Assembly: GCA_022180725.1 (NCBI GenBank) | Contig: BQMO01000014.1 | Span: 186,001-250,000, forward strand | Reading direction: 5' to 3' | Source: Phycisphaerae bacterium | GTDB lineage: Bacteria > Planctomycetota > Phycisphaerae > Phycisphaerales > UBA1924 | Length of the DNA: 64,000 nucleotides | Shown here: positions 1-64,000 of the stretch, in pieces | Position numbering within the stretch: position 1 is the first letter of the stretch | How the letters are laid out: each line of letters starts with the position of its first letter | Made by a program: the position numbers and the translations under genes | Notes under the pieces: generated by a model | The model's input: the letters and a program-made list of their open reading frames with translations, nothing else | Database searches by the model: none | What the model was told of the DNA's origin: nothing

Positions 1-894
1 TTGGCGGAGGCGGTGGAGAAGGGGACGGACCTGGCGGGCGCGATGGAGGCCAGGCCGGGCGTGTTTCCGACGGTGCACGTGGCGATGGTGCGGGCCGGGG
101 AGCGGGGCGGGTTTCTGGAGCAGGTGTTTGCGCGCTTGCAGGTGCTGGTGACGCGGCAGGCGGATCTGCGGTCGAAGGTGGTCGGGAGTTTGATCTATCC
201 GACGTTGCTGGTGGTGGTGGGTATCGGCATTGGGGGGTTGATCTTCGGGGTGTTCGTGCCGAAGTTCCGCGACATGTTCACGCGGCTGGGGGACAACCTG
301 CCGGGGATCACGAAGGCGATTTTTCTGATCAGCGACCTGCTGACGACGTACGGGGCGGCGACGGCGGTGGTGGTGGGGCTGATGGTGGCCGGGGGGTGGT
401 ACGCGCTCCGGCGGGAGGAGGTTTCGCGGTGGGTGAGTGCGCGGGTGATCCGGATGCCGGTGATCGGGGCGATCGTGCGCGGTTTTGCGACGGCGCGGTT
501 CTGCGGGCTGCTGGGGTCGATGCTGGGGAACGGGGTACCGATGATCTCGGCGCTGACGATCGCGAAGGACGGCGTGGGGCACGCGGTGCTGGAGGGGGCG
601 ATTGACGAGGCGACGGAGGCGGTGCGATCGGGGGAGCACCTGGCTCCGCCGCTGGCGAGGAGCGGGATGTTCGAGGAGGACGTGGTAGAGATGATCGCGG
701 TGGGGGAGTCGGCGAACAACCTGGACGAGGTGCTGACGCGGATCGGGGAGACGATCGAGGCGCGGCTGGACCGGAACCTGACGGTGGCGGTGCGGCTGAT
801 CGAGCCGATGCTGCTGCTGGTGCTGGCGCTGGTGGTGGGGCTGGTGGCGGCGGGGCTGCTGCTGCCGATGAGCGACATGAGTTCGGCGTTGTAG
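1..894 (+). CDS. gspF: Type II secretion inner-membrane platform protein GspF (5' end outside window)
   Basis: GspF is the polytopic platform protein of the type II secretion pseudopilus motor in the inner membrane. The 297 residues seen are the C-terminal three quarters of a roughly 400-residue family; the reading frame is already open at base 1. Hydrophobic segments lie at about residues 60-88, 118-137 and 265-290, and two T2SSF-type repeats can be traced, the second at about 160-285. The last membrane segment follows the family-typical LIEPM motif. It heads the gspF-G-H-I-J-K-L-M-D order; the ATPase gene gspE is expected upstream of the window. PilC of type IV pili is the nearest alternative, but the pseudopilin neighbours favour GspF. 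Confidence 0.93.
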   Translation: MAEAVEKGTDLAGAMEARPGVFPTVHVAMVRAGERGGFLEQVFARLQVLVTRQADLRSKVVGSLIYPTLLVVVGIGIGGLIFGVFVPKFRDMFTRLGDNLPGITKAIFLISDLLTTYGAATAVVVGLMVAGGWYALRREEVSRWVSARVIRMPVIGAIVRGFATARFCGLLGSMLGNGVPMISALTIAKDGVGHAVLEGAIDEATEAVRSGEHLAPPLARSGMFEEDVVEMIAVGESANNLDEVLTRIGETIEARLDRNLTVAVRLIEPMLLLVLALVVGLVAAGLLLPMSDMSSAL

Positions 895-1003
895 CGGGGG
901 GCACGCACGCGAAAAAAACTGCGTGGAATACGTGGGTGGGAACGGCGAGGGGCGAGTATCATGGTGGGCGGCGGGACTCGGCCGCCATGGAATGGAGGCT
1001 GGC
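895..1003 (+). promoter_or_regulatory. Leader between gspF and gspG with possible -10 and SD
   Basis: This 109-base gap is the largest within the secretion operon. It carries a TATCAT hexamer near 956-961, which could be a -10 element allowing gspG-D to be transcribed separately from gspF. A GGAGG about five bases before the ATG at 1004 decides the gspG start over in-frame ATGs further upstream. Confidence 0.4.
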
Positions 1004-1501
1004 ATGCGTACTGGGGCGGCAAGGAAGGCGTGGCGACGGGCGTTCACGCTGATCGAAGTCATGATCGTGATCGTGATCGTGCTGGCGCTGGGCGGGCTGG
1101 TGGCGTACAACCTGCTGAACAAGAAGGAACAGGCCGACGACAAGATGGTGCAGATCCAGATGAACACCATCGGGCAGGCGCTGAAGGATTTTCGGTTCAC
1201 GCACAATCGCTACCCCACGGACGAGGAGGGGATCGCGGTGCTGTGGAACAAGGACGCCACGAGCGACGAGGACGTGCTGAAGAAGTGGACGAAACTGCTG
1301 GAGAAGCCGGTGCCGGAGGATTTGTACGGCAATCAGTGGGGCTATCGGCAGAAGAGCGAGCACAGCGAGGAAGACACATACGACCTGTGGTCGTACGGGC
1401 GGGACAAGCAAGAAGGGACGGAGGACGATATCGTGTCGTGGGAGAAGGACGCGGAGTCGGGCGGCACGGGCCCGAGCGGCACGGGCGGAACGGGGGGATG
1501 A
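1004..1501 (+). CDS. gspG: Major pseudopilin GspG
   Basis: GspG is the major subunit of the type II secretion pseudopilus, assembled at the inner membrane after prepilin-peptidase cleavage. The 165-residue product begins with a short basic leader of 13 residues, then FTLIEVM and a hydrophobic helix; Glu at mature position 5 is present. The residue before the cleavage site is Ala rather than the usual Gly. The body keeps the GspG pattern: a long amphipathic helix, NRYPTDEEG, YGNQWGY and a C-terminal DLWSYGRDK segment that in the family forms the calcium site. The end is a Gly/Thr/Ser-rich tail. The ATG at 1004 is chosen because GGAGG precedes it. The stop overlaps the gspH start. Confidence 0.93.
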   Translation: MRTGAARKAWRRAFTLIEVMIVIVIVLALGGLVAYNLLNKKEQADDKMVQIQMNTIGQALKDFRFTHNRYPTDEEGIAVLWNKDATSDEDVLKKWTKLLEKPVPEDLYGNQWGYRQKSEHSEEDTYDLWSYGRDKQEGTEDDIVSWEKDAESGGTGPSGTGGTGG

Positions 1502-2160
1502 TGGAGCGGACCCGCGCGAGACTTCGTGCGGGGGGCGTGCCCGGGTGGGCGCGCGGGGTGACCATCCTCGAAATACTGATCGCGTTGGCGTTGCTGCTGG
1601 CGTTGGCGGGGTTGGCCTGGCCGACGCTGGGGAGCCTGGGCACGCGCGGGGCCTTACGCGAGGCGGAGGGCATTCTTGCCGGGGCGGCGCTGCGCGTTCG
1701 GGCCGAAGCGCAGACTCGCGGCCGGGTGATGGAACTGTGGGCGGGCGGCCCGGCCGGGCGGGAACTGATCATGCGCGAGGCGAAGGTCGCCTCAACAGAA
1801 GAGGGATCGGGGATCGCCGCCCCCGTCCCGCGCGGGGATCGGATTGGCATGCTTCCGGCCTCGGTGCGTGTTGAGGGGGCCCCGCCGTCGAGCGCTGCGC
1901 CGGTCGATGGCGCGGGGACAGGAGACGAGGGGTCGGATCCGCGCGGCGTCCGCATGCTGGTGTGCTGGCCGGTGGGGATCAGCGAGATGAGCGGGGCCTG
2001 GTCGGTGCACGCGGGCGAAGGGCGACGAGTGCCGCGCGTGAACGGGTGGACCGGGGCCATGACGTTCGAGGACGTGCGTGAGGACGCGGAGGGCGACGAA
2101 GGCGGCGAGCGCAACCCATCGCCGGAGGGCAGCACGGACGATGAGGGGAGGGCGCCATGA
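1501..2160 (+). CDS. gspH: Minor pseudopilin, GspH-like
   Basis: A minor pseudopilin expected to sit at or near the pseudopilus tip complex. The 219-residue product has a 19-residue leader ending in Gly, then VTILEILIAL and a hydrophobic helix, so the prepilin-peptidase site and Glu5 are both present. The rest is a poorly conserved soluble domain. ATG codons at 1498 and 1501 are both possible; both overlap the gspG stop, pointing to translational coupling. The 3' end overlaps gspI by four bases (ATGA). The H assignment rests on position between gspG and gspI and on length; a FimT-like label is the alternative. Confidence 0.8.
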   Translation: MERTRARLRAGGVPGWARGVTILEILIALALLLALAGLAWPTLGSLGTRGALREAEGILAGAALRVRAEAQTRGRVMELWAGGPAGRELIMREAKVASTEEGSGIAAPVPRGDRIGMLPASVRVEGAPPSSAAPVDGAGTGDEGSDPRGVRMLVCWPVGISEMSGAWSVHAGEGRRVPRVNGWTGAMTFEDVREDAEGDEGGERNPSPEGSTDDEGRAP

Positions 2161-2570
2161 GGCGGTCTCGCGGCGCGATTGTGCTGGAGTGCATGCTGGC
2201 GCTGGCGATCTTCGTGGCCGGGGCGTTGATGATCGTTTCGGCGATGAACGGGTCCGCGGGCGCGATCGCGCGGGCCGGGCTGACGGCGCGCGCGGCGGAC
2301 CACGCACGGAACGTCATGAGCCGGATCGAGGCGGGGTTGGCCAGGCCCGAGACGCTGTCAGGCCCGATGCTGGGCGAGGACGGGGAGCCGCTGGGCCCCG
2401 AGGCGTGGGAGTTGGAGGTGCGGACGGAACCGGCGGGGCCGGCGGGGTTGACGCGGGTGATGGTGCGGGCCGTGCTTCGGCCGGAGGTGGGATCGGATCG
2501 CGAGTTGGCGTCGTTCGAGCTGGTGCAGGCGATGCGATTGACGCGGGAAGCGTCGTGGGGGGCGCGGTGA
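2157..2570 (+). CDS. gspI: Minor pseudopilin, GspI-like
   Basis: A 137-residue minor pseudopilin. The leader is only six residues ending in Gly, followed by AIVLECMLALAIF, which keeps Glu5 and matches the GspI-type LExxxALAI helix. In the family GspI forms the tip trimer with GspJ and GspK. The gene overlaps gspH by an ATGA and its TGA overlaps the GTG of gspJ. Assignment to GspI uses the helix motif, the short size and the gene order. Confidence 0.82.
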   Translation: MRRSRGAIVLECMLALAIFVAGALMIVSAMNGSAGAIARAGLTARAADHARNVMSRIEAGLARPETLSGPMLGEDGEPLGPEAWELEVRTEPAGPAGLTRVMVRAVLRPEVGSDRELASFELVQAMRLTREASWGAR

Positions 2571-3154
2571 GGGTTCGCGGATTTACCCTGGTGGAAGTGC
2601 TCGTCGCGGTCGCGCTGGTGTTGACCATCGGGGCGGGGGTGTTTTCGTTCGCGTGGGGCATGCTGGACCGACGCGATCGCGTGCTGAAGACGTGTGACGC
2701 GGACGGGATGGTGGAGGCGGTGCTGGACGAGTTGGAGCGGGGGCTGGCCGGCACGGTGGTCATTGACGGACAGGGGCGCGCCGGCCTGGAAGGTCGCGAG
2801 GATCGGTTGGTGGTGCGGAGCCGGGGCGTGGGGGCCGGATCGACGCCGACCCTGGGGGACGAGGTTGAGGTGGTGATCGAGTTTGACGCGGCGGGGGGCG
2901 TGCTGCGCGGGTCGCGGATGAAGGGGGCGATGGAGCCCCTGGGCCGGTTGGGGCGTCTGCGGGTGCGGTATTGGGATGGGGCGGAGTGGCTCGGGTCGTA
3001 TGACAGCGCTTCGGCGGGGCGATTGCCTGTGCTCGTGGAGGTGGGGTTCTGGATGACGCCGGCGGCGGTTGAAGAGGACAATGCGTGGGGAAGGCCGGAT
3101 CGGTCACGCGTGATCGTGGTGCCCGACGCGGAGCGCGGGGAGGGCGGGGCATGA
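2567..3154 (+). CDS. gspJ: Minor pseudopilin GspJ-like (GTG start)
   Basis: A 195-residue minor pseudopilin. Translation from GTG at 2567 gives a five-residue leader ending in Gly, then FTLVEVLVAVAL, a textbook prepilin start with Glu5. This start overlaps the gspI stop; an ATG much further upstream in the same frame would add a long non-pilin segment and is rejected. The C-terminal region (RVRYWDG, VEVGFWM) resembles the GspJ globular domain. The end overlaps gspK by ATGA. Confidence 0.85.
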   Translation: MRVRGFTLVEVLVAVALVLTIGAGVFSFAWGMLDRRDRVLKTCDADGMVEAVLDELERGLAGTVVIDGQGRAGLEGREDRLVVRSRGVGAGSTPTLGDEVEVVIEFDAAGGVLRGSRMKGAMEPLGRLGRLRVRYWDGAEWLGSYDSASAGRLPVLVEVGFWMTPAAVEEDNAWGRPDRSRVIVVPDAERGEGGA

Positions 3155-4665
3155 GGCGTTCCCCGCAACCCGTACGAACGGCGCGTGGCACGCGGCGCGG
3201 GAGCGTGCTGTACGCGGTCATGGTGGTGATCACGGTCGGGGCGTTGGCGTGCACGACGATGATCGTGCGTGCGGACGCCCACCGGACGGCGGTCCGCGCG
3301 AACCTGGAGCAGTTGCGGCTGCGCGCGATTGCGTGGTCGGGGGTTCAGGGCGTGACGTTGGAGATGGAACGACAACGAGGGACGTTGCTCGACGGCGGCG
3401 ACCCGCAGCTCACCCGCGAGTGGACGGTGTGGGAATCGGGCGGACGTCGCGGGATCGTTCGGCTGTTGCCGGTCGTGGAAGGCGGCGACGCGGTGATGCG
3501 GAGCGAGTCGGCGTGCCTGGACGTCAACCTCGCGACGGCGGGCATGCTCGCCAAACTGCCCGGGATGAGCGAGGACCTCGCGGGGCGGTTGGTCGCGGCG
3601 CGCGGCGCGGGCGGGTTGAGTTCGCCCGAATCGCTCGGCGCGGTTCCGGGATTTACGGCGGACGTGCTCGTGGGGGTGGAGGACGCAGGGCCGAAGGACG
3701 CGGGCGTGCTCGCGTACCTGACCGCGTTTGCCAGCGACGTGAATCAGCAGATGGGGCTGACGCGCGAGGGGCGGGGTCACGCGGGCACGCCGCGCGTGCA
3801 CCTCTCGCAGGGGTGGAGCCCCGAGGTGGAGAGCAGCCTCAAGGAACGAGTCAGCGTGGAAGGACTGGCCGCGGCCCGGGCGTGCCTTCAGGCGCGGGGG
3901 ATCACGACCGAGGCGGGAGTGGTGGAGGCGGTGCGGAAGGCCGGGTATGGGGCGGGGGTGAGCGGCGAGGTTCTGGATGTGCTGACGGTCCGGGATGATG
4001 CGTATCCGCGGGGACGGATCGACGTGAACCGGGCTTCGGCCGAGGTGCTGGCGTGTGTGCCGGGGTTTGATGCGACGTCCGCGGAGCGTGCGATGGCATC
4101 GAGGGCCGGGGTGAGCGCGGAGGATCGACGGAATCCCGCATGGCTGGTGGACGCTGGGGTGTTGACGGACGAGCAGTTCAAGGAGGCGTCGGGGTGGATC
4201 GCGACGCGGTCGCTGGTGTGGCGGGTGCGGCTCGAGGCGGTGATCGAGGCGGCCGGGGAGACCTCGGCGGACACACGGGTTGAAGGGCGGATGGAATGGG
4301 AGGCGGTGGTCGATGCGGCGGGGCCCGAGGCCCGATTGGCGTATCTTCGGGACGTGACGTTTGTTCGCCAGGCGGTGATGCGGGTCACCGAGGCGGAGGC
4401 CCGCGAGGCGGAGGCTCGCGCCCGTGAGCCGGCGGTGGCCGAAGAGCCACCCCCCCCGGCGGTGCCCCCGCCCGGACCTGGGGCGGCGGAACGGGAACAA
4501 CGCCGGCGGGCGCCGATCGGGACCTCCCGAGCGGCGGGTGTGAACCCGGAGGCGAAAGATGCGCGTTCCGAGGGCCAAGCGGTCGATCAAGAGGAGACAC
4601 GCGCACGATCGGCACCTTCGTTTCAAGACCGACGGATCGGGCGATGGCGTGGACGTGGAGTGTGA
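3151..4665 (+). CDS. gspK: Type II secretion pseudopilus tip protein GspK
   Basis: GspK is the large minor pseudopilin that caps the pseudopilus. The 504-residue product starts with a 17-residue basic leader, Gly, then SVLYAVMVVIT; the usual Glu5 is absent, as is normal for GspK. Two DVN-containing helix-hairpin-helix-like modules typical of T2SSK are visible, near residue 124 (LDVNLATA, LPGM) and near 290 (IDVNRASAEVL, VPGF). Beyond about residue 420 there is an Ala/Glu then Pro-rich low-complexity tail, longer than in most GspK proteins. ATG at 3151 overlaps the gspJ stop. Confidence 0.88.
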   Translation: MRRSPQPVRTARGTRRGSVLYAVMVVITVGALACTTMIVRADAHRTAVRANLEQLRLRAIAWSGVQGVTLEMERQRGTLLDGGDPQLTREWTVWESGGRRGIVRLLPVVEGGDAVMRSESACLDVNLATAGMLAKLPGMSEDLAGRLVAARGAGGLSSPESLGAVPGFTADVLVGVEDAGPKDAGVLAYLTAFASDVNQQMGLTREGRGHAGTPRVHLSQGWSPEVESSLKERVSVEGLAAARACLQARGITTEAGVVEAVRKAGYGAGVSGEVLDVLTVRDDAYPRGRIDVNRASAEVLACVPGFDATSAERAMASRAGVSAEDRRNPAWLVDAGVLTDEQFKEASGWIATRSLVWRVRLEAVIEAAGETSADTRVEGRMEWEAVVDAAGPEARLAYLRDVTFVRQAVMRVTEAEAREAEARAREPAVAEEPPPPAVPPPGPGAAEREQRRRAPIGTSRAAGVNPEAKDARSEGQAVDQEETRARSAPSFQDRRIGRWRGRGV

Positions 4666-4668
4666 CGG

Positions 4669-6249
4669 ATGTTGGGAGCCGGCGGCGAGTATGTGGTGAT
4701 CGAGGTCACGGGCGAGGGCCTGTGCGTCTTGGCCGCGTCGGTCGGGCTTGGAAGGATCGACATCCACGGCGTTCATTCGGCTTTGTGCCCGGCGGACCTG
4801 CCGCGGAGCGACGCGGCCGCGGTGGGTGGGTGGGTCCGGGACGAGTTGACGCGAGCGGGGCTGGTGCGTGGGCGTGCGGTGGTGGTGATCCCACGCGGTG
4901 ACGTCGTGCTGAAGACGATGGTGCTGCCACGGCCGACCGGATCGACGGCGCGGACGGGTGACATGGCGGGGATGGTTCGGCTCCAGATGCAGCGTCAGTT
5001 GACGATGTCGGCGGAGGGAGCGGCGGTTGACTATGTGGAAGTTGGAAAGACGGCGACGGCGGACGGGGTGGAGCAGGTGGAGGTTCTGGCGGGGGCGTTG
5101 ACGGGGGAACGACTGGCGTGGTGGCGAGAGATGGGGGAGGCGGCGGGGCTTCGGGTGGGGCGGATCGTGCCGCGCTGCATGGCGGTGGGGGCGATGATCG
5201 CGGAGGTTTCGGAACGGCGCGAGGGTGCGGTGGTCGGGGTGGGGATTGGGGCGCATGAAACGGATCTTGTGGTGGCCGAGGGCGGGCGCCTCGTGCTGGC
5301 CCGATCGGTGGAAGTACCTTCGCCACCCGGCGGGGGCGAGGACGCGACCTTTGCGGATCGGATGGTGGTCGAGGTGAAGCGGACGTGGACCTCGCGGCAG
5401 GGGGGGAAGTCGGGTGTCTCGCTCGAGGGATGTGTGATCGTGGGCGGTGGACGATTGCGCGAATCCGTGGCGGCGAAGGTTGGGGCGGCGCTGGGGGTGC
5501 GGGGCGAAGTCGTGTACGCACCGCCGACGGTGGTGTGGCCTGAGGCGGGGGGGGCTGGGCCGTCGCGGGGTGAAGTAGAAGTGCTGGTCGGGGTGCTGCT
5601 GGAGACGATCCGCGAGCAGGAAAGCCTGAACTTCATCCATCCCCGTCGCGTGCCGGATTCGGGCGCAAAGCGGAGGCAGTTGACGCTGGCAGGGGCGATG
5701 GCGGCGATTGTGCTCGGCGGGGTGGGCTATATCGGGGCGGACATGAGTCTGGGCGGCTTGCGAGAGGAGTTGGCGAAGGTCACGGCCCGCGAGAAGCAGT
5801 TGCAGGGGGATGTGGACGAGTTTCTGCGGGCCCATGCCCGCCTGGCGCACCTCGAACGGTGGAGATCGGCCAGGGTGGATTGGGTTCAGCACCTGGGCGC
5901 GCTGAGCGACGGCATGCCCGACCCGAGCCAGGCCACCTTGGATGAACTGTCGGCCCGTGGCGCGGGCGAGGTGACGTTTACGCCGAAGAACGCGTACCCC
6001 GGGGGCACGTGGGGGGAGCGACGCGGCGCGACGTTTGAGTTGAGCGGCAAGGCCGAGGCGCGGCAGGTGGCGTCGGACTGGCGCGACGCGTTGCTGGCGA
6101 CAGGGCTGTATGACGTGCAGACGCGCGGGGCGGACACGCCGAACCGGTTCAGTTTCTCGCTGGTGACCAGCGCGGCGTCGCCGAAGCCGGCGGCGAAGGA
6201 CGGACCGGGGAAGCCGCCCCCGGAGCGTACGAACGGGGGGGCGCCATGA
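4669..6249 (+). CDS. gspL: GspL-like inner-membrane protein (PilM-type actin fold plus PilN-type domain)
   Basis: A bitopic assembly-platform protein linking the cytoplasmic ATPase to the periplasmic parts. Residues 1-325 look like the GspL/PilM actin-like cytoplasmic domain (VVIEVT start, GAHETDLVV, a C-terminal ESLNFIHPRR linker). One membrane segment lies at about 338-360, followed by a coiled coil at about 363-392 and a PilN/GspL-type periplasmic domain. The C-terminus is Pro/Lys-rich. Length (526 aa) is more than classical GspL (about 400), consistent with a PilM-PilN fusion layout. It starts three bases after the gspK stop and overlaps the next gene by ATGA. Confidence 0.82.
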   Translation: MLGAGGEYVVIEVTGEGLCVLAASVGLGRIDIHGVHSALCPADLPRSDAAAVGGWVRDELTRAGLVRGRAVVVIPRGDVVLKTMVLPRPTGSTARTGDMAGMVRLQMQRQLTMSAEGAAVDYVEVGKTATADGVEQVEVLAGALTGERLAWWREMGEAAGLRVGRIVPRCMAVGAMIAEVSERREGAVVGVGIGAHETDLVVAEGGRLVLARSVEVPSPPGGGEDATFADRMVVEVKRTWTSRQGGKSGVSLEGCVIVGGGRLRESVAAKVGAALGVRGEVVYAPPTVVWPEAGGAGPSRGEVEVLVGVLLETIREQESLNFIHPRRVPDSGAKRRQLTLAGAMAAIVLGGVGYIGADMSLGGLREELAKVTAREKQLQGDVDEFLRAHARLAHLERWRSARVDWVQHLGALSDGMPDPSQATLDELSARGAGEVTFTPKNAYPGGTWGERRGATFELSGKAEARQVASDWRDALLATGLYDVQTRGADTPNRFSFSLVTSAASPKPAAKDGPGKPPPERTNGGAP

Positions 6250-7253
6250 ACGCGAACCCGTGGCTGGTGAGGGCGGGGGTCGGGGTGGTGATTGCCATCG
6301 CCGGGTACGTTGGCGTGGATCGGGTGTATCTGACGCCCCGGGCGGCGTTGCAGGACGAGATAACCAAGGCCTCGCAGCGAGTGGCGGGGCTGGAGAAGAC
6401 GCTGGAGGGACGTGCGGACGTTCGAGCGAGGGCGAAGGCGGCGGGGCAGTCGCTGGTGGGGGTGGAGCAGGACGAGGTGAGCGCGCGGTTCCGGGATGGA
6501 TTGGCGCGGGTGGCGGAGCAGGGCGGGCTGACGGGGATCATGGTGGAGTCGGGGCGGCCGCAGGACGAGGTGAATCCGCTGGTGAATCCGTCGGCGAAGG
6601 CGCCGGTGAAGATGCGGACGGCGATGCGGAAGCAGCCGGACTTCGCGGTGGTGCGTGGGTCGGTGAAGGGGGAAGGGACGCTGGCCCAGGCGTTGGGGGT
6701 TCTGGCGGCGCTGGAGGCGCAGGCGTGGGTCCATCGGGTGGAAGGGTTCACGATCCGCCCCGTGGGGAAGGAGCGGCAGCGGTTTGAGGTTCGGGTGGAA
6801 GTCGCGACGTTGTTTGCGCCGGACTTGGCGCGTCAGGCGGGGCCTGGGGGGCCCGAGCCGCAGGTGGCCTTGGCGTCGGCGAAGGCGGATGAGGTTGTGA
6901 AGCGGATCGCGGCGAAGAACGTGTTTGTGAAGCCGGTGGCGGTGGCGACGAATACGCCGGTCCCCGTGCGGGTTGAAGGGGCGGGCGCGGTCGAGGCGCC
7001 GACGCCACGCGCGGCGCCGTTCGCGCCGTACGAGGATTGGAAGTTGACGGGGGTGGCGCTGGGGCGTGAAGGGGCGGAGGCGTTTTTTCTGAACGTGCGG
7101 ACGGGGGAGAAGGTGACGTTGCAGCGGGGGGGCGCGGTGCTGGACGCGGTGTTCGTGGAGGGGGCGGGGGAGCGGGCGGTATTGGAGATTGGCGGGAAGC
7201 GGTTCGAGGTGAACAACGGGCAGACGTTGGCCGCGCGGCGGCCGCTCGGATGA
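6246..7253 (+). CDS. GspM/PilO-like protein fused to a GspC/PilP-type domain
   Basis: A 335-residue inner-membrane protein. It has a short cytoplasmic start, one membrane helix at about 7-25, a coiled coil at about 30-75 and a ferredoxin-like PilO/GspM-type domain at about 75-195. An Ala/Pro-rich linker follows, then at about 255-335 a small beta-rich domain (DWKLTGVAL, GGAVLDAVF, LEIGGKRFEV) that resembles the PilP or GspC homology-region fold, which in the family binds the secretin N0 domain. No separate gspC is seen, so this fusion probably supplies the contact to the giant secretin. The fusion call is inference from layout and sequence pattern. Confidence 0.72.
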   Translation: MNANPWLVRAGVGVVIAIAGYVGVDRVYLTPRAALQDEITKASQRVAGLEKTLEGRADVRARAKAAGQSLVGVEQDEVSARFRDGLARVAEQGGLTGIMVESGRPQDEVNPLVNPSAKAPVKMRTAMRKQPDFAVVRGSVKGEGTLAQALGVLAALEAQAWVHRVEGFTIRPVGKERQRFEVRVEVATLFAPDLARQAGPGGPEPQVALASAKADEVVKRIAAKNVFVKPVAVATNTPVPVRVEGAGAVEAPTPRAAPFAPYEDWKLTGVALGREGAEAFFLNVRTGEKVTLQRGGAVLDAVFVEGAGERAVLEIGGKRFEVNNGQTLAARRPLG

Positions 7254-7340
7254 GGTACACTGCACGAGGCGCGGCGGAGCGGCCGCGCGACAATCTGGTG
7301 TGTTCTGGTTTGCGGGGATTGAGCAGGCATGGAGGTTCCG
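7254..7340 (+). promoter_or_regulatory. Leader of the giant secretin gene
   Basis: An 87-base gap holding a TACACT hexamer (about 7256-7261) that fits the -10 pattern seen elsewhere in the window, and a GGAGG five bases before the ATG at 7341. The Shine-Dalgarno decides this start over the in-frame ATG twelve bases upstream. The secretin may therefore have its own promoter. Confidence 0.4.
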
Positions 7341-10300
7341 ATGCCCCGTCGTCAAAGCAGGAAGGTGTTGGTGTGCGCGTCGCTGGTCGCGGTGGCCGGG
7401 ATGCCGGTATCGGTGTGGTCGCAGGAGGCCCCGGCGCCGGCGGTGCAGCCGGAGGCGGCCCGCGGCGGCGAGAAGCCGATCTCGTTCAACTTCAAGGAGA
7501 CGCCGCTCGACCAGGTGCTGGATTTCTTTGCACGGCAGAGCGGGGTGCCGGTGATCTACGAGGCGGCGATCCCGGCGGGGTCGATCACGTTTGTGAGCGC
7601 GTCGTCGTACACGTTCGAGCAGGCGTTGTCGATTTTGAACCTGAACCTGGCGCGGTACGGGGTGCACCTGCGGCAGGAGGGTGCGTACCTGTACCTGGCG
7701 ACGCTGGCGGAATCGATGAAGCGGGCGGGGGCGGTGGGGGCGGACGCGCGGCGGCTGGAGGGGTTGACGCCGGATCGGATCGTGACGGTGAACGTGCCGC
7801 TGGACAACGCGCGGGCGGAGCAGGTGGCCGAGCAGGTGAAGGCGATGATCGGGCCGTTCGGCGGGGTGCTGGCGATCCCCGCGCAGAACATGCTGGTGAT
7901 CGTGGAGAGCGTGGGGCAGGTGAAGCGGATCCGGGAGGTGATCGAGGCGATCGACTCGCGCAAGCCGGCGGACGCGGCGTTCCGGCTGTTCCCGTTGCAG
8001 TACGCGCAGTGCGACGCGGTGCTGAACGCGTTGAAGGGGCTGGTGGCGGAGCGCAGCCGGACGGTGATCGTGGACAAGGACGGCAGCCAGCGGGTGGTGC
8101 AGGACACGAACATCCAGGGGCTGAACCTGGCGGCGGACCCGCGGACGAACTCGATCGTGGCGGTGGGGCCGGAGGCGCGGATCAAGCTGGTGGGGGAGGT
8201 GATCGCGCTGCTGGACGTGCCGGAGCACGCGGTGGGGGTGGCGGCGACGGGGAGCGAAGCGGGGAGCGGGGTTGAACTGAAGACGTTCACGCTGACGGTG
8301 ATGACGGCGGACGAGGCTGCCAAGCAGGTGAACGCGTTGTTCGCGGCGATGGACCCCAAGCGGAGGCCGGTGGTGCTGCCGCTGGCGACGGCGGGGAAGG
8401 TGACGGTGATCGGGGCGAAGTCGCAGGTGGCGCAGGCGGCGATGCTGCTGGGCGAGTTGGACCCCGGGGCGGGGGCCGGCGCGGCGGATGGGGATGATCG
8501 CGTGGCGGTGCGGCTGACGCTGAAGCACGCCTCGCCGACGATGATGGAGGGGCTGGTGACGCGGCTGGGGACGCCTCGGCAGCAGCAGGTGGTGAAGGTG
8601 ACGCCGACGCCGGACGGGAAGAGCCTGCTGGTCATGGGCCCCGGGCGGGACGTGGAGCAGGTGCAGGAGTTGGTGGCGGCGCTGGACGTGCCGGCGGACA
8701 TGGACCGCGAGGTACGGGTGGTGACGATCGCGCGGGGCGAGCCCGGCGCGGTGCTCGTGCGTGCCAAGGAGTTGTACGCGCAGACGGGCAAGGGGGCACG
8801 CGAGCCGGTGACGGCGACGCTGGATGAAGGGGCGAGGACGGCGACGCTGGTGGGGAGTCGGGAGGCGCTGGCGGCGTTCGACGCGATCTTGAACACGGCG
8901 CAGGCGACGATGCCGACGGGGCAGGAGACGCGGCGGTACCAGGTGACACGGGGGACGCCGAGCGTGGTGGCGGGTCGGCTGGCGCGGCTGGCGCGGAGCC
9001 TGCTGACGCCGAGCGACGGGGGGGCGTACGTCGAGCCGGTTTTTGACCCCGTGGACGAGTTGGGGCTGCTGGTGGTTCGGGCGCAGGCGGGGCAGTTCCA
9101 GGTGCTCGACGCGCTGGTGCGGCAGTTGGACGGGGCGGAGGGCGGCGGGCGCGACGTGCGGGTGGTGAAGCTCGGGACGGCGGACGCGCGCGGGGTGCTG
9201 GAGCGGGCGAAGGGGTTGTACGCGGCGCGGACGAGCGGGATGACGCCCGAGGCGGTGGGCGAGGTCTCGGTGGAGTTCAGCGAGGGGAGCGGGGCGGTGG
9301 TGCTCTCGGGACGGTCGGCGGGGGTGCGGCTGTACGCGGAGGCGATCGCGCAGTCGCAGGAGTTGTCGCCGCCGGCGCGGACGACGCGGGTGATCGACGT
9401 GCGGAACACGACGGCGTCGCGGGTGATCGAGCCGCTGCGCGCGCTGCTGGCGTCGGCGGATCCGATCGATCCGGCGCGGAAGGTGCCGGAGGCGGCGATC
9501 CAGGTGGTGGAGCGGACCAACTCGCTGCTGGTGACGGCGGAGCCGGCGCAGCACCAGATGGTGCAGGAGTTCGTGTCGCGGCTGGACAAGGCGGACGAGA
9601 CGACGCTGCCGCCGATGAAGTTGATCCAGTTGCGGACGGCGGACGCGGCGGGCGTGGCGGGGATGCTGAACGAGCAGTACGGGAAGCGGTCGCAGGCGGA
9701 GCGGCTGGCCAAGCCTGTGGAGGTGCGGTTTGACGCGGGGACGAACACGCTGATCGTGTCGGCGCACGAGGATTTGTTCGGGGAGATACGCGGGTTCGTG
9801 GAGGAGTTGAACAAGGACAAGCGGGAGGCGCCGGACCGGGTGACGGAGTTGTTCCCGCTGAAGGTGGCGAAGGCGGTGGACGTGGCGGCGGCGATGGATC
9901 GGCTGTACCCCGAGCCGCCGATGCCGGTGGACCGGAACGGGCGGCCGACGCCGTGGCTGCGGAAGCCGAAGGACGTGTTCGTGTCGGCGGAGGCGACGAG
10001 CAACTCGCTGATCATTGACGCATCGCCGGACCGGATGGAATCGCTGAAGCAGTTGGCGGAGAAGTTGGACCGGGTGGAGTTGCCGCCGCGGGCGGAGTTG
10101 CGGACGTACCGGGTGCCGCCGCAGAGTCTGGAGGCGGTGACGCGGACGCTGACGAGCATGGCGTCGCGGGGCGTGATGACGGAGCCCGCGCAGCCGGGCA
10201 AGCAGCCGGTGTCGACGCTGTTCGAGCCGGAGCCCAAGAGCGGGACGCTGATCGTGGCGGGGGACGCCAAGACGTTCGAGACGGTGGAGCAGTTGCTGAA

Positions 10301-13300
10301 GGATCTGAGCCTGGTGCCGGTGGAGAAGACGTTGCGGGTGTTCCCGATCGCGAACGAGAAGGCGGGCGTGGTGCGGGACCGGGCGCTGGCGATCTACCAG
10401 TCGCAGGTGGCGCAGGTGCCGAACGCGAACCCGATCGAGGTGACGGCGGACGAGCGGGCGAACGCGCTGATGGTGGTGGCGGATGGGGAGGGGATGGCGC
10501 GGTTCGCGAAGGTGATGGAGGAGTTGTCGCGGCAGATCGGGCCGGCGCGTGAGGTTCGGCTGATTGACTTGAAGGTGGCGAAAGCGGCGGAGGTGGTGGA
10601 GTTTCTGCGAGACCTTGTGCATTCGAGCGAGTCGTTCAACGTGCGGGGGGGTTCGGAGCCGGTGTTCGAGGTGATCGAGTCGACGAACCAGATCATGGCG
10701 GCGGCGCAGCCGATGCAGTTTCTGATCATCGAGGCGCTCGCGCGGAACCTGGACAGCAAGCAGGGCGGGCAGCGGCCGCCGATGCGGATCCTGAAGTTGC
10801 GGTCGACGGACGCGGGGAACCTGGCGGCGGTGCTGCAGCGGTCGTACGACGCGCGGACGCCGGAGGAGCGTGGTCGCAAGCCGGTGACGGTGGAGGCGGA
10901 CGCGGCGACGAACACGCTGATCGTGTCGGCGCACACGGACGTGCTGCCGGAGGTCGAGGCGATCGTGGCGCAGTTGAACGAGGCGGAGCGTGAGGACGCG
11001 TCGGGGCGGGAGATCCGGATCTTCCCGCTGAAGGTGGCGCGGGCGGAGGAGTTGGCGCAGACGCTGGACCAGATGTATCCGGAGCCGCCGGTGCCGCTGG
11101 ACCCGCGGACTCGGCAGCCGAGGCCCGACCTGAAACCGGCGCGGGAGGTGGTGGTTCGCGCGGACCGTGCGACGAACGCGCTGATCGTGGATGCGCCCGG
11201 GGCGAGGCTGGCGGGGTTCGAGCAGTTGGTGAAGAGCCTGGACCAGGCGAAACTGGCGGACAACGTGGCGCTGCGGACGTATCACGTGGAGCGGGCGGAC
11301 CTGCCGGGGCTGACGGCGACGCTGAAGAACCTGGCGGCGACGGGTTCGTTGGGGAACAAGAGCACGACGGCGCCGGTGCAGGTGTCGAGCGACCTGCCGA
11401 CGCGGACGCTGCTGGTGAGCGGGCCGGCGGAGGTGTTCGCGGCGGTGGAGGAAGTGCTGGCGAAACTGGACGGGGTGGCGGACCAGGCGCCGACGGACAT
11501 GAAGTTGTACGCGCTGGTGAGCGCGAGCGCGGAGCGGATCTCGCCGCTGGTGGAGCGGGTGCTGTCGAGCCGCGCGAAGGAGATGCGGCAGGCGCAGGGC
11601 AAGGCCCCGCGCGAGGGCGAGCGGCTGGTGGAGGTGACGGCGGACGCGGCGAGCAACACGCTGATCGTGTCGGCGCCTTCGGCGGTGCTGACCATCGCGG
11701 ACGGGGTGGTGCGGGCGCTGGATCAACAGTCCGTGTCCAGCGCGGTCGAGGTCCGGGTGTTCCGGCTGAGCAAGGGCGAAGCGCCGAGCGTGGCGACGGC
11801 GATGGTGTCGGCGCTGAAGGCGCAGGACCGCCCCGGCACGACGGCGGCGACGGTGACCCCGGAGCCGGCGAGCAACACGGTGGTGGTGGTGGGCACGGCG
11901 GAGCAGTTGGAACGCGCGGCGAAACTCGTCGAGTCGATGGACGCGGCGGTGGACCGGGACGGGATGGGAGTGAAGACGATCACGCTGAAGCACGCGCGGG
12001 CGGAGACGCTGGCGCCGGTGCTCGAGGGCGTGCTGATGCGGGAGTCGGCGATTGACCGGCTGCCGGAGTGGCAGCGGGCGCAGGTGCTGTCGCGCGGGGT
12101 GACGGAGCCGGCGCGGGTGAAGGTGGTGGCGGAAGCGCGGCTGAACGCGCTGGTGGTGAGCGGGCCGCGCGCGGTGATCGACATGGCGGAGCAGGTGGCG
12201 GCGGAACTCGACATGGACCCCGGGGCGGGAGGGCCGACGCGCGCGGTGCGGGTGATTCCGCTGCAGAACGCGGACGCGAGCCAGTTGGCGGCGAGTCTGG
12301 AGGGGGTGTTCAAGGACACCGCGGGGCAGGAGCCGCCGCCGGTGATCCGGGTGGAGCCGGCGAGCAACGCGCTGATCGTGCGGGCCAGCCCGGCGCAGAT
12401 GGCGACGGTGGAGGAGTTGACGAAGCAGTTGGACGCGGCGGCGGTGAACGCGAGCCGGCAGATGCGGATGATCACGGTGGACCCGTCGCGGGCGGACGCG
12501 GAGTTGCTGGCGCGGACGCTGAAGCGGCTGATCGAGCAGCAGGGCGGGGCGAAGGTGGAGGTGATTTCGGCGGAGGAGTTGCTGAAGCGGACGAAGGACG
12601 AGGGGGCGACGGAGAAGCGTCGTGGCGAGGCGAAGCCGGGCGGGTTTGGCCCCGCGGCGGCGGTGGCGATGCTGGCGTTGGCGTGGCCGGGTGAGGCGGA
12701 GGTAGAGGCGGGAGCGCCGTCGCAGCCGCCGGCGGAGGCCGAGCCGGGCGTGACGATCGCGGTGGACAGGGCGACGAACACGATCATGGTGGTAGGCTCG
12801 CCGCGGATGGCGGACCGGCTGACGGCGTTGGCGCGGGCGCTGGAGAGCCAGATGCCCGCGGAGCCGACGGGGGTGAAGATCGTGGAGTTGCCGGCGAGCG
12901 TGGACGCGGACGCGGCGGCACAGTTGGTTCGGCAGACGGTGAACCAGGTGGGACGGCTGGGCCCGGGCAACCCGGGAGGGTTCACGGGGCCGGTGAGCGT
13001 GTCGGTGGACCCGGCGGGGTCGGCGCTGATCGTGCTGAGCAACGACACGGACTTTGAGACCGTGGCGCGGGTGATCGCGGCGACGTCGCGCGGGGCGGCG
13101 GGTGGGAAGGTGACGGTGAAGGTGTACCCGCTGACGACGATCAGCGCGGCGAAGGCGATGCAGACGGTGCAGGACCTGTTCAGCCCGACGCCGCGGGGCG
13201 CACAGGCGCGGCGTGTGCGTGACGTGGAGATCACGCTGGCGGGGCCGGAGGGGCCGGTGACGGGGCGGATCGACCCGAGCCACGTGCGGATGACGAGCGA

Positions 13301-16300
13301 CCCGGGCGGGTCGGGGCTGATCGTGGCGGCACCGGACGAGGCGATCGCGGTGATCGACCGGCTGATCGAGACGATTGACCAGACGCCGGTGACGGATCGG
13401 CTGGCGATTCGGCGGTACGAGGTGAAGAACGCGAAGGCGGACGACCTGTCGCGGATGATGCAGTCGCTGCTGGACGCGCAGCGGCAGGGGGCGGGGGATG
13501 CGGCGGCGGCGCGGATCGTGGCGGACGTACGGACGAACTCGCTGCTGGTGACGGCGAGCGAGGCGCAGCATCGGGACGTGGCGCGGCTGCTGGGGCAGGC
13601 GGACGTCGCGATGACGCGCGGTGATGAGGCGTTGGCGATCATCACGCTGCGGCAGGCGACGCCGAGCACGGTGCGGCGGGTGGTGGACGAGGTGCTGATC
13701 GCGAAGGACCCGGCGCGGAAGGACCGTATCCAGATTTCGGCGGAGGACGGGTCGAGCGTGCTGGTGGTTCGGGCGGGGAAGGAGGACCTGGCGGAGGTTC
13801 GCGCGATCGTGGCGCAGGTGGACCAGGCGGAGACGGGCGGGCTGCCGGTGCGGTCGATCAAGCTGGAGCGGGCGGACGCGGGGGCGGTGGCGAGCAGCCT
13901 GCAGCAGTTCTTTCGAGAGCGTGCGGGCGGGCGGGCCGGGGCGCGCGGGGTGAATCGCGTGGCCGTGGTGGGGGACAAGCGGACGGGGACGCTGATCGTG
14001 TCGGCGGGGGACGAGGACTTCGCGCAGGTGCAGGAACTGGTGCGGACGTTTGATACGCCCGCGCCGGCGCAGGACCTTGTGTTCAAGGTGGTGCAACTGA
14101 AGAACGCGCGGGTGAGCGAGGTGGCGAGCACGATCAAGACGATCGTGGACGAGATGCGGTGGGAGACGATGTTCGGCCCGCAGGGGCAGGACCGGGTGGA
14201 GGTTCGCGTCGAGACGAACGCGCGGACGAACAGCGTGGTGCTGGTGGGACGCGGCGAGGCGATCGCGACGGCGGAGCGGGTGATCCAGGCGCTGGACCTG
14301 CCGGACGAAGCACGGGCGGCGCTCACGATCAGAAGCGTGAAGGTGAAGAGCGCGGACGTGACGGCGTTGCGGACGGTGCTGCAGCGGGCGTTCGTGACGC
14401 CGGGGTGGAGCAGTTGGCGCGGGCCGGACCCCGAGGCGCTGACGATCGAGATCGATCGGGCGCAGCGGAGCCTGATCCTGGTGGGGAAGGCGGAGCGGGT
14501 AAACCAGGCGGCGGCGTATGTCGCCGAACTGGACTCCGGGCCTGACGGCGCGGCTGGACGGGTCGAGGCCGTGACCTTGCTGCACGCGCGGGCGGACCGG
14601 GCGGCTTCGTCGCTGCGGCAGTTCTTCGCGGATCGGGCGCGGGCACAGGGAGTTGAGTCGACGAGCGTGAGCGTGATCGGCTCGACCGACGGGAACGTGC
14701 TGATCGCATCGGGCGACGAGGAGAATCTGAAGACGTTCCGCGACCTGGTGGCGCAGATGGACCAGCCCGACGGCGGGAAGGACCGGCGGATCGAGGTGGT
14801 GGTGCTGCAGAACGCGGTGGCGAACGACGTGGCGAACTCGCTGCGGACGATGTTCTCTCGCGGGACGCGCGAGGACGAGCGGGTGGCGATCACGCCGCAG
14901 CCCTCGACGAACTCGGTGATCGTCTCGGCGCCGGCGGGGACGTACCCCGAGGTGCTGGCGCTGCTGAAGCAGTTGGACGCGGCGCCGCGCGCGGAGGAGG
15001 CGAACATCGAGACGGTGGCGCTGACGAGCGCGCGGGCGCAGGACGTGGCGACGGCGCTGAAGGGGGCGCTCCCGCCGACGGTGAAGGTGACGGTGACCCC
15101 CGTCGTGAGGAGCAACTCGCTGCTGCTGACGGGGTCGAAGGAAGCCATCGCGATCGTGTTGGACCAGATCAAGAAGATTGACACGGAGCCGGTGCGGAGC
15201 GGGTTGACGTTCCGACGGTTCCGGCTGGATGCGGCGGACCCGTCGGACGTGTCGTACACGCTGGAGCAGATGCTGCGGGCGAGGCCGCGCACGGCGACGG
15301 AGCCGACGGCGAGCATTGATTACAACCGCAACGACGGGACGGTGACGGTGTACGCGCCGGCGGACCAGATCGAGGAGATCGAGAAGATCATCCGGGAACT
15401 GGACCAGAAGCCGAGCGAAGAGCGGACGACGGAGTTCATCAAGCTGCAGTACGCGAACGCGACGCAGGCGGCCAACGCGCTTCGGGTGTTCTACGGGCGC
15501 GGGGCGGCGGAGGCGGGGAGCACGGCGGCGCGGAACGTGACGATTCTGCCCGATGCGTTGTCGAACTCGCTGGTGATCCGGGCGGACAAGTCGCAGTGGG
15601 ATGGAATCCGGGCGCTGCTGACGAAACTGGACACGAAGGAGTACGACACGACGCGGCAGTTGGCGGTGATCGCGCTGGTGCACGCGGACGCGGCGAGCGT
15701 GGCGCGAGCGCTGAACGAGGGGCTGCGCGCGCCGCTGGAGGAACAGTTGCGGCAGGCGCAGGTGCGCGACGCGCGGGCGCGGCAGGGGCAGCCGCAGCGC
15801 CCGAACGACACGCGGGGCGAGGTCAATGTGCTGATCGACGCGGAGGGCGTGCCGACCGTCTCGGCGGAGGTTCAGACCAACTCGCTGATCGTGTTCGCGG
15901 GGGGGAAGGAACTGGAGCGGATCCGCGACATCGTGCGGCAGTTGGACGTGGCGGGGTTCGCCGACATGCCGGCCCCGCGGATCATCGCGCTGAAGAACGG
16001 CAAGCCGTCGGCGGTGGCGAACACGATCCGCGAGTTGTACCTGAACCGGCTCGAGCGGGTCAACGGCCCGCGGGCGGTGGTGATTCTGGGGGATGACACG
16101 AGCGGGGCGCTCATCGTGCGTGCGGACGAGGAGAAGTTCGCGCAGATCAAGGCGCTGGCGGCGACGCTGGAGCAGCAGGGAGAGATCGGGCGCGTGTCGC
16201 CGCACGTGGTGCGGCTGAAGAATGTCGCGGCCGGTCGCTTGCGGGCGACGCTGCTGGCGACGTTCAGCGAGACCGCGAAGAGTCAGGGCGAAACGCTGGC

Positions 16301-19300
16301 GATCGAGGTGGATCGGGCGAGCAACACGCTGGTGGTGGCGTGCAGCACGCGGCTGCTGGAGGAGATCCGGCGGGTGGTGGAGGAACTGGACCAGCCGGCG
16401 TTCGGGACGTCGCCCGACGGGACGGGCGCGGGGCTGGTGGGGCAGAGCGTGACGATCGTGGACGTGACGAACAACGACCCGGCGGACATCAAGAAAATCC
16501 TCGACGACATGGGGCTGACCCGTCCGACGCCGGCGGATCGGCCGGGGGTGGTGAGCGAGCCGGTGACGATCAGCCTGATGACGACACGGCGGGCGCTGGC
16601 GGTGGTGGGGGCGCCGGGCGACGGGCGCGCGGTGGAGGCGCTGGTGAAGGCGCTGGACGCGGCGCCGATGGATGCGCAGCAGCAGGTGGTGGTGGTGCCG
16701 CTGAAGATGGCGACCGCGGCGACGCTGGCCACGACGATCAACGCGATGCTGACGGTAGACGACCCGGCGAGCGGGCGATCGGGCCCGGCGAAGGCGCTGA
16801 CGGAGCAGATCCGCCGGCTGCAACTGGTGAAGGCGGGGGTGAACCAGCCGGCCACGCAGGTGGACCTTGCCAAGCCGATCAAGGTGATGGCCGACGCGGA
16901 ATCGAACGCGCTGATCATCACGTCGACGCAGGGGAATATTGATGCGATTCTCGACGTGGTGAAAGTGCTGGACACGCTTCCGACGGGGGAGGCGGTGGTG
17001 ATGCGCATCTTCCCGCTGGAGAACGCCAGCGCGGTGCGGGTGAAGAGCGTGGTGGAGGAGTTGTTCCGCCAGGGCGAGGAGTTGCGACGGATTCCGGGGA
17101 CGAGGCGGCAGGGGTTGCCGCCGACGGCGACGGGGCAGGCGCTGGCGGGCGAGGTGGCGATCTCGGTGGACGAGCGGACGAACACGCTGATCGCGGCGGG
17201 GCGCGAGGAGGCGGTGGCGCTGGTGGAGGTCCTGGTGAAGGACCTGGACGGCGAGCGGGTGAGCAAGTGGGTGGAGCCGGTGATCCTGACGTTGAAGCAC
17301 GCGGACGCACGGACCATGGCGACGCGGCTGAACGAGGTGCTGGTGCGCGGCTTGAGCACGACGCCCGAGGCCGCGGGGCTGCAGCGGCAGTTCGGGCGGC
17401 TGCGGCTGATGCAGGAGAACACGGCCCCGAACGGCAAGGGGGGGGATTATCTCCAGGCGGACTTGTTCGCGCCGGTGACGGGGCTGGTGATCACGGCGGA
17501 CGAGAACATGAACGCGTTGATCGTCGTGGGCACGCCGTCGAACAACGCGGTGGTGCGGGCGCTGGTGGCGCAGCTGGACGTGGAGTCGGCGTCGGCGGCG
17601 AACACGGTGCGGGTGTACCCGCTGAAGTACGCGGCGGCGGAGCGGGTGGCGGGGGTGCTGCGCGACGTGTTCCGGCAGCGCGTGGAAGCGGGCACGGACC
17701 GGTCCGAGGACCGGCTCATCGTGACGACGGACGTGCGGACGAACGCGCTGATCGTGTCGACGAGCGGGCGGAGTTTCGCGGTGGTGGAAGGGCTGCTCAA
17801 GACGCTGGACGGCGAGCAGAGCAACTTCTCGGTGGGGATGCACGTGATCCCCGTGACGAACGCGGACGTGCGGCAGTTGGCGCCGCGGATCGAGCGGCTG
17901 ATGCGGGAGCGGATCACGGCGGCGGCGCAGGTGGGGGCGGTGCGCAACCCGATGGATGCGTTCAGCATCGAGGCCGAGCCGACGAGCAACCTGCTGATCG
18001 TGGCGTGCAGCAGCGAGAACCTGGCGGTGGTGAAGGAGTTGATCGCGGCGCTGTCGGCGGACACGGAGCGTCTGGCGGCGGGGGAGCGGGTGGACCTGGT
18101 GCAGCTCGCGCGCATCCGGGCGGCGGAGGCGGCGCAGTCGGTCGAGCAGTTGTACGTGGAGAAGGAGAATCAGCGACGCGGGGCGGGGAGCGTGCGCGTG
18201 GTGCCGAATGAGCGGCTGAATGCGCTGGTCGTCAGCGGGACGGAGCAGGACCTGATCGAGGTTCGTGCGCTGGTGAAGCGGCTGGACAACGCGGAGTTCG
18301 CGCAGCGGCAGCAGATCCGGTCGATCGAGTTGCGCAGCGCGAACGCGGGGGAGGTCGTGCGGCTGGTGCAGAGCGTGCTGGCGGGCCGGCCCATGGGCGG
18401 GGGGACGGGGATCGGGGCGAGGCAGGCGACGCGGCTGCAGTTCCTGCGGGATTCGATGCGTGGCGAACTGGTGGGGCGTCGGGCCGTGCCGCCGACGGAG
18501 GCGGACTTGGACGGGGCCATCAAGGACCAGGTGACGCTGAACGCGGATGCGCGGACGAACTCGGTGTGGATCACCGCGCCCGAGGCGATGGTGACGCTGA
18601 TCTCGGAGATGGTGCGCGACATCGACGATTCGAGCGCGGGGGCGAGGCGGATCGAGAAGTTCCGGCTGCTGAACGCGGACGCGGTGCGGATGCGGAACCT
18701 GCTGCGGGACATTTTCCAGTTGCGGCAGCAGGGGGACGCGCTGGTGCTGGTGCCGTCGCCGGCGGACCCGGCACAGCCGGCGACGCCGGACGCGCCGCTG
18801 AGCGGGGTGAGCGTGACGCCGGTGCCGGACGAGCGGCAGGCGTTGTCGATCGCGGTGGACGAGCGGACGAACACGCTCATTGTTTCGGGCACGGAGGAGT
18901 ACCTCGGGCTGGTGCGCAAGGTGGTCACGGAACTGGACGCGGTGAGCGCGAACGAGCGGGAGCGGCGCGTGTACCAGTTGCGCAACGCGAAGGCCAAGGA
19001 GATCGAGACGACGCTGAAGTCGTACTTCCAGGGCGAGGCGGACAAGGAGCGGCTGACGCTGGGCACGGAGCGCGTCGGCTCGCTGATGCGGCGGCTTGAG
19101 GAGGAGGTGACGGTGGTCGGCGACGAGTCGAGCAACAAGCTGGTGATCTCGACCTCGCCGCGGTACATGGACACGGTGCTGAAGATCGTGAACGAACTCG
19201 ACCAGACGCCGCCGCAGGTGATGATCCAGGTGCTGCTGGCGGAGGTGACGGTGGACTCGGGCGAGCAGTGGGGGATGGACGCGAAGGCGGGGCCGTTCGG

Positions 19301-20159
19301 CGGCGACAAGTTGACGATCGGGCACACGGCGCAGGGGGTCGGCGTGGCGACGGCGCTGGGGGTGCCGAACCTGTCGGTGACGAGCGCGGACTTCGGGGTG
19401 CTGATCCGGGCGCTGGAGTTGCAGGGCAAGTTGGAGATCCTGAGCAACCCGCAGGTGCTGGCGAACAACAACAAGAAGGCGACGATCAAGGTGGTGGACG
19501 ACATCGGGCTGGCGGGACAGACGCAGCGCGGGTTCGGGTCGGACACGATCGTGTCGACGGTGGAGCGGCAGGACGTGGGGATCATCCTGAACGTGACGCC
19601 GGCGATCTCGGCGGACGGGTTCGTGCGGATGGAGATCTCGCCGGAAATTTCCTCGCTGACGACACGGACGACGCAGATCAACCGGGACCAGACGGCGCCG
19701 ATCATCACGAAGCGCACGGTCGATACGGTGGTGACCGTGAAGGACGGGCAGAGCGTGGTGATCGGCGGGCTGATCCAGACGACGGATGAATCACGCCGGA
19801 CGAAAGTGCCGCTGCTGGGCGACATTCCGATCCTGGGGCTGCCGTTCCGGACGAAGCAGAACTCGATGAACAAGACGGAGTTGCTGGTAATCCTGACGCC
19901 GCGGGTGATCGCGAACGACACGCCCGACGCCGAGGCGGCGGTGCGGGACGTGACCGATCAGCAGGTGGATCGACTCGACGATCCGACGCGGATCGAGGAG
20001 TTCCTGGAGCGGATCCGGCTCGAGGTTCAGCAGCAGAAGGCGAAGCACGGGCACGCCTCCCCGCGGCTGGAGCCGGCGAACACCGGCACGCTGATCGATG
20101 ATGCGGAGGAGGCGCCGACCGCGCCGGCGGCTGAGCCGAAGGGAGCTGAGCCGCGATGA
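7341..20159 (+). CDS. gspD: Giant type II secretin (GspD) with about 46 N1-type modules
   Basis: Outer-membrane secretin of the type II secretion system, 4272 residues; ordinary GspD is about 650-750. The order is: signal peptide (1-27, cleavage after VWSQ or nearby), an N0 domain at about 47-120 (ISFNFKETPLDQVLDFF), then about 46 secretin_N modules from about 146 to 3958 averaging 83 residues. Each has a strand like VRVFPLKNA, a helix, and a TNTLIVSA-type strand before a helix ending in LD. One secretin core follows at about 3959-4190 (VMIQVLLAEVTV, ILSNPQVLANNNKK, GQSVVIGGLIQ, PLLGDIPILG) and a charged tail of about 80 residues. The frame is unbroken for 12.8 kb, and the modules differ enough that assembly error is unlikely. 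GGAGG before 7341 fixes the start. Its TGA overlaps the lipoprotein gene. Confidence 0.93.
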   Translation: MPRRQSRKVLVCASLVAVAGMPVSVWSQEAPAPAVQPEAARGGEKPISFNFKETPLDQVLDFFARQSGVPVIYEAAIPAGSITFVSASSYTFEQALSILNLNLARYGVHLRQEGAYLYLATLAESMKRAGAVGADARRLEGLTPDRIVTVNVPLDNARAEQVAEQVKAMIGPFGGVLAIPAQNMLVIVESVGQVKRIREVIEAIDSRKPADAAFRLFPLQYAQCDAVLNALKGLVAERSRTVIVDKDGSQRVVQDTNIQGLNLAADPRTNSIVAVGPEARIKLVGEVIALLDVPEHAVGVAATGSEAGSGVELKTFTLTVMTADEAAKQVNALFAAMDPKRRPVVLPLATAGKVTVIGAKSQVAQAAMLLGELDPGAGAGAADGDDRVAVRLTLKHASPTMMEGLVTRLGTPRQQQVVKVTPTPDGKSLLVMGPGRDVEQVQELVAALDVPADMDREVRVVTIARGEPGAVLVRAKELYAQTGKGAREPVTATLDEGARTATLVGSREALAAFDAILNTAQATMPTGQETRRYQVTRGTPSVVAGRLARLARSLLTPSDGGAYVEPVFDPVDELGLLVVRAQAGQFQVLDALVRQLDGAEGGGRDVRVVKLGTADARGVLERAKGLYAARTSGMTPEAVGEVSVEFSEGSGAVVLSGRSAGVRLYAEAIAQSQELSPPARTTRVIDVRNTTASRVIEPLRALLASADPIDPARKVPEAAIQVVERTNSLLVTAEPAQHQMVQEFVSRLDKADETTLPPMKLIQLRTADAAGVAGMLNEQYGKRSQAERLAKPVEVRFDAGTNTLIVSAHEDLFGEIRGFVEELNKDKREAPDRVTELFPLKVAKAVDVAAAMDRLYPEPPMPVDRNGRPTPWLRKPKDVFVSAEATSNSLIIDASPDRMESLKQLAEKLDRVELPPRAELRTYRVPPQSLEAVTRTLTSMASRGVMTEPAQPGKQPVSTLFEPEPKSGTLIVAGDAKTFETVEQLLKDLSLVPVEKTLRVFPIANEKAGVVRDRALAIYQSQVAQVPNANPIEVTADERANALMVVADGEGMARFAKVMEELSRQIGPAREVRLIDLKVAKAAEVVEFLRDLVHSSESFNVRGGSEPVFEVIESTNQIMAAAQPMQFLIIEALARNLDSKQGGQRPPMRILKLRSTDAGNLAAVLQRSYDARTPEERGRKPVTVEADAATNTLIVSAHTDVLPEVEAIVAQLNEAEREDASGREIRIFPLKVARAEELAQTLDQMYPEPPVPLDPRTRQPRPDLKPAREVVVRADRATNALIVDAPGARLAGFEQLVKSLDQAKLADNVALRTYHVERADLPGLTATLKNLAATGSLGNKSTTAPVQVSSDLPTRTLLVSGPAEVFAAVEEVLAKLDGVADQAPTDMKLYALVSASAERISPLVERVLSSRAKEMRQAQGKAPREGERLVEVTADAASNTLIVSAPSAVLTIADGVVRALDQQSVSSAVEVRVFRLSKGEAPSVATAMVSALKAQDRPGTTAATVTPEPASNTVVVVGTAEQLERAAKLVESMDAAVDRDGMGVKTITLKHARAETLAPVLEGVLMRESAIDRLPEWQRAQVLSRGVTEPARVKVVAEARLNALVVSGPRAVIDMAEQVAAELDMDPGAGGPTRAVRVIPLQNADASQLAASLEGVFKDTAGQEPPPVIRVEPASNALIVRASPAQMATVEELTKQLDAAAVNASRQMRMITVDPSRADAELLARTLKRLIEQQGGAKVEVISAEELLKRTKDEGATEKRRGEAKPGGFGPAAAVAMLALAWPGEAEVEAGAPSQPPAEAEPGVTIAVDRATNTIMVVGSPRMADRLTALARALESQMPAEPTGVKIVELPASVDADAAAQLVRQTVNQVGRLGPGNPGGFTGPVSVSVDPAGSALIVLSNDTDFETVARVIAATSRGAAGGKVTVKVYPLTTISAAKAMQTVQDLFSPTPRGAQARRVRDVEITLAGPEGPVTGRIDPSHVRMTSDPGGSGLIVAAPDEAIAVIDRLIETIDQTPVTDRLAIRRYEVKNAKADDLSRMMQSLLDAQRQGAGDAAAARIVADVRTNSLLVTASEAQHRDVARLLGQADVAMTRGDEALAIITLRQATPSTVRRVVDEVLIAKDPARKDRIQISAEDGSSVLVVRAGKEDLAEVRAIVAQVDQAETGGLPVRSIKLERADAGAVASSLQQFFRERAGGRAGARGVNRVAVVGDKRTGTLIVSAGDEDFAQVQELVRTFDTPAPAQDLVFKVVQLKNARVSEVASTIKTIVDEMRWETMFGPQGQDRVEVRVETNARTNSVVLVGRGEAIATAERVIQALDLPDEARAALTIRSVKVKSADVTALRTVLQRAFVTPGWSSWRGPDPEALTIEIDRAQRSLILVGKAERVNQAAAYVAELDSGPDGAAGRVEAVTLLHARADRAASSLRQFFADRARAQGVESTSVSVIGSTDGNVLIASGDEENLKTFRDLVAQMDQPDGGKDRRIEVVVLQNAVANDVANSLRTMFSRGTREDERVAITPQPSTNSVIVSAPAGTYPEVLALLKQLDAAPRAEEANIETVALTSARAQDVATALKGALPPTVKVTVTPVVRSNSLLLTGSKEAIAIVLDQIKKIDTEPVRSGLTFRRFRLDAADPSDVSYTLEQMLRARPRTATEPTASIDYNRNDGTVTVYAPADQIEEIEKIIRELDQKPSEERTTEFIKLQYANATQAANALRVFYGRGAAEAGSTAARNVTILPDALSNSLVIRADKSQWDGIRALLTKLDTKEYDTTRQLAVIALVHADAASVARALNEGLRAPLEEQLRQAQVRDARARQGQPQRPNDTRGEVNVLIDAEGVPTVSAEVQTNSLIVFAGGKELERIRDIVRQLDVAGFADMPAPRIIALKNGKPSAVANTIRELYLNRLERVNGPRAVVILGDDTSGALIVRADEEKFAQIKALAATLEQQGEIGRVSPHVVRLKNVAAGRLRATLLATFSETAKSQGETLAIEVDRASNTLVVACSTRLLEEIRRVVEELDQPAFGTSPDGTGAGLVGQSVTIVDVTNNDPADIKKILDDMGLTRPTPADRPGVVSEPVTISLMTTRRALAVVGAPGDGRAVEALVKALDAAPMDAQQQVVVVPLKMATAATLATTINAMLTVDDPASGRSGPAKALTEQIRRLQLVKAGVNQPATQVDLAKPIKVMADAESNALIITSTQGNIDAILDVVKVLDTLPTGEAVVMRIFPLENASAVRVKSVVEELFRQGEELRRIPGTRRQGLPPTATGQALAGEVAISVDERTNTLIAAGREEAVALVEVLVKDLDGERVSKWVEPVILTLKHADARTMATRLNEVLVRGLSTTPEAAGLQRQFGRLRLMQENTAPNGKGGDYLQADLFAPVTGLVITADENMNALIVVGTPSNNAVVRALVAQLDVESASAANTVRVYPLKYAAAERVAGVLRDVFRQRVEAGTDRSEDRLIVTTDVRTNALIVSTSGRSFAVVEGLLKTLDGEQSNFSVGMHVIPVTNADVRQLAPRIERLMRERITAAAQVGAVRNPMDAFSIEAEPTSNLLIVACSSENLAVVKELIAALSADTERLAAGERVDLVQLARIRAAEAAQSVEQLYVEKENQRRGAGSVRVVPNERLNALVVSGTEQDLIEVRALVKRLDNAEFAQRQQIRSIELRSANAGEVVRLVQSVLAGRPMGGGTGIGARQATRLQFLRDSMRGELVGRRAVPPTEADLDGAIKDQVTLNADARTNSVWITAPEAMVTLISEMVRDIDDSSAGARRIEKFRLLNADAVRMRNLLRDIFQLRQQGDALVLVPSPADPAQPATPDAPLSGVSVTPVPDERQALSIAVDERTNTLIVSGTEEYLGLVRKVVTELDAVSANERERRVYQLRNAKAKEIETTLKSYFQGEADKERLTLGTERVGSLMRRLEEEVTVVGDESSNKLVISTSPRYMDTVLKIVNELDQTPPQVMIQVLLAEVTVDSGEQWGMDAKAGPFGGDKLTIGHTAQGVGVATALGVPNLSVTSADFGVLIRALELQGKLEILSNPQVLANNNKKATIKVVDDIGLAGQTQRGFGSDTIVSTVERQDVGIILNVTPAISADGFVRMEISPEISSLTTRTTQINRDQTAPIITKRTVDTVVTVKDGQSVVIGGLIQTTDESRRTKVPLLGDIPILGLPFRTKQNSMNKTELLVILTPRVIANDTPDAEAAVRDVTDQQVDRLDDPTRIEEFLERIRLEVQQQKAKHGHASPRLEPANTGTLIDDAEEAPTAPAAEPKGAEPR
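8922..10091 (+). repeat. Five-module higher-order repeat, copy A (390 residues)
   Basis: Modules 6-10 of the secretin. They align one-to-one with modules 11-15 immediately downstream, and the two blocks have the same length, 1170 bases. The best marker is module 10, which carries an unusual YPEPPMPVD insert matched by YPEPPVPLD in module 15. Modules 9 and 14 share KPV, the string TNTLIVSAH and a following LN. Confidence 0.75.
10092..11261 (+). repeat. Five-module higher-order repeat, copy B (390 residues)
   Basis: Modules 11-15, directly abutting copy A and of identical length. The following stretch (11262-12455, modules 16-20, 398 residues) starts with LRTYHV, close to the LRTYRV that opens copy B, so a third, more diverged copy is likely. 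Confidence 0.72.
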
Positions 20160-20662
20160 GGCACGCGTGGGCTTTTCTCGGGGGCGTGTCGCTCGTTCTC
20201 GCCGCGGCGGGGTGCGCGGCGACGTCTGCACCGCGCGGTCCGAAGAAGCCGCCACCCTCGGGCGTGGTGCCGACGCAGATCGTGACCTCGATCGGCCCGT
20301 TCGACGACACCGACGCGAACGGGTATCCCGATTCGGCGACGGTGAGCGTGTACATTTTCTCGGATGCGTACCCGGAGGCGTCGATCATGCTCCCGGCGAC
20401 GCTGACGTTTCGTCTGCGGGGCAAGTCGGGAACCGTGCTGCGCGAGTGGGACTTTTCATCGGAACAGACGGCGGGGCTGGTGCGGCGGGCGCCGGCGGGG
20501 CCGTGCTACGTGGTGCGGCTGAGCCTGCTGGATACCGAGGCGGGGGACGAGGTGCCCGAATCGCGTGCCGATCTGAGCGTGACGTACCGGACGCTGACGG
20601 GGACGACCCTTGTCTCGGTGCCCGAGCCGGTACGAGTCGGCCGAGCCGGCCGCTCGCCCTGA
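20156..20662 (+). CDS. Lipoprotein of unknown function, candidate secretin partner
   Basis: A 168-residue lipoprotein that I do not recognise. The signal peptide ends in a lipobox LAAAGC with Cys20; Ala at +2 predicts outer-membrane sorting by the usual rule. The mature part has a Pro/Lys linker and then a beta-rich domain (VSVYIFSDAYPE, LTFRLRGKSGTVL, VRLSLLD, LSVTYRTLTGTTL). The start overlaps the secretin stop (ATGA), so it is translationally coupled to it. A role as a pilotin or secretin-stabilising lipoprotein is inferred from position and lipidation only; it does not look like a known pilotin family. Confidence 0.75.
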   Translation: MRHAWAFLGGVSLVLAAAGCAATSAPRGPKKPPPSGVVPTQIVTSIGPFDDTDANGYPDSATVSVYIFSDAYPEASIMLPATLTFRLRGKSGTVLREWDFSSEQTAGLVRRAPAGPCYVVRLSLLDTEAGDEVPESRADLSVTYRTLTGTTLVSVPEPVRVGRAGRSP

Positions 20663-20787
20663 TCGAGCGGACACACCGGACTGGCCCTCGCAACTGTCCG
20701 ATACTCTCGCCTAGGATTACAGGTTGAATCGTACCTGTACGTACGGATTATGTGCGGTATCGTACCGACCGGCAGATAGGAACGAAC
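20663..20787 (+). promoter_or_regulatory. Possible sucA promoter with palindromes
   Basis: The 125-base gap before sucA contains TTGAAT at 20724-20729 and GATTAT at 20746-20751, a 16-base spacing, each matching four of six bases of the sigma-70 consensus. The spacer is a GTAC-rich imperfect inverted repeat (about 20728-20749), and a second perfect palindrome, CGGTA-TCG-TACCG, lies at 20755-20767. Position over and just after the -10 would suit a repressor site; this is inference. Confidence 0.35.
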
Positions 20788-23631
20788 ATGACGGCGTTGA
20801 AGAACACACCCGACCCAACCCAGGGCGTCCGGGCGGTCCCCGCCTCGGTGAATGGGTGGCAGCCCGAGTTTCTCGAGCAGGAATACGCGCGGTTCAAGGC
20901 CGATCCTGGCTCGATGCCCGAGGACCTGGCCGCGTTTTTTCGCGGGTTTGATCTGGCCTTGGCCGGTGGGCCGGCGCATGCGGCGGGCGAGTCATCGCCG
21001 TTCCAATCAGGTGTGGCGGACCTGGTGTCGGCGTACCGGGAGTTCGGGCACCAGGCGGCCAAGACGAACCCGTTGGGCATCGAGCCAGAGCGGCCGAAGG
21101 TGTTGACTTTGGCGGCTCATGGGTTGTCGGACGCGGACCTGGGCCGGATGGTGACGACGGACGTGCTTCCCGGGCGGGCGACGGCGACGCTGCGTGAGGT
21201 TGTGGAACATCTGGAGCGGGTGTACTGCGGCTCGATGGGCTGCGAGTTCATGCAGTTGCCGGTTGAGGAGGAGCGTGAATGGTTCATGGCGCGACTGGAA
21301 CGCGGCGTGGACCGCGCGCCAACGACCTCGGAGGATCGTCGGCGGCTGTTGACCGAGTTGATGCTGACGGAGACGTTCGACAAGTTCCTCGGGCGGCGGT
21401 ACCAGGGGAAGAAGCGATTCGGGGCGGAGGGGGCCGAGACGCTGATCCCGCTGTTGCAGGCGATGTTCCGCCGGGCCGGGGCGCTGGGGGTTGAGGACCT
21501 GGTCATGGGGATGGCGCACCGCGGTCGGCAGAACGTGCTGCGGATGTGCCTGGGCAAGGACCTTCGGCAGTTGTTCTCGGAGTTTGAAGATTCGTGGGCG
21601 GACGGGGAGACGTACACGGGCGGGGACGTGAAGTACCACGGCGGGTACGCGATGGAGTACGAACTGCCGGGCGGGGGCACGATGCACCTGTCGATGCTGA
21701 ACAACCCGAGCCACCTCGAGGCCGTGAATCCGGTCGTGATGGGGCGGTGCCGGGCGCGGCAGGACCGGCTGGGGGACACGGAGCGACGGCGGGCGATCTC
21801 GCTGCTGATCCACGGGGACGCGGCGGTGTGCGGGCAGGGGGTCGTGAGCGAGTGCCTGACGATGAGCCAGTTGCAGGGGTACACGGTGGGCGGGACGCTG
21901 CACATCGTGGTGAACAACCAGGTGGGGTTCACGACGAACCCGACGGATGGGCGGTCCAGCCCGTACTGCACGGACATCGCGAAGGCGATCGGCGCGCCGG
22001 TGCTGCACGTGAACGCGGACGACCCCGAGGCGGCGGTGTACGCGGCGGCGCTGGCGGTGGAGTATCGGCACACGTTCCGCAAGGACGTGTTCATCGACCT
22101 GGTGTGCTTCCGCCGGCACGGACACAACGAGCAGGATGAGCCGACGTTCACGCAGCCGCGGATGTACGCGTTGATCAAGGCGCACCCGGGGACGCCGACG
22201 AAGTACCGCGATCGGCTGATCGCGGAGGGGCTGATCACGCTGGAAGAAGCCGAGGCGCTCGTGACGAAGGAGCAGGCCGTGCTGGACGCGGCGCAGTCGG
22301 AGGCGAAGGCGTCGCCGATCGACCCGGTGCCGCCGCCCGGCGGAGGGGAATGGAAGGGGTTCCGCTCGCGGTACACGTTCGAATCGCCGCGGACGGCGGT
22401 GGATGCCGGGGTGATCGCGGAGGCGTGCGCGGGGCTGGCGCGGACGCCGGAGGGTTTCAACGTCCATCCGAAGTTGAGGTCGCTGCTGCAGCAACGCGGG
22501 TCGATTCCGACGACGGGGAAGTTGACGTACGCGGACGGGGAGCACCTGGCGTACGCGACGCTGCTGATGGAAGGGACGCCGATCCGCCTGTCGGGGCAGG
22601 ACGTTCGCCGGGGCACGTTCACGCACCGGCACGCGATGCTGTTTGACGAGAAGACGGGGGAGCCTTACGTGCCGGTGAACCACATCCGACCCGGGGGGCA
22701 AGCGGCGCTCTCGGCGTGGAACAGCCCGCTCTCCGAGTACGGGGTGATGGGGTTTGACTACGGGTATTCGTGCGGGGCGCCGCGGACACTGGTGATGTGG
22801 GAGGCGCAGTTCGGGGACTTTTTCAACGGCGCGCAGATCATCGTGGACCAGTTCCTGTCGTCGTCGGAACTGAAGTGGAGCCGGTGGACGGGGCTGGTGC
22901 TGCTGCTGCCGCACGGGTGCGAGGGGCAGGGGCCGGAACACTCCTCGGCACGGCTGGAGCGGTTCCTGCAGATGTGCGCTGGGGAGAATATGGAAGTTGT
23001 CAGCCCGACGACGGGCGGGCAGATCTTCCATCTGCTGCGGCGGCAGATGCTGCGGGACTTCCGCAAGCCGCTGATCGTGATGACGCCCAAGCGGTTCCTG
23101 CGCACCGAATCGAGCGTGCTGGAGGAGATCACGAAGGGATCGTTCCAGCATTTGCTCGACGATCCGATGATCAAGGGCGAGGATGTTCGCGGGGTGAAGC
23201 GGGTGATTTACTGCACGGGCAAGGTGTACCACGAGCTGGCCGAGAAGCGGGCGGCGTCGGGGCGGCGGGACGTGGCGATCGTGCGGATCGAGCAGTTGTA
23301 CCCGTTCCACGCGCCGATGGCCCGGGAGATCGACGCGCGCTACCCCGGCTCGGCGCCGCGGGTGTGGATGCAGGAAGAGCCGCGGAACACCGGGGCCTTC
23401 CCGTACATCTCGGAAGTGTTTCGAGATCAGTTGGGGATTCATCTCGGGTACATGGGACGGGCCGCGTCGGCCTCGCCGGCGTCGGGTTCGGAGCATGCGC
23501 ACAAGGATCAACAGGAGCGGCTGCTCTCGGATGCGCTGCACGTCGGGCCATCCGGCGGCGGCCAGAACGGATCAACCCGCGAACCGAAGGCGGGGTCGCG
23601 AGCGTCCGAGGCCGTCAAGTCGAAGCACTAG
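20788..23631 (+). CDS. sucA: 2-oxoglutarate dehydrogenase E1 component
   Basis: Thiamine-diphosphate-dependent E1 of the 2-oxoglutarate dehydrogenase complex in the TCA cycle; it decarboxylates 2-oxoglutarate and passes the succinyl group to the lipoyl arm of E2. The 947 residues match the usual length. The N-terminal E2-binding segment is present (WQPEFLEQEYARFKADP, about 20-36). Then come MAHRGRQNVL near 242, the TPP motif GDAAVCGQGVV near 343, NNQVGFTTNP, and the C-terminal transketolase-like half with the acidic-rich RIEQLYPF segment. ATG at 20788 has AGGA upstream; the earlier in-frame ATG at 20752 lies close to the putative -10 and lacks an SD. sucB follows after 44 bases. Confidence 0.95.
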   Translation: MTALKNTPDPTQGVRAVPASVNGWQPEFLEQEYARFKADPGSMPEDLAAFFRGFDLALAGGPAHAAGESSPFQSGVADLVSAYREFGHQAAKTNPLGIEPERPKVLTLAAHGLSDADLGRMVTTDVLPGRATATLREVVEHLERVYCGSMGCEFMQLPVEEEREWFMARLERGVDRAPTTSEDRRRLLTELMLTETFDKFLGRRYQGKKRFGAEGAETLIPLLQAMFRRAGALGVEDLVMGMAHRGRQNVLRMCLGKDLRQLFSEFEDSWADGETYTGGDVKYHGGYAMEYELPGGGTMHLSMLNNPSHLEAVNPVVMGRCRARQDRLGDTERRRAISLLIHGDAAVCGQGVVSECLTMSQLQGYTVGGTLHIVVNNQVGFTTNPTDGRSSPYCTDIAKAIGAPVLHVNADDPEAAVYAAALAVEYRHTFRKDVFIDLVCFRRHGHNEQDEPTFTQPRMYALIKAHPGTPTKYRDRLIAEGLITLEEAEALVTKEQAVLDAAQSEAKASPIDPVPPPGGGEWKGFRSRYTFESPRTAVDAGVIAEACAGLARTPEGFNVHPKLRSLLQQRGSIPTTGKLTYADGEHLAYATLLMEGTPIRLSGQDVRRGTFTHRHAMLFDEKTGEPYVPVNHIRPGGQAALSAWNSPLSEYGVMGFDYGYSCGAPRTLVMWEAQFGDFFNGAQIIVDQFLSSSELKWSRWTGLVLLLPHGCEGQGPEHSSARLERFLQMCAGENMEVVSPTTGGQIFHLLRRQMLRDFRKPLIVMTPKRFLRTESSVLEEITKGSFQHLLDDPMIKGEDVRGVKRVIYCTGKVYHELAEKRAASGRRDVAIVRIEQLYPFHAPMAREIDARYPGSAPRVWMQEEPRNTGAFPYISEVFRDQLGIHLGYMGRAASASPASGSEHAHKDQQERLLSDALHVGPSGGGQNGSTREPKAGSRASEAVKSKH

Positions 23632-23675
23632 AACGCGCGCCGCGAGGACCGCGGCGGCACGAGTGAGGAACGAAC

Positions 23676-24956
23676 ATGGCCGTAGACATTGTGATCCCGC
23701 AGGCGGGTGAGAGCGTGACGAGCGGCGTGATCGCTCGCTGGGTGAAGGCGCCCGGGCAGGCGGTCAAACGGGACGAGGTCGTACTGGAGTTGGAAACGGA
23801 CAAGGTCACGATGGAGGTCGTGTCACCCGCGGACGGGGTGCTGAGCGTGCTGGCGCAGGCGGGCGAAACGGTGGCGATCGGGCAGAAGGTCGGCACTGTG
23901 GACGGCTCGGCGACGGCGACGGTTGTGGGGGCGAAGCCCGCGCAGACACAGGCCGCGGCTGCCTCGACATCGGCAAGTGCTCCCGCGGTCGCGGTGGCGG
24001 CGCCGCCGGCGCATGCGGAAGGCGCCAACGGCGATGTTCGTGCGACGCCACTGGCGCGGAAGATCGCCGCGGAGCACGGCGTGGACCTGTCCCGGGTGCA
24101 GGGGACGGGGGCGGGGGGACGTGTTCGGGAGCAGGATGTTCTGGCGGCGGTCGAGGCCCGGAAGGCCGCGGCGACGCCGGCGCCCGCCGCGAAGCCCGAG
24201 ACGCCGGCCGCGCGACCGGCGCCGGTGGCAGGGTCGCGCGGGGTGACGCGCGAGCGGATGAGCCCGCTGCGGCAGCGCGTGGCGCAGCGGCTGGTGCAGA
24301 GCCAGCACACGGCGGCGATCCTGACGACCTTCAACGAGGTTGACATGACGGCCGTCATGGACCTGCGCAAGCAGTACAAGGAAGACTTCGAGAAGAAGCA
24401 CGGCGTGGGGCTGGGGTTCATGTCGTTCTTCGTGAAGGCGGCGGTGGCGGCGCTGCGGCACATGCCGGTGGCGAACTCGTACATCGTGGAAGAGCAGGGC
24501 GTGCCGATGATCGAACGGCATGATTACTGCGACGTGGCGGTCGCGGTGAGCACGCCCAAGGGGCTGATGGTGCCGGTGCTGCGGAACGCGGAGTCGATGA
24601 CGTTCGCGGACGTGGAAAAGTCGCTGAAGGACCTCGCGACGCGCGCCCGCGACGGCAAGATCGAGTTGGCCGAGTTGCAGGGCGGGACGTTCACGATCAG
24701 CAACGGGGGCGTGTTCGGGAGCCTGATGGGCACGCCGATCATCAACCCGCCGCAGTCGGCGATTCTCGGGATGCACGCCATCAAAAACCGCGCGGTGGAA
24801 TGGCCCGTGGGGAGCGGGCAGGTGGCGATCCGCCCGATGATGTACCTTGCGTTGTCGTACGACCACCGGCTGCTGGACGGCGCCGACGCCGTGCAGTTCC
24901 TCGTCAAGGTCAAGCAGTGCATCGAGGACCCGCAGCGGCTGCTGCTGGGGGTGTAG
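23676..24956 (+). CDS. sucB: 2-oxoglutarate dehydrogenase E2, dihydrolipoyllysine succinyltransferase
   Basis: E2 core of the same complex, transferring succinyl from the lipoyl arm to CoA. 426 residues: lipoyl domain at 1-76 with ETDKV and the lipoylated Lys43; an Ala/Pro linker; the E1/E3-binding domain at about 118-155 ([17 protein letters not shown]); a second linker; and the catalytic domain at about 198-426 with the C-terminal [13 protein letters not shown] active-site segment. No E3 or succinyl-CoA synthetase genes lie nearby. The gene ends facing the convergent DUF4139 gene, with paired hairpins between. Confidence 0.95.
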
Positions 24957-24983
24957 AGGGACGAGCCGGGGGGAGGCGAGTGC

Positions 24984-25043
24984 CCCCCTCCGCCGCGAAG
25001 CGCGGCACCTCCCCCGTGGGGGGAGGAGAACCCCCTCCGCCGC
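24984..25043. repeat. REP-like paired hairpins between convergent genes
   Basis: Two adjacent perfect hairpins, GCCGCG-AAG-CGCGGC (24992-25006) and CCTCCCCC-GTG-GGGGGAGG (25008-25026), are flanked by a direct repeat CCCCCTCCGCCGCG (about 24985-24997 and 25031-25043). There is no U-tract. The layout resembles REP/BIME-type intergenic elements and may serve as a bidirectional terminator for sucB and the facing gene. Confidence 0.55.
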
Positions 25044-25044
25044 G

Positions 25045-27201
25045 TCAATCGATGTTCAAGTCGGCGAGGTATGTTGCCAGGTCGTTCTGAGCAGCGGCGA
25101 GGCGGGCTCGGGCGGCGGCGAGTTCGCCGGTCATGGCTTCCAGGCGCGTTTCCTGTTCGCCGAGTTTCTTCATGTACCGGGCGTACAGCTCGCTGGCGCG
25201 GTCGATGCTGCCCATATTCTGGCGAACGCGGTTCTGATCGTCGGTGATCTCGCGGCGTTCCTTCTCGAGGTCCTGGATGGTCCGGTTGGCGTCGGCGATC
25301 AGGCTCTGGCGTCGGGCCGCTTCGCGGACGGCGGCGACGACCTTGTCGGACACCTTTCCCGCCTTGCTGTACGCGAGGAGCGAGTTCATGTCGTAACTGG
25401 TGACCTCGTAGGACTGGCGATCGACGCGTTGCTGGGCGACGGCGAGCGTGGCGGACTTGCCCGGCTCGACGGTGACCTCGAAGCGGGCGGAATCGCTCGT
25501 GGTCTCGACGGGCTTGGCGTCGCCGGTGAACTCCCAGGCGTCGTTGCGGGGGTGCTCGACGAAGATGGCGCGCGCGCGGCCCGGGTCCTTGTTGGAGAAG
25601 GTATAGGTGGTGGTGGATTGCTGGAGCGTGGTCATTTCGAGCAGGCCGCGCACGATGCGGAGGCGCTGCACGGTGTTGGCGCCGGTGCTCTTCTGGTCGG
25701 CGGCGACGTCGAGGTCGAGGGCGTAGGCGAGGAGTCGCTTCTCGCCCTTGGCGACGTGGCCGATCTGGGCGTCGCCCGCGTAGGCGCCGGCGTCGTAGAC
25801 GGCGATGGGTCCTGGCATGAGGGGCATGTCGGCGGCGTTGGTGATCTGGACGCCGCGCATGGGGTGCTTGGAGCCGTCGCGCGGGTTGAAGATGCTGACG
25901 CGGCGGCCGTCGACGCCGGTGTTGATGATGGGGATCATGGCGGAGCGGAGGCGTTCGACGGTGACGGGGTGATCGACCTCGAACTGGAAGACCTCGCCGG
26001 ATTCGACGGCGCGGGCCTGGGCCTCGGGGGCGTACTCGGCCATGGCGGCGCCGGAAAGGGCTTCGGAGCGGAAGGCGTAGCCGCCCGGGGCCTTGGCGGC
26101 GGGGGCCGGGGCCTCGGCTGGTCGGGTGGGGGCGCCGCCGCGACGAGTGCGCTCGCCCGAGGCGTCGGCGTCCATGGCGAGGCGCAGGGCCTTGCCCATT
26201 TCGAAGGCCGGCGCTTCGCCGCCCTCGTAGGATCGCGCGAGCACGCCCTGCTCGGTGGGCACGGGGAGTTCGGGCCTGTCCAGATACAACGGCTCGTACA
26301 GGTCCATCTTGAAACTGACGGGTCGGCCCGAGACCAGCGAGAGCGTTACGCCCTTCCAATCTTCATCGCTGGTGTTCTCGACGATGGCCCAGCCCTGCAT
26401 GGTGAAGCGGTCGTTCGCCTTGGGAGCGGCCTTTTCGTCGCGTCCCGCGTCGGGGAGGACGAGGCGGTAGGAGGTTTTCCAGACGGGGGTTTCCTGGACA
26501 TAGGCGACGGCGATTTCGCGGGCGCCTTCGCCGGAGAGGGCGATATCGACGGTCTTGGTGCGGTCGGCGCGGTGCTCGGCGAGGGCGGCGAGGGCCTTGC
26601 CGAGTTCTTCGGCGAGGGCCGGGTCGGTGAGCGTGACGCCGCGCATGTCGTAGAGGTTGACGGTTCTGATGCCTGCGTTGGTGAGGACGTGAACGTGGGG
26701 GATGCCGACGGGGGCGGTGTCCTTGCCCGAGGGCATCATGCGGACTTCGCCGCCGAGGATGGTGCCGGTGACGGCGCCCTCGTTGGTGGCGAAAGAGACG
26801 CCCGAGCCGCGGAGGCGGGCGAGGAGGGTGCCCAGGGGCGGTTCATCGGAGAGGTCGACGCCGAAGGAGGCGAGGCGACGGGCGAGGGGTTCTTTGCTGG
26901 CGTAGCCGACCGAATCGATGCGGCCCTTGCCGCGGGAGAGGTCGAGGACGACCATGCTCTTGAGGATGTCGTTGACCTGCTCGGTCTTGAAGCGGAGTTG
27001 GACGGTGGCGTTGCCGTCGATAAGGCCGCGGCGGTCGATGGAGGCGACGCCGGAGCGGTAGAGGGTGATGCGGCGGATGGGGAGGTTGTCGGCGGCCTTG
27101 GCGTCGATGGTGCGTGCGGCGGGTTGGGCGAAGGCGGGGGCGAGCGGGATGATGGCGAGAGCGAGGCCGGCGGCAAGGGCGAGGGCTGCGGGGTACTTCA
27201 T
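25045..27201 (-). CDS. Secreted DUF4139-type protein
   Basis: A 718-residue exported protein with a signal peptide (about 1-24, ending PAFAQ). Near the N-terminus is ITLYRSGVASIDR, the kind of strand that opens DUF4139/mucoidy-inhibitor-A-like proteins. The middle contains the family's long beta region with WKTSYRLVLPD and QGWAIVENTSDEDW (about 255-300). The last 80 residues form a coiled coil (RTIQDLEKERREITDDQ onward). An Ala/Pro-rich insert lies at about 385-415. Molecular function is not established for the family. The start at 27201 is fixed by AGGAGG upstream and the signal peptide; a longer in-frame ORF upstream is not coding-like. Confidence 0.78.
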   Translation of the reverse strand: MKYPAALALAAGLALAIIPLAPAFAQPAARTIDAKAADNLPIRRITLYRSGVASIDRRGLIDGNATVQLRFKTEQVNDILKSMVVLDLSRGKGRIDSVGYASKEPLARRLASFGVDLSDEPPLGTLLARLRGSGVSFATNEGAVTGTILGGEVRMMPSGKDTAPVGIPHVHVLTNAGIRTVNLYDMRGVTLTDPALAEELGKALAALAEHRADRTKTVDIALSGEGAREIAVAYVQETPVWKTSYRLVLPDAGRDEKAAPKANDRFTMQGWAIVENTSDEDWKGVTLSLVSGRPVSFKMDLYEPLYLDRPELPVPTEQGVLARSYEGGEAPAFEMGKALRLAMDADASGERTRRGGAPTRPAEAPAPAAKAPGGYAFRSEALSGAAMAEYAPEAQARAVESGEVFQFEVDHPVTVERLRSAMIPIINTGVDGRRVSIFNPRDGSKHPMRGVQITNAADMPLMPGPIAVYDAGAYAGDAQIGHVAKGEKRLLAYALDLDVAADQKSTGANTVQRLRIVRGLLEMTTLQQSTTTYTFSNKDPGRARAIFVEHPRNDAWEFTGDAKPVETTSDSARFEVTVEPGKSATLAVAQQRVDRQSYEVTSYDMNSLLAYSKAGKVSDKVVAAVREAARRQSLIADANRTIQDLEKERREITDDQNRVRQNMGSIDRASELYARYMKKLGEQETRLEAMTGELAAARARLAAAQNDLATYLADLNID

Positions 27202-27372
27202 GGGGGACCTCCTGACGCGGGTGGCGCGGTATGAGCATACGACTCGGCAAGTCATGCCGGGTTCATTGTGAAGTCGCCTGTTGCGCGGCCGTGACACGGG
27301 TGGGCCTGGGCGAGTGAGAAGAAGGCGCCAGGGCACGCGGCATCAAGGCATGAGGGGCGAGCGAGCATCGGC

Positions 27373-27386
27373 TACACTGGCACGGC
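27373..27386 (+). promoter_or_regulatory. -10-like TACACT, leaderless start
   Basis: TACACT at 27373-27378 ends eight bases before the ATG at 27387 and no Shine-Dalgarno is present. If it is a -10 element, transcription would begin at or next to the start codon. Confidence 0.45.
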
Positions 27387-30371
27387 ATGGAGTTGCCGGT
27401 TTTGCGCACACGGACTGTGCCGGAAGGGCTGGAACGCGAACTTCGCGCGGCCGTGCGCGGCGACGCGCGCTTCGGCGTCCACGACCGTCTGCTTTACGCG
27501 ACCGATGCGTCGATCTATCAGGTCGAACCGCTGGGAGTGGTCGTTCCGGCGGACGTGGACGACCTTGTGGCCGCGGTGCGGGTGTGTCACGCGCACGGGG
27601 TGGCGATGCTGCCGCGTGGCGGTGGGACGAGCCTGGCGGGGCAGTGCACGAACCGGGCGGTGGTGATCGATACTTCGCCGAACTGTCGGCGGGTGCTCGA
27701 CGTGGACGCTGGCGCCCGGCGGGTTCGCGTCGAGCCGGGGGTGACGATCGATGAGTTGAACGACTGCCTTGCGGGGCTTGGGGGCGAGGCGGGGGGGCTG
27801 TTCTTTGCGCCAGATCCGGCGACAAGCCGGCACGCGAACATCGGCGGGTGCATCGGGAACAACGCGGCGGGGGCGAGGTCGATCCGGTATGGAAGGACGA
27901 GCGAGAGCGTGATCGCGGTCGATGCGTGCCTGGCGGACGGCACGCGGGTGCGGTTTGACGAGGGTGCGAGCGCGCGCGACACGACGGCGCGGCGGCTGAC
28001 CGAGGGGGTGTGCGGCGTCGTGGCGCGGCACGCGGGGTTGATCCGGACGCGGTTCCCGAAGACGCTTCGTCGCAACGCGGGGTACGGGCTGGACATGGTG
28101 CTCGCGGCGATGGAGCGTGGCGGATGGCGCGACGGGCAACCCGTGACGGAGGCGGCCATGGCCCGCGTGAACTTGGCGCACCTGCTGTGCGGGAGCGAGG
28201 GGACGCTGGCGGTGACGCTGGCGGCGGAGGTGGCCTTGCACCCGCGCCCCAAGGCCAAGGGGCTGGCGATTCTGTCGTTCGCGTCGCTGGACGAGGCCAT
28301 CGAGCGGGTGGTGCCGATTCTCACGACGCATCCGACGGCGGTGGAACTGCTGGACGACACGGTGATCGACCTGGCCCGGGCGAACACGGAGTGTCGGCGG
28401 CTGGTGGACCTGATGCCCGCGCCGTCGGCGGGCGACCTTCGCGCGGTGCTGTACGTGGAGTATTTCGGGGAGAGCGCGGCGGCGATTGAAGAGCGGTTCG
28501 GCGCGCTGCGGGGCGTCGTGCCCGGCGTGGCGATGCACGCGCTCACCGACGCGGGCGCGATGCTGAAGGCGTGGCAGTTGCGCAAGGCGGGCGAGCCGCT
28601 GCTGCACGGGATTCCCGGCTCGCGCAAGCCCATCACGTTCATCGAGGACAACGCGGTGCCCGTGGAGCACCTGGCGCGGTTCGTGCGGGAACTGCGGGCG
28701 ATCGTCGAGGCGCACGGGACGCGGGCGGCGTTTTATGCGCACGCGAGCGTGGGGGTGCTGCACGTGCGGCCGTTGATTGACCTTCATGACGCGGCGGACC
28801 GTGCGCGGATGCGGTCGATCGCGCTGGCCGCTGCGGACCTGGCCAAGCGTCACGGGGGCGTGATGAGCGGAGAGCACGGGGACGGGCGCGTGCGCACGCC
28901 GCTGCTGGAGCGGTTCTACGGGCCGGAGATGATGGGGGCGTTCCGCGAGGTGAAGCGGGTGTTCGACCCCGGGAACCTGCTGAACCCCGGGAACATCGTG
29001 GACCTGGCGGGGGACAGGCCCAGGCCGATCGAATCGATGACCGAGAACCTGCGCGTGGACGGCGGCGCGGCGCCGGCGGGCCTCGAAACGTACTTTGACT
29101 TCAGCGACCAGCACGGGTTGATGGGGGCGGCGGAGGCGTGCAACGGGGCGGGTGTGTGCCGGAAGAAGCAGGGCGGAACGATGTGCCCGTCGTACATGGC
29201 GACGCTGGACGAGCGGCACAGCACGCGCGGGCGTGGCAACGCGCTGCGGCTGGCGATCTCGGGGCAGGGCGTCGGGCGGGGCGAGGCGCGATGGACCGAC
29301 CCGGACACGATCGAGACGCTGGACCTGTGCCTGTCGTGCAAGGCGTGCAAGGCGGAGTGCCCCAGCAACGTCGACATGGCGCGATTGAAGGCGGAATACA
29401 CGGCGCAGCGGTATCGATCGACCGGCGTGCCGATGGCGGTGCGGATGATGGGCGCGGTGCGCACGGTGAACCGACTCGGCGCGATCTGGCCTGGGTTGGC
29501 CAATGCGCTCGGGGCGTTCGGGCCGATCCGCCGGATGGCCGAGGCGGTGCTGAACATGCACCCTTCCAGGCGATTGCCGCGATTTCAGCGGTCGATTGCG
29601 CGGCAATGGCGGACAGGTCAAGGTGAAGGCCAAGGGCCACGCGTCGTCCTGTTTGGCGACTGTTTCACGATGTTCAATGAACCTGGCATCGGACTCGCGG
29701 CACGGCGGGTATACGAGGCGTTCGGGTATCGCGTGGAACTGGCCGACGCCGGGTGCTGCGGACGGGCGAAGATTTCACTCGGGCTACTCGGGGGGGCGAT
29801 CGAGGAGATTGATGCGACGCTGGCACGGCTGCGGCCCCTGATCGATGACGCGGGCGTGGCGGCGATCCTGGTGGCCGAGCCGTCGTGCCTGTCGGCGATG
29901 AAAGATGATTGGCCGAGCCTGAAACTTCGCACGCCCAGGCCGTTGCGGGAGCGGCTGGCGGCGAAGGCGTACCTGCCGGAGGAGTATCTTGATCGGGCGT
30001 GGGAGGCGCACCCTCATCGGCCGAGGTTCAGGCGAGCGGTCGAGCCGGTGGTGCTGCATGCGCACTGCCATCAGAAGGCGTTGTGGGGCGCCGAGAGTTC
30101 GGCGGGGATGCTGAGGCGGGTGGTGGGGGATAGGCTGCGCGTGCTCGACGCGGGGTGTTGCGGCATGGCCGGGGCGTTCGGGTACGCGCGTCATCGCTTT
30201 GAACTGTCGCAGCGGATCGGGGAGCGGGCGTTGTTTCCGGCCTTGCGTGCGGAGCCGAGCGCGACCGCGTGTATGCCGGGGACGAGTTGCCGGCACCAGG
30301 TGCTGGACGCGCTGGGGAGGCGTGGGACGCACCCGATGGAAGTGCTCGCGGAGTTGCTGGACGACGCCTGA
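27387..30371 (+). CDS. FAD/4Fe-4S D-2-hydroxyacid dehydrogenase (YdiJ/D-2-hydroxyglutarate type)
   Basis: A cytosolic or membrane-associated oxidoreductase of 994 residues. The N-terminal half is a VAO-type FAD domain: PRGGGTSLAGQ near 72, GCIGNNAAGARSIRYGRTSE near 152-171, SGEHGDGRVRTPLLERFYG near 495. It is followed by a ferredoxin segment with two cysteine clusters (CNGAGVCRKKQGGTMCPS near 586; CLSCKACKAECPS near 648). The C-terminal part has CCG-type motifs, GCCGRAKISLG, HCHQKALWG and AGCCGMAGAFGY. This arrangement and length match YdiJ-like enzymes that oxidise D-2-hydroxyglutarate or D-lactate. The substrate is not decidable here, though D-2-hydroxyglutarate would fit the nearby 2-oxoglutarate dehydrogenase genes. 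Confidence 0.88.
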   Translation: MELPVLRTRTVPEGLERELRAAVRGDARFGVHDRLLYATDASIYQVEPLGVVVPADVDDLVAAVRVCHAHGVAMLPRGGGTSLAGQCTNRAVVIDTSPNCRRVLDVDAGARRVRVEPGVTIDELNDCLAGLGGEAGGLFFAPDPATSRHANIGGCIGNNAAGARSIRYGRTSESVIAVDACLADGTRVRFDEGASARDTTARRLTEGVCGVVARHAGLIRTRFPKTLRRNAGYGLDMVLAAMERGGWRDGQPVTEAAMARVNLAHLLCGSEGTLAVTLAAEVALHPRPKAKGLAILSFASLDEAIERVVPILTTHPTAVELLDDTVIDLARANTECRRLVDLMPAPSAGDLRAVLYVEYFGESAAAIEERFGALRGVVPGVAMHALTDAGAMLKAWQLRKAGEPLLHGIPGSRKPITFIEDNAVPVEHLARFVRELRAIVEAHGTRAAFYAHASVGVLHVRPLIDLHDAADRARMRSIALAAADLAKRHGGVMSGEHGDGRVRTPLLERFYGPEMMGAFREVKRVFDPGNLLNPGNIVDLAGDRPRPIESMTENLRVDGGAAPAGLETYFDFSDQHGLMGAAEACNGAGVCRKKQGGTMCPSYMATLDERHSTRGRGNALRLAISGQGVGRGEARWTDPDTIETLDLCLSCKACKAECPSNVDMARLKAEYTAQRYRSTGVPMAVRMMGAVRTVNRLGAIWPGLANALGAFGPIRRMAEAVLNMHPSRRLPRFQRSIARQWRTGQGEGQGPRVVLFGDCFTMFNEPGIGLAARRVYEAFGYRVELADAGCCGRAKISLGLLGGAIEEIDATLARLRPLIDDAGVAAILVAEPSCLSAMKDDWPSLKLRTPRPLRERLAAKAYLPEEYLDRAWEAHPHRPRFRRAVEPVVLHAHCHQKALWGAESSAGMLRRVVGDRLRVLDAGCCGMAGAFGYARHRFELSQRIGERALFPALRAEPSATACMPGTSCRHQVLDALGRRGTHPMEVLAELLDDA

Positions 30372-30383
30372 GGCGACGCGGGA

Positions 30384-30395
30384 TATTGTGACCCC
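30384..30395 (+). promoter_or_regulatory. -10-like TATTGT, leaderless start
   Basis: TATTGT at 30384-30389 ends six bases before the ATG at 30396. No SD is visible; the gene could be transcribed from its own leaderless promoter in the 24-base gap after the upstream gene. Confidence 0.4.
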
Positions 30396-30902
30396 ATGCC
30401 AATGCTCCAGGTTCGAGCCGCGACGCCGCTGGATGTACCGTTCATCGTGGCGCTGGTACGCGAGTTGGCCGAGTACGAGCGCGCGCCGCAGGAGGCGAAG
30501 GCGGACGACGCGATGATGCGGACGGCGCTGTTCGGGGAGCCGCGTGCGGCGGAGGCGCTGATCGGGGAGGTGGACGGCGTGCCGCAGGGCATCGCGGTGT
30601 TTTTTCACAACTTTTCAACGTGGACAGGTCGGCGTGGGATGTATCTGGAAGACCTCTTCGTCCGTCCCTCGGCGCGAGGGGTGGGGCTGGGCGCGGCGCT
30701 GCTCCGGGCCGTGGCGGGGATCGCCGTGGAGCGCGGGTGCCCACGCATGGACTGGCTGGTGATTGATTGGAACGAACCGGCGATCGGGTTCTACAAGAGC
30801 CTCGGCGCCGTGGCCCTTGACGGATGGACCGTGTTTCGTCTCTCGGGTGAATCACTGACACGCGTGGCTGCCGAGACTGCTACGCCGGACGCTGATCGAT
30901 GA
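30396..30902 (+). CDS. GNAT N-acetyltransferase, diamine/thialysine acetyltransferase-like
   Basis: A 168-residue GNAT-fold acetyltransferase using acetyl-CoA. The segment FHNFSTWTGRRGMYLEDLFV (residues about 70-89) is very close to the spermidine/spermine and thialysine acetyltransferase subgroup. The acetyl-CoA loop RPSARGVGLGAALL follows, then DWLVIDWNEPAIGFYKSLGA with the typical Asn and Tyr. A small amine such as a polyamine or lysine analogue is the likely acceptor, inferred from the subgroup. The last 23 bases overlap, tail to tail, the CDGSH gene on the other strand. Confidence 0.88.
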   Translation: MPMLQVRAATPLDVPFIVALVRELAEYERAPQEAKADDAMMRTALFGEPRAAEALIGEVDGVPQGIAVFFHNFSTWTGRRGMYLEDLFVRPSARGVGLGAALLRAVAGIAVERGCPRMDWLVIDWNEPAIGFYKSLGAVALDGWTVFRLSGESLTRVAAETATPDADR

Positions 30903-31113
30903 TCTGCCGCGTGACCGGGTCGTAGGTATAGAGGATGCCTGGTTGTTCGACCGCGCGGCAGGCCTTATGGGAACCATCGCACATGGGCAAGGTGCGTGAG
31001 AGCCCGCAGGCACAGATGAAGATGGGCTTGAGATTTCCTTGATCGTCACGGGGAAAAGCGGCCGGTTCAATCTTGAACGGACCAACGGCGTCAAGGCGGA
31101 TGAGTCGTGGCAT
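30880..31113 (-). CDS. CDGSH iron-sulfur domain protein
   Basis: A 77-residue single-domain CDGSH protein that binds a 2Fe-2S cluster through three Cys and one His. Ligands visible: Cys34, Cys36, Cys45 and His49 in CACGLSRTLPMCDGSH. There is no membrane anchor, so it is a soluble bacterial form. It lies 12 bases downstream of the moxR stop on the same strand, probably co-transcribed with it. Its redox role is unknown. It overlaps the end of the GNAT gene by 23 bases. Confidence 0.9.
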   Translation of the reverse strand: MPRLIRLDAVGPFKIEPAAFPRDDQGNLKPIFICACGLSRTLPMCDGSHKACRAVEQPGILYTYDPVTRQIIDQRPA

Positions 31114-31125
31114 GGCGAAGACCTG

Positions 31126-32037
31126 TCAGGCGGGGCTGGGGACGGATTCGAGGATGTCCCGAAGAATGGCGGCGGGGGCCTCGCCCGCGTGCGCGATCAC
31201 GCGGTGGGTGCTTACGGCGAGGATGTTGTCGAGGACGTCCTCGGGGATGACATAGTCGCGGCCCTGGCAGAGCGCGGTGGCTCGGGCGGCCTGGGCGAGC
31301 GCGAGCGAGCCGCGAGGCGACAGGCCATGACGCAGGCGCTCGTCGCCACGCGTCGCCGAGGCGAAGGCGACGATGTATTCGAGGATGGACCGCTCGACAC
31401 GGACCTGATCCACGCGGGTTTGCAGATCGATCACCTGCGCGCGGGTGAGGACGGGCGCGAGCTCGTGCAGCGGGGAGTTGGCGGGGCGCACGTCGAGGAC
31501 GCGGACTTCTTCCGTGATCGACGGGTACCCGAGGCTCAGCCGCATGAGGAATCGGTCGAGTTGATTCTCGGGAAGGGCGTACGTGCCCTCGAAGTCAAAC
31601 GGGTTCTGTGTGGCGACGACCATGAAGGGCGGGTCGAGCGGGAGGGGCCTGCCGTCGACAGTGACCGCGGACTCGGCCATGGCTTCGAGCAAGGCGGCCT
31701 GGGTTCGCGGGGGGGTGCGATTGATCTCGTCGGCGAGGACGATGTTGGCGAAGATCGGGCCTTTTTTGAAGTGGAAGGTGCCGGCGTTGCGGTCGAAGAT
31801 TTCCACGCCGAGGATGTCGCTGGGCAGCAGGTCGGGCGTGAGTTGAATGCGGGCAAAGGAACAGTCGATGCTGCGGGCGAGCGCGGTGGCGAGGACGGTC
31901 TTGCCGACGCCGGGGACGTCTTCGATCAGCAGGTGGCCGCGGGCGAGGAAGCACCGGATGACGCGGTCGACGGCGTCGTACTTGCCGAAGAGCACCTTGC
32001 CGATGTTTTCACGCAGGCGGAGGATGTGCTCGTGCAT
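31126..32037 (-). CDS. moxR: MoxR-family AAA+ ATPase
   Basis: A 303-residue MoxR-type AAA+ ATPase, usually a chaperone for assembly or metal insertion into partner proteins. Walker A GVGKT is at 43-47, Walker B IVLADEINR at about 96-104, then the MoxR-typical ATQNPFDFEGTYALPENQLDRF (sensor region) and the C-terminal lid. The usual partners, DUF58 and VWA genes, are absent; downstream is only the CDGSH gene. The start at 32037 gives the normal MoxR N-terminus; there is no SD, but TATACT lies ten bases upstream of the ATG. A longer upstream ORF is not supported. Confidence 0.9.
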   Translation of the reverse strand: MHEHILRLRENIGKVLFGKYDAVDRVIRCFLARGHLLIEDVPGVGKTVLATALARSIDCSFARIQLTPDLLPSDILGVEIFDRNAGTFHFKKGPIFANIVLADEINRTPPRTQAALLEAMAESAVTVDGRPLPLDPPFMVVATQNPFDFEGTYALPENQLDRFLMRLSLGYPSITEEVRVLDVRPANSPLHELAPVLTRAQVIDLQTRVDQVRVERSILEYIVAFASATRGDERLRHGLSPRGSLALAQAARATALCQGRDYVIPEDVLDNILAVSTHRVIAHAGEAPAAILRDILESVPSPA

Positions 32038-32084
32038 GGGCGGGGGCAGTATAGCGATGGGCCGGTGTGGGTATGCTGTAGGCG
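32038..32084. promoter_or_regulatory. Divergent leaderless promoters for moxR and the zinc-ribbon gene
   Basis: Only 47 bases separate two divergent start codons. On the minus strand TATACT (complement of 32048-32053) lies ten bases before the moxR ATG; on the plus strand TATGCT (32072-32077) lies seven bases before the ATG at 32085. Neither gene has an SD, so both may be leaderless and mutually constrained. Confidence 0.45.
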
Positions 32085-33053
32085 ATGTCGAACGGAGGCT
32101 CGTCGGCTGGTTCAGGGGACGCTGTTGCGGGGGAGCCGATCCGACCCGCGAGCACGCTCTCCCGAGAACTCGGGGGCGATGTGCCTTGCGCACGGTGCGC
32201 GTACAACCTCCGCGGGCTGTCGATCCTGGGAAAGTGCCCGGAATGTGCGCTCCCCGTGAGGGCCACGCTCCTGGCCAAGCTCGACCCGCGCGCGGATGAA
32301 CTTCAGCCCATCACAAACCCACGCTTTACCGCGTGGGGCGTCGTTGCGTGGAGTACTTCGGCGCTCGTCGCGGCGGTCATCACGTGGGTACTTCGTGCCG
32401 CCGACGCCTTCTCGGCGCGCCTCCCGGGTGATTGGGTTGGCAGGGGCCAGATGCTGATGATGCTGTGCGTCGTGCTGTCCGGGCTGGGCGCCATCGCGCT
32501 CATCCGGCCTCACGGTGGAGATCAGGTTCGTCGCGGACTGATCCCGGCGCTGTTGGGGACCATCCTCTACCTGCCGCTGCTCTGGCTGCTCCGAGGCTTG
32601 ATGGAGATGGACACGATCGGCGCGGACCCGTACAGCGACGAGGCGGCCCACGGCGGGCGTCGGCTGTTGTATCACGCGCTGAGCGTGGCGACGATCATTG
32701 TGCAGTTGCACCTCCTGCGACCGAATGCGCGGCTGCTGGCCGCGCGGAGCCTCCTGATGCGCACGGGGCGTGTCGATCGGCAGACGATGCGGAGTGTCGC
32801 GGCCGTGCTGTTGGTCGTGCTGCTGGGTGATGGGATGCGTCTGGCCGGCTGGTCTATTCCCGGGGGCACCGGCGTGCTGGTCGATCAGGCGGGGCGTGGG
32901 CTGGTGCTGGTCGGCTCGGTGCTGTTCACGATCGGATTGTTCGGCATCGCGGTGGACTGCTGGCGTCTCGCCCCGGTGATTCTGGACCCGCCGTTGTCGC
33001 TCGCGCAGGCGCTGGGGCCGGAGCGTCCCGCGCGTACGGAACCCTCGCGATGA
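32085..33053 (+). CDS. Zinc-ribbon polytopic membrane protein, unknown function
   Basis: A 322-residue protein I cannot assign. An N-terminal C4 zinc ribbon (Cys35, Cys38, Cys51, Cys54) encloses AYNLRGL, a motif frequent in uncharacterised planctomycete membrane proteins. About six hydrophobic segments follow, at roughly 85-105, 124-143, 152-172, 195-213, 237-252 and 272-297. The end overlaps the next gene by ATGA, so the two are probably coupled. Confidence 0.7.
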   Translation: MSNGGSSAGSGDAVAGEPIRPASTLSRELGGDVPCARCAYNLRGLSILGKCPECALPVRATLLAKLDPRADELQPITNPRFTAWGVVAWSTSALVAAVITWVLRAADAFSARLPGDWVGRGQMLMMLCVVLSGLGAIALIRPHGGDQVRRGLIPALLGTILYLPLLWLLRGLMEMDTIGADPYSDEAAHGGRRLLYHALSVATIIVQLHLLRPNARLLAARSLLMRTGRVDRQTMRSVAAVLLVVLLGDGMRLAGWSIPGGTGVLVDQAGRGLVLVGSVLFTIGLFGIAVDCWRLAPVILDPPLSLAQALGPERPARTEPSR

Positions 33054-33445
33054 ATGTGGACGAACGGGCCAGGTTTGATGCGCTGCTCGGGGAGGTGATC
33101 GAGGCTCTCCCCCCGGGGATTCATCGCCTGCTCGACGAAGTCCCTGTGATTGTCGAGGACGTGCCGGATGATGCGACCCTGGACGAGATGGGGGAGGATG
33201 ATGAACTCGGCCTGCTCGGGCTGCACTCCGGCACGCCGTTCACGGAGCAGTCCGTGGAGGACAGCGCCACGCTGCCGCCGGATATTCGGCTGTATCGCGA
33301 GGGGATTGTCGATCATGCCGGCGGGTGGGATCAGCCCGATGCGGATGGATTGATCCGCGAGGAAATCCGTGTGACGCTGCTGCACGAGATCGGGCACCAG
33401 TTCGGGCTTGACGAAGACGATCTGGAACGGCTTGGGTATGAGTAG
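33050..33445 (+). CDS. Small zincin-like metallopeptidase family protein
   Basis: A 131-residue protein of the predicted single-domain zincin family (DUF1025-like). The C-terminus carries the metal site HEIGH (His112, Glu113, His116) followed by FGLDEDDLERLGYE, the hallmark ending of this family. The N-terminal half is acidic with VPVIVEDVPDD. The physiological substrate is unknown. It starts on the stop codon of the zinc-ribbon membrane protein gene. Confidence 0.85.
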   Translation: MNVDERARFDALLGEVIEALPPGIHRLLDEVPVIVEDVPDDATLDEMGEDDELGLLGLHSGTPFTEQSVEDSATLPPDIRLYREGIVDHAGGWDQPDADGLIREEIRVTLLHEIGHQFGLDEDDLERLGYE

Positions 33446-33500
33446 AACGGCCGGGTTCACCGCCGAGCGGAGTCCCCAACGATCCACCGGTTTGAGGCCG

Positions 33501-33516
33501 TATCCTATTGCACGGC
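33501..33516 (+). promoter_or_regulatory. -10-like TATCCT, leaderless start
   Basis: TATCCT at 33501-33506 ends ten bases before ATG 33517, and no SD is present in the 71-base gap. This favours ATG 33517 over the in-frame TTG at 33508. Confidence 0.4.
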
Positions 33517-34068
33517 ATGCAGCCCGACCCGGATCAACTTGTGATGCTGACATCGACCCGGACGGAGTTCGAGGGTCGCGCCATGGCCACGGCGTTGGAG
33601 GCGGAGGGGATTGCGTGCCACGTGTTCGCGACGTCCGCGATGGCCGTGCAATGGGAGGGGGGCATCGCGAATGCGGTCCGGGTGATGGTGCGTCGGGGGG
33701 ACCTCGACGCGGCACGCGCCGCGCTGGCACAGTCGCGGCTCGACGCTCGGGGTGTGAACTGGAGCGACGTCGACGTGGGGGAGCCGGACGGGGAGATATC
33801 GCCGGGGCCTCGCGGGGAGCTACCCGCACGAACCCGCGGGCGCGCACCGTGGATGCATCGGGTGCGGATCATCGGGCTGGTGCTGATCTTTTTGCCGATG
33901 ATGATCACGTGGAGCGGCGTCATGAACGCCTGGATACCAGTTGCGCTGGGGGTGGCGATCATCATCAGCGCATGGAACACCGGCGGCGGAGGGGTCGCCG
34001 GTGGGGCTGGCCGCGGGACGGAGGGGCGTGTCAGCGCTTCGCCGCCAGGAGATCGCGGATCTGCATGA
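33517..34068 (+). CDS. DUF2007-type protein with C-terminal membrane segments
   Basis: A 183-residue protein. Residues 1-75 match the DUF2007 (putative signal-transducing protein) pattern: VMLTSTRTEFEGRAMATALEAEGI, then VMVRRGDLDAARAAL. A disordered acidic/Gly/Arg linker leads to two hydrophobic segments at about 117-135 and 138-153. Function unknown. The last 38 bases overlap mscL on the opposite strand, so the Gly/Arg-rich tail may be shaped by that overlap. Confidence 0.7.
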   Translation: MQPDPDQLVMLTSTRTEFEGRAMATALEAEGIACHVFATSAMAVQWEGGIANAVRVMVRRGDLDAARAALAQSRLDARGVNWSDVDVGEPDGEISPGPRGELPARTRGRAPWMHRVRIIGLVLIFLPMMITWSGVMNAWIPVALGVAIIISAWNTGGGGVAGGAGRGTEGRVSASPPGDRGSA

Positions 34069-34471
34069 GCAGTTCCTGGTCCTTGGTCGGGCCGGGCGGG
34101 GGAGGCGGCGGGGCGGCGGCTTCCTTCTTTTTGAGTTTGCTCACGATCTTCACGAGGATGAAGACGGCGAGGGCCATGAGGAAGAAGTCGATGCCGACGC
34201 TGATGAACTTGCCGTAGGCGATGGCGACTTCGGGGACGGCCTTGACGGCGGCGCCTGCGGCGTCGGTGGTGGCCGGGGCGGCTTCCTGCAGGATGAGTTT
34301 GAGGTCGGTGAAGTCGACCTTGCCCGCGGCCATGCCGATGGGGGGCATCATGATGTCATTGACGAAGGACCCGGCGAGTTTGCCGAACGCCCCGCCGATG
34401 ATGACACCCACGGCCATGTCGAAGACATTGCCCTTGACGGCGAAGTCACGAAACTCCTGAATAATTCCCAT
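34031..34471 (-). CDS. mscL: Large-conductance mechanosensitive channel MscL
   Basis: MscL opens under membrane tension to release osmolytes during hypo-osmotic shock. The 146-residue protein has the N-terminal amphipathic helix (IIQEFRDFAVKGN), TM1 with the pore motif VFDMAVGVIIGGAFGKLAGSF, a periplasmic loop, TM2 at about 88-110 (FLMALAVFILVKIV) and a cytoplasmic helix after a Lys/Pro-rich linker. The start at 34471 follows GAGGAGG on the minus strand. The 3' end overlaps the DUF2007 gene. Confidence 0.95.
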   Translation of the reverse strand: MGIIQEFRDFAVKGNVFDMAVGVIIGGAFGKLAGSFVNDIMMPPIGMAAGKVDFTDLKLILQEAAPATTDAAGAAVKAVPEVAIAYGKFISVGIDFFLMALAVFILVKIVSKLKKKEAAAPPPPPPGPTKDQELLMQIRDLLAAKR

Positions 34472-34629
34472 GGTGAAGCCTCCTCGAGTTGGCGAGATGA
34501 TACTTGAAACCGGTTGTGCACGCCGTGCCACGTCGCCGGGGATTGCAAAGGGAGTTTACGGTGGCCAACCGGTCGCGGAGCGTCACGGCACTTTTCCCCG
34601 GGTCGGCCCGGGCGTACGATGGACGAGAC
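34472..34629. promoter_or_regulatory. Divergent control region for mscL and the tRNA gene
   Basis: A 158-base region without coding signs. On the minus strand TATCAT (complement of 34497-34502) could be the mscL -10, upstream of its SD. On the plus strand TACGAT at 34615-34620 lies nine bases before the mature tRNA. No convincing -35 is seen for either. Confidence 0.35.
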
Positions 34630-34704
34630 GCCGAGGTAGCTCAGCTGGTTTAGAGCGCTGGATTCATAACCCGGAGGTCGGCGGTTCGAGTCCGCCCCTC
34701 GGCA
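34630..34704 (+). tRNA. tRNA with CAT anticodon (probably elongator tRNA-Met)
   Basis: A full cloverleaf can be folded: acceptor GCCGAGG/CCTCGGC (34630-34636 with 34697-34703) and discriminator A; D arm GCTC...GAGC; anticodon loop TTCATAA; T arm GGCGG-TTCGAGT-CCGCC. The anticodon stem closes with an A-C mismatch at 31-39, seen in some Met tRNAs. CCA is not encoded. CAT also occurs in the lysidine-modified Ile2 tRNA, so Met is preferred but not proven; the Watson-Crick G1-C72 pair argues against initiator tRNA. Confidence 0.9.
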
Positions 34705-34725
34705 CTTTCCCCGGTAATTTGACGT

Positions 34726-35766
34726 TTACTCCGACATGGCCAGCATGGCAAAGGTCGCGAGCCAGTGCTCGCCCATGTAGTCGCCCGAGACGTGCGGCAG
34801 GGCGGCCTCGAGGTGATCCTTCGCTGATTGGATCATGAGACTGTGTCGCGGGTCGTTCGGCTCCAGGGTCGAGGCCAGTGATCGCCAACACCAGGCGCGG
34901 CAGAGGTTGAGCCCGTCGAGGTGGGTGATCTGGCCGTCGGTTCGGTCGCTGACGGTGGCTGGCACGAACAAGGTGGCGGGTTTCCGCTCGGCGAGCGCGG
35001 GCAAGAAGCGTGCGAACCACGGCGCGAACTCGGCGGGAGGAAGGACGCGGCGCATGCACTCGGCCTCGACCAGGCCGGGCGAGAGGAAGTCGATGCCGTC
35101 CGGCTCCCACGCGGGGTAGTCGCGGTCGTTGAGATACCACGCGCGGGCTGACTTGGAGATCGCATCCCCGAGGGCGGCGTGCTCGGTGAGCCGTGCGTAG
35201 TCGTGGGCGAGCGCGAGGGCGAAGGCGGTGTTGTGGTGGGTCCCGACGCGGATGGGGTACGTCGCCTTGGGCAGAAAGTTGACAAACCGCTCGACGAAGG
35301 CGTCGGTGAGCGGCTGGAGCGCGGCGTGCCAACGGGCGAACGCCGCGGCGGTTGCTTCGGAGAGCGTGACGCCGGTGGGTGGTGGTGATCGAAGTTCGGC
35401 GGCGAGTTTCAAGAACCAGCCCCAGCCGTAGGGTCGTTCGAAGGTTGTGCGGAGTTTCTGCCCCAGGTAGGCGACCTCGCCGCGGACATTGTCGGACGTG
35501 AAGCGGGCGTCGAGAATGCCCCGGACCTGGTCGGCCTGGGCCAAGGCGGGAAACAGGCGGATCGCTCGGATCAGCAGCCAATGGCCGTGCACGCTGGAGT
35601 GCCAGTCGAAAGAGCCGTAGAAGATGGGGTGGAGCGCCCTGGGGCCGAGGATTTCGGAGGCGTCGTTGATGACGTGGTCGAGCTTATGGGGGAACTCGCG
35701 GTCGAGGTGGCCTAGGACGAGGGCGACGAAGTGGTCGATGACGTCGGCGAGGTCGCGGCGTGGCAT
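34726..35766 (-). CDS. DUF2891 family protein
   Basis: A 346-residue soluble protein of the DUF2891 family, which has an alpha-helical toroid-like composition. The hallmark YGSFDWHSSVHGHWLL is at about residues 40-55, with further conserved His/Tyr segments (GTHHNTAFALALA; HWLATFAMLA at the C-terminus). Biochemical function is not established. Start at 35766: no SD, but TAGCAT seven bases upstream on the minus strand fits the leaderless pattern. A much longer in-frame extension to 36684 is antisense to the DoxX and DUF1428 genes and is rejected. Confidence 0.85.
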   Translation of the reverse strand: MPRRDLADVIDHFVALVLGHLDREFPHKLDHVINDASEILGPRALHPIFYGSFDWHSSVHGHWLLIRAIRLFPALAQADQVRGILDARFTSDNVRGEVAYLGQKLRTTFERPYGWGWFLKLAAELRSPPPTGVTLSEATAAAFARWHAALQPLTDAFVERFVNFLPKATYPIRVGTHHNTAFALALAHDYARLTEHAALGDAISKSARAWYLNDRDYPAWEPDGIDFLSPGLVEAECMRRVLPPAEFAPWFARFLPALAERKPATLFVPATVSDRTDGQITHLDGLNLCRAWCWRSLASTLEPNDPRHSLMIQSAKDHLEAALPHVSGDYMGEHWLATFAMLAMSE

Positions 35767-35853
35767 GATGGTGATGCTATCACGCGGTTTCCGCCGACGG
35801 CATGAACAGCGAGGCGATGCTAGACTGCGCGAACCATCGGCGAGGGAGGCTTG
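35767..35853. promoter_or_regulatory. Divergent promoter region, DUF2891 and DoxX-like gene
   Basis: TAGCAT on the minus strand (complement of 35774-35779) is seven bases before the DUF2891 ATG. On the plus strand TAGACT at 35821-35826 could be the -10 for the DoxX-like gene, which has an SD (GGGAGG) just before its ATG at 35854. Confidence 0.4.
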
Positions 35854-36276
35854 ATGTCCGACGTGATGAATGACGGCCGTGCGGGGAAAAACCCGAAGGG
35901 CCTGACGATCGCCGGCTGGGTGCTGACCATCCTGCCGGGCGGGTTTCTGCTCTTCAGCGCCGCGATGAAGTTTGTCCTGTACGCCAAGCGGCCCGAGGAC
36001 TTCCTGCAGGGCATGGAGCACATCGGCTGGACGGCGGACAAGACAGTGCCGCTTGGCATGGTCGAGGCCGTGTGCACGGTCCTGTACCTCGTCCCCCGCA
36101 CCGCCGTGCTGGGGGCCATCCTGCTGACCGGCTACATGGGCGGGGCGATCGCCACGCACGTCCGCGTCAACGACGCGGTGGTCGTGCAGGTGCTCATCGG
36201 CGTCGTACTGTGGCTGGGGCTGTTCCTGCGTGACGCGCGGCTGCGGGCGCTGCTTCCGGTGATGCGGCGGGCGTGA
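35854..36276 (+). CDS. DoxX-like membrane protein
   Basis: A 140-residue integral membrane protein with four predicted helices at about 20-40, 66-86, 88-104 and 112-130. The pattern (GFLLFSAAMKF in the first helix, GMVEAVCTVLYL in the second, GYMGGAIATHVR at the third) fits the DoxX-like family. Family members are often linked to redox or respiratory functions, but no role can be assigned here. ATG 35854 is chosen because GGGAGG lies just upstream; a TTG three bases earlier is possible. Confidence 0.75.
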   Translation: MSDVMNDGRAGKNPKGLTIAGWVLTILPGGFLLFSAAMKFVLYAKRPEDFLQGMEHIGWTADKTVPLGMVEAVCTVLYLVPRTAVLGAILLTGYMGGAIATHVRVNDAVVVQVLIGVVLWLGLFLRDARLRALLPVMRRA

Positions 36277-36312
36277 GGGCGGGGTACAGTGCCGCCACAA
36301 GGAGAACCGATC

Positions 36313-36678
36313 ATGCCGAAGTACATTGACGGGTTTGTGGTGCCGATCGAGAAGAAGAACCTGGCCGCGTACCGCAAACTCGCGAAACTCGCGGGGAAGG
36401 TGTGGCGTGAGCACGGGGCGCTCCAGTATGTCGAGGCGGTGGGAGCGGATTTGAACCTGCCGTACGGCTTTCCGTTCCCGAAACTGGCGAAGCTGAAGAA
36501 GACGGAGACGGTGTTTTTCTCGTTCATCGTGTACAAGTCGAAGGCGGATCGGGACCGTGTCAACGGGAAGGTGATGCGCGATCCTCGGCTGGCCAAGTGC
36601 ATGGACCCGAAAGCGATGCCGTTCGATATGAAACGGATGTCGTGCGGCGGGTTTGAGGTGCTTGTGGAAGCCAAGTAA
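36313..36678 (+). CDS. DUF1428 family protein
   Basis: A 121-residue dimeric alpha-beta-barrel-type protein of the DUF1428 family (YbaA-like). Conserved features are YIDGFVVPIEKKNLAAYRKLA at the start, AGKVWREHGALQYVEAVGAD, the VFFSFIVYKSKADRDRVN strand and the terminal MPFDMKRMSCGGFEVLV. Function unknown. ATG 36313 is preceded by AAGGAGA; TACAGT at 36285-36290 is a plausible -10. Confidence 0.85.
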   Translation: MPKYIDGFVVPIEKKNLAAYRKLAKLAGKVWREHGALQYVEAVGADLNLPYGFPFPKLAKLKKTETVFFSFIVYKSKADRDRVNGKVMRDPRLAKCMDPKAMPFDMKRMSCGGFEVLVEAK

Positions 36679-36733
36679 TACCACGGGGTATTTGACGTGC
36701 GTGATCGTGCCGATTCAGGACGGCCAACAATCA

Positions 36734-36881
36734 CGGGTTCGTGCAGCCGAATCCCGACCTGAAGGTCGGGTACGGGGGACCCAACGCCACGCGACCCGCG
36801 TGGCCGGGGCGCAGGGGCGGAGCGGCCCCGGGCCACTTTCAAGGCCTAGCCCGGCAGCTAACCCCGGAGGCGTGTGAAAGA
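36734..36881 (+). ncRNA. c-di-AMP riboswitch (ydaO/yuaA class) aptamer
   Basis: The sequence matches the conserved pieces of the ydaO c-di-AMP aptamer in order: GCCGAATCC (36746-36754), a hairpin CCCGACC-TGAA-GGTCGGG, then TACGGGGGACCC (36771-36782), a variable GC-rich arm, CCCGGCAGCTAACCCCGGAGGC (36850-36871) and the final helix CTTTCA (36835-36840) with TGAAAG (36875-36880). The GGCAGCTAAC...GGAGGC block is the most diagnostic. The class senses the K+-related second messenger c-di-AMP, and the first downstream gene is a K+ uptake subunit. Boundaries are approximate. Confidence 0.9.
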
Positions 36882-37156
36882 GCACGACGGCGGCGATCCT
36901 GCGTCGCGGACCCTCCGCGAGCTTGCGCTTCCGTCCGTGCGGTCGGGGCGACTCCACGCGCGCGGGCAGGACCGCGTCGGCGCGAGCGTCCTGGTGGCGT
37001 GCGACCATGGAGCCGAACTCGGCGCGGACGGAGCGGAAGTCAGAAATCGCAACGGATCAGACGGAAGGCGGGCCTACGAGGCCGCATGTGGGGACACGGC
37101 GACGCCCGCGGGGGCGCTCACGCGCGGGCCTGGTCGCACGTCATGCCGCGCTTCAG
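36882..37156 (+). other. Long leader between riboswitch and ktrB; possible expression platform
   Basis: These 275 bases look non-coding. A nested hairpin can be drawn right after the aptamer: outer arms GCACGACGG (36882-36890) and CCGTCCGTGC (36931-36940), inner perfect stem TCGCGGA-CCC-TCCGCGA (36904-36920). There is no U-tract, so if it terminates transcription it would be Rho-type or act by another route. The rest, to 37156, shows no gene or clear SD. Confidence 0.45.
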
Positions 37157-38476
37157 ATGAAGCAGGGGATGCGCTGGCTGGCGTCGCTGCGGCCCGCGCA
37201 GCAGCTGGTGCTGGGGTTCGTGCTGTACGCCGCGGTCGGCTGGGGAGCGCTGATGCTGTCGTGGTCGCAGCAGGCGGCGACGGGGTGGCTGGACAACCTG
37301 TTCAACGTGGTGAGCGCGATCTCGACGACGGGGCTGACGACCACGAGCGTGTCGGACTCGTACACCTGGCTCGGCGAACTGGTGATCCTGGTGCTGTTCC
37401 AACTCGGCGGCATCGGGTTCATGACGCTGACGTCGGTGATGCTGGTGGCGCGGGGGCAGCCGCTGTCGCGGAAGCGGCTGGGGGTGCTCCACGCGTCGTT
37501 CGCGCTCCCGCGGTACTTCGTGATGAAGCACTTCGTGGTGCAGGTGGTGACGTACACGCTGGTGTGCGAGGCGGTGGGCGCGGGGGTGCTGTGGTGGCGG
37601 TTTCACGCGCTGGGGACGGAGCGGCCGGTGTGGTCGGCGGTGTTCCACTCGGTGTCGGCGTTTGCCACGGCGGGATTCAGCCTCAACAACTCGAGCCTGG
37701 AGGCCTTTGCGGGGGACTGGATCGTGAACGTGACGATCGGCGTGCTGTCGTACCTCGGGGCGATCGGGTTCATCGTGGCCCAGGACGTGTGGTATTCGGT
37801 GAAACTGAGGGAGCGGCTGATTACCTTTACGTCCAAGGTGATTCTCGTCATGACCGGCGCGGTGTTCGTGATCGGCACGGTGCTGTTGCTGTTCATGGAA
37901 CCCAGCGTGAGGGGCCTGCCGTGGGGGGATCGGCTCCTGGCGTGCATGTTCCAGGCGATGACGGCGTCGACAACGGCGGGGTTCAACACGATCCCCATCG
38001 GCCCGATGGCGCGCGGGGCGCTGGTGGTGCTCATGATCGCCATGCTGATCGGCGCCTCGCCCAGCGGCACGGGCGGGGGCATCAAGACCACGAGCGTGTC
38101 GGCGCTGCTGGGGAACCTGATGAGCGTGCTCCGCGGGCGGGACCGTGCGGTGTGGATGGGGCACGAGATCCCGCCGGCGAGGCTGCACATCGCGGTCGCC
38201 GCGGCGTCGCTGTACCTCATCGGGCTGGCGCTCGGAGTGCTGGCGCTCTGCGTGACCGAGCGGCACGAGTTTCTGCCGCTGGTATTCGAGGCGGCGAGCG
38301 CGATCGGGACGGTGGGGTTGTCGATGGGGATCACCGGGGAACTGACACCCGCGGGAAAGGTGATTGTCATCGTGCTGATGTTCGCGGGGCGTTGCGGCCC
38401 GCTGACCATGGGGCTGGCGCTGCTGTCGCCGGTCCGAACCAACGGACAACCACGGCAGGATGATCTCGCGGTCTGA
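37157..38476 (+). CDS. ktrB: Potassium uptake channel subunit, KtrB/TrkH family
   Basis: A 439-residue inner-membrane K+ translocating subunit. Four pore-loop repeats with filter glycines are visible: STTGLTTTSV, SAFATAGFSL, TASTTAGFNTIP and SAIGTVGLSM. They are separated by membrane helices, and the third repeat is followed by GASPSGTGGGIKTT, the gating-loop region typical of Ktr/Trk. No regulatory KtrA/TrkA gene lies in this window. The riboswitch upstream predicts repression of K+ uptake when c-di-AMP is high, by the known behaviour of the class. Start 37157 gives a normal N-terminus; upstream in-frame sequence is Arg-rich and non-protein-like. Confidence 0.9.
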   Translation: MKQGMRWLASLRPAQQLVLGFVLYAAVGWGALMLSWSQQAATGWLDNLFNVVSAISTTGLTTTSVSDSYTWLGELVILVLFQLGGIGFMTLTSVMLVARGQPLSRKRLGVLHASFALPRYFVMKHFVVQVVTYTLVCEAVGAGVLWWRFHALGTERPVWSAVFHSVSAFATAGFSLNNSSLEAFAGDWIVNVTIGVLSYLGAIGFIVAQDVWYSVKLRERLITFTSKVILVMTGAVFVIGTVLLLFMEPSVRGLPWGDRLLACMFQAMTASTTAGFNTIPIGPMARGALVVLMIAMLIGASPSGTGGGIKTTSVSALLGNLMSVLRGRDRAVWMGHEIPPARLHIAVAAASLYLIGLALGVLALCVTERHEFLPLVFEAASAIGTVGLSMGITGELTPAGKVIVIVLMFAGRCGPLTMGLALLSPVRTNGQPRQDDLAV

Positions 38477-38488
38477 CGGCCCGTGGCC

Positions 38489-39058
38489 TCAGAGCGTCAT
38501 GATCTCCTTGGTCTTTTCCTCGACGCGCTTGTCGACCTCGTCCTCGTACTTCTTGAGGAGGTTCTGAATCTCGGTTTTCAGTGTTTCGATCTCATCCTCG
38601 GGGAAGTGCTTGCCCGGCTGCGATTTGAGGGCGTCGGCGTGCTTGTTGGCGTCGCGGCGGGCGTTGCGGATCACCACCTTGGCCTCTTCGCCCATTTTCT
38701 TGATCCGGGCCGAGTCCTTGACGCGGCGTTCCTGGCTCATCGCGGGAATCATGAGGCGGATCTGTTTGCCCTCGCTGATGGGGTTGATGCCCAGCCCGGA
38801 CTTTTCGATCGCGGTCTTGATCGCGGGCAGCACGGTGGTGTCGAACGGCTTGATCAGAAGTTGGGTCGGTTCGGGGACGGAGATGGCGGCGATGGACTTG
38901 AGGTCGGTCATGCTGCCGTAGCACTCGACCTTGAGGAACTCGACCAGGGCGGGGGAGGCCCGCCCGGTGCGGACGCCGCGGAGTTCGGCCTTGAGGTACT
39001 CGGCGGCCTTCTCCATGTGTTCTTCGGTTTGGAGCAGGATGGTGTCAGGGTCGGACAT
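38489..39058 (-). CDS. frr: Ribosome recycling factor
   Basis: A cytosolic factor that splits post-termination ribosomes together with EF-G. The 189 residues match the family, with the anchor motif LRGVRTGRASPALVE at about 27-41, VPEPTQLLIKPFD, and the three-helix-bundle return LKKYEDEVDKRVEEKTKEIM. ATG 39058 has GGAG seven bases upstream; a TTG two codons earlier is less likely. It follows pyrH on the same strand after 182 bases, the common pyrH-frr order. TATAGT on the minus strand (complement of 39175-39180) may give it an extra promoter. Confidence 0.96.
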   Translation of the reverse strand: MSDPDTILLQTEEHMEKAAEYLKAELRGVRTGRASPALVEFLKVECYGSMTDLKSIAAISVPEPTQLLIKPFDTTVLPAIKTAIEKSGLGINPISEGKQIRLMIPAMSQERRVKDSARIKKMGEEAKVVIRNARRDANKHADALKSQPGKHFPEDEIETLKTEIQNLLKKYEDEVDKRVEEKTKEIMTL

Positions 39059-39240
39059 GGGCAATCTCCACGACGCCGGCGGGCTGATTCACGGCACCAG
39101 CGAACATCCGGCGCATCCAATCCACGGCGTCGCGTGCGAACTTGCGCGAGGGGCGCCGCCGAGGCGGAAGACAGACTATATGGGGAGAGCAACCCGGCGG
39201 GGGCCGAACCGGTAGAACGGGCGAGACGCCACTGGAGCCA

Positions 39241-39960
39241 TCACGACGAATGAAGCAGCGTGCCGATCCGTTCCCCCCGCATGACGCGGGCGATGTTGCC
39301 CGGCTTCTTGAAGTCGAAGACGATGACGGGGATCTTGCGCTCCGAGCACATGGCCAGGGCGGTCATGTCCATGACGCGCAGTTTCTTGGTCATGGCGTCG
39401 GCGAAGGAGAGTTGATCGAACTTGATGGCGGAGGGGTCCTTCTTCGGGTCGGCCGAGTAGACCCCGTCGACCTTCGTGGCCTTGAGGAGTATTTCGCAAT
39501 CGAGTTCGGTGGCCCGGAGGGCGGCGCAGGTGTCGGTGGTGAAGAACGGGTTGCCGGTGCCCGCGGCGAGGATTACCACGCGGCCCTTTTCGAGGTGACG
39601 GATGGCCCGGCCGCGGATGAACGACTCGGCGACCGCGCGGATTTCGATCGCGCTCATGGTGCGGCAATCCACCCCGATGGAGACGAGTTTTTCTTTGAGG
39701 GCGAGGGCGTTGATCACGGTCCCCAGCATGCCCATGTGGTCGGCGGTGGCCTGGGCGATGTGGCCTTGCGAGGCCAACTCGGCGCCGCGGATGATGTTGC
39801 CCCCGCCCACCACGACGGCGAGTTGCGCCCCCACGGCGTGCGCGCCCTTGATTTCATTCGCGATGAGGTCGAGTTCGGAGGGTTCGATCCCGAACCCACC
39901 CGGTTTGCAGAATGCTTCCCCGCTGATCTTCAGAAGGACACGGTGGTAGGATCGTTTCAT
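39241..39960 (-). CDS. pyrH: UMP kinase
   Basis: UMP kinase of the amino-acid-kinase fold phosphorylates UMP to UDP in pyrimidine nucleotide synthesis. The 239 residues show LLKISGEAF near the start, VVVGGGNIIRG, the ATADHMGMLGTVINALAL helix and TGNPFFTTDTCAALRA, all diagnostic of bacterial PyrH. ATG 39960 is the natural family start; a longer upstream frame is non-coding. TATTCT on the minus strand (complement of 40004-40009) is a possible -10. Confidence 0.96.
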   Translation of the reverse strand: MKRSYHRVLLKISGEAFCKPGGFGIEPSELDLIANEIKGAHAVGAQLAVVVGGGNIIRGAELASQGHIAQATADHMGMLGTVINALALKEKLVSIGVDCRTMSAIEIRAVAESFIRGRAIRHLEKGRVVILAAGTGNPFFTTDTCAALRATELDCEILLKATKVDGVYSADPKKDPSAIKFDQLSFADAMTKKLRVMDMTALAMCSERKIPVIVFDFKKPGNIARVMRGERIGTLLHSS

Positions 39961-40094
39961 CGTGATGCAGCCCCCGGCGGCGTGCCTGCCGGCCGCCGAG
40001 CGGAGAATAGCCCCGTGAACGAACCCTTTACTCGTTGGCAGGCCGATACACTCCGCGGGCGGCGTACGACCCCCCCCGCCTGGCGAAGGCACGG

Positions 40095-41087
40095 ATGACC
40101 ACCGCCACGACCCAACCCCGGCCGCCAACTCCCGGCGCTCAACCGGCCAATGACCGGGACGATGTTCTGCCGCCGACGCTCCTTCGCCTGTTGCTCGCGT
40201 GGATTGCTCGCGGGACGGTGGTAGCCCTGCTGCTGTCGCTGCTGCTGCACGTGGCCGGCTGGCAGATTGCCCGGTACATTCTGGTCGGTGGTGGGGGAGG
40301 CGGCGGCGCGGGCGGCGCCGATGCCGGGATGATCGAAATGGCCGTGCTGTCGGAAGGGGAACTGGCGGCGATCGCCGGCGCGGAGATCGAACTCTCCACG
40401 CCCGCCGTGCCCGACGCGATGGTCTCCGTGGACACGCCGATGGTACCGATGCCCGATGGCGGGATGGGGGAGGACGACGGGGGCGGGAGCGCGATGGGCG
40501 ACGTGGGCGACATCGGCGGGGCCGGGGAGATTTCCTCCGGTGGGGCCGGCATGGGCCTGGGCGGCGGGGGCGGGGGCGGGGCCTCGTTCTTTGGCGTCGA
40601 GGCGATCGGGAACCGGTTTGCGTACATCGTCGACGTTTCGGCGTCGATGGACGAGTTCCGCATGAACGCGTTGCGCCGAGAGCTTCACAAGTCGGTCGAG
40701 GGCCTGCTTGAAACCTCGCAGTTCATGATCGTGAAGTACTCGACGAACTCGGGCATCATCGGCCCGGTGAACGGGTGGCAGGAAGCGTCGCCGAACGTCA
40801 AGCGACAGATGAAGACCGCGATCGACGCGCTCGTGCCCGAGGACAACACCCTCCCCGTGCCGGGGTTCACGATCGTGTTCGCCCATCGGCCCCGCCCGGA
40901 CGCCATCTATTTCATGACCGACGGCGATTTCTCTGACGACGACGCGGAGGCCATCATCGCGATGTATCGCACGTACAAGTCGCCCGTGCACTGCATCTGT
41001 CTGGGATTCCAGGGCGGCGAGCCGCGGATGAAGAAAATCGCCCGGGCGACCAAGGGAACGTACACGTTCGTGCGTGCAGACCGATGA
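40095..41087 (+). CDS. VWA-domain protein with TonB-like SxxxH membrane anchor
   Basis: A 330-residue inner-membrane protein. A cytoplasmic Pro-rich start leads to one membrane helix at about 40-63 containing Ser48-x3-His52, the same S-x3-H spacing that TonB uses to respond to ExbB-ExbD. Then comes a long Gly/Asp/Pro-rich periplasmic linker (about 65-165) and a VWA domain from about 172, with MIDAS DVSAS (Asp180, Ser182, Ser184) and FMTDGDFSDDD. It opens an operon with one ExbB and two ExbD genes. A TonB-like transducer whose distal domain is VWA is my inference. ATG 40095 has GAAGG upstream; earlier in-frame codons are less supported. Confidence 0.82.
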   Translation: MTTATTQPRPPTPGAQPANDRDDVLPPTLLRLLLAWIARGTVVALLLSLLLHVAGWQIARYILVGGGGGGGAGGADAGMIEMAVLSEGELAAIAGAEIELSTPAVPDAMVSVDTPMVPMPDGGMGEDDGGGSAMGDVGDIGGAGEISSGGAGMGLGGGGGGGASFFGVEAIGNRFAYIVDVSASMDEFRMNALRRELHKSVEGLLETSQFMIVKYSTNSGIIGPVNGWQEASPNVKRQMKTAIDALVPEDNTLPVPGFTIVFAHRPRPDAIYFMTDGDFSDDDAEAIIAMYRTYKSPVHCICLGFQGGEPRMKKIARATKGTYTFVRADR

Positions 41088-42235
41088 GATGGATACTGAG
41101 CACACTCACGGCGATGACGGCTGCGGCCTGGGGCCAGCCGATACACCTTGAACTACGCGGGAACGATCCCGCGCTCGTTGGCGAACTGGCCAAGGCCGAT
41201 GAGGACGCGGTGGTGCTCACCCTTCGCGGCGAACCGCGGGTGATCGGGTGGGATCGTGTGCGCCGCGTTTCGCCCGACACCGCCGCCCCACGTGAACTGC
41301 TCGCGCGAGGTGAGCAGTTGTGGCGCGCGCGTGTGCGGGTGGAGAAGGGCGACTACGCCGGGGCCGAACCGCTCCTGGATGACCTGAGCCTGATCTACAT
41401 GGGTCGCACCGGCCCGACCGCCGCGGCGTTCGCCTTGACCCTGTTGGAGTGCCGGCTGAACCGGGGCGCCCACGCGCAGGCGGTCGTCGCGATGGTGGCG
41501 TACGCGGGGGCGGTCGGCGAGGGGCGGGACCAATGGCAGGAGCCGACTTCGGCGCGAGAACCACGTCTCGGGCAGCTTCCCGCGGCGCTGGTGTGGGATG
41601 AGACGTGGGGTCTGAGTCCGCTGACGCCGCCGATGTGGGTCGATATCCCGGCGGTGCGGGCGTTCGCGCGGGAGGCCATTCCCGCGGCGCCGGGACGAGC
41701 GACGGCGCTGGCTTCGCTGTACAAAGCGAGCGCGGCGTTCGAGTGCGGCGAGTTAGTCGTGATGCCGGAGGCCCGCGGCTCGGACCCGGGGCTTCAACTC
41801 GTCTTTGACATCGTGGCGGCCCGGACCGGCGAAGCGGATGTTCGGCGCGAGGCGAGGGGGCGGTTGCAAGGCCGGATTCAATCGGACACGCCCGCGTGGC
41901 TCGCGGGCTGGTGTCTCGCCGCGATCGGACGGTCGTTGCTGGTGGAGGCGGACCGCGATCAGCGCCTGCTTGGGGTGGCGGAGTTGCTCGCCATTCCCGC
42001 CGTGCATGAGCGGCTCAATCCGGGGTTGACGGCGCTGTGCCTGGCGCAGGCCGCGGTGGCGATGGATGACCTCGGGGACACCCAGGGCGCCCAGACGCTG
42101 CGGAATGAACTGACGATGAAGTTCCCCGCGCACCCGATCCGCGGGTGGAATCGACTGATGCAGGGGCCGAGGCGATCCTCCGTCCCACCTACCGCACCGA
42201 AGAGCGACGAACCGCACACCGGAGGACCGAGTTGA
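41084..42235 (+). CDS. Exported protein of unknown function in VWA-ExbBD operon
   Basis: A 383-residue protein not recognised from sequence. It starts with a short signal peptide (about 1-17, ending TAAAWGQ). The first 70 residues are beta-like (IHLELRGND, VVLTLRGEPRVIGWDRV), resembling small domains that bind or report on conditions. The remainder is alpha-helical with TPR-like spacing (LLARGEQLWRARVRVEKGDYAGAEPLLDDL; LCLAQAAVAMDDLGDTQGAQTL), suggesting a periplasmic scaffold. It overlaps the VWA gene by ATGA and the ExbB gene by one base (TGATG). Confidence 0.65.
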   Translation: MRWILSTLTAMTAAAWGQPIHLELRGNDPALVGELAKADEDAVVLTLRGEPRVIGWDRVRRVSPDTAAPRELLARGEQLWRARVRVEKGDYAGAEPLLDDLSLIYMGRTGPTAAAFALTLLECRLNRGAHAQAVVAMVAYAGAVGEGRDQWQEPTSAREPRLGQLPAALVWDETWGLSPLTPPMWVDIPAVRAFAREAIPAAPGRATALASLYKASAAFECGELVVMPEARGSDPGLQLVFDIVAARTGEADVRREARGRLQGRIQSDTPAWLAGWCLAAIGRSLLVEADRDQRLLGVAELLAIPAVHERLNPGLTALCLAQAAVAMDDLGDTQGAQTLRNELTMKFPAHPIRGWNRLMQGPRRSSVPPTAPKSDEPHTGGPS

Positions 42236-43035
42236 TGATCGACCATGTCGCGATGCTGCTGACCGCCGTGCTCGTCCAGGACGCCGCCCCTGACACCGCC
42301 CCGGCCGCGGGAAAATCGCTCCTTGATTACATCCGCGCGGGCGGGTTTCTCGGGTGGGTGCTGATCGGGCTGTCCGTGGCCGCGGTCGCCCTGGTGATCC
42401 TCAGTTTCATCAAGCAACGACGCGAGGCGTGGGCGCCTCGTGACGTAGTCGAGGCCCTGTCGCGGTACCTGAAGGACCATGACGTTGACGGCGCGCGGAA
42501 ATATTGCGCGGACCCGTCGGCCGAGTGTTTCCTGACGCGCGTCATTGGGACGGCCCTGGCGCGGTGTTCCCGCAGCACGTTCGGTTTCCTCGAACTTCGC
42601 TCGGCGATCGAAGAGTCCGGGCAGATCGAGGCCGACCGGCAGTATCGGCTCAATGACGGTCTGCAACTGATCGCGGCGCTCGGGCCGATGCTGGGTCTGC
42701 TCGGGACGGTCATCGGGCTGATCGGCGCGTTCGGGAGTCTGGCCGACTTCGAGGGGGCCGCGCGGTCGAAGCAGCTCGCGGGGTTCATGTCGCTGGCGTT
42801 GGTGAACACGGCGGAGGGCCTCGCGGTCGCCATCCCGTGCACGGCGTTCTACTTCTATTTCAAGCGGCGCGTCGACCGCCTCGCCACCGAGGTGGGGGAG
42901 ATCGCGGAAGTCATGGTGCTCCCGCTCGAGCACCGATCGGGCGACAAGCCCTCGCCCAAGCCGGCGACACGGCCACCCCAACCATCGGCCGCACGGGCAG
43001 TAGCCCCCGCGCCGCCGGGAGCCACGGCCCCATGA
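42235..43035 (+). CDS. exbB: MotA/TolQ/ExbB-type proton channel subunit
   Basis: A 266-residue channel subunit that with ExbD/TolR converts proton-motive force into motion. Three membrane helices: about 34-58 (WVLIGLSVAAVALVILSF), about 140-168 (LIAALGPMLGLLGTVIGLIGAF) and about 177-204 (MSLALVNTAEGLAVAIPCTAFY), with the family's LGLLGTV and TAEGLAVAIP signatures. A cytoplasmic loop lies between helices 1 and 2, and a Pro-rich cytoplasmic tail ends it. GGAGG lies upstream; TTG 42232 is an alternative start. Two ExbD genes follow at once with overlaps. Confidence 0.92.
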   Translation: MIDHVAMLLTAVLVQDAAPDTAPAAGKSLLDYIRAGGFLGWVLIGLSVAAVALVILSFIKQRREAWAPRDVVEALSRYLKDHDVDGARKYCADPSAECFLTRVIGTALARCSRSTFGFLELRSAIEESGQIEADRQYRLNDGLQLIAALGPMLGLLGTVIGLIGAFGSLADFEGAARSKQLAGFMSLALVNTAEGLAVAIPCTAFYFYFKRRVDRLATEVGEIAEVMVLPLEHRSGDKPSPKPATRPPQPSAARAVAPAPPGATAP

Positions 43036-43460
43036 GGTTTTCGCACCCCGAGCACGCCGAGGAGGCCGGCTTTGATCTCACCGCGATGATCGACGTGGTG
43101 ATGCTGCTGGTGTTGTTCTTCGCGTTTACGACGCAGTTCACGCGGACGCTCAACACGCCGATGGACCTTCCGCAGGAGCCCGGACAGAGCGCCAAATCCG
43201 GGCTGGCGACCCGGGCGGTCGTGGTCGACCTGACCCGCGAGGGCCGCACGGTGATCATGGGGAAGGCGGTCGATTCGGACTGGCTTGTGCAGACGCTGGC
43301 GCGCGACCTCCGGCAGGCCGGGGGGCCTGAACACCTCGATGTCATCGTGCGTGCGGATCGCCGGTGCGCCGCCGCGCACCTCAATGCGCTCGCCGGCGAC
43401 CTCACCCGGGCCGGCGTGCGGACGTGGAAGTTGGCCACCGCGCCCGAAGGAGGGCTATGA
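43032..43460 (+). CDS. exbD: ExbD/TolR-type protein, first copy
   Basis: A 142-residue partner of the proton channel. A short N-terminus leads into one membrane helix (about 16-40) with FDLTAMIDVVMLLVLFF; Asp21 sits at the position of the proton-carrying Asp of ExbD. The periplasmic part has the usual beta-alpha ExbD domain (VVVDLTREGRTVIMG, VIVRADRRCAAAHLNAL). ATGA overlaps on both sides indicate coupled translation with the ExbB and second ExbD genes. Confidence 0.9.
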   Translation: MRFSHPEHAEEAGFDLTAMIDVVMLLVLFFAFTTQFTRTLNTPMDLPQEPGQSAKSGLATRAVVVDLTREGRTVIMGKAVDSDWLVQTLARDLRQAGGPEHLDVIVRADRRCAAAHLNALAGDLTRAGVRTWKLATAPEGGL

Positions 43461-43879
43461 ACTTTGCACGGCGAACCGTGGCCCGCGGTCCGACGGCGAT
43501 CCCTCGTCTGCCGCTGGTGGCGTTCATCGATGTCATTCTGTTCCTGTTGCTGTACTTTGTCTTCGTGGCCGACCTGACGCCCGAAGAGCAGCACTTGCCG
43601 TCGGCCTTGAGGACCGAGGGGCCGGGGCAGGGGACCTCCAGCGGGCTTCTTCCCCAGGTCTTGTGGGTGGAGTCGGTGGGGGGGCGGGCACGGTACCGCA
43701 TGGGGGACCGGGTGATGGAGTCCCGCGCGTCGCTGGATGCGTTGCTGAACGGGCTGCCGAAGGCGGCGGGCCTGGTGGTGAAGGTCCAGGGCGATGTCTC
43801 GGTCGAGGCGGCGGCGAGCGCGCTCGCCTCGGGAAAGCAGGCCGGATTCTCGAAAATCAGTTATGTCCCCGCGCGATAG
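43457..43879 (+). CDS. exbD: ExbD/TolR-type protein, second copy
   Basis: A 140-residue ExbD-family protein, clearly different from the copy just upstream. The membrane helix (about 18-41) keeps IPRLPLVAFIDVILFLLLYF with Asp25, the conserved protonatable residue. The periplasmic domain is shorter on motif but ends in the same beta-alpha layout (GLVVKVQGDVSVEAAASAL). ExbD works as a dimer in ExbB pentamers, so two ExbD genes could form a heterodimer here (inference). It overlaps the following gene by 17 bases. Confidence 0.85.
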   Translation: MNFARRTVARGPTAIPRLPLVAFIDVILFLLLYFVFVADLTPEEQHLPSALRTEGPGQGTSSGLLPQVLWVESVGGRARYRMGDRVMESRASLDALLNGLPKAAGLVVKVQGDVSVEAAASALASGKQAGFSKISYVPAR

Positions 43880-46565
43880 ACCAATCCGACACGTCATGCT
43901 GGCGGCGATCATCGTGAGCGCGGCGGCCTGGACCCGTGCGCCCGCGCAGGAAGCCTCCCCCGTGGGTGATGGAGCGTTGGAGATGTACCTCGCGGAGCGA
44001 GGTCTGACCGGCCCGCTGGCGGCGCACCTTCGGCGGCGATTGAGCGAAGGCTCGCCCGAGGAGAAAGTCGCGGCCGCGGAGGCGCTGGGCCGGCTGTACG
44101 TGCGCATGCTTTCGACCGCTACGGCCCCCGCCGCACGCCAGGAACTCGAAGCGCAGAGCCGCGACCTTCTCCGCACGGTGCCCGAGGCCGAGTCGTTCGA
44201 ACTGCGGATCGACCTGGCCAAGGCGACGTACGTGCTGGTTGAGGAAATCGTGGAGCGAAGCCGGCTGCACATGGCGCGGCCCGACGAGCGGGCCGAGGCG
44301 CAGCGGGTGCTTGCGCAGGTGACGCCGATCTTTGAGGACCTGGCGCTGAAGTTGCACCGGCGTGTGGAGATGCTCGAGAAGCGCGAGCCGGGGGCCCGCG
44401 ACGCCGAGGTGGATGTCATCCGGGAGCAGTTGGGCGAAGCCCGGCGGCTGCGCTCGCTGGCGCGCTACTACGCGGGCTGGGCGGGGTACTACACCGCGCT
44501 GACGACGGCTACGCCGCGCCGTGCCGGGAAGGCGATGGAGGACTTCGGGGCCATTCTCAACGCCGTCCCGGGCAAGCCGGCCAGTCTGGAACGACTGCCG
44601 CGCGACCTGCTTCGCTACGAGCACGTCGCGCGCGCAGCGCTCGGGTGCGCCTTGTGCGCCTCCATGCTGGGGAACCACGTCGAGGCCGAGCGATGGCTCG
44701 ATGCCGTGGAGCAGGCGGAGGGGGTCCCGGAGCCGGTGGCGGCGCAGGTCTTTTCGCGTCGGCTCGTGGTGTCCGCGGCGGCGAGTCAATGGGCTGATAT
44801 TGAGATGCGGGTCAAGCGGCGTCGGCAACCTCTTCCGGGTGAGCCGGTCGCGCGGCTGTCCATCGCCGAGGCGCGTCTCGTCGCGGTGTACGCGCTCGAC
44901 GCCGCACGCGACACGAACATGCGTGCGGGGCTGCGGACAGTCGCGGAACGTCTGGCCCAGACGGCGCTGGGCGACCTGGTGGAAGCGGGCGAAGTCTCCC
45001 ACGTCCTCGACCTTGTGCGCGAGTACGGCACGGCGCCGATCGGCGAGAAGGGCTTCATCGTCACCTACGTGCGGGGGTTGCAGGCGTACGAGAAGGCACG
45101 CGACGCGCACCGGGCGGCGGGCCTCCCCGACGAGCCCGCGACCGACGCCGCGGTCACGAATCAGTATCGGGAGGCTGCGCAACTGTTCGCCGCCGCCGCG
45201 ACGAGCGACGACGTGTCGCGCTTCGTCATGGAATCGGCCAAGGCCGGGGTGCGGCACGGGCTGTCGTTGTACTACGCGGGCGATTTCGTGGCGGCGGCCG
45301 CCGTATTGCAGCGGGTGGCCGAGTCCACGGGCGATGCGGTCGTTCGCCGCGACGCCCTGTGGTACGCGATCGTGGCGCTGGATCGATCGGTGGAGGCGGG
45401 CCGCGCGTCGCAGATCGAGCCACGCGATCGGCTCGCGACCCTGTACCTGCAGCAGTATCCGGGGACGGAGAATGCCGCCCGGCTTCTCCTGCGCCAGGCC
45501 CGCGCCGACAAACTCTCCGATGCCAAGGCGGTGGAGGTGCTGCTCGCGCTCCCGGCGGACTCACCGCTGTACGAGTCGGCGCGGCGGCAGGCGGCGCGCA
45601 TGCTGTACGCCCTGTACAAGCGTGCCGGCCCGTCCGATCGCGACTTTGCCGCGTTGCGATTCGCCGAGGTGGCCGAGCAGGTGCTTCGTCTGGAGCAGGC
45701 GCGGGCGCTCGGCGGGCGCGACGAGCCGGCCCGAGAGGCCGCGCTGGCCGTGGTCCTCCGCGTGCGGCAGCTCGCCGACGCGCTGCTGAGCACGACAACG
45801 CCGGATGTCTCGCGGGTGGAGGCGGCGCTCGCGGCGCTCGCGGCGGTCGAGCGCGAACACGCCCTGGACCTGCGCGAGCTCGACGCCGAGATCGAGTTTC
45901 GCCGGCTCCAGATGGCGCTCGCGCGTGGGGATGATGCCCAGGCTCGACGATGCCTGGATGTTCTCCGTGGCGCGTCGGGTCCCTACGCCCGGACCGCGGA
46001 CCGGCTGATGTACCGCCGGGCGCTTTCGCTCTGGAGGGCCGCCGCCGAGGTACGCCATGCGCGCGACGTGTCGGCGTATGGGCTGCGTGTGCTCGAGGAA
46101 CTCGAGGCGGGCGGCGCTGCGGCGGGTGAACCGACGGTCGTGGCGCTGCGCGACGCGATCGCGGAGGCCGCCGCCGCCGTGTTCCGCGACGACGGGTCGG
46201 CCATGCACCGCGACCTGGCGCTCCGGCTTGATACGGCCCAGCTGGCTTCGGGGCATCGCACCGCGGCAAGTCTCCGGCGGCTCGCGGAGTTTCAGGAAAC
46301 GACGAGCAAGCCGACCGAGGCGCTGGCGGCGTGGCAGGAGTTGCTCCTGGCCCTTCCCGCGGGGAGCGACGCCTGGTTCGAGGCGCGGTATCACTCGCTG
46401 CGGCTGCTCATCGCCGCCGGGGCGCCGCAGGCCCTCGACGTGTTCACGCAGTTCAAAGCGATGTACCCGGACCTTGGCCCTGAGCCGTGGCGGTCACGGT
46501 TCGCCGAGCTCGACCTGGTGCTCAAGGGCGTCGCGCCGCCAGTGAAGAGCGGGGGTGGCTCATGA
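43863..46565 (+). CDS. Large exported alpha-helical repeat protein
   Basis: A 900-residue protein not assigned to a family. The start carries a signal sequence (hydrophobic core at about 12-24, ending TRAPAQ); translation may begin at ATG 43863 or ATG 43896. The rest is almost wholly alpha-helical with tetratricopeptide-like helix pairs, for instance GLSLYYAGDFVAAAAVLQRV at about 460-480 and LRRLAEFQETTSKPTEALAAW near 800. It is probably a periplasmic scaffold. The beginning overlaps the second ExbD gene and the end overlaps the next gene by ATGA. Confidence 0.7.
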   Translation: MSPRDRPIRHVMLAAIIVSAAAWTRAPAQEASPVGDGALEMYLAERGLTGPLAAHLRRRLSEGSPEEKVAAAEALGRLYVRMLSTATAPAARQELEAQSRDLLRTVPEAESFELRIDLAKATYVLVEEIVERSRLHMARPDERAEAQRVLAQVTPIFEDLALKLHRRVEMLEKREPGARDAEVDVIREQLGEARRLRSLARYYAGWAGYYTALTTATPRRAGKAMEDFGAILNAVPGKPASLERLPRDLLRYEHVARAALGCALCASMLGNHVEAERWLDAVEQAEGVPEPVAAQVFSRRLVVSAAASQWADIEMRVKRRRQPLPGEPVARLSIAEARLVAVYALDAARDTNMRAGLRTVAERLAQTALGDLVEAGEVSHVLDLVREYGTAPIGEKGFIVTYVRGLQAYEKARDAHRAAGLPDEPATDAAVTNQYREAAQLFAAAATSDDVSRFVMESAKAGVRHGLSLYYAGDFVAAAAVLQRVAESTGDAVVRRDALWYAIVALDRSVEAGRASQIEPRDRLATLYLQQYPGTENAARLLLRQARADKLSDAKAVEVLLALPADSPLYESARRQAARMLYALYKRAGPSDRDFAALRFAEVAEQVLRLEQARALGGRDEPAREAALAVVLRVRQLADALLSTTTPDVSRVEAALAALAAVEREHALDLRELDAEIEFRRLQMALARGDDAQARRCLDVLRGASGPYARTADRLMYRRALSLWRAAAEVRHARDVSAYGLRVLEELEAGGAAAGEPTVVALRDAIAEAAAAVFRDDGSAMHRDLALRLDTAQLASGHRTAASLRRLAEFQETTSKPTEALAAWQELLLALPAGSDAWFEARYHSLRLLIAAGAPQALDVFTQFKAMYPDLGPEPWRSRFAELDLVLKGVAPPVKSGGGS

Positions 46566-49303
46566 CCACTTCCGGCTTTGAATCGATCCGGCGGCTACTC
46601 GGTGATGGCGTGATGTCGGACGATCCGCGCTCGCTGCTCGGGTTGGGGGTGGGGCCGATCTCGGATGAGGCCGTCATTGCCGCCCTGCGCGCCCGGGTGC
46701 AACGTCTGGCCGACCATCCTGAATCAAACACACTGGAGGCCGACGAGGTTCGTCTGGCGCTGCATGCGGCCGCGGCACGACTGCTCGAAACCGACACGAC
46801 CCCGGACGCCACGACGGCGAGTTCCACGCCCGCCTTCGAGGCGAGCATCGCGCGGGTCCTGGCGGCGACCGGCGGGTGGAACCGCGAATCGATGCGACGG
46901 CTTTCGATGCTCGCCAAGGCGCAAGGCGTCGAAGGTGAGGCGTTGGTGCGGCATCTCGCGCTGCTCAGCCACGGATCGGTCCCCGCGGCGGGGCGTATCT
47001 CCTCGCCTGGGATACCGGGAACGCCTGTTCCGGACGCCATCACGTTGCCCGAGCAGCGCGATCCTGTTGCAGGGCTGCTCAGGCCGATGTTGCTGCTGAT
47101 CGGCCTCGGTGTCGTGGGCATCGGGGTGCTCGCATGGGGCCTCGCGGTGCTGCTCCGGCCCGCCGTGACGCCTTCGCCGGCGACCGTACCGCAAACGCCC
47201 GCGGGGGGCGATGTTGCGCGTGACGGCCCGCGCGAGTTGTTCCCGGCCCCCCCCACGAGTGTCTCCGGCACAAGGCCTCGCGTCATCGACCCCGCCTCGC
47301 CCGGACGCGTGGGGGATTTCACCGATCTGATACGGGCCGTGTCCGTCGCCTCGCGCGGGGTCGAGATCGATCCCGAGGCGGCGTTTGCACAGTTTGAGTC
47401 GGCGTTTGTATCGATGAGCCGTGAATGGCCCCGGGCGGGGACCGAGGCCATGATCGCCGGGCAGAGCGCCGTACTCGAGTTTCTGTACGCGGCGTCGAAT
47501 GACGCGGCCCGCGGCGTCCGGGCGGTTGACCTGATCGCCACGGGCAGCCGTGTGATGAACCGTCGCGAGCCGCTCAAGCCGGACGAGATCGGACCCGCGG
47601 CGTGGTCCTGCGGGGTCTTGACGCGACTTCTGCGGGAGCGGGATCTGCCGTCGCTGGTTCGGGAACGAGTCCGGGACCGATTTGCCGGCGCGTTCGGCGA
47701 CCTGGGCGGGCCGCAGGATGCCAGTTTTCAGTCCGGCGTGACGTCGGTGCTGGCGGCGATGCCGCCGCGATTGCTTCTCCCGCCGACGCCGTACGAGGAC
47801 GCGGACGCGAAACGGGCCGCCGCCGGTTGGGAGGCCTGGATCGCGACGATCGACGCCGTCGATTCATCCGAAGGTCGGCTGCGTGAGGCGCTGGTTGTCC
47901 AGGCGTTGGAGAGGCTGCTGTTAGAGGCGCCCGAGCCGATCGCGAGCCGACCCGTCTTCGACGCGGTGGCGCAGTTGACCGCGGCGCTGCGCTGGCGCGC
48001 GGGCGATGAGTCACGTCGCGCGCTGCTGCGGTGGTTCTCGATGGCGTCCATCTCGTCCATCGATCTCCACGCGGTGACGTCGACGCTGGCGACGAAGACC
48101 GCGGCCGAGGGGGTCGATTACACGATGGTCTTGACGCTGGCGGGCGGCGACGCGGCCCGTACGGAGTTGCGAGACCGCTACGCCGCGGTGTGGGCGATGT
48201 CGCGCACCGCTTCTCGGTCGGAGTTGCTCGAGCGCTGGCTCGAACGGGTGGAGTCCGTGCGGGCCACCGAAGGCGACCCCGCCCTCGCCCCCGCGACCCA
48301 TCTGGCGGAGGCGGTGACGTTGGCCCGGCTGAACGAGGCGGCGGCGATGCTCTGGGCGGGTGAAACCGCGGGCGTGCAGGATGTTCTGGACCTCGGGGCG
48401 TTGACGCCGCCCGGACCCAACTCGTCGATCGGCAATCGCCCGGCGCTGGGGCTGACCGAGGCCGGGCCAACGACAAGCACCTGGGCCGTTCGGTACCTCG
48501 CCGCGGGCCAGGCGATTCCACCGCGTCGGGAGATTCTCGCGCAGGTCGGGCAGGTGCTGACACCGATCGAGGCGGACATTCTCGCGTCCGAGGCCGTCCG
48601 CGGGGCGCCCGTGCAGGTTCGGCAGGATGCGAGGGCTCTCGTCCAGAAGTTTTCAACGCAACCGGCGATCGTCAACGCGCTGCTCGAACTCGGGCCGACG
48701 ATGCCGGCGACGCGGGAGAACACGGAACTGATCCGGCTGGTCACAGGCCAGCCGATCCCCGTGCCGCGAGATCCGGGCTGGCGCGTGGCGGTGCGACGGG
48801 CGTTGGTGGCGCGGCTTCTCGACGTGCTCGCGGACCAGGCGGAGTATGGGTTCATGGACGCGGCCAGCGCGGACCTGGCCGAGTCGTACCGCGGACGGCT
48901 TCTGCGACCGGGGCAGAGTCGCACCCGGGGTGATGGCTCGGCCCCCCCTGCCGAGGTCTCGGCGGCGGCGTATCGCGAACGGCTGCGGTTGGAGGCCGAG
49001 GGATTGCTCGTCACCTCGCCGATGCACACGGCGCTGGGGGAGTTGGACACACGCCGCGTGGCACGCGGGCGGATCGCGACGGGCCGCGTGCAGGAGTTCG
49101 CGGTCGAGCAGCTCGGCGTCGTCGAGTTGCTCGCGTACATCGTCGGGGCCGAGAAGCCCGGGGCGTCTCGCGAGATCGTGGCCTGCCTCCGGGCCTTGGA
49201 TGATTCCCGTCGGAGCGCCCGCCACGTCTACGAACAAGTTCACGCGGCGGAGCGCGCGATGCTCGTGCTCTGGCGGCTTCGCGCGGGAGAAATGCCGTCA
49301 TGA
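46562..49303 (+). CDS. Large membrane-anchored protein of unknown function
   Basis: A 913-residue protein I do not recognise. The first ~165 residues are cytoplasmic and helical (RSLLGLGVGPISDEAVIAALRARV), one membrane helix lies at about 181-205 (LLLIGLGVVGIGVLAWGLAVLL), and about 700 mostly helical residues follow on the periplasmic side. No catalytic motif is seen. It overlaps both neighbours by ATGA. Within the operon it looks like a structural component bridging cytoplasm and periplasm. The N-terminal part recalls the small helical domains planctomycetes place ahead of membrane anchors, but this is only an impression. Confidence 0.65.
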   Translation: MTTSGFESIRRLLGDGVMSDDPRSLLGLGVGPISDEAVIAALRARVQRLADHPESNTLEADEVRLALHAAAARLLETDTTPDATTASSTPAFEASIARVLAATGGWNRESMRRLSMLAKAQGVEGEALVRHLALLSHGSVPAAGRISSPGIPGTPVPDAITLPEQRDPVAGLLRPMLLLIGLGVVGIGVLAWGLAVLLRPAVTPSPATVPQTPAGGDVARDGPRELFPAPPTSVSGTRPRVIDPASPGRVGDFTDLIRAVSVASRGVEIDPEAAFAQFESAFVSMSREWPRAGTEAMIAGQSAVLEFLYAASNDAARGVRAVDLIATGSRVMNRREPLKPDEIGPAAWSCGVLTRLLRERDLPSLVRERVRDRFAGAFGDLGGPQDASFQSGVTSVLAAMPPRLLLPPTPYEDADAKRAAAGWEAWIATIDAVDSSEGRLREALVVQALERLLLEAPEPIASRPVFDAVAQLTAALRWRAGDESRRALLRWFSMASISSIDLHAVTSTLATKTAAEGVDYTMVLTLAGGDAARTELRDRYAAVWAMSRTASRSELLERWLERVESVRATEGDPALAPATHLAEAVTLARLNEAAAMLWAGETAGVQDVLDLGALTPPGPNSSIGNRPALGLTEAGPTTSTWAVRYLAAGQAIPPRREILAQVGQVLTPIEADILASEAVRGAPVQVRQDARALVQKFSTQPAIVNALLELGPTMPATRENTELIRLVTGQPIPVPRDPGWRVAVRRALVARLLDVLADQAEYGFMDAASADLAESYRGRLLRPGQSRTRGDGSAPPAEVSAAAYRERLRLEAEGLLVTSPMHTALGELDTRRVARGRIATGRVQEFAVEQLGVVELLAYIVGAEKPGASREIVACLRALDDSRRSARHVYEQVHAAERAMLVLWRLRAGEMPS

Positions 49304-50286
49304 ACCGTGCCGCCTCCATCGTCGCGATGGTCCTCTTCGCCCTTCACGCCGGGTCGCAGACGCTTCCCGAGAACGCGGGTGAGCCCGAATCGCTCGTGCA
49401 GACTCACCAGGCCGCGCTCGGGGCCTTATCGCCGGAAAACCCCGAGGCCTATTTCCTTCTCGGCGAGGAGATCGCCGATGGGCGGCTGACCACCGAGCGG
49501 CGAGTGTTGGCCGGAACGCTCTTCGTATTGACCATGGAACTCGATCGGATCAGGCCCCGGGGCGGACGCCTCGCGGCGTCGGCGTGCATCGCGCTGGCCG
49601 ACCTTACCCGGAGCGACACCGATCGGCGCTGGCTCGGTGCGTTGGCGGAGGCCTTCGATCCCGCGCACGCTGCGGTCGAATGGGCGCAGCCGGCCCCGCC
49701 CGAAACGGACGATGCCGAGGGCTATCAGGTCGCCACGACCCTCGGGCTTGTCCGTTCGGGAGATGGTGTCCGAGCGCGGCAGCAACTCGCCAGGCCGGGG
49801 GGTCGAGCCGCCTTGCTGCGGTACGACGCGCTCCTGTCGCGGCTCGGGGCGGGCACCGCCTCGGCAGTTCTTCGAGAGGCCGAGCGATGGCCATGCCCGG
49901 AGTGTGGCAATCAACGTCTCTCGAAGCGTGCTCGTCCTGACACGCCCGACGGCCGCGTCTGCTTCCACTGCCTCGGCAACCCCGGGCCGAAACTCTCCGC
50001 CGACGAACTTCTCGCGCAACTCCGGGTTGAATCGTGGCTACTCCGCGGGTCGCAGCGGTCGTGGGCGGCTCAGATCGTCCTCGACGACGGCGCCCCGCTC
50101 CAGGACCCCGACCCCTCAGGCGTGGCGAAGGTCTTCGGGGTCGATCCCAAGGCGTTTTATTGGCGGAACGGGCGATGGTGCCGTACTCCTGACTGCTCGA
50201 ACCCGGAAGAACCCGCGACGCCCCCGGCCAAGCCCGACCCGAACCCGCCCAAGACGCCCATCCCTGCCGGGGTCTCTGGTTCATAA
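49300..50286 (+). CDS. Exported protein with internal C4 zinc ribbon, end of VWA-ExbBD operon
   Basis: A 328-residue exported protein: signal peptide at about 1-19 (MVLFALHAGSQ), a helical region, then CPECGN and CFHCLGN at about 198-224, together a C4 zinc-ribbon-like site, unusual for a protein sent to the periplasm. The C-terminus has VFGVDPKAFYWRNGRWC and a Pro-rich tail. No family is recognised. It overlaps the preceding gene by ATGA and closes the operon. Confidence 0.65.
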   Translation: MNRAASIVAMVLFALHAGSQTLPENAGEPESLVQTHQAALGALSPENPEAYFLLGEEIADGRLTTERRVLAGTLFVLTMELDRIRPRGGRLAASACIALADLTRSDTDRRWLGALAEAFDPAHAAVEWAQPAPPETDDAEGYQVATTLGLVRSGDGVRARQQLARPGGRAALLRYDALLSRLGAGTASAVLREAERWPCPECGNQRLSKRARPDTPDGRVCFHCLGNPGPKLSADELLAQLRVESWLLRGSQRSWAAQIVLDDGAPLQDPDPSGVAKVFGVDPKAFYWRNGRWCRTPDCSNPEEPATPPAKPDPNPPKTPIPAGVSGS

Positions 50287-50303
50287 GGCGCCTACGTCCG
50301 CCT

Positions 50304-50309
50304 AAACTC
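50304..50309 (+). promoter_or_regulatory. Possible -10 (TAAACT) for the tRNA-binding protein gene
   Basis: TAAACT lies 37 bases upstream of ATG 50347, in the 60-base gap after the VWA-ExbBD operon. A GAGG precedes the ATG, so this gene would have a short leader. Confidence 0.3.
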
Positions 50310-50346
50310 GCCGCAGGATCACCGCCACGAGCGGCCCGAGGACCCC

Positions 50347-50769
50347 ATGACCACACCACCACCCGCACCCACCGCACCCACCACCGCCACGCCAGCCCCG
50401 ACCGGGGTGCAGTCCAAGCCCACGATCACGTTCGACGAGTTCGCCAAGGTCGATCTCCGCGTGGCGAAAGTGCTCACCTGCGAGCCGCACCCCAGCGCGG
50501 ATCGTCTCTGGAAACTGCAGGTCGACGACGGCTCGGGCGTACCCCGGCAGATCTGCGCGGGCATCCGCCAGCACTACACGCCCGAGCAGCTCGTCGGGCA
50601 GCGGATCATCATCGTGGCGAACCTGCAGCCGCGTCAGATTCGGGGCGAAGCTTCCAACGGGATGCTGTTGGCCGCCAGCGACGCGCCCAAGGGCCAGCCC
50701 GACAGCGAACGCCGGGTCATCGTGTTGACCACGCTCAGCGACATTCCGCCGGGTTCGATCGTGTCCTGA
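50347..50769 (+). CDS. tRNA-binding domain protein (MetRS beta/CsaA type)
   Basis: A 140-residue OB-fold protein. After a Pro/Thr/Ala-rich N-terminus, residues from about 28 show the EMAP/tRNA-binding pattern: ITFDEFAKVDLRVAKVL, HPSADRLWKLQVDDG, QICAGIRQHYTPEQLVGQ, VVANLQPRQIRGEASNGMLLAA. This is the domain found as the C-terminal dimerisation module of methionyl-tRNA synthetase and as free-standing CsaA or MetG beta subunits. It most likely works with a MetRS that lacks the module (inference). Confidence 0.88.
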   Translation: MTTPPPAPTAPTTATPAPTGVQSKPTITFDEFAKVDLRVAKVLTCEPHPSADRLWKLQVDDGSGVPRQICAGIRQHYTPEQLVGQRIIIVANLQPRQIRGEASNGMLLAASDAPKGQPDSERRVIVLTTLSDIPPGSIVS

Positions 50770-50781
50770 TCCGGGCGTGGG

Positions 50782-51780
50782 CTACTCGGGCTTGCGGCGC
50801 GGGCCGGGCTTGTCGCCCCGCGGCGGTTCGCCGCCATCCGACGATGGCTCTCGAAACTCGATGATTCGCCGGAGCATGTCGTCGATGCCGGCCTCGCGGT
50901 TCGACCGCTTGCGCTCGAGTTCCGCCCGAAGGTCTTCCAGCCGCTTCGTGAGTGTCTGGATCTCGTGGGATTGAAGTCGCATCCGCACGTCGTGCTGCTC
51001 GGCAAGGACCGACCGCAGCGCCGCGGTCGCGTCGCGAATGCCCGCCTCGCGCTTGGGGTCGTCGGCGGTCGCTTCGCGGGCCTGGCGCAGCACCCTGATG
51101 CTTTCGAGCACGTTGATGCCCGTGCGGAGTTCGTCCAGCCGGAGTTTCGCGAGGTCGGGGTCCTGTTCCTTCACGCGGGCGGCGTCGCGGAGTTTGGGCA
51201 GTAGCCGCCCGAGCATGGCGTCGGCCATCGCCGGATCGGTCTGCCGCATCGCGTCCATCCGCGCCGAGAGCGTGGGAAGGTTCTCGCGCAGGAAGGTGGT
51301 CGCCCATTCGCGGGCCTCGTCGGTCATGGGCTGGCCCATGCCGCGTCCTTCACCGCGACGCTCGCCCCGGCCTTCCCCAGGCCGCATCCCATCGCGCGGC
51401 CCGCTCGGCGGCTCGCCCAGGCCCGGTCCCTCGCGCATTGGCCCGCCCGGCGGGTCCATCTCGCCGTCAAACCGTCGTCCGCCAAAGCCTTCTCCCCGCT
51501 CACCCCACGGGCCGCGTGCGATCAGGTCCAGGTCGCGCAACGCCTCCGCGGGCGAGGCGCCGCCTCGCAGACGTTCGATCGCCGTCTGCAACTGTTCCTG
51601 GGCCTTCTTCGAATCCGCGAGGCGTCGCTCCAGCCTTGCGAGGAGGTTTTCCGGATCAAGAACCCCTTCACGCGGTCGGTCGGCCTGTGCGGGGCGCTCG
51701 CCCTGTGGGGGCTGGGCCGTTGCCGTGCCCGACGCCAGAAGCAGCAAGGCCGCCATGGTTCCGCAATAAGGTCGAATCAC
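50782..51780 (-). CDS. Exported charged coiled-coil protein, sigma module
   Basis: A 332-residue exported protein: signal peptide at about 1-22 (MAALLLLASGTATAQ), a helical segment (ENLLARLERRLADSKKAQEQL), a Gly/Arg/Glu/Pro-rich middle at about 90-150, then a long helix-rich part and a coiled coil at about 270-310 (RMRLQSHEIQTLTKRLEDL). No enzyme motif. It is the last gene of a sigma factor, putative anti-sigma and exported-protein operon, overlapping the anti-sigma gene by ATGA, so it may be the periplasmic sensor or modulator of that system. Confidence 0.65.
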   Translation of the reverse strand: MIRPYCGTMAALLLLASGTATAQPPQGERPAQADRPREGVLDPENLLARLERRLADSKKAQEQLQTAIERLRGGASPAEALRDLDLIARGPWGERGEGFGGRRFDGEMDPPGGPMREGPGLGEPPSGPRDGMRPGEGRGERRGEGRGMGQPMTDEAREWATTFLRENLPTLSARMDAMRQTDPAMADAMLGRLLPKLRDAARVKEQDPDLAKLRLDELRTGINVLESIRVLRQAREATADDPKREAGIRDATAALRSVLAEQHDVRMRLQSHEIQTLTKRLEDLRAELERKRSNREAGIDDMLRRIIEFREPSSDGGEPPRGDKPGPRRKPE

Positions 51781-52232
51781 AGGGCACCCCCCTCGAACGA
51801 ATCATCGTCCACCGACCACGTCCGCATGGCCTCGCCGATCCGATCCGCGTCGGTGAGCAGGGCGCCTGTGCCGGTCTCGGTGAAGACCAGCGACCATTCG
51901 GCGTCGGTGACGGCGGCCCAGGCGGCCTCGCTCGGGCGGGGCATCGGCGTCGGCCCGCCGCGGTTGAGCATGACCAGTGTGACCGCGGCGGCCAGCCCCA
52001 GTCCCGCCGCGAGGCGGAAAGCAGGGACAAATCGACGCGTCGGCGCGGCGGTTGTGCCGGCGAGCGACAGGCCCGCCGCGTGTGCCCGTGCGGCGATCAG
52101 GCGCCCGTGCGTGGTGTTCGCAATGCGGGCCTCCAGCCCGGGGTCGGCGGCCGATCGCTCGGCCTGCGCCAGCCCGTCCAGCCCGTGCGCGAGTTCCAAC
52201 GCGTCGGGATCGAGATGGTTGTTGGTGTTCAT
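51777..52232 (-). CDS. Putative anti-sigma factor, single membrane helix
   Basis: A 151-residue protein with a cytoplasmic helical domain (HLDPDALELAHGLDGLAQAERSA), one membrane helix at about 70-87 (AFRLAAGLGLAAAVTLVML) and a small periplasmic part. It has no HxxxCxxC zinc motif. It is called anti-sigma because its start codon overlaps the stop of the sigma gene and it is membrane-anchored. ATG 52232 has GGGGGAGG seven bases upstream; an in-frame TTG three bases earlier is less likely. Confidence 0.65.
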   Translation of the reverse strand: MNTNNHLDPDALELAHGLDGLAQAERSAADPGLEARIANTTHGRLIAARAHAAGLSLAGTTAAPTRRFVPAFRLAAGLGLAAAVTLVMLNRGGPTPMPRPSEAAWAAVTDAEWSLVFTETGTGALLTDADRIGEAMRTWSVDDDSFEGGAL

Positions 52233-52789
52233 CAATGCACCTCCCCCGTCGTGACCGGGCCGGTTTCCAGCAGTTCCTTCAACTTCCGCAACGCGCGATG
52301 GTGGCGGGCCAGCAGCGTGCCCACCGGCTCATCGAGCACGTCCGCCATGGCCTTGAAACTCATCCCGCCGTGATGCCGCATTTCGACAACCTCCCGGTCA
52401 GCCTCCGACAACTGGTCCATTGCCCAGCGAAGCCGATCGACCATCAGCGAGTCGGTCGGCGTTGCCTCGGGAGAGACGTGCCGTTCGATCGCCCCCGCGT
52501 CGGGCGCATCGGGCCGGCGGCGCAACCGCCGCACATGGTCCCGAACCCGATTCATCACAACGCGAAAGAGCCATGACTCGAACTTCCCCTGCTCGGCATA
52601 CCCGCCGGACCCGATCTTCTCTGCCACCGTGGCAAAGACCGACTGGGTGATGTCCTCCGCGACGGTGCTGTCCTTGCAACGGCTCCGAGCCATGGCGAAG
52701 ACGCGCCGTCCGTACAAATCGACGAGGGCGCGCCACGCGCGCTCGTCGCCCGCCGCCGCCGCCGCGAGCAAGGGGGCCGACGCCGTCAT
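52232..52789 (-). CDS. RNA polymerase ECF-type sigma factor
   Basis: A 185-residue sigma-70 family factor of the extracytoplasmic-function group. Region 2: AWRALVDLYGRRVFAMARSR, AEDITQSVFATVAEKIG, FESWLFRVVMNRVRDHVRRLRRR. Region 4: LSEADREVVEMRHHGGMSFKAMADVL, LLARHHRALRKLKELL. Start is uncertain: ATG 52789 gives a family-like N-terminus, but GTG 52819 with AAGGAG upstream would add ten residues. The ORF continues far upstream without coding character. It is encoded with an anti-sigma-like gene and an exported protein. Confidence 0.9.
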   Translation of the reverse strand: MTASAPLLAAAAAGDERAWRALVDLYGRRVFAMARSRCKDSTVAEDITQSVFATVAEKIGSGGYAEQGKFESWLFRVVMNRVRDHVRRLRRRPDAPDAGAIERHVSPEATPTDSLMVDRLRWAMDQLSEADREVVEMRHHGGMSFKAMADVLDEPVGTLLARHHRALRKLKELLETGPVTTGEVH

Positions 52790-52932
52790 CGTTTCCGGCG
52801 AGTTGGGTTCCCCGTTCACGTCGGACGGCTCCTTGTCCCCAAGCCAAACGAACGCCGACTGGGGGTATTGCCACGATCCTACCTTGGATTTTGACCTGAG
52901 GCAGGTTCGGGGCACGCCGACCGGGAGTTCGG

Positions 52933-52945
52933 TAACCTTCTGACT
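52933..52945 (+). promoter_or_regulatory. -10-like TAACCT, leaderless start
   Basis: TAACCT at 52933-52938 ends seven bases before the ATG of the DUF4286 gene; no SD is present. The divergent sigma gene starts about 130-160 bases away on the other strand. Confidence 0.4.
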
Positions 52946-53317
52946 ATGACAGGGGTTCTTTATTCCGTGAGCGTCACCCTGCCCGAGCAGGCCATGCAGC
53001 GGGAGTTCGTGGCGTGGCTGACCCAAGGGCACGTCCAGGCCGTCCGCAGGGGCGGGGCGATCCGAGCGACCATTGTGACGCTGGATGAGCCGGCGATGTC
53101 ACCCCGGGTGATCATTCACTATGAGTTCCCGGACCGTCCGGCATTTGACCGATACCTCCGAGAGGTAGCCCCCGCCCTCCGCGAGGAAGGCCGCCGCCGG
53201 TTTGGGCCTGAGCGGGGGGTCGAGATGACCCGAACCGTCGGGACGATCCAGTTTGATTCGGGTGACGTACATTCGGCTTCGTCCACGGCGTTCCCGCAGG
53301 TCCGAGAGCATCCTTGA
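52946..53317 (+). CDS. DUF4286 family protein
   Basis: A 123-residue protein matching the DUF4286 pattern: VLYSVSVTLPEQAMQREFVAWL at the start, HYEFPDRPAFDRYLREVAPALREEG in the middle, then RFGPERGVEMTRTVGTI. It is a small ferredoxin-like fold family without a known reaction. Its TGA overlaps the TTG start of the following ECF sigma gene, so the two are probably translated together. Confidence 0.82.
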   Translation: MTGVLYSVSVTLPEQAMQREFVAWLTQGHVQAVRRGGAIRATIVTLDEPAMSPRVIIHYEFPDRPAFDRYLREVAPALREEGRRRFGPERGVEMTRTVGTIQFDSGDVHSASSTAFPQVREHP

Positions 53318-53916
53318 AACAAACCAGCGATGAAGTCCTGTTCGAGCAGTATCGCCAAGGCGATCGCGCGTCACTCCGAACGCTTATCGAACGGCATCAG
53401 CCCGACCTTCTCCGGTTTCTCATCCGGCTGACGGGCGACGTGCCCGGGGCCGAGGACGTTTTTCAGGAAACGTTTCTCCAGATTCACCTGTCCGCGGACA
53501 CCTTTGATCCGACCCGTCGATTTCGTCCGTGGCTTTTTACGATTGCCGCGAACAAGGCGCGGGACTACCTCCGTAGGAAAGGGCGCCGGCGGATGCTGGA
53601 ACTGTCGGCCCCGGTGGACGGTGGAGGGAATGACGAGCCGGCCGGGTCGTTTGTGGACCTCCTGGAGATTGATCTTCCGGGCCCTGATGCTCGGCTCGAT
53701 TCCCGGGAGACCAGCGCCAAGGTGCAGAAGGTGCTCGACCAACTGCCCCCGATGCTGCGTGAGATTCTGCTGCTCGCCTACTTCCAACGACTGAGTTACG
53801 CCCAGATGCACGACGAACTCGACATCCCGCTGGGCACCGTCAAGTCCCGCCTGCACGCGGCCGTTGCCGCCTTCGCCAAGAAGTGGCACGCCCTCAACGC
53901 CGGAGAGCCTTCCTGA
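53314..53916 (+). CDS. ECF RNA polymerase sigma factor (TTG start)
   Basis: A 200-residue ECF sigma factor. Region 2 contains DLLRFLIRLTGDVPGAEDVF and RFRPWLFTIAANKARDYLRRK; region 4 contains QLPPMLREILLLAYFQRLSY and IPLGTVKSRLHAA. There is no upstream ATG; TTG 53314 overlaps the DUF4286 stop (TTGA) and gives the right N-terminal length, so a low-efficiency coupled start is likely. A partner membrane protein begins four bases after the stop. Confidence 0.92.
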   Translation: MKQTSDEVLFEQYRQGDRASLRTLIERHQPDLLRFLIRLTGDVPGAEDVFQETFLQIHLSADTFDPTRRFRPWLFTIAANKARDYLRRKGRRRMLELSAPVDGGGNDEPAGSFVDLLEIDLPGPDARLDSRETSAKVQKVLDQLPPMLREILLLAYFQRLSYAQMHDELDIPLGTVKSRLHAAVAAFAKKWHALNAGEPS

Positions 53917-53919
53917 ACC

Positions 53920-55155
53920 ATGCCCGACGACGCGACCAACCCTGTCGAGTCCCCCCGTCACTCCCTGACCGCCGCGGACGCCGCGGCCATCGACGCACTC
54001 ATTGACGCCGGCATGAACCCCGCGGCGGTGCCCGAAACCCATCGGGCCCGCGCGAACCGAGCGCGGGACTTGTTCAACCTGCTCGGCACGCCGACCCTCG
54101 ACGCGGGCGACGACGCCGCGCTGGTGGACGTGACGCTCGCGCGCATTCTCCGACTTGCGCCGGCCGGCTACGCCGACGAACCGGAACTCAGCCCGGAAGA
54201 CGTCGAGGCCATGGACGCCTACTTCGCGGCCGAACAGCGGCTCGACCGCGTGCCGTCGGTGTTGCGAGATCGAGCCGCCCGGGTCGAGGCGGTGGGCCGT
54301 TTGGCGGCCGCCGGTGAGCCGGCGCCCCACTCGGCGGTGCTGATCGAGCGAACGCTGGCCCGCGTGCCTGTCCGTACTCGCATCCCTCAGCAGAGCGTCA
54401 AGGCCGTGCTGGGCGGGTTCCGTCTGACCGACCTGGTGTCCGTCGCCGCCGTGCTTCTCATTTCCGTGTCCGTGCTGTGGCCCGTTTTGTCCACGTGGCG
54501 GACGCACGCTCAGCGGTCGGAGTGCGGGATGAACTTCGCGTCGCTGGCCTCGGCCTTCGGGCTGTATTCCAGCGATTACCGCGACCAACTGCCCGTGGCC
54601 ACGGCGGGCTTTTCGGGGGGCTCCTGGTGGAACGTGGGCGGCGGGGCGGGCCTTTCGAACTCGGCGAACCTGTTCCGACTGCCGAAACTGAACTACACCT
54701 CGCTGAAGACCCTGGCCTGTCCGGGCAACCCCACCGCCCGCGGCGGGCCATGCCAGCCTACCGACGACGATTGGTCGTGCATCTCCGAGGTTTCATACTC
54801 ATACCAGAACATGTTCGCGGAACGGCGGCCGTCGTGGGGCCGGGGCAACGCCACGGTGATCCTCGCCGACGGCTCTCCCGCCATTCGCAACGCGCTCGCC
54901 CAGCGTGACTGGGTGCCCCTTCAGAACTCGGCGAACCACGGCGGGTGCGGGCAATGGGTGCTCCGCACGGACGGCTCGGGGCACTGGGCATCGACCCCTG
55001 TCGTCGACGGGGACAACATCTGGTTGACCGACGAGCAGCAGCAGGTGGTCGACCAGGCCAACGCGCGGCTGCGGCTGATGGGCCTCGAGGTCCGTTCCAT
55101 CCGGTTTTTCCAGACCACGCCGGTCTCGGATCACGATTCGTTCCTCGGTCCGTAA
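53920..55155 (+). CDS. Sigma-partner membrane protein with DUF1559-like pilin-type domain
   Basis: A 411-residue protein. Residues 16-77 and 90-150 are two copies of a helical repeat (LTAADAAAIDALI / LSPEDVEAMDAYF; RANRARDLFNLL / RAARVEAVGRLA; VTLARI / ERTLARV). A membrane helix at about 171-190 runs into HAQRSECGMNFASLASAF, like the pilin-type helix plus QCxxNLKQLG stretch of DUF1559 proteins, but without a prepilin leader. The exported part ends with NHGGCGQWVLRTDGSG, close to the H-x9-DG signature. By position it is the likely anti-sigma or sensor for the ECF factor just upstream (inference). Confidence 0.72.
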   Translation: MPDDATNPVESPRHSLTAADAAAIDALIDAGMNPAAVPETHRARANRARDLFNLLGTPTLDAGDDAALVDVTLARILRLAPAGYADEPELSPEDVEAMDAYFAAEQRLDRVPSVLRDRAARVEAVGRLAAAGEPAPHSAVLIERTLARVPVRTRIPQQSVKAVLGGFRLTDLVSVAAVLLISVSVLWPVLSTWRTHAQRSECGMNFASLASAFGLYSSDYRDQLPVATAGFSGGSWWNVGGGAGLSNSANLFRLPKLNYTSLKTLACPGNPTARGGPCQPTDDDWSCISEVSYSYQNMFAERRPSWGRGNATVILADGSPAIRNALAQRDWVPLQNSANHGGCGQWVLRTDGSGHWASTPVVDGDNIWLTDEQQQVVDQANARLRLMGLEVRSIRFFQTTPVSDHDSFLGP

Positions 55156-55188
55156 CGCGCCGCCGTGGATTGCCCGTTGTTCCCCGCC

Positions 55189-55194
55189 TATCAT
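55189..55194 (+). promoter_or_regulatory. Possible -10 (TATCAT) for rpmI-rplT
   Basis: TATCAT lies about 50 bases upstream of the rpmI ATG at 55245, in the 89-base gap after the sigma partner gene. No strong -35 is seen. Confidence 0.35.
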
Positions 55195-55244
55195 CTCGAC
55201 CCCGCCGGTGCACGAGTTTTCCGGTGGGATGTCGGAGTTCGCGC

Positions 55245-55550
55245 ATGTCGAAGAACAAGAGCCACAAGGGCCTGCTGAAGCGGGTCCGATTCTCGAAGAC
55301 GGGCAAGGTCCGCCATCGCATGGCCGGGCACAAGCACCTGCGGTCGGGCAAGGGCGGGAAGCGTCTGCGGCAGGCGCGGAAGGACCCGTACATGTCCACG
55401 CCGGAGACCAAGCGGCTGGAGAAGTTGATGTTCCGCCGCTTCCGCGGGCGTACGCAGCCCAAGTCGGCGATCCGTCGCAGTCCGTCGCCCGCCGAGCGTC
55501 GCGCCGCACGCGAAGCCGCCAAGGCCGCGACAACCGCCGCGAAGAAGTAG
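55245..55550 (+). CDS. rpmI: Ribosomal protein bL35 with C-terminal extension
   Basis: Large-subunit ribosomal protein. The first ~65 residues match bL35 (KNKSHKGLLKRVRFSKTGKV, GHKHLRSGKGGKRLRQARK), but the protein is 101 residues. The extra, roughly 30-residue tail is Arg/Ala/Lys-rich (SPAERRAAREAAKAATTAAK). The ATG at 55245 fits the normal N-terminus. rplT follows after 89 bases; infC, often upstream, is absent here. Confidence 0.93.
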   Translation: MSKNKSHKGLLKRVRFSKTGKVRHRMAGHKHLRSGKGGKRLRQARKDPYMSTPETKRLEKLMFRRFRGRTQPKSAIRRSPSPAERRAAREAAKAATTAAKK

Positions 55551-55639
55551 ACCCTGTACGGGTCTTGAACCCTGCTCGACGGGCCAAGACGGGATGAGGT
55601 ATCCCGGCCCCGCCTCGGGCGTGTTGAAGGAGTCTGACC

Positions 55640-56020
55640 ATGCCACGTGTCCGCAAAGGCGCCGCCCGCGCCCAGTCCCGCAAACGCGTGCTCCGCAAGG
55701 CGCGCGGGTATTACGGGGTCAAGAGCAAGCACAAGTACCAGGCGCAGAACGCGCTGATCCGCGCGGGCGTCTACCGCTTCCGCGATCGTCGCCGCGTGAA
55801 GCGTGATTACCGCCGTCTGTGGGTCACGCGGCTGACCGCCGCCTGCCACATGCGGGGAACGCGCTACAGCCTGTTCATCAACGGGCTGAAGCACGCCGGG
55901 GTGCTGCTGAACCGCAAGATGCTCAGCCAGATCGCCATCGAAGACCCGAAACTCTTCGACAAGGTCTGCGACCTGGCGAAGAAGAGCAGCAAGGCCACAC
56001 CCGCCAAGGCCGCGGCCTGA
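55640..56020 (+). CDS. rplT: Ribosomal protein bL20
   Basis: Large-subunit assembly protein bL20. The 126 residues show RVRKGAARAQSRKRVLRKARGY, NALIRAGVYRFRDRRRVKRDYR, LWVTRLTAACHMRGTRYSLF and INGLKHAGVLLNRKMLSQIA, all typical. It ends with a short Ala/Lys tail. AAGGAG upstream supports the ATG at 55640. A strong intrinsic terminator follows. Confidence 0.97.
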   Translation: MPRVRKGAARAQSRKRVLRKARGYYGVKSKHKYQAQNALIRAGVYRFRDRRRVKRDYRRLWVTRLTAACHMRGTRYSLFINGLKHAGVLLNRKMLSQIAIEDPKLFDKVCDLAKKSSKATPAKAAA

Positions 56021-56042
56021 ATGAATCGACATGATCACGCGA

Positions 56043-56072
56043 ACGCCCCGGGCTTCGGCACGGGGCGTTTTT
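56043..56072 (+). terminator. Rho-independent terminator after rplT
   Basis: A perfect 8-bp GC-rich stem, ACGCCCCG (56043-56050) with CGGGGCGT (56061-56068), a ten-base loop and a run of five T (56068-56072). It ends the rpmI-rplT unit. Confidence 0.88.
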
Positions 56073-56113
56073 ATGCGCGTGGCCGCGGCTCGCGAGGATC
56101 CGGGAAGGCCCGA

Positions 56114-56147
56114 TTGATTCACACCCGCGCGCGGGTACGCTCCGCCC
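56114..56147 (+). promoter_or_regulatory. Leaderless promoter for the site-2 protease gene
   Basis: TTGATT (56114-56119) and TACGCT (56136-56141) are spaced by 16 bases, the best -35/-10 pair in the window. The -10 ends six bases before the ATG at 56148, so transcription would begin at the start codon; no SD is present. Confidence 0.5.
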
Positions 56148-56807
56148 ATGGAGATGTGGTGGTTGACACGCGAGTGGGAGAAAGGCCCGGCGGCCTTGTT
56201 CACCTGGGTCTTCTGGGCCTTGTTCAGCGTGACCCTGCACGAACTCGGGCATGGGTGGGCGGCCATCCGCGAGGGCGACCGCACGCCGGTGCTGAGCGGG
56301 CACATGACCTGGAACCCGCTGGTGCACATCGGGCGGATGGGCGCGTTCATGTTTCTCATCATCGGGCTGCCCTTCGGGGCCATGCCGGTGACGCCGTCGA
56401 ACTTCCAGCGGCGGTACAGCGACACCTTCGTGGCCTTCGCCGGGCCGGCGATGAACTTCACGCTCACGATCGTGTGCACCCTGGCGCTGACGCTGTGGCT
56501 GAACCCGCGCCTGGGCGTGACCGACCCGATCCACGGGCACGTGACGCACTTCTTCTGGTGGGGGGCGGTGCTGAACCTGGTGCTGGGCGTGTTCAACCTG
56601 ATTCCCATCCCGCCGATGGACGGGTACCGCATCGTGGCCGATCTTCAGCCGAGGTATGCCCGGCTCTGGCAAACGGAGGCGGCGGCGGTGGTGGGGATGA
56701 TCCTCTTTGTGATCCTCTTCCTTCGTGCGGGGAGCGTGCTGTTCTCGTTCGCGGCGGAGACGATCATCACGGTGGTGAAGGCGCTGGCCCGGGCCTTGTA
56801 CGCCTAA
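56148..56807 (+). CDS. Site-2 protease family (M50) membrane metalloprotease
   Basis: A 219-residue intramembrane zinc protease of the M50/S2P group. The zinc site HELGH (His31, Glu32, His35) is in the first membrane helix, NPLVHIGRMGAFMFLI follows, and the third metal ligand lies in NLIPIPPMDGYRI at about 152-164. It is a compact form without PDZ or CBS domains. Substrates cannot be predicted; release of anti-sigma factors is one known use, and two ECF modules lie a few kb upstream. It ends three bases from the convergent agmatinase-family gene. Confidence 0.92.
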   Translation: MEMWWLTREWEKGPAALFTWVFWALFSVTLHELGHGWAAIREGDRTPVLSGHMTWNPLVHIGRMGAFMFLIIGLPFGAMPVTPSNFQRRYSDTFVAFAGPAMNFTLTIVCTLALTLWLNPRLGVTDPIHGHVTHFFWWGAVLNLVLGVFNLIPIPPMDGYRIVADLQPRYARLWQTEAAAVVGMILFVILFLRAGSVLFSFAAETIITVVKALARALYA

Positions 56808-56810
56808 CCC

Positions 56811-57836
56811 TCAGGCCAGCCCGCACAGCAGATAGAGCAGGCGGGCGCCCACGTTGGCGTCCCACTCCGGCTCGCCCTTGCGGCCCGGGGCGACCTCGAC
56901 CAGATCGAACCCGACCACCGTCTTGCCCGAGGCCTTGAGCGCCTCCAGGAGCATCACGGCCTGGGGGTAGGACAGCCCCCCCGGCACGGGCGTTCCCGTG
57001 TGCGGGCAGAGGGAGGGGTCGAGGGCGTCGATGTCGAAGGAGACGTAGACGCGCTCGGGCAACTCCGCGATGATCTCGGAGCACATCGTGCTCCAGGCCC
57101 CGCCGTTGAGTCGCCGCTCGGTCAGGTCCGCGTCGTAGAACACCCTGACGCGCGCTCCCTGCTCGTCGGCGAACTGCATCTCACGCTCGCCGAAGTCGCG
57201 GATGCCCACGGAGACGAGTTTGCGCACGCCTTCGACGCGGGTCAGCACGTTGTGCATGATCGACGCGTGCGACCAGGTGAAGCCCTCGAACGCCACGCGC
57301 AGGTCGAGGTGTGCATCGAGGTGGAGGATGCCGATTTCTTCGTGATGGTCCGCGACCGCCTCGATGAACCCGAAGGGGGTGGAATGTTCGCCCCCGATCA
57401 GCCCGGGGACTTTCCCCTCGGCGAGGATGGACGCCGCCGCCGCGTAGGTGAACTGAGAGACCTTGACGCCCGCGGCGTTGACCGCTTTGACGGCCTTGGC
57501 GAGGGCGGCGGGAACCTTGCCGCGCGCGGGCAGGCCGCCCGCGTCGATGACTCGGGCGGCGTGGCGGCGGGCTTCACGGCTCAGGGCGCGGATCTTGGCG
57601 GATTCCTTCTCCATGAAGATGCCGCGTTCGTAGATGCGACCGAAGCGGCGGTCGAAGAGGTCGACCTGGGCCGAGGCGTCGAAGATCGCCCGTGGGCCGT
57701 CCGCGGTGCCGGGGCGGTACGAGGTGGTCGCGTCGAAGGGCACGGGGACGAGCACAATGCGGGATTCCTTGCGGGAGAAGGGCAGGCCGAAGATTCCGGT
57801 CCCTGGTTGTGCGGCGGCGTCGGGGTCGAAGGGCAT
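56811..57836 (-). CDS. speB: Agmatinase-family ureohydrolase
   Basis: A binuclear manganese hydrolase of the arginase/agmatinase family, here 341 residues. Metal-binding motifs: GGEHSTPFG, LHLDAHLDLR and SFDIDALDPS. The third is followed by HTGTPVPGGLSYPQA, typical of agmatinases, which cleave agmatine to putrescine and urea. The N-terminal FDATTSYRPGTADGPRAI loop is also typical. Substrate choice (agmatine against other guanidino compounds) cannot be settled by reading. ATG 57836 is the family start; TACGCT (complement of 57861-57866) is a possible -10. Confidence 0.88.
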   Translation of the reverse strand: MPFDPDAAAQPGTGIFGLPFSRKESRIVLVPVPFDATTSYRPGTADGPRAIFDASAQVDLFDRRFGRIYERGIFMEKESAKIRALSREARRHAARVIDAGGLPARGKVPAALAKAVKAVNAAGVKVSQFTYAAAASILAEGKVPGLIGGEHSTPFGFIEAVADHHEEIGILHLDAHLDLRVAFEGFTWSHASIMHNVLTRVEGVRKLVSVGIRDFGEREMQFADEQGARVRVFYDADLTERRLNGGAWSTMCSEIIAELPERVYVSFDIDALDPSLCPHTGTPVPGGLSYPQAVMLLEALKASGKTVVGFDLVEVAPGRKGEPEWDANVGARLLYLLCGLA

Positions 57837-57920
57837 GGGCGGCTCCGAGGGTTGGAGGCAAGCGTAGGGACGTGGTGGCGCGTGATGGCCGCATGCACCC
57901 GGTGTCGCGAGCACACACAC

Positions 57921-57926
57921 TACGCT
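57921..57926 (+). promoter_or_regulatory. -10-like TACGCT upstream of the 57947 gene
   Basis: TACGCT ends 20 bases before ATG 57947. The same hexamer stands on the other strand 54 bases away facing the agmatinase-family gene, making a compact divergent promoter pair. Confidence 0.35.
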
Positions 57927-57946
57927 TGGTTGTCCGGGAACACGCC

Positions 57947-58672
57947 ATGACCGAGCACACGAACAAACCCGATCCCGCGGAGCGTGCGCCGGTGGAGCCG
58001 TACGAGCTGGACGCGCCCCCGCCCAGGCCGCCGGCGCCGCCACCGACCGTACCGGGGAAGGAAGGCCTGCTCGATGATTTCGATGAGGACGCGGACTTCG
58101 AACGCGACCCGGAGGTCGAGCGGGCACTTCGGCCGGGGAGCGAGCGCGGGGCGGATCAACCTGCGGTGGGTGACGAGCCTCCCAGGCCTCGCGAGGAGAT
58201 CGTGACGCTGGGGCGGGGCGAGCCGGAGATCGTGGGCGGGGTCGGCGGGCTGGTGGCGGTGGCGGCGATGGTGGTCGGTGCCGTGCGGGCCGAGGGGTCG
58301 CCCCTGGCCGCGGCGCTGTACACCGGGCTTGTCATCGTGCTGTACGTCGGGGCGGGGTTGGGGGCGATCGCGGCGACGGCGCACTTGCAGGGCATGACCG
58401 CCGGGCGGTGGGTGCTGGCAGGCGCGAGAATGCTGCTGGTGTCGGCGGCGTTTCAGTTTCTCGTCGGCCTTCGTCTGGCCATGCTGGGATGGGTGAATGG
58501 ATTTGTGTTCCCGCTGCTTGCGATGGCTGTCTACGCCGTACTGCTGGCGTGGCTCTTCCGTCTCGCACGTCCACGGCTGTTCATCCTGGCGATGAGCCAC
58601 GCGGCGTTCGCGCTCGCGGTGCGGGGGGGGTTGGCGCTCTACGCCGCGCTGGCGGGGTCGGTTTCGGCATGA
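57947..58672 (+). CDS. Polytopic membrane protein of unknown function
   Basis: A 241-residue protein that I do not recognise. About 85 residues of Pro/Glu/Asp-rich cytoplasmic sequence precede four or five hydrophobic segments at roughly 98-113, 121-145, 153-172, 178-198 and 206-236. Its stop overlaps the ATG of galK (ATGA), so the two are co-translated. Confidence 0.65.
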   Translation: MTEHTNKPDPAERAPVEPYELDAPPPRPPAPPPTVPGKEGLLDDFDEDADFERDPEVERALRPGSERGADQPAVGDEPPRPREEIVTLGRGEPEIVGGVGGLVAVAAMVVGAVRAEGSPLAAALYTGLVIVLYVGAGLGAIAATAHLQGMTAGRWVLAGARMLLVSAAFQFLVGLRLAMLGWVNGFVFPLLAMAVYAVLLAWLFRLARPRLFILAMSHAAFALAVRGGLALYAALAGSVSA

Positions 58673-59865
58673 CGGGCCTCATGCCACAGCCCCACGCCCT
58701 CGAACGCGCTGTGCACGCGTACCAATCAAACTTCGGCGTCAAGCCCACGTGCGTTGCGCTCGCGCCGGGACGGGTGAATCTCATCGGGGAGCACATCGAC
58801 TACGCGGGGGGGGCCGTATTGCCGATGGCCATTGACCTGGCGTGCGCCGTGGCGGCGGGACCGGGGCGGGGGGATGTCGGCCGGATCGTCGCCACGGACC
58901 TGAGCGCATCATGGACGTATTCGCGATCCGACAGATTCACCGCGATGCGGGCGGACGCGCGGGATGGTGGAGGGGATTGGCGGTCGTACGTCGCGGGCGT
59001 GCTGCACGGCGTGGGCGAGCGTGCGGGCGGCGTTCCGGCGGTGGATGTGTGCATTGCCTCGGATGTGCCACGCGGTTCGGGGTTGTCGAGTTCGGCGGCG
59101 CTCGAAGTGGCCCTGGCCGCCGTGGCGTGCGAGATCGCGGGCGTGGAGTGGGCGGCGGATCGCCCATGGTTGGCGCGGCTGTGCCAGCGGGCCGAGTGGG
59201 AGTTCGCGGGCGTGCCGTGCGGCCTGATGGACCAGGCGGCCTCGTGCCTGGGACGAGAAGGGCACGCGATGCTGATGGCGTTCCGCGAGGGGCTAGACGC
59301 ATCGTGGGTGCCGATGCCCCGCGGTATCGACGTGCTCGTGTTCGACTCGGGCGTGCCGCGGGCGCTCGGCGCCGGGGCCTATGGCCGGCTGCGGGCGGCG
59401 AGCGATTCGGCGGCGATGAACCTCGGCTTGACATACCTCTGCGACGCGCCGGCGGGCGTCGAACCGACGGGTTTGGATGACGGCGAGCGCCGGGCCGCGA
59501 TTCATGCGATCGGCGAGAATCGTCGCGTGATCGAGGCGGCGGAGGCGCTCCGGGCCGGGGAACACTCTCGCGTGGGCGTGCTGCTGAACGAATCGCACGC
59601 GTCCCTGCGGGACGTCCTGCGCGTGTCGTGCGACGAACTCGACACGCTCGTGGACTTCGCGGGGGTGTGCCCGGGGGTGTACGGCGCCCGACTGACCGGC
59701 GCGGGGTTCGGCGGGTGTGCCATCGCCCTGGCCGCGGCGGATTGTGCCGAGCACGTGGCCGAGTCGGTCAGCGCGGCGTTCGAGCGCCGATACGGACGGC
59801 GGTGCCGGTCGTGGCGCGTGCGGGCGAGCGAGGGGGTGCGTGTCAGTCGTTGGGGTTGCGCATGA
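58669..59865 (+). CDS. galK: Galactokinase
   Basis: A GHMP-family kinase converting galactose to galactose 1-phosphate (Leloir pathway). The 398 residues show APGRVNLIGEHIDYAGG (signature), the ATP loop GSGLSSSAALEVALAA, CGLMDQAASCLG with the catalytic Asp, and the C-terminal GARLTGAGFGGC. ATG 58669 overlaps the upstream gene's stop. No other Leloir genes are near. The last 23 bases overlap the POT transporter gene on the opposite strand. Confidence 0.92.
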   Translation: MTGLMPQPHALERAVHAYQSNFGVKPTCVALAPGRVNLIGEHIDYAGGAVLPMAIDLACAVAAGPGRGDVGRIVATDLSASWTYSRSDRFTAMRADARDGGGDWRSYVAGVLHGVGERAGGVPAVDVCIASDVPRGSGLSSSAALEVALAAVACEIAGVEWAADRPWLARLCQRAEWEFAGVPCGLMDQAASCLGREGHAMLMAFREGLDASWVPMPRGIDVLVFDSGVPRALGAGAYGRLRAASDSAAMNLGLTYLCDAPAGVEPTGLDDGERRAAIHAIGENRRVIEAAEALRAGEHSRVGVLLNESHASLRDVLRVSCDELDTLVDFAGVCPGVYGARLTGAGFGGCAIALAAADCAEHVAESVSAAFERRYGRRCRSWRVRASEGVRVSRWGCA

Positions 59866-61921
59866 GTTTCTTCATCACGGGCACCAGGAGCAACATGAGC
59901 AGCGACGCGATGGTGCAGGCGACGACGAAGAGGAAGAAGAAGTCGGCCTGACCGCCGAAACTCCAGGGGAGTTTGAGGCGGCCTTCTTCCACGGCCTTGA
60001 CCTGCGCGGCGACCAGTCCGCCGCCGAGGTTGGCGATAAAGGAGGAAACGAACCAGATGCCCATGAGGAGCGAGACGAACTTGGCCGGGGCGGCCTTGGT
60101 GACATAGGAGAGGCCGGTGGGGGAAAGGCAGAGTTCGCCGACGGTGTGCCAGAAGTAGAGGAGGAAGATGAGCATCATCGAGGCCTTGGCGGCGCCGCCG
60201 GCGGCGATGCGGCCGGCCATGACCATGAAGATGTACCCCACGCCGAGGAAGAAGATCCCCAGGAAGATCTTCATGGGCTGCGAGGGGTTCATCTTCCGCT
60301 TGCCGAGGAAGGTCCAGATCGCGGCGAAGAGCGGGGCCATGATGAAGATCAGCCCGGCGTTGACGGACTGAAACCACGACGCGGGAACTTCGAACGAGCC
60401 GATCATGCGGTCGGTGTTCTGCTTGGTGAAGAGGTTGATGCTTGACCCGGCCTGTTCGAACCCGATCCAGAAGACGGCGTTGAAGAGCATGAAGACGAAG
60501 ATGGTGATGACCGGCCCGCGGTCCTCGGGGCGGTTCTGCACCAGGAACCAGGCGACCCAGGCGAGGGCGCCGGCGATCATGCCGATGACCACGCCCCACC
60601 CGGCCTTGGGGTTGTTCTGGAGCCATTCCATGCCGCGGCCGATGGCGTCGGTCAGCCCGGCGTGGTAGAGCACGCCGAAGAGCACCGCGGCGCCCATCGC
60701 GAGCATGAAGAGGAAGGTTGCGGTGCGCGTGGCGTTCGCCCGAGGCGCGTCGCCGATGCCCGCGAGGAAGCGGGGCTTGCCCCAGAGGTACATGCCCAAG
60801 CCCAGGAGCATGCCGACGGCGGCGGAACCGAAGCCCCAGTGCCAGCCGACCTTCTCGCCCAGCGTGCCGCAGACGTACGCGCAGAGGAATGCACCAAGGT
60901 TGATGCCCATGTAGAAGATGGTGAACGCGCCGTCGCGTCGCGGGTCGCCCGGCGGGTACAACTGTCCGACCATCACCGAGACGTTGGGTTTGAAGTGCCC
61001 GGTGCCCAGCACGATCACGGCGAGGCCCATGATGAACACGGAAAGCCCTAACTTGCTCTGGGCCAAGTCCCCCATGCCCGAGATGCCCAGGATCACGTGC
61101 CCGATGGCGATGAGGATGCTCCCGATCACCATCGATCGGTGCGTGCCGATGAGCTTGTCCGCCAGCAACCCGCCCAGGATCGGGAGGAGGTACGCCAGCC
61201 CGGTGTACCACCCGTAGAGCGTGTTGGCGCGGGCTTCGGTCCAGTTACGGCCGCTGTCGTGGTCGTTGATCGTGACGACCGCGGTGTAGGGTGATTCTCC
61301 CGCGGCGCGGTCCTTGTCGGGCTTGATCTCCGCGGTGATCGAATCGGGATTGTCGTTGATGGTGTAGAACGTGCGGACGTCGTCGGACTCGCGACGGATC
61401 TTGATCGTGCACGAGATCGTGTGGTCGGTGGGGTTGGTGACGAGGAAGGCGAAGGTGCCGTTCTGGAACGGTCCGCCCACCGGGCCGGAGACAATCACGG
61501 ACGAGCCGTCATCGGGCGAGGGCGTCCAGGTCGATTTGTCCGGGTTCGCTGGGTCGGGGATGCGAGTGGCACGCGTGACGCGCAAGGCCGGGGTGCCGAT
61601 GGTGGTCGATGGGTGCAACCCACCCTCGGCCGGTACGCCGACCGCGAGAATGACGGATCGTGTCTGCGTGCCCAGGGTTCGCTCGACCGCGGCGGCCTTG
61701 GCGGGTTCCTTTTCCTCGAACTCGATGATGTTCTCGTAGGCACCGGGGCCGACCTGCTTGGCGGCGATGACGGCGACAAGGTAGAGCGCGAGCAAGGCCC
61801 GCATGCCGTAGTAACTGAACCGCTCCCACATCTCGACGCCGAAGAGCAGGAAGAGGCCGACGGGGTGACCGAGGATGGTGCGTTCGCCCGAGGTGCCGCC
61901 GCCGCTGGAAGGTTGGCTCAT
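59843..61921 (-). CDS. POT-family peptide/proton symporter with large inserted domain
   Basis: A proton-coupled oligopeptide transporter of 692 residues; bacterial POTs are usually 450-520. TM1 carries the ExxERF motif (Glu30, Glu33, Arg34, Phe35) followed by SYYGMRALLALYL. Between TM1 and TM2 (about residues 53-228) sits an extra region: a charged helical part, then beta-rich sequence (FAFLVTNPTDHTISCTIKI; SPYTAVVTIND). TM2 resumes at TLYGWYTGLAYLLPILGGLLADK. Ten or more further helices are visible. By POT topology the insert is periplasmic. The SD AAGGA precedes the ATG; a GC-rich hairpin lies in the leader. Confidence 0.88.
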   Translation of the reverse strand: MSQPSSGGGTSGERTILGHPVGLFLLFGVEMWERFSYYGMRALLALYLVAVIAAKQVGPGAYENIIEFEEKEPAKAAAVERTLGTQTRSVILAVGVPAEGGLHPSTTIGTPALRVTRATRIPDPANPDKSTWTPSPDDGSSVIVSGPVGGPFQNGTFAFLVTNPTDHTISCTIKIRRESDDVRTFYTINDNPDSITAEIKPDKDRAAGESPYTAVVTINDHDSGRNWTEARANTLYGWYTGLAYLLPILGGLLADKLIGTHRSMVIGSILIAIGHVILGISGMGDLAQSKLGLSVFIMGLAVIVLGTGHFKPNVSVMVGQLYPPGDPRRDGAFTIFYMGINLGAFLCAYVCGTLGEKVGWHWGFGSAAVGMLLGLGMYLWGKPRFLAGIGDAPRANATRTATFLFMLAMGAAVLFGVLYHAGLTDAIGRGMEWLQNNPKAGWGVVIGMIAGALAWVAWFLVQNRPEDRGPVITIFVFMLFNAVFWIGFEQAGSSINLFTKQNTDRMIGSFEVPASWFQSVNAGLIFIMAPLFAAIWTFLGKRKMNPSQPMKIFLGIFFLGVGYIFMVMAGRIAAGGAAKASMMLIFLLYFWHTVGELCLSPTGLSYVTKAAPAKFVSLLMGIWFVSSFIANLGGGLVAAQVKAVEEGRLKLPWSFGGQADFFFLFVVACTIASLLMLLLVPVMKKLMRNPND

Positions 61922-61944
61922 GAGGGAAGGTCCTTGTCATGCCG

Positions 61945-61964
61945 GGCCCGGATGGGTCCGGGCC
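61945..61964 (-). promoter_or_regulatory. GC-rich hairpin in the POT gene leader
   Basis: An 8-bp perfect inverted repeat, GGCCCGGA (61945-61952) and TCCGGGCC (61957-61964), lies between a possible -10 (TATCCT, complement of 61980-61985) and the SD of the POT gene. It could modulate leader structure; no known riboswitch motif is visible. Confidence 0.35.
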
Positions 61965-62073
61965 ACGGAATCGACCGACAGGATAGCGAAATCGGCCTGC
62001 GGGTGCCTTGGGCTGCAATCCACGCGTGCTCACCCGGGGCGGCTCGGGCCCCACCCAATCCGACCTCGATTGC

Positions 62074-62091
62074 TATCCTCTGCCCACGACC
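62074..62091 (+). promoter_or_regulatory. -10-like TATCCT, near-leaderless start
   Basis: TATCCT at 62074-62079 ends 12 bases before the ATG at 62092, and no SD is present in between. Confidence 0.4.
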
Positions 62092-63423
62092 ATGCCCAGG
62101 ACGAAGTATCTGGACCGGCTGCTGGCCCGCATCGCCTCACGAAAGGCGGTGGTGGGGGTCGTGGGCCTTGGGTATGTCGGTCTGCCGCTGGTGCGGGCGA
62201 TGCACGAGGCGGGGTTTCACGTGGTCGGGTACGACATCGACGCGGCGAAGATTCGCAAGTTGAAGACCGGCACGCCGTACCTGAAGCACCTGGGGCGTGG
62301 CTTGGTGCGTGACTTGTCGCGGTCGGCGCGGTTCATGGCGACGAACACGCCGCGCGACCTGGGCCGCTGTGACGCGGTGGCGATCTGCGTCCCGACGCCG
62401 CTGGGCGCGCACGACGAGCCGGACCTGTCGTATGTCGTACGTTCGACGGAGATGCTGGCGGGAGTGATCCGGCCTGGCGCGCTGGTGTGTCTGGAATCGA
62501 CGACGTACCCGGGCACGACGCGCGAGGTGGTGAAGCCGATTCTCGAGCGTGCCGGCCGCGTGTGCGGACGCGACGTGTTCATCGCCTTCAGCCCCGAGCG
62601 CGAAGACCCGGGCCGTCCGGGTGTCGAGACGCGCACGATCCCGCGCGTGGTGGGGGGACTGGACACGCCGAGCACGATGGCCGCGGCGACGTTGTACGGG
62701 GCGGCGGTGGACAAGGTGGTACCCGTGGCCTCCGCCGAGGTGGCGGAGAGCGCGAAACTACTCGAGAACATCTACCGCGCGGTGAACATTGCGCTGGTCA
62801 ACGAGCTCAAGCCCGTGCTCGCGGACATGGGGATTGACCTCTGGGAGGTGATCGGGGCGGCGTCGACCAAACCCTTCGGGTTTCAGCCTTTTTACCCCGG
62901 CCCGGGCCTGGGCGGGCATTGCATCCCCATCGATCCGTACTACCTGACGTACAAAGCCCGCGAGTACGGGCACGTGACGCGGTTCATCGAACTGGCCGGC
63001 CTGGTCAACCGGCGGATGCCGGCGTACGTGGTGTCGCGGCTCACCGGCGCGCTCAACGATGAGCGCAAGGCGCTGCGGGGATCGCGCGTGCTTGTGCTGG
63101 GGGTGGCGTACAAGCCCAATGTCGATGACGTGCGCGAGACACCCGCCGCGGAGATCATTCGACTCCTTCGCGCCCGCGGGGCCGAGGTCTCGTACCACGA
63201 TCCGCACGTGCCGGTTTTCCCGATGATGCGTCGGCACGCGGTGGGTCTGAAGAGCGTGCGGCTGACGCCGGCAACTCTTCGCACCGCCGACGCGGCCGTC
63301 ATCGTGACGGACCATGCCGACGTGGACTATGCCCTGATCGGTCGGTACGCACGGTTGATCGTCGATACGCGCAATGTCATGGCGTCGGTGCGCCGGCCGC
63401 GGGCACGGATCGTCAAGGCGTAG
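62092..63423 (+). CDS. Nucleotide-sugar dehydrogenase (UDP-GlcNAc/UDP-Glc 6-dehydrogenase family)
   Basis: An NAD-dependent two-step oxidase turning a UDP-sugar into the uronic acid form for exopolysaccharide. The 443 residues show the Rossmann start VVGVVGLGYVGLPLVRAM (about 20-37), ESTTYPGTT, FSPEREDPG, AKLLENIYRAVNIALVNEL with the family Lys/Asn, and catalytic Cys in GPGLGGHCIPIDPYYL, then the C-terminal UDP-binding domain (GVAYKPNVDDVRETPA). The SPERxDPG form and GHCIPIDP favour the WbpA/WecC-like branch acting on N-acetyl-hexosamine sugars over UDP-glucose, but this is a lean. Confidence 0.88.
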   Translation: MPRTKYLDRLLARIASRKAVVGVVGLGYVGLPLVRAMHEAGFHVVGYDIDAAKIRKLKTGTPYLKHLGRGLVRDLSRSARFMATNTPRDLGRCDAVAICVPTPLGAHDEPDLSYVVRSTEMLAGVIRPGALVCLESTTYPGTTREVVKPILERAGRVCGRDVFIAFSPEREDPGRPGVETRTIPRVVGGLDTPSTMAAATLYGAAVDKVVPVASAEVAESAKLLENIYRAVNIALVNELKPVLADMGIDLWEVIGAASTKPFGFQPFYPGPGLGGHCIPIDPYYLTYKAREYGHVTRFIELAGLVNRRMPAYVVSRLTGALNDERKALRGSRVLVLGVAYKPNVDDVRETPAAEIIRLLRARGAEVSYHDPHVPVFPMMRRHAVGLKSVRLTPATLRTADAAVIVTDHADVDYALIGRYARLIVDTRNVMASVRRPRARIVKA

Positions 63424-63467
63424 GGTCGATGATGCTTGCGGAGCACCGCCCGGCCCTACGGTCGGGC

Positions 63468-64000
63468 ATGGCGAGTATTCGTTCAGTGGCGGTGTTCTGC
63501 GGCGCCAGTCATGGCGGAAGGCCCGAGTACGCCGGCGCGGCGTTCGAACTCGGGACGGAGATCGCGAAGCGCGGCATGACGGTGGTCTACGGCGGGGGGC
63601 GGGCCGGGCTGATGGGGGCGGTCGCCGATGCGGCCTTGGCCGCCGGCGGGCGCGTGGTCGGGGTCATCACGACGCTTCTGGAAGGCAAGGAACTCGGGCA
63701 CACGGGCATCCAGGAACTGCGCGTGGTCGGCACGATGCACGAGCGCAAGATGATGATGGCCGACCTGGCCGACGCGTTCATCGCCCTCCCCGGCGGGCTG
63801 GGCACGCTCGACGAACTCTTCGAGATACTCGCGTGGGCGCAGTTGGGCATTCACACCAAGCCGGTCGGGGTCCTCAATACGGCGGGGTACTACGACGCCC
63901 TGATGACGTTTCTCGACCATGTCGAGCGGGAGAAGTTCCTGCGGCTGAATCACCGGACCGAGATGGTCTTCGAGCACGTCCCGACGGCCATGCTCGATCG
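63468..64000 (+). CDS. LOG-family protein (TIGR00730 type), cut by window end
   Basis: The frame is open to the last base, giving about 177 residues. Motifs: SVAVFCGAS, VVYGGGRAGLMGAVADAAL, MHERKMMM and PGGLGTLDELFE. These are the Rossmann and PGGxGTxxE signatures of the LOG family, which hydrolyses nucleoside 5'-monophosphates (cytokinin riboside phosphoribohydrolase type). ATG 63468 places the Rossmann strand close to the start; ATGs at 63429 and 63432 in the same frame would add about 12 residues. No clear SD is seen for any. Confidence 0.9.
   Translation, partial: MASIRSVAVFCGASHGGRPEYAGAAFELGTEIAKRGMTVVYGGGRAGLMGAVADAALAAGGRVVGVITTLLEGKELGHTGIQELRVVGTMHERKMMMADLADAFIALPGGLGTLDELFEILAWAQLGIHTKPVGVLNTAGYYDALMTFLDHVEREKFLRLNHRTEMVFEHVPTAMLD

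Follow-up and report, generated by a model that had tools for sequence, protein, structure and literature searches.

A giant type II secretion system secretin with 46 Secretin_N modules in Phycisphaerae and its possible role as a long periplasmic conduit

Can a secretin with some 46 N modules be the genuine product of one gene, and what might such a protein do in the cell envelope? Secretins are generally treated as short gates. The stretch of DNA analysed here (the window, 64,000 nucleotides from a Phycisphaerae bacterium) contains a gene, giant gspD, at 7341..20159 (+), which is a single open frame of 4272 codons from 7341 to the stop codon at 20157–20159, with an alternative ATG at 7329. 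The original prediction of one gene for 4272 residues was thus borne out.

The encoded protein begins with a signal peptide that was read by eye in the sequence (MPRRQSRKVLVCASLVAVAGMPVSVWSQ, 7341..7424 (+), end approximate) and continues with an N0 domain (7476..7793 (+), bounds approximate), an array of Secretin_N modules (7794..19205 (+), residues 152–3955) and a single secretin core (19410..19910 (+), Pfam Secretin, PF00263, residues 4024–4190, E 3.7e-48). Modules were counted with an iterative HMM, seeded with one module of the giant protein and iterated on the same protein until converged, with a domain threshold of E 0.01. The converged modules have values from 2e-10 to 4e-23 and lie end-to-end with no unit missing, so that the "about 46" of the original prediction is exactly 46; Pfam Secretin_N reaches 1155 bits in 41 individually significant stretches. 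The N0 and the one normal core proposed earlier were also recovered. Residues 46–294 match the N0-N1-N2 structure of XcpQ (4e9j, phmmer E 1.1e-5), and the Pfam model type_II_gspD_N0 gives E 0.01, under its cut-off. At the other end, residues 3836–4197 align to N3 and core of XcpQ (phmmer against PDB, E 4e-45), and module 46 (18966..19205 (+)), which adjoins the core, is the N3 equivalent. Given this normal N0-N1-N2 start and N3-core end, the protein can be read as an ordinary GspD in which N2 and N3 are separated by about 43 additional N modules.

The NCBIfam profile for GspD (TIGR02517) scores 1142 bits against a cut-off of 351, a sum inflated by repetition, and its best stretch (residues 3760–4197) covers positions 149–593 of the 600 in the profile. 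Membership of the giant protein in the T2SS secretin GspD family is secure. Identity as PilQ was considered and rejected: the TIGR02515 score of 405 (cut-off 284) is summed over the repeats and far below that for GspD, and the gene context is that of a T2SS.

The giant gene stands last in the order F-G-H-I-J-K-L-M-D, with gspE divergent, upstream of the operon on the opposite strand and separated from it by a glutathione peroxidase gene. Three genes were assigned by family: gspF (3' part, 1..894 (+), T2SSF E 1.4e-40), which starts upstream of the window with its 5' part in L064, gspG for the major pseudopilin (1004..1501 (+), TIGR01710 above cut-off), and gspK (3205..4665 (+), T2SSK E 1.4e-6). 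The others were assigned by weak match and order. These are the minor pseudopilin genes gspH-like (1537..2160 (+), weak N_methyl and position), gspI-like (2157..2570 (+), weak XpsI/GspI match and position) and gspJ-like (2555..3154 (+), N_methyl, weak GspI/GspJ match and position), a gspL-like, PilM-like gene (4669..6249 (+), pilM E 1.3e-6 and position) and a gspM-like gene for 335 residues (6246..7253 (+), position), which is kept across giant loci. The operon order recurs at the giant loci of relatives, and no pseudopilin of the operon is unusually long. The GspM-like protein (6246–7253) is extended at its C terminus by a conserved domain of about 75 residues, and it matched nothing in Pfam or the PDB. 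The operon yielded no GspC, a system partner that binds N0 and does not define the secretin family. The C-terminal domain of the GspM-like protein looks HR-like by eye, but a fusion of GspC to GspM was discarded when profile searches gave no match. Directly after giant gspD lies a lipoprotein gene (20156..20662 (+), lipobox read by eye in the sequence), which is the next gene in most lineage-A loci as well; no Pfam family matched its product, a candidate pilotin-like partner.

The same genome carries a second T2SS (L065, G000 C21, 8468–19899) with a GspD of 812 residues; additional secretins are encoded on C1, C9 and C14. The 812-residue GspD likewise follows a gene order E-F-G-H-I-J-K-L-M and has N0, four Secretin_N modules and core; it differs in its normal length and in an additional 243-residue gene that precedes gspD.

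Within the giant array the modules are joined by linkers with a median of 10 residues (IQR 9–11) and with no long flexible gap. The same median and IQR were obtained over six giants measured, in which gaps of more than 25 residues are nearly absent, and the linkers in the 812-residue GspD are 10, 14 and 8 residues. Module 21 (12480..12845 (+), 122 residues) carries a long insertion loop that is kept in relatives, and smaller insertions occur in modules 23, 34, 38, 40, 44 and 45. The loops in modules 21, 34, 38, 40, 44 and 45 are conserved in position; most modules are without insertion. Modules 25–31 (13629..15197 (+)) were modelled by AlphaFold2 (mean pLDDT 77.7) as seven beta-alpha-beta-beta-alpha units, the N1-type fold, and all 39 of the top 39 PDB matches to this model are secretins of T2SS, T3SS and type IV pili, in agreement with the fold anticipated for the array. 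A model of modules 43–46 with the core matches full-length GspD structures (best E 1.9e-27). The pTM values of the two monomer models are low (0.42 and 0.38), and RMSDs to full-length secretins are mostly 17–45 A. The inter-domain geometry of GspD is not reproduced, and the models therefore carry little weight for or against rings.

Although modules within the array share on average only 22% identity, orthologous modules across relatives share 42–79% and correspond one-to-one and in order. Three relatives match all 46 modules in this way, with identities of 0.56–0.79 against the background of 0.22. Other genera keep the register, with losses and gains mostly of whole blocks: modules 7–12 are missing in G002 and G005 and modules 7–11 in G015, and four extra modules appear between 17 and 18. 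Farther lineages, including Verrucomicrobia, keep the order mainly across the last nine or so modules. Every module of the array is conserved, the middle as tightly as the ends. Colinear modules that differ by blocks suggest that the array expanded long ago and that each module has since been preserved individually; by their sequences the modules are not interchangeable.

These data also bear on whether the array could be a neutral or decaying repeat expansion, or a product of assembly. The giant gene is split into two or three frames in L058, L063, L127, L144 and L151, which reflects either sequencing errors or real splitting, and split frames in a few relatives (G051, G058, PNC22, L144, L151) would suit decay. 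Against it stand the old, diverged modules with their strict colinearity, dN/dS values of about 0.18 and 0.30 when giant gspD is compared with two relatives, which point to purifying selection on the module array, and frames that are intact in dozens of assemblies, single-contig ones included. A tandem-repeat artefact at the DNA level was rejected, as TRF shows no matching array and the modules average 22% identity, and an assembly artefact was rejected on 46-module orthologues in three relatives and giants in dozens of genomes. Neutral expansion or artefact is thus extremely improbable, and as a general explanation it is already refuted. An artefactual or split gene, and units that are not secretin_N, had been named beforehand as outcomes contrary to the original prediction; neither occurred. 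An antisense frame (5886–19325 (−), 4479 residues) exceeds giant gspD in length. It was rejected as a real gene since open runs at this place vary from 235 to 3191 residues in relatives and are not conserved; the frame is a mirror effect of high GC.

A search for equally long GspD proteins in relatives, as had been proposed, found giants of 30–63 modules (3109–6169 residues) in about 50 genomes examined, spread across the class Phycisphaerae and some Verrucomicrobia-labelled genomes. About half of 61 near genomes carry giants of 30–53 modules, and the best core matches among named relatives are Phycisphaerales MAGs, which marks the genome of the window as Phycisphaerales-type. The largest giant, with 6169 residues and 63 modules, comes from elsewhere in Phycisphaerae (G101, L079/L080), and giants also occur on single-contig chromosomes (G062, G090, G211 and CP070772). 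One genome (G060, L061 and L062) has two giant secretins, one of 46 modules and the other of at least 36 in a frame that runs beyond the stretch examined. Several genomes of the same family, more than 90% complete, have only 3–9 Secretin_N matches and no giant. As giants are missing in many relatives, nothing general in the cell plan demands them.

In the phylum outside Phycisphaerae most sampled secretins have 700–1500 residues and one has 2701. The latter, a secretin-like protein (L081, G430, 8774–16876), has about 20 spaced modules, and a simple motif test found no core in it. Giants are rare in Verrucomicrobia-labelled genomes (1 of 145 sampled). Those obtained have 3959–4311 residues (L160, L161, L166, L168, L172, L177 and L178) and a module lineage common to other Phycisphaerae, and horizontal transfer involving these genomes is possible. 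Contamination as their source was considered, and for one of the seven contigs (L168) the kinship of metH, about 8 kb downstream of the giant, argues against it. The L168 metH shares 54–86% identity over long matches with its own order, versus mostly 33–38% (best 53%) with Phycisphaerae, and this contig therefore looks native.

In its signal peptide, N0, N1-type modules, core and T2SS operon the giant resembles GspD, PulD and XcpQ, whereas these have three N modules after N0 and about 650 residues instead of 46 modules and 4272 residues. Medium-long secretins from other Planctomycetota (about 1200–1500 residues; 2701 in G430) are likewise extended, but they have 4–6 modules by our own model, or 20 in G430, and long inter-module gaps. 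The PilQ secretin of Thermus thermophilus offers another parallel, since it stacks extra N rings across a wide periplasm; its six rings, in a particle 350 A long, were already termed unusual (PMC5745081). It differs as a secretin of type IV pili and competence, with six rings versus about 47. XcpQ N domains form rings without the core, and N0-N1-N2 is about 90 A high with the tag subtracted (PMC5646246). No earlier description of such giant secretins was found in the open-access literature, a search that does not in itself prove novelty; within that literature the giant GspD is an extreme variant of the T2SS secretin and apparently new.

We propose that the modules of this T2SS secretin form stacked rings and so build a conduit about 140 nm long through the periplasm, a reading to which we give a probability of roughly 0.6. 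A ring-building domain of N1 type would have been multiplied to 46 copies between an N0-N1-N2 start and an N3-core end. About 12–15 chains would assemble, each module giving one subunit to one ring, and the rings would stack with the core in the outer membrane. If each ring is about 3 nm (about 30 A) high, 46 rings would give a periplasmic part of about 140 nm. Such a conduit, its lumen being the putative export path, would allow the platform in the inner membrane and the pseudopilus to work on a pore in the outer membrane across a locally very wide periplasm. Under this proposal every module holds a fixed position since its ring must match two neighbours, and both position-specific conservation and uniformly short linkers agree with a rigid stack. 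A tube of stacked rings is the leading candidate mechanism and the most economical reading of N1 folds, GspD-like linkers of about 10 residues and non-interchangeable modules. For its fullest form we see an even chance: all 46 rings would form, each in its own place, as a tube of more than 100 nm, the longest known channel and a fixed-length ruler in a locally giant periplasm of Phycisphaerae and some Verrucomicrobiota.

The periplasm of Planctomycetes can be greatly enlarged (PMC5394234), and this part of the original prediction stood. The suggested link to crateriform structures did not. Described Phycisphaeraceae lack them (PMC8882080), and the craters of Planctopirus lie at sites of contact between the inner and outer membranes, with none at invaginations (PMC5394234), both of which contradict these structures as the seat of the giant secretin. 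The normal-length T2SS in the same genome implies that the envelope must be narrow elsewhere, so that a periplasm wide throughout the cell cannot by itself explain the giant. Together with the patchy occurrence of giants, it suggests a dedicated machine sited where the periplasm is wide.

Two other readings were weighed. In the first, rings would form only from a few modules near each end, and the middle of the array would be a folded string, compressible or bundled sideways, that keeps the inner-membrane platform connected to a pore which is distant or moves. In its favour, both termini retain recognisably normal GspD ends, the monomer models lack a GspD-like rigid arrangement, and variation from 30 to 63 modules between taxa would be tolerable for a tether. 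We nevertheless consider this unlikely: linkers are uniformly short in all six giants measured, and a mere spacer would not need a middle whose order and identity are as tight as those of the ends. It is more doubtful still that the array serves chiefly as a working surface, with a series of rings or loops that would bind, sort or gate the substrate or the pseudopilus, length being a by-product. The modules are indeed not interchangeable, several bear long position-conserved insertion loops, and N-domain loops can form gates in known secretins (PMC5745081). Yet blocks of 5–6 modules are missing in close relatives, which argues that many units are dispensable, and insertions are absent from most modules.

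The N modules of this protein are about ten times more numerous than in the gates of known structure, and the conserved family of 30–63 modules would, to our knowledge, comprise the largest known secretins. If the stacked tube is true, a mechanism would be needed for export across more than 100 nm of periplasm. The giant gspD provides a sequence-level handle on the envelope architecture of Planctomycetota, and as genera differ in array length, cryotomograms would allow that length to be compared directly with envelope width.
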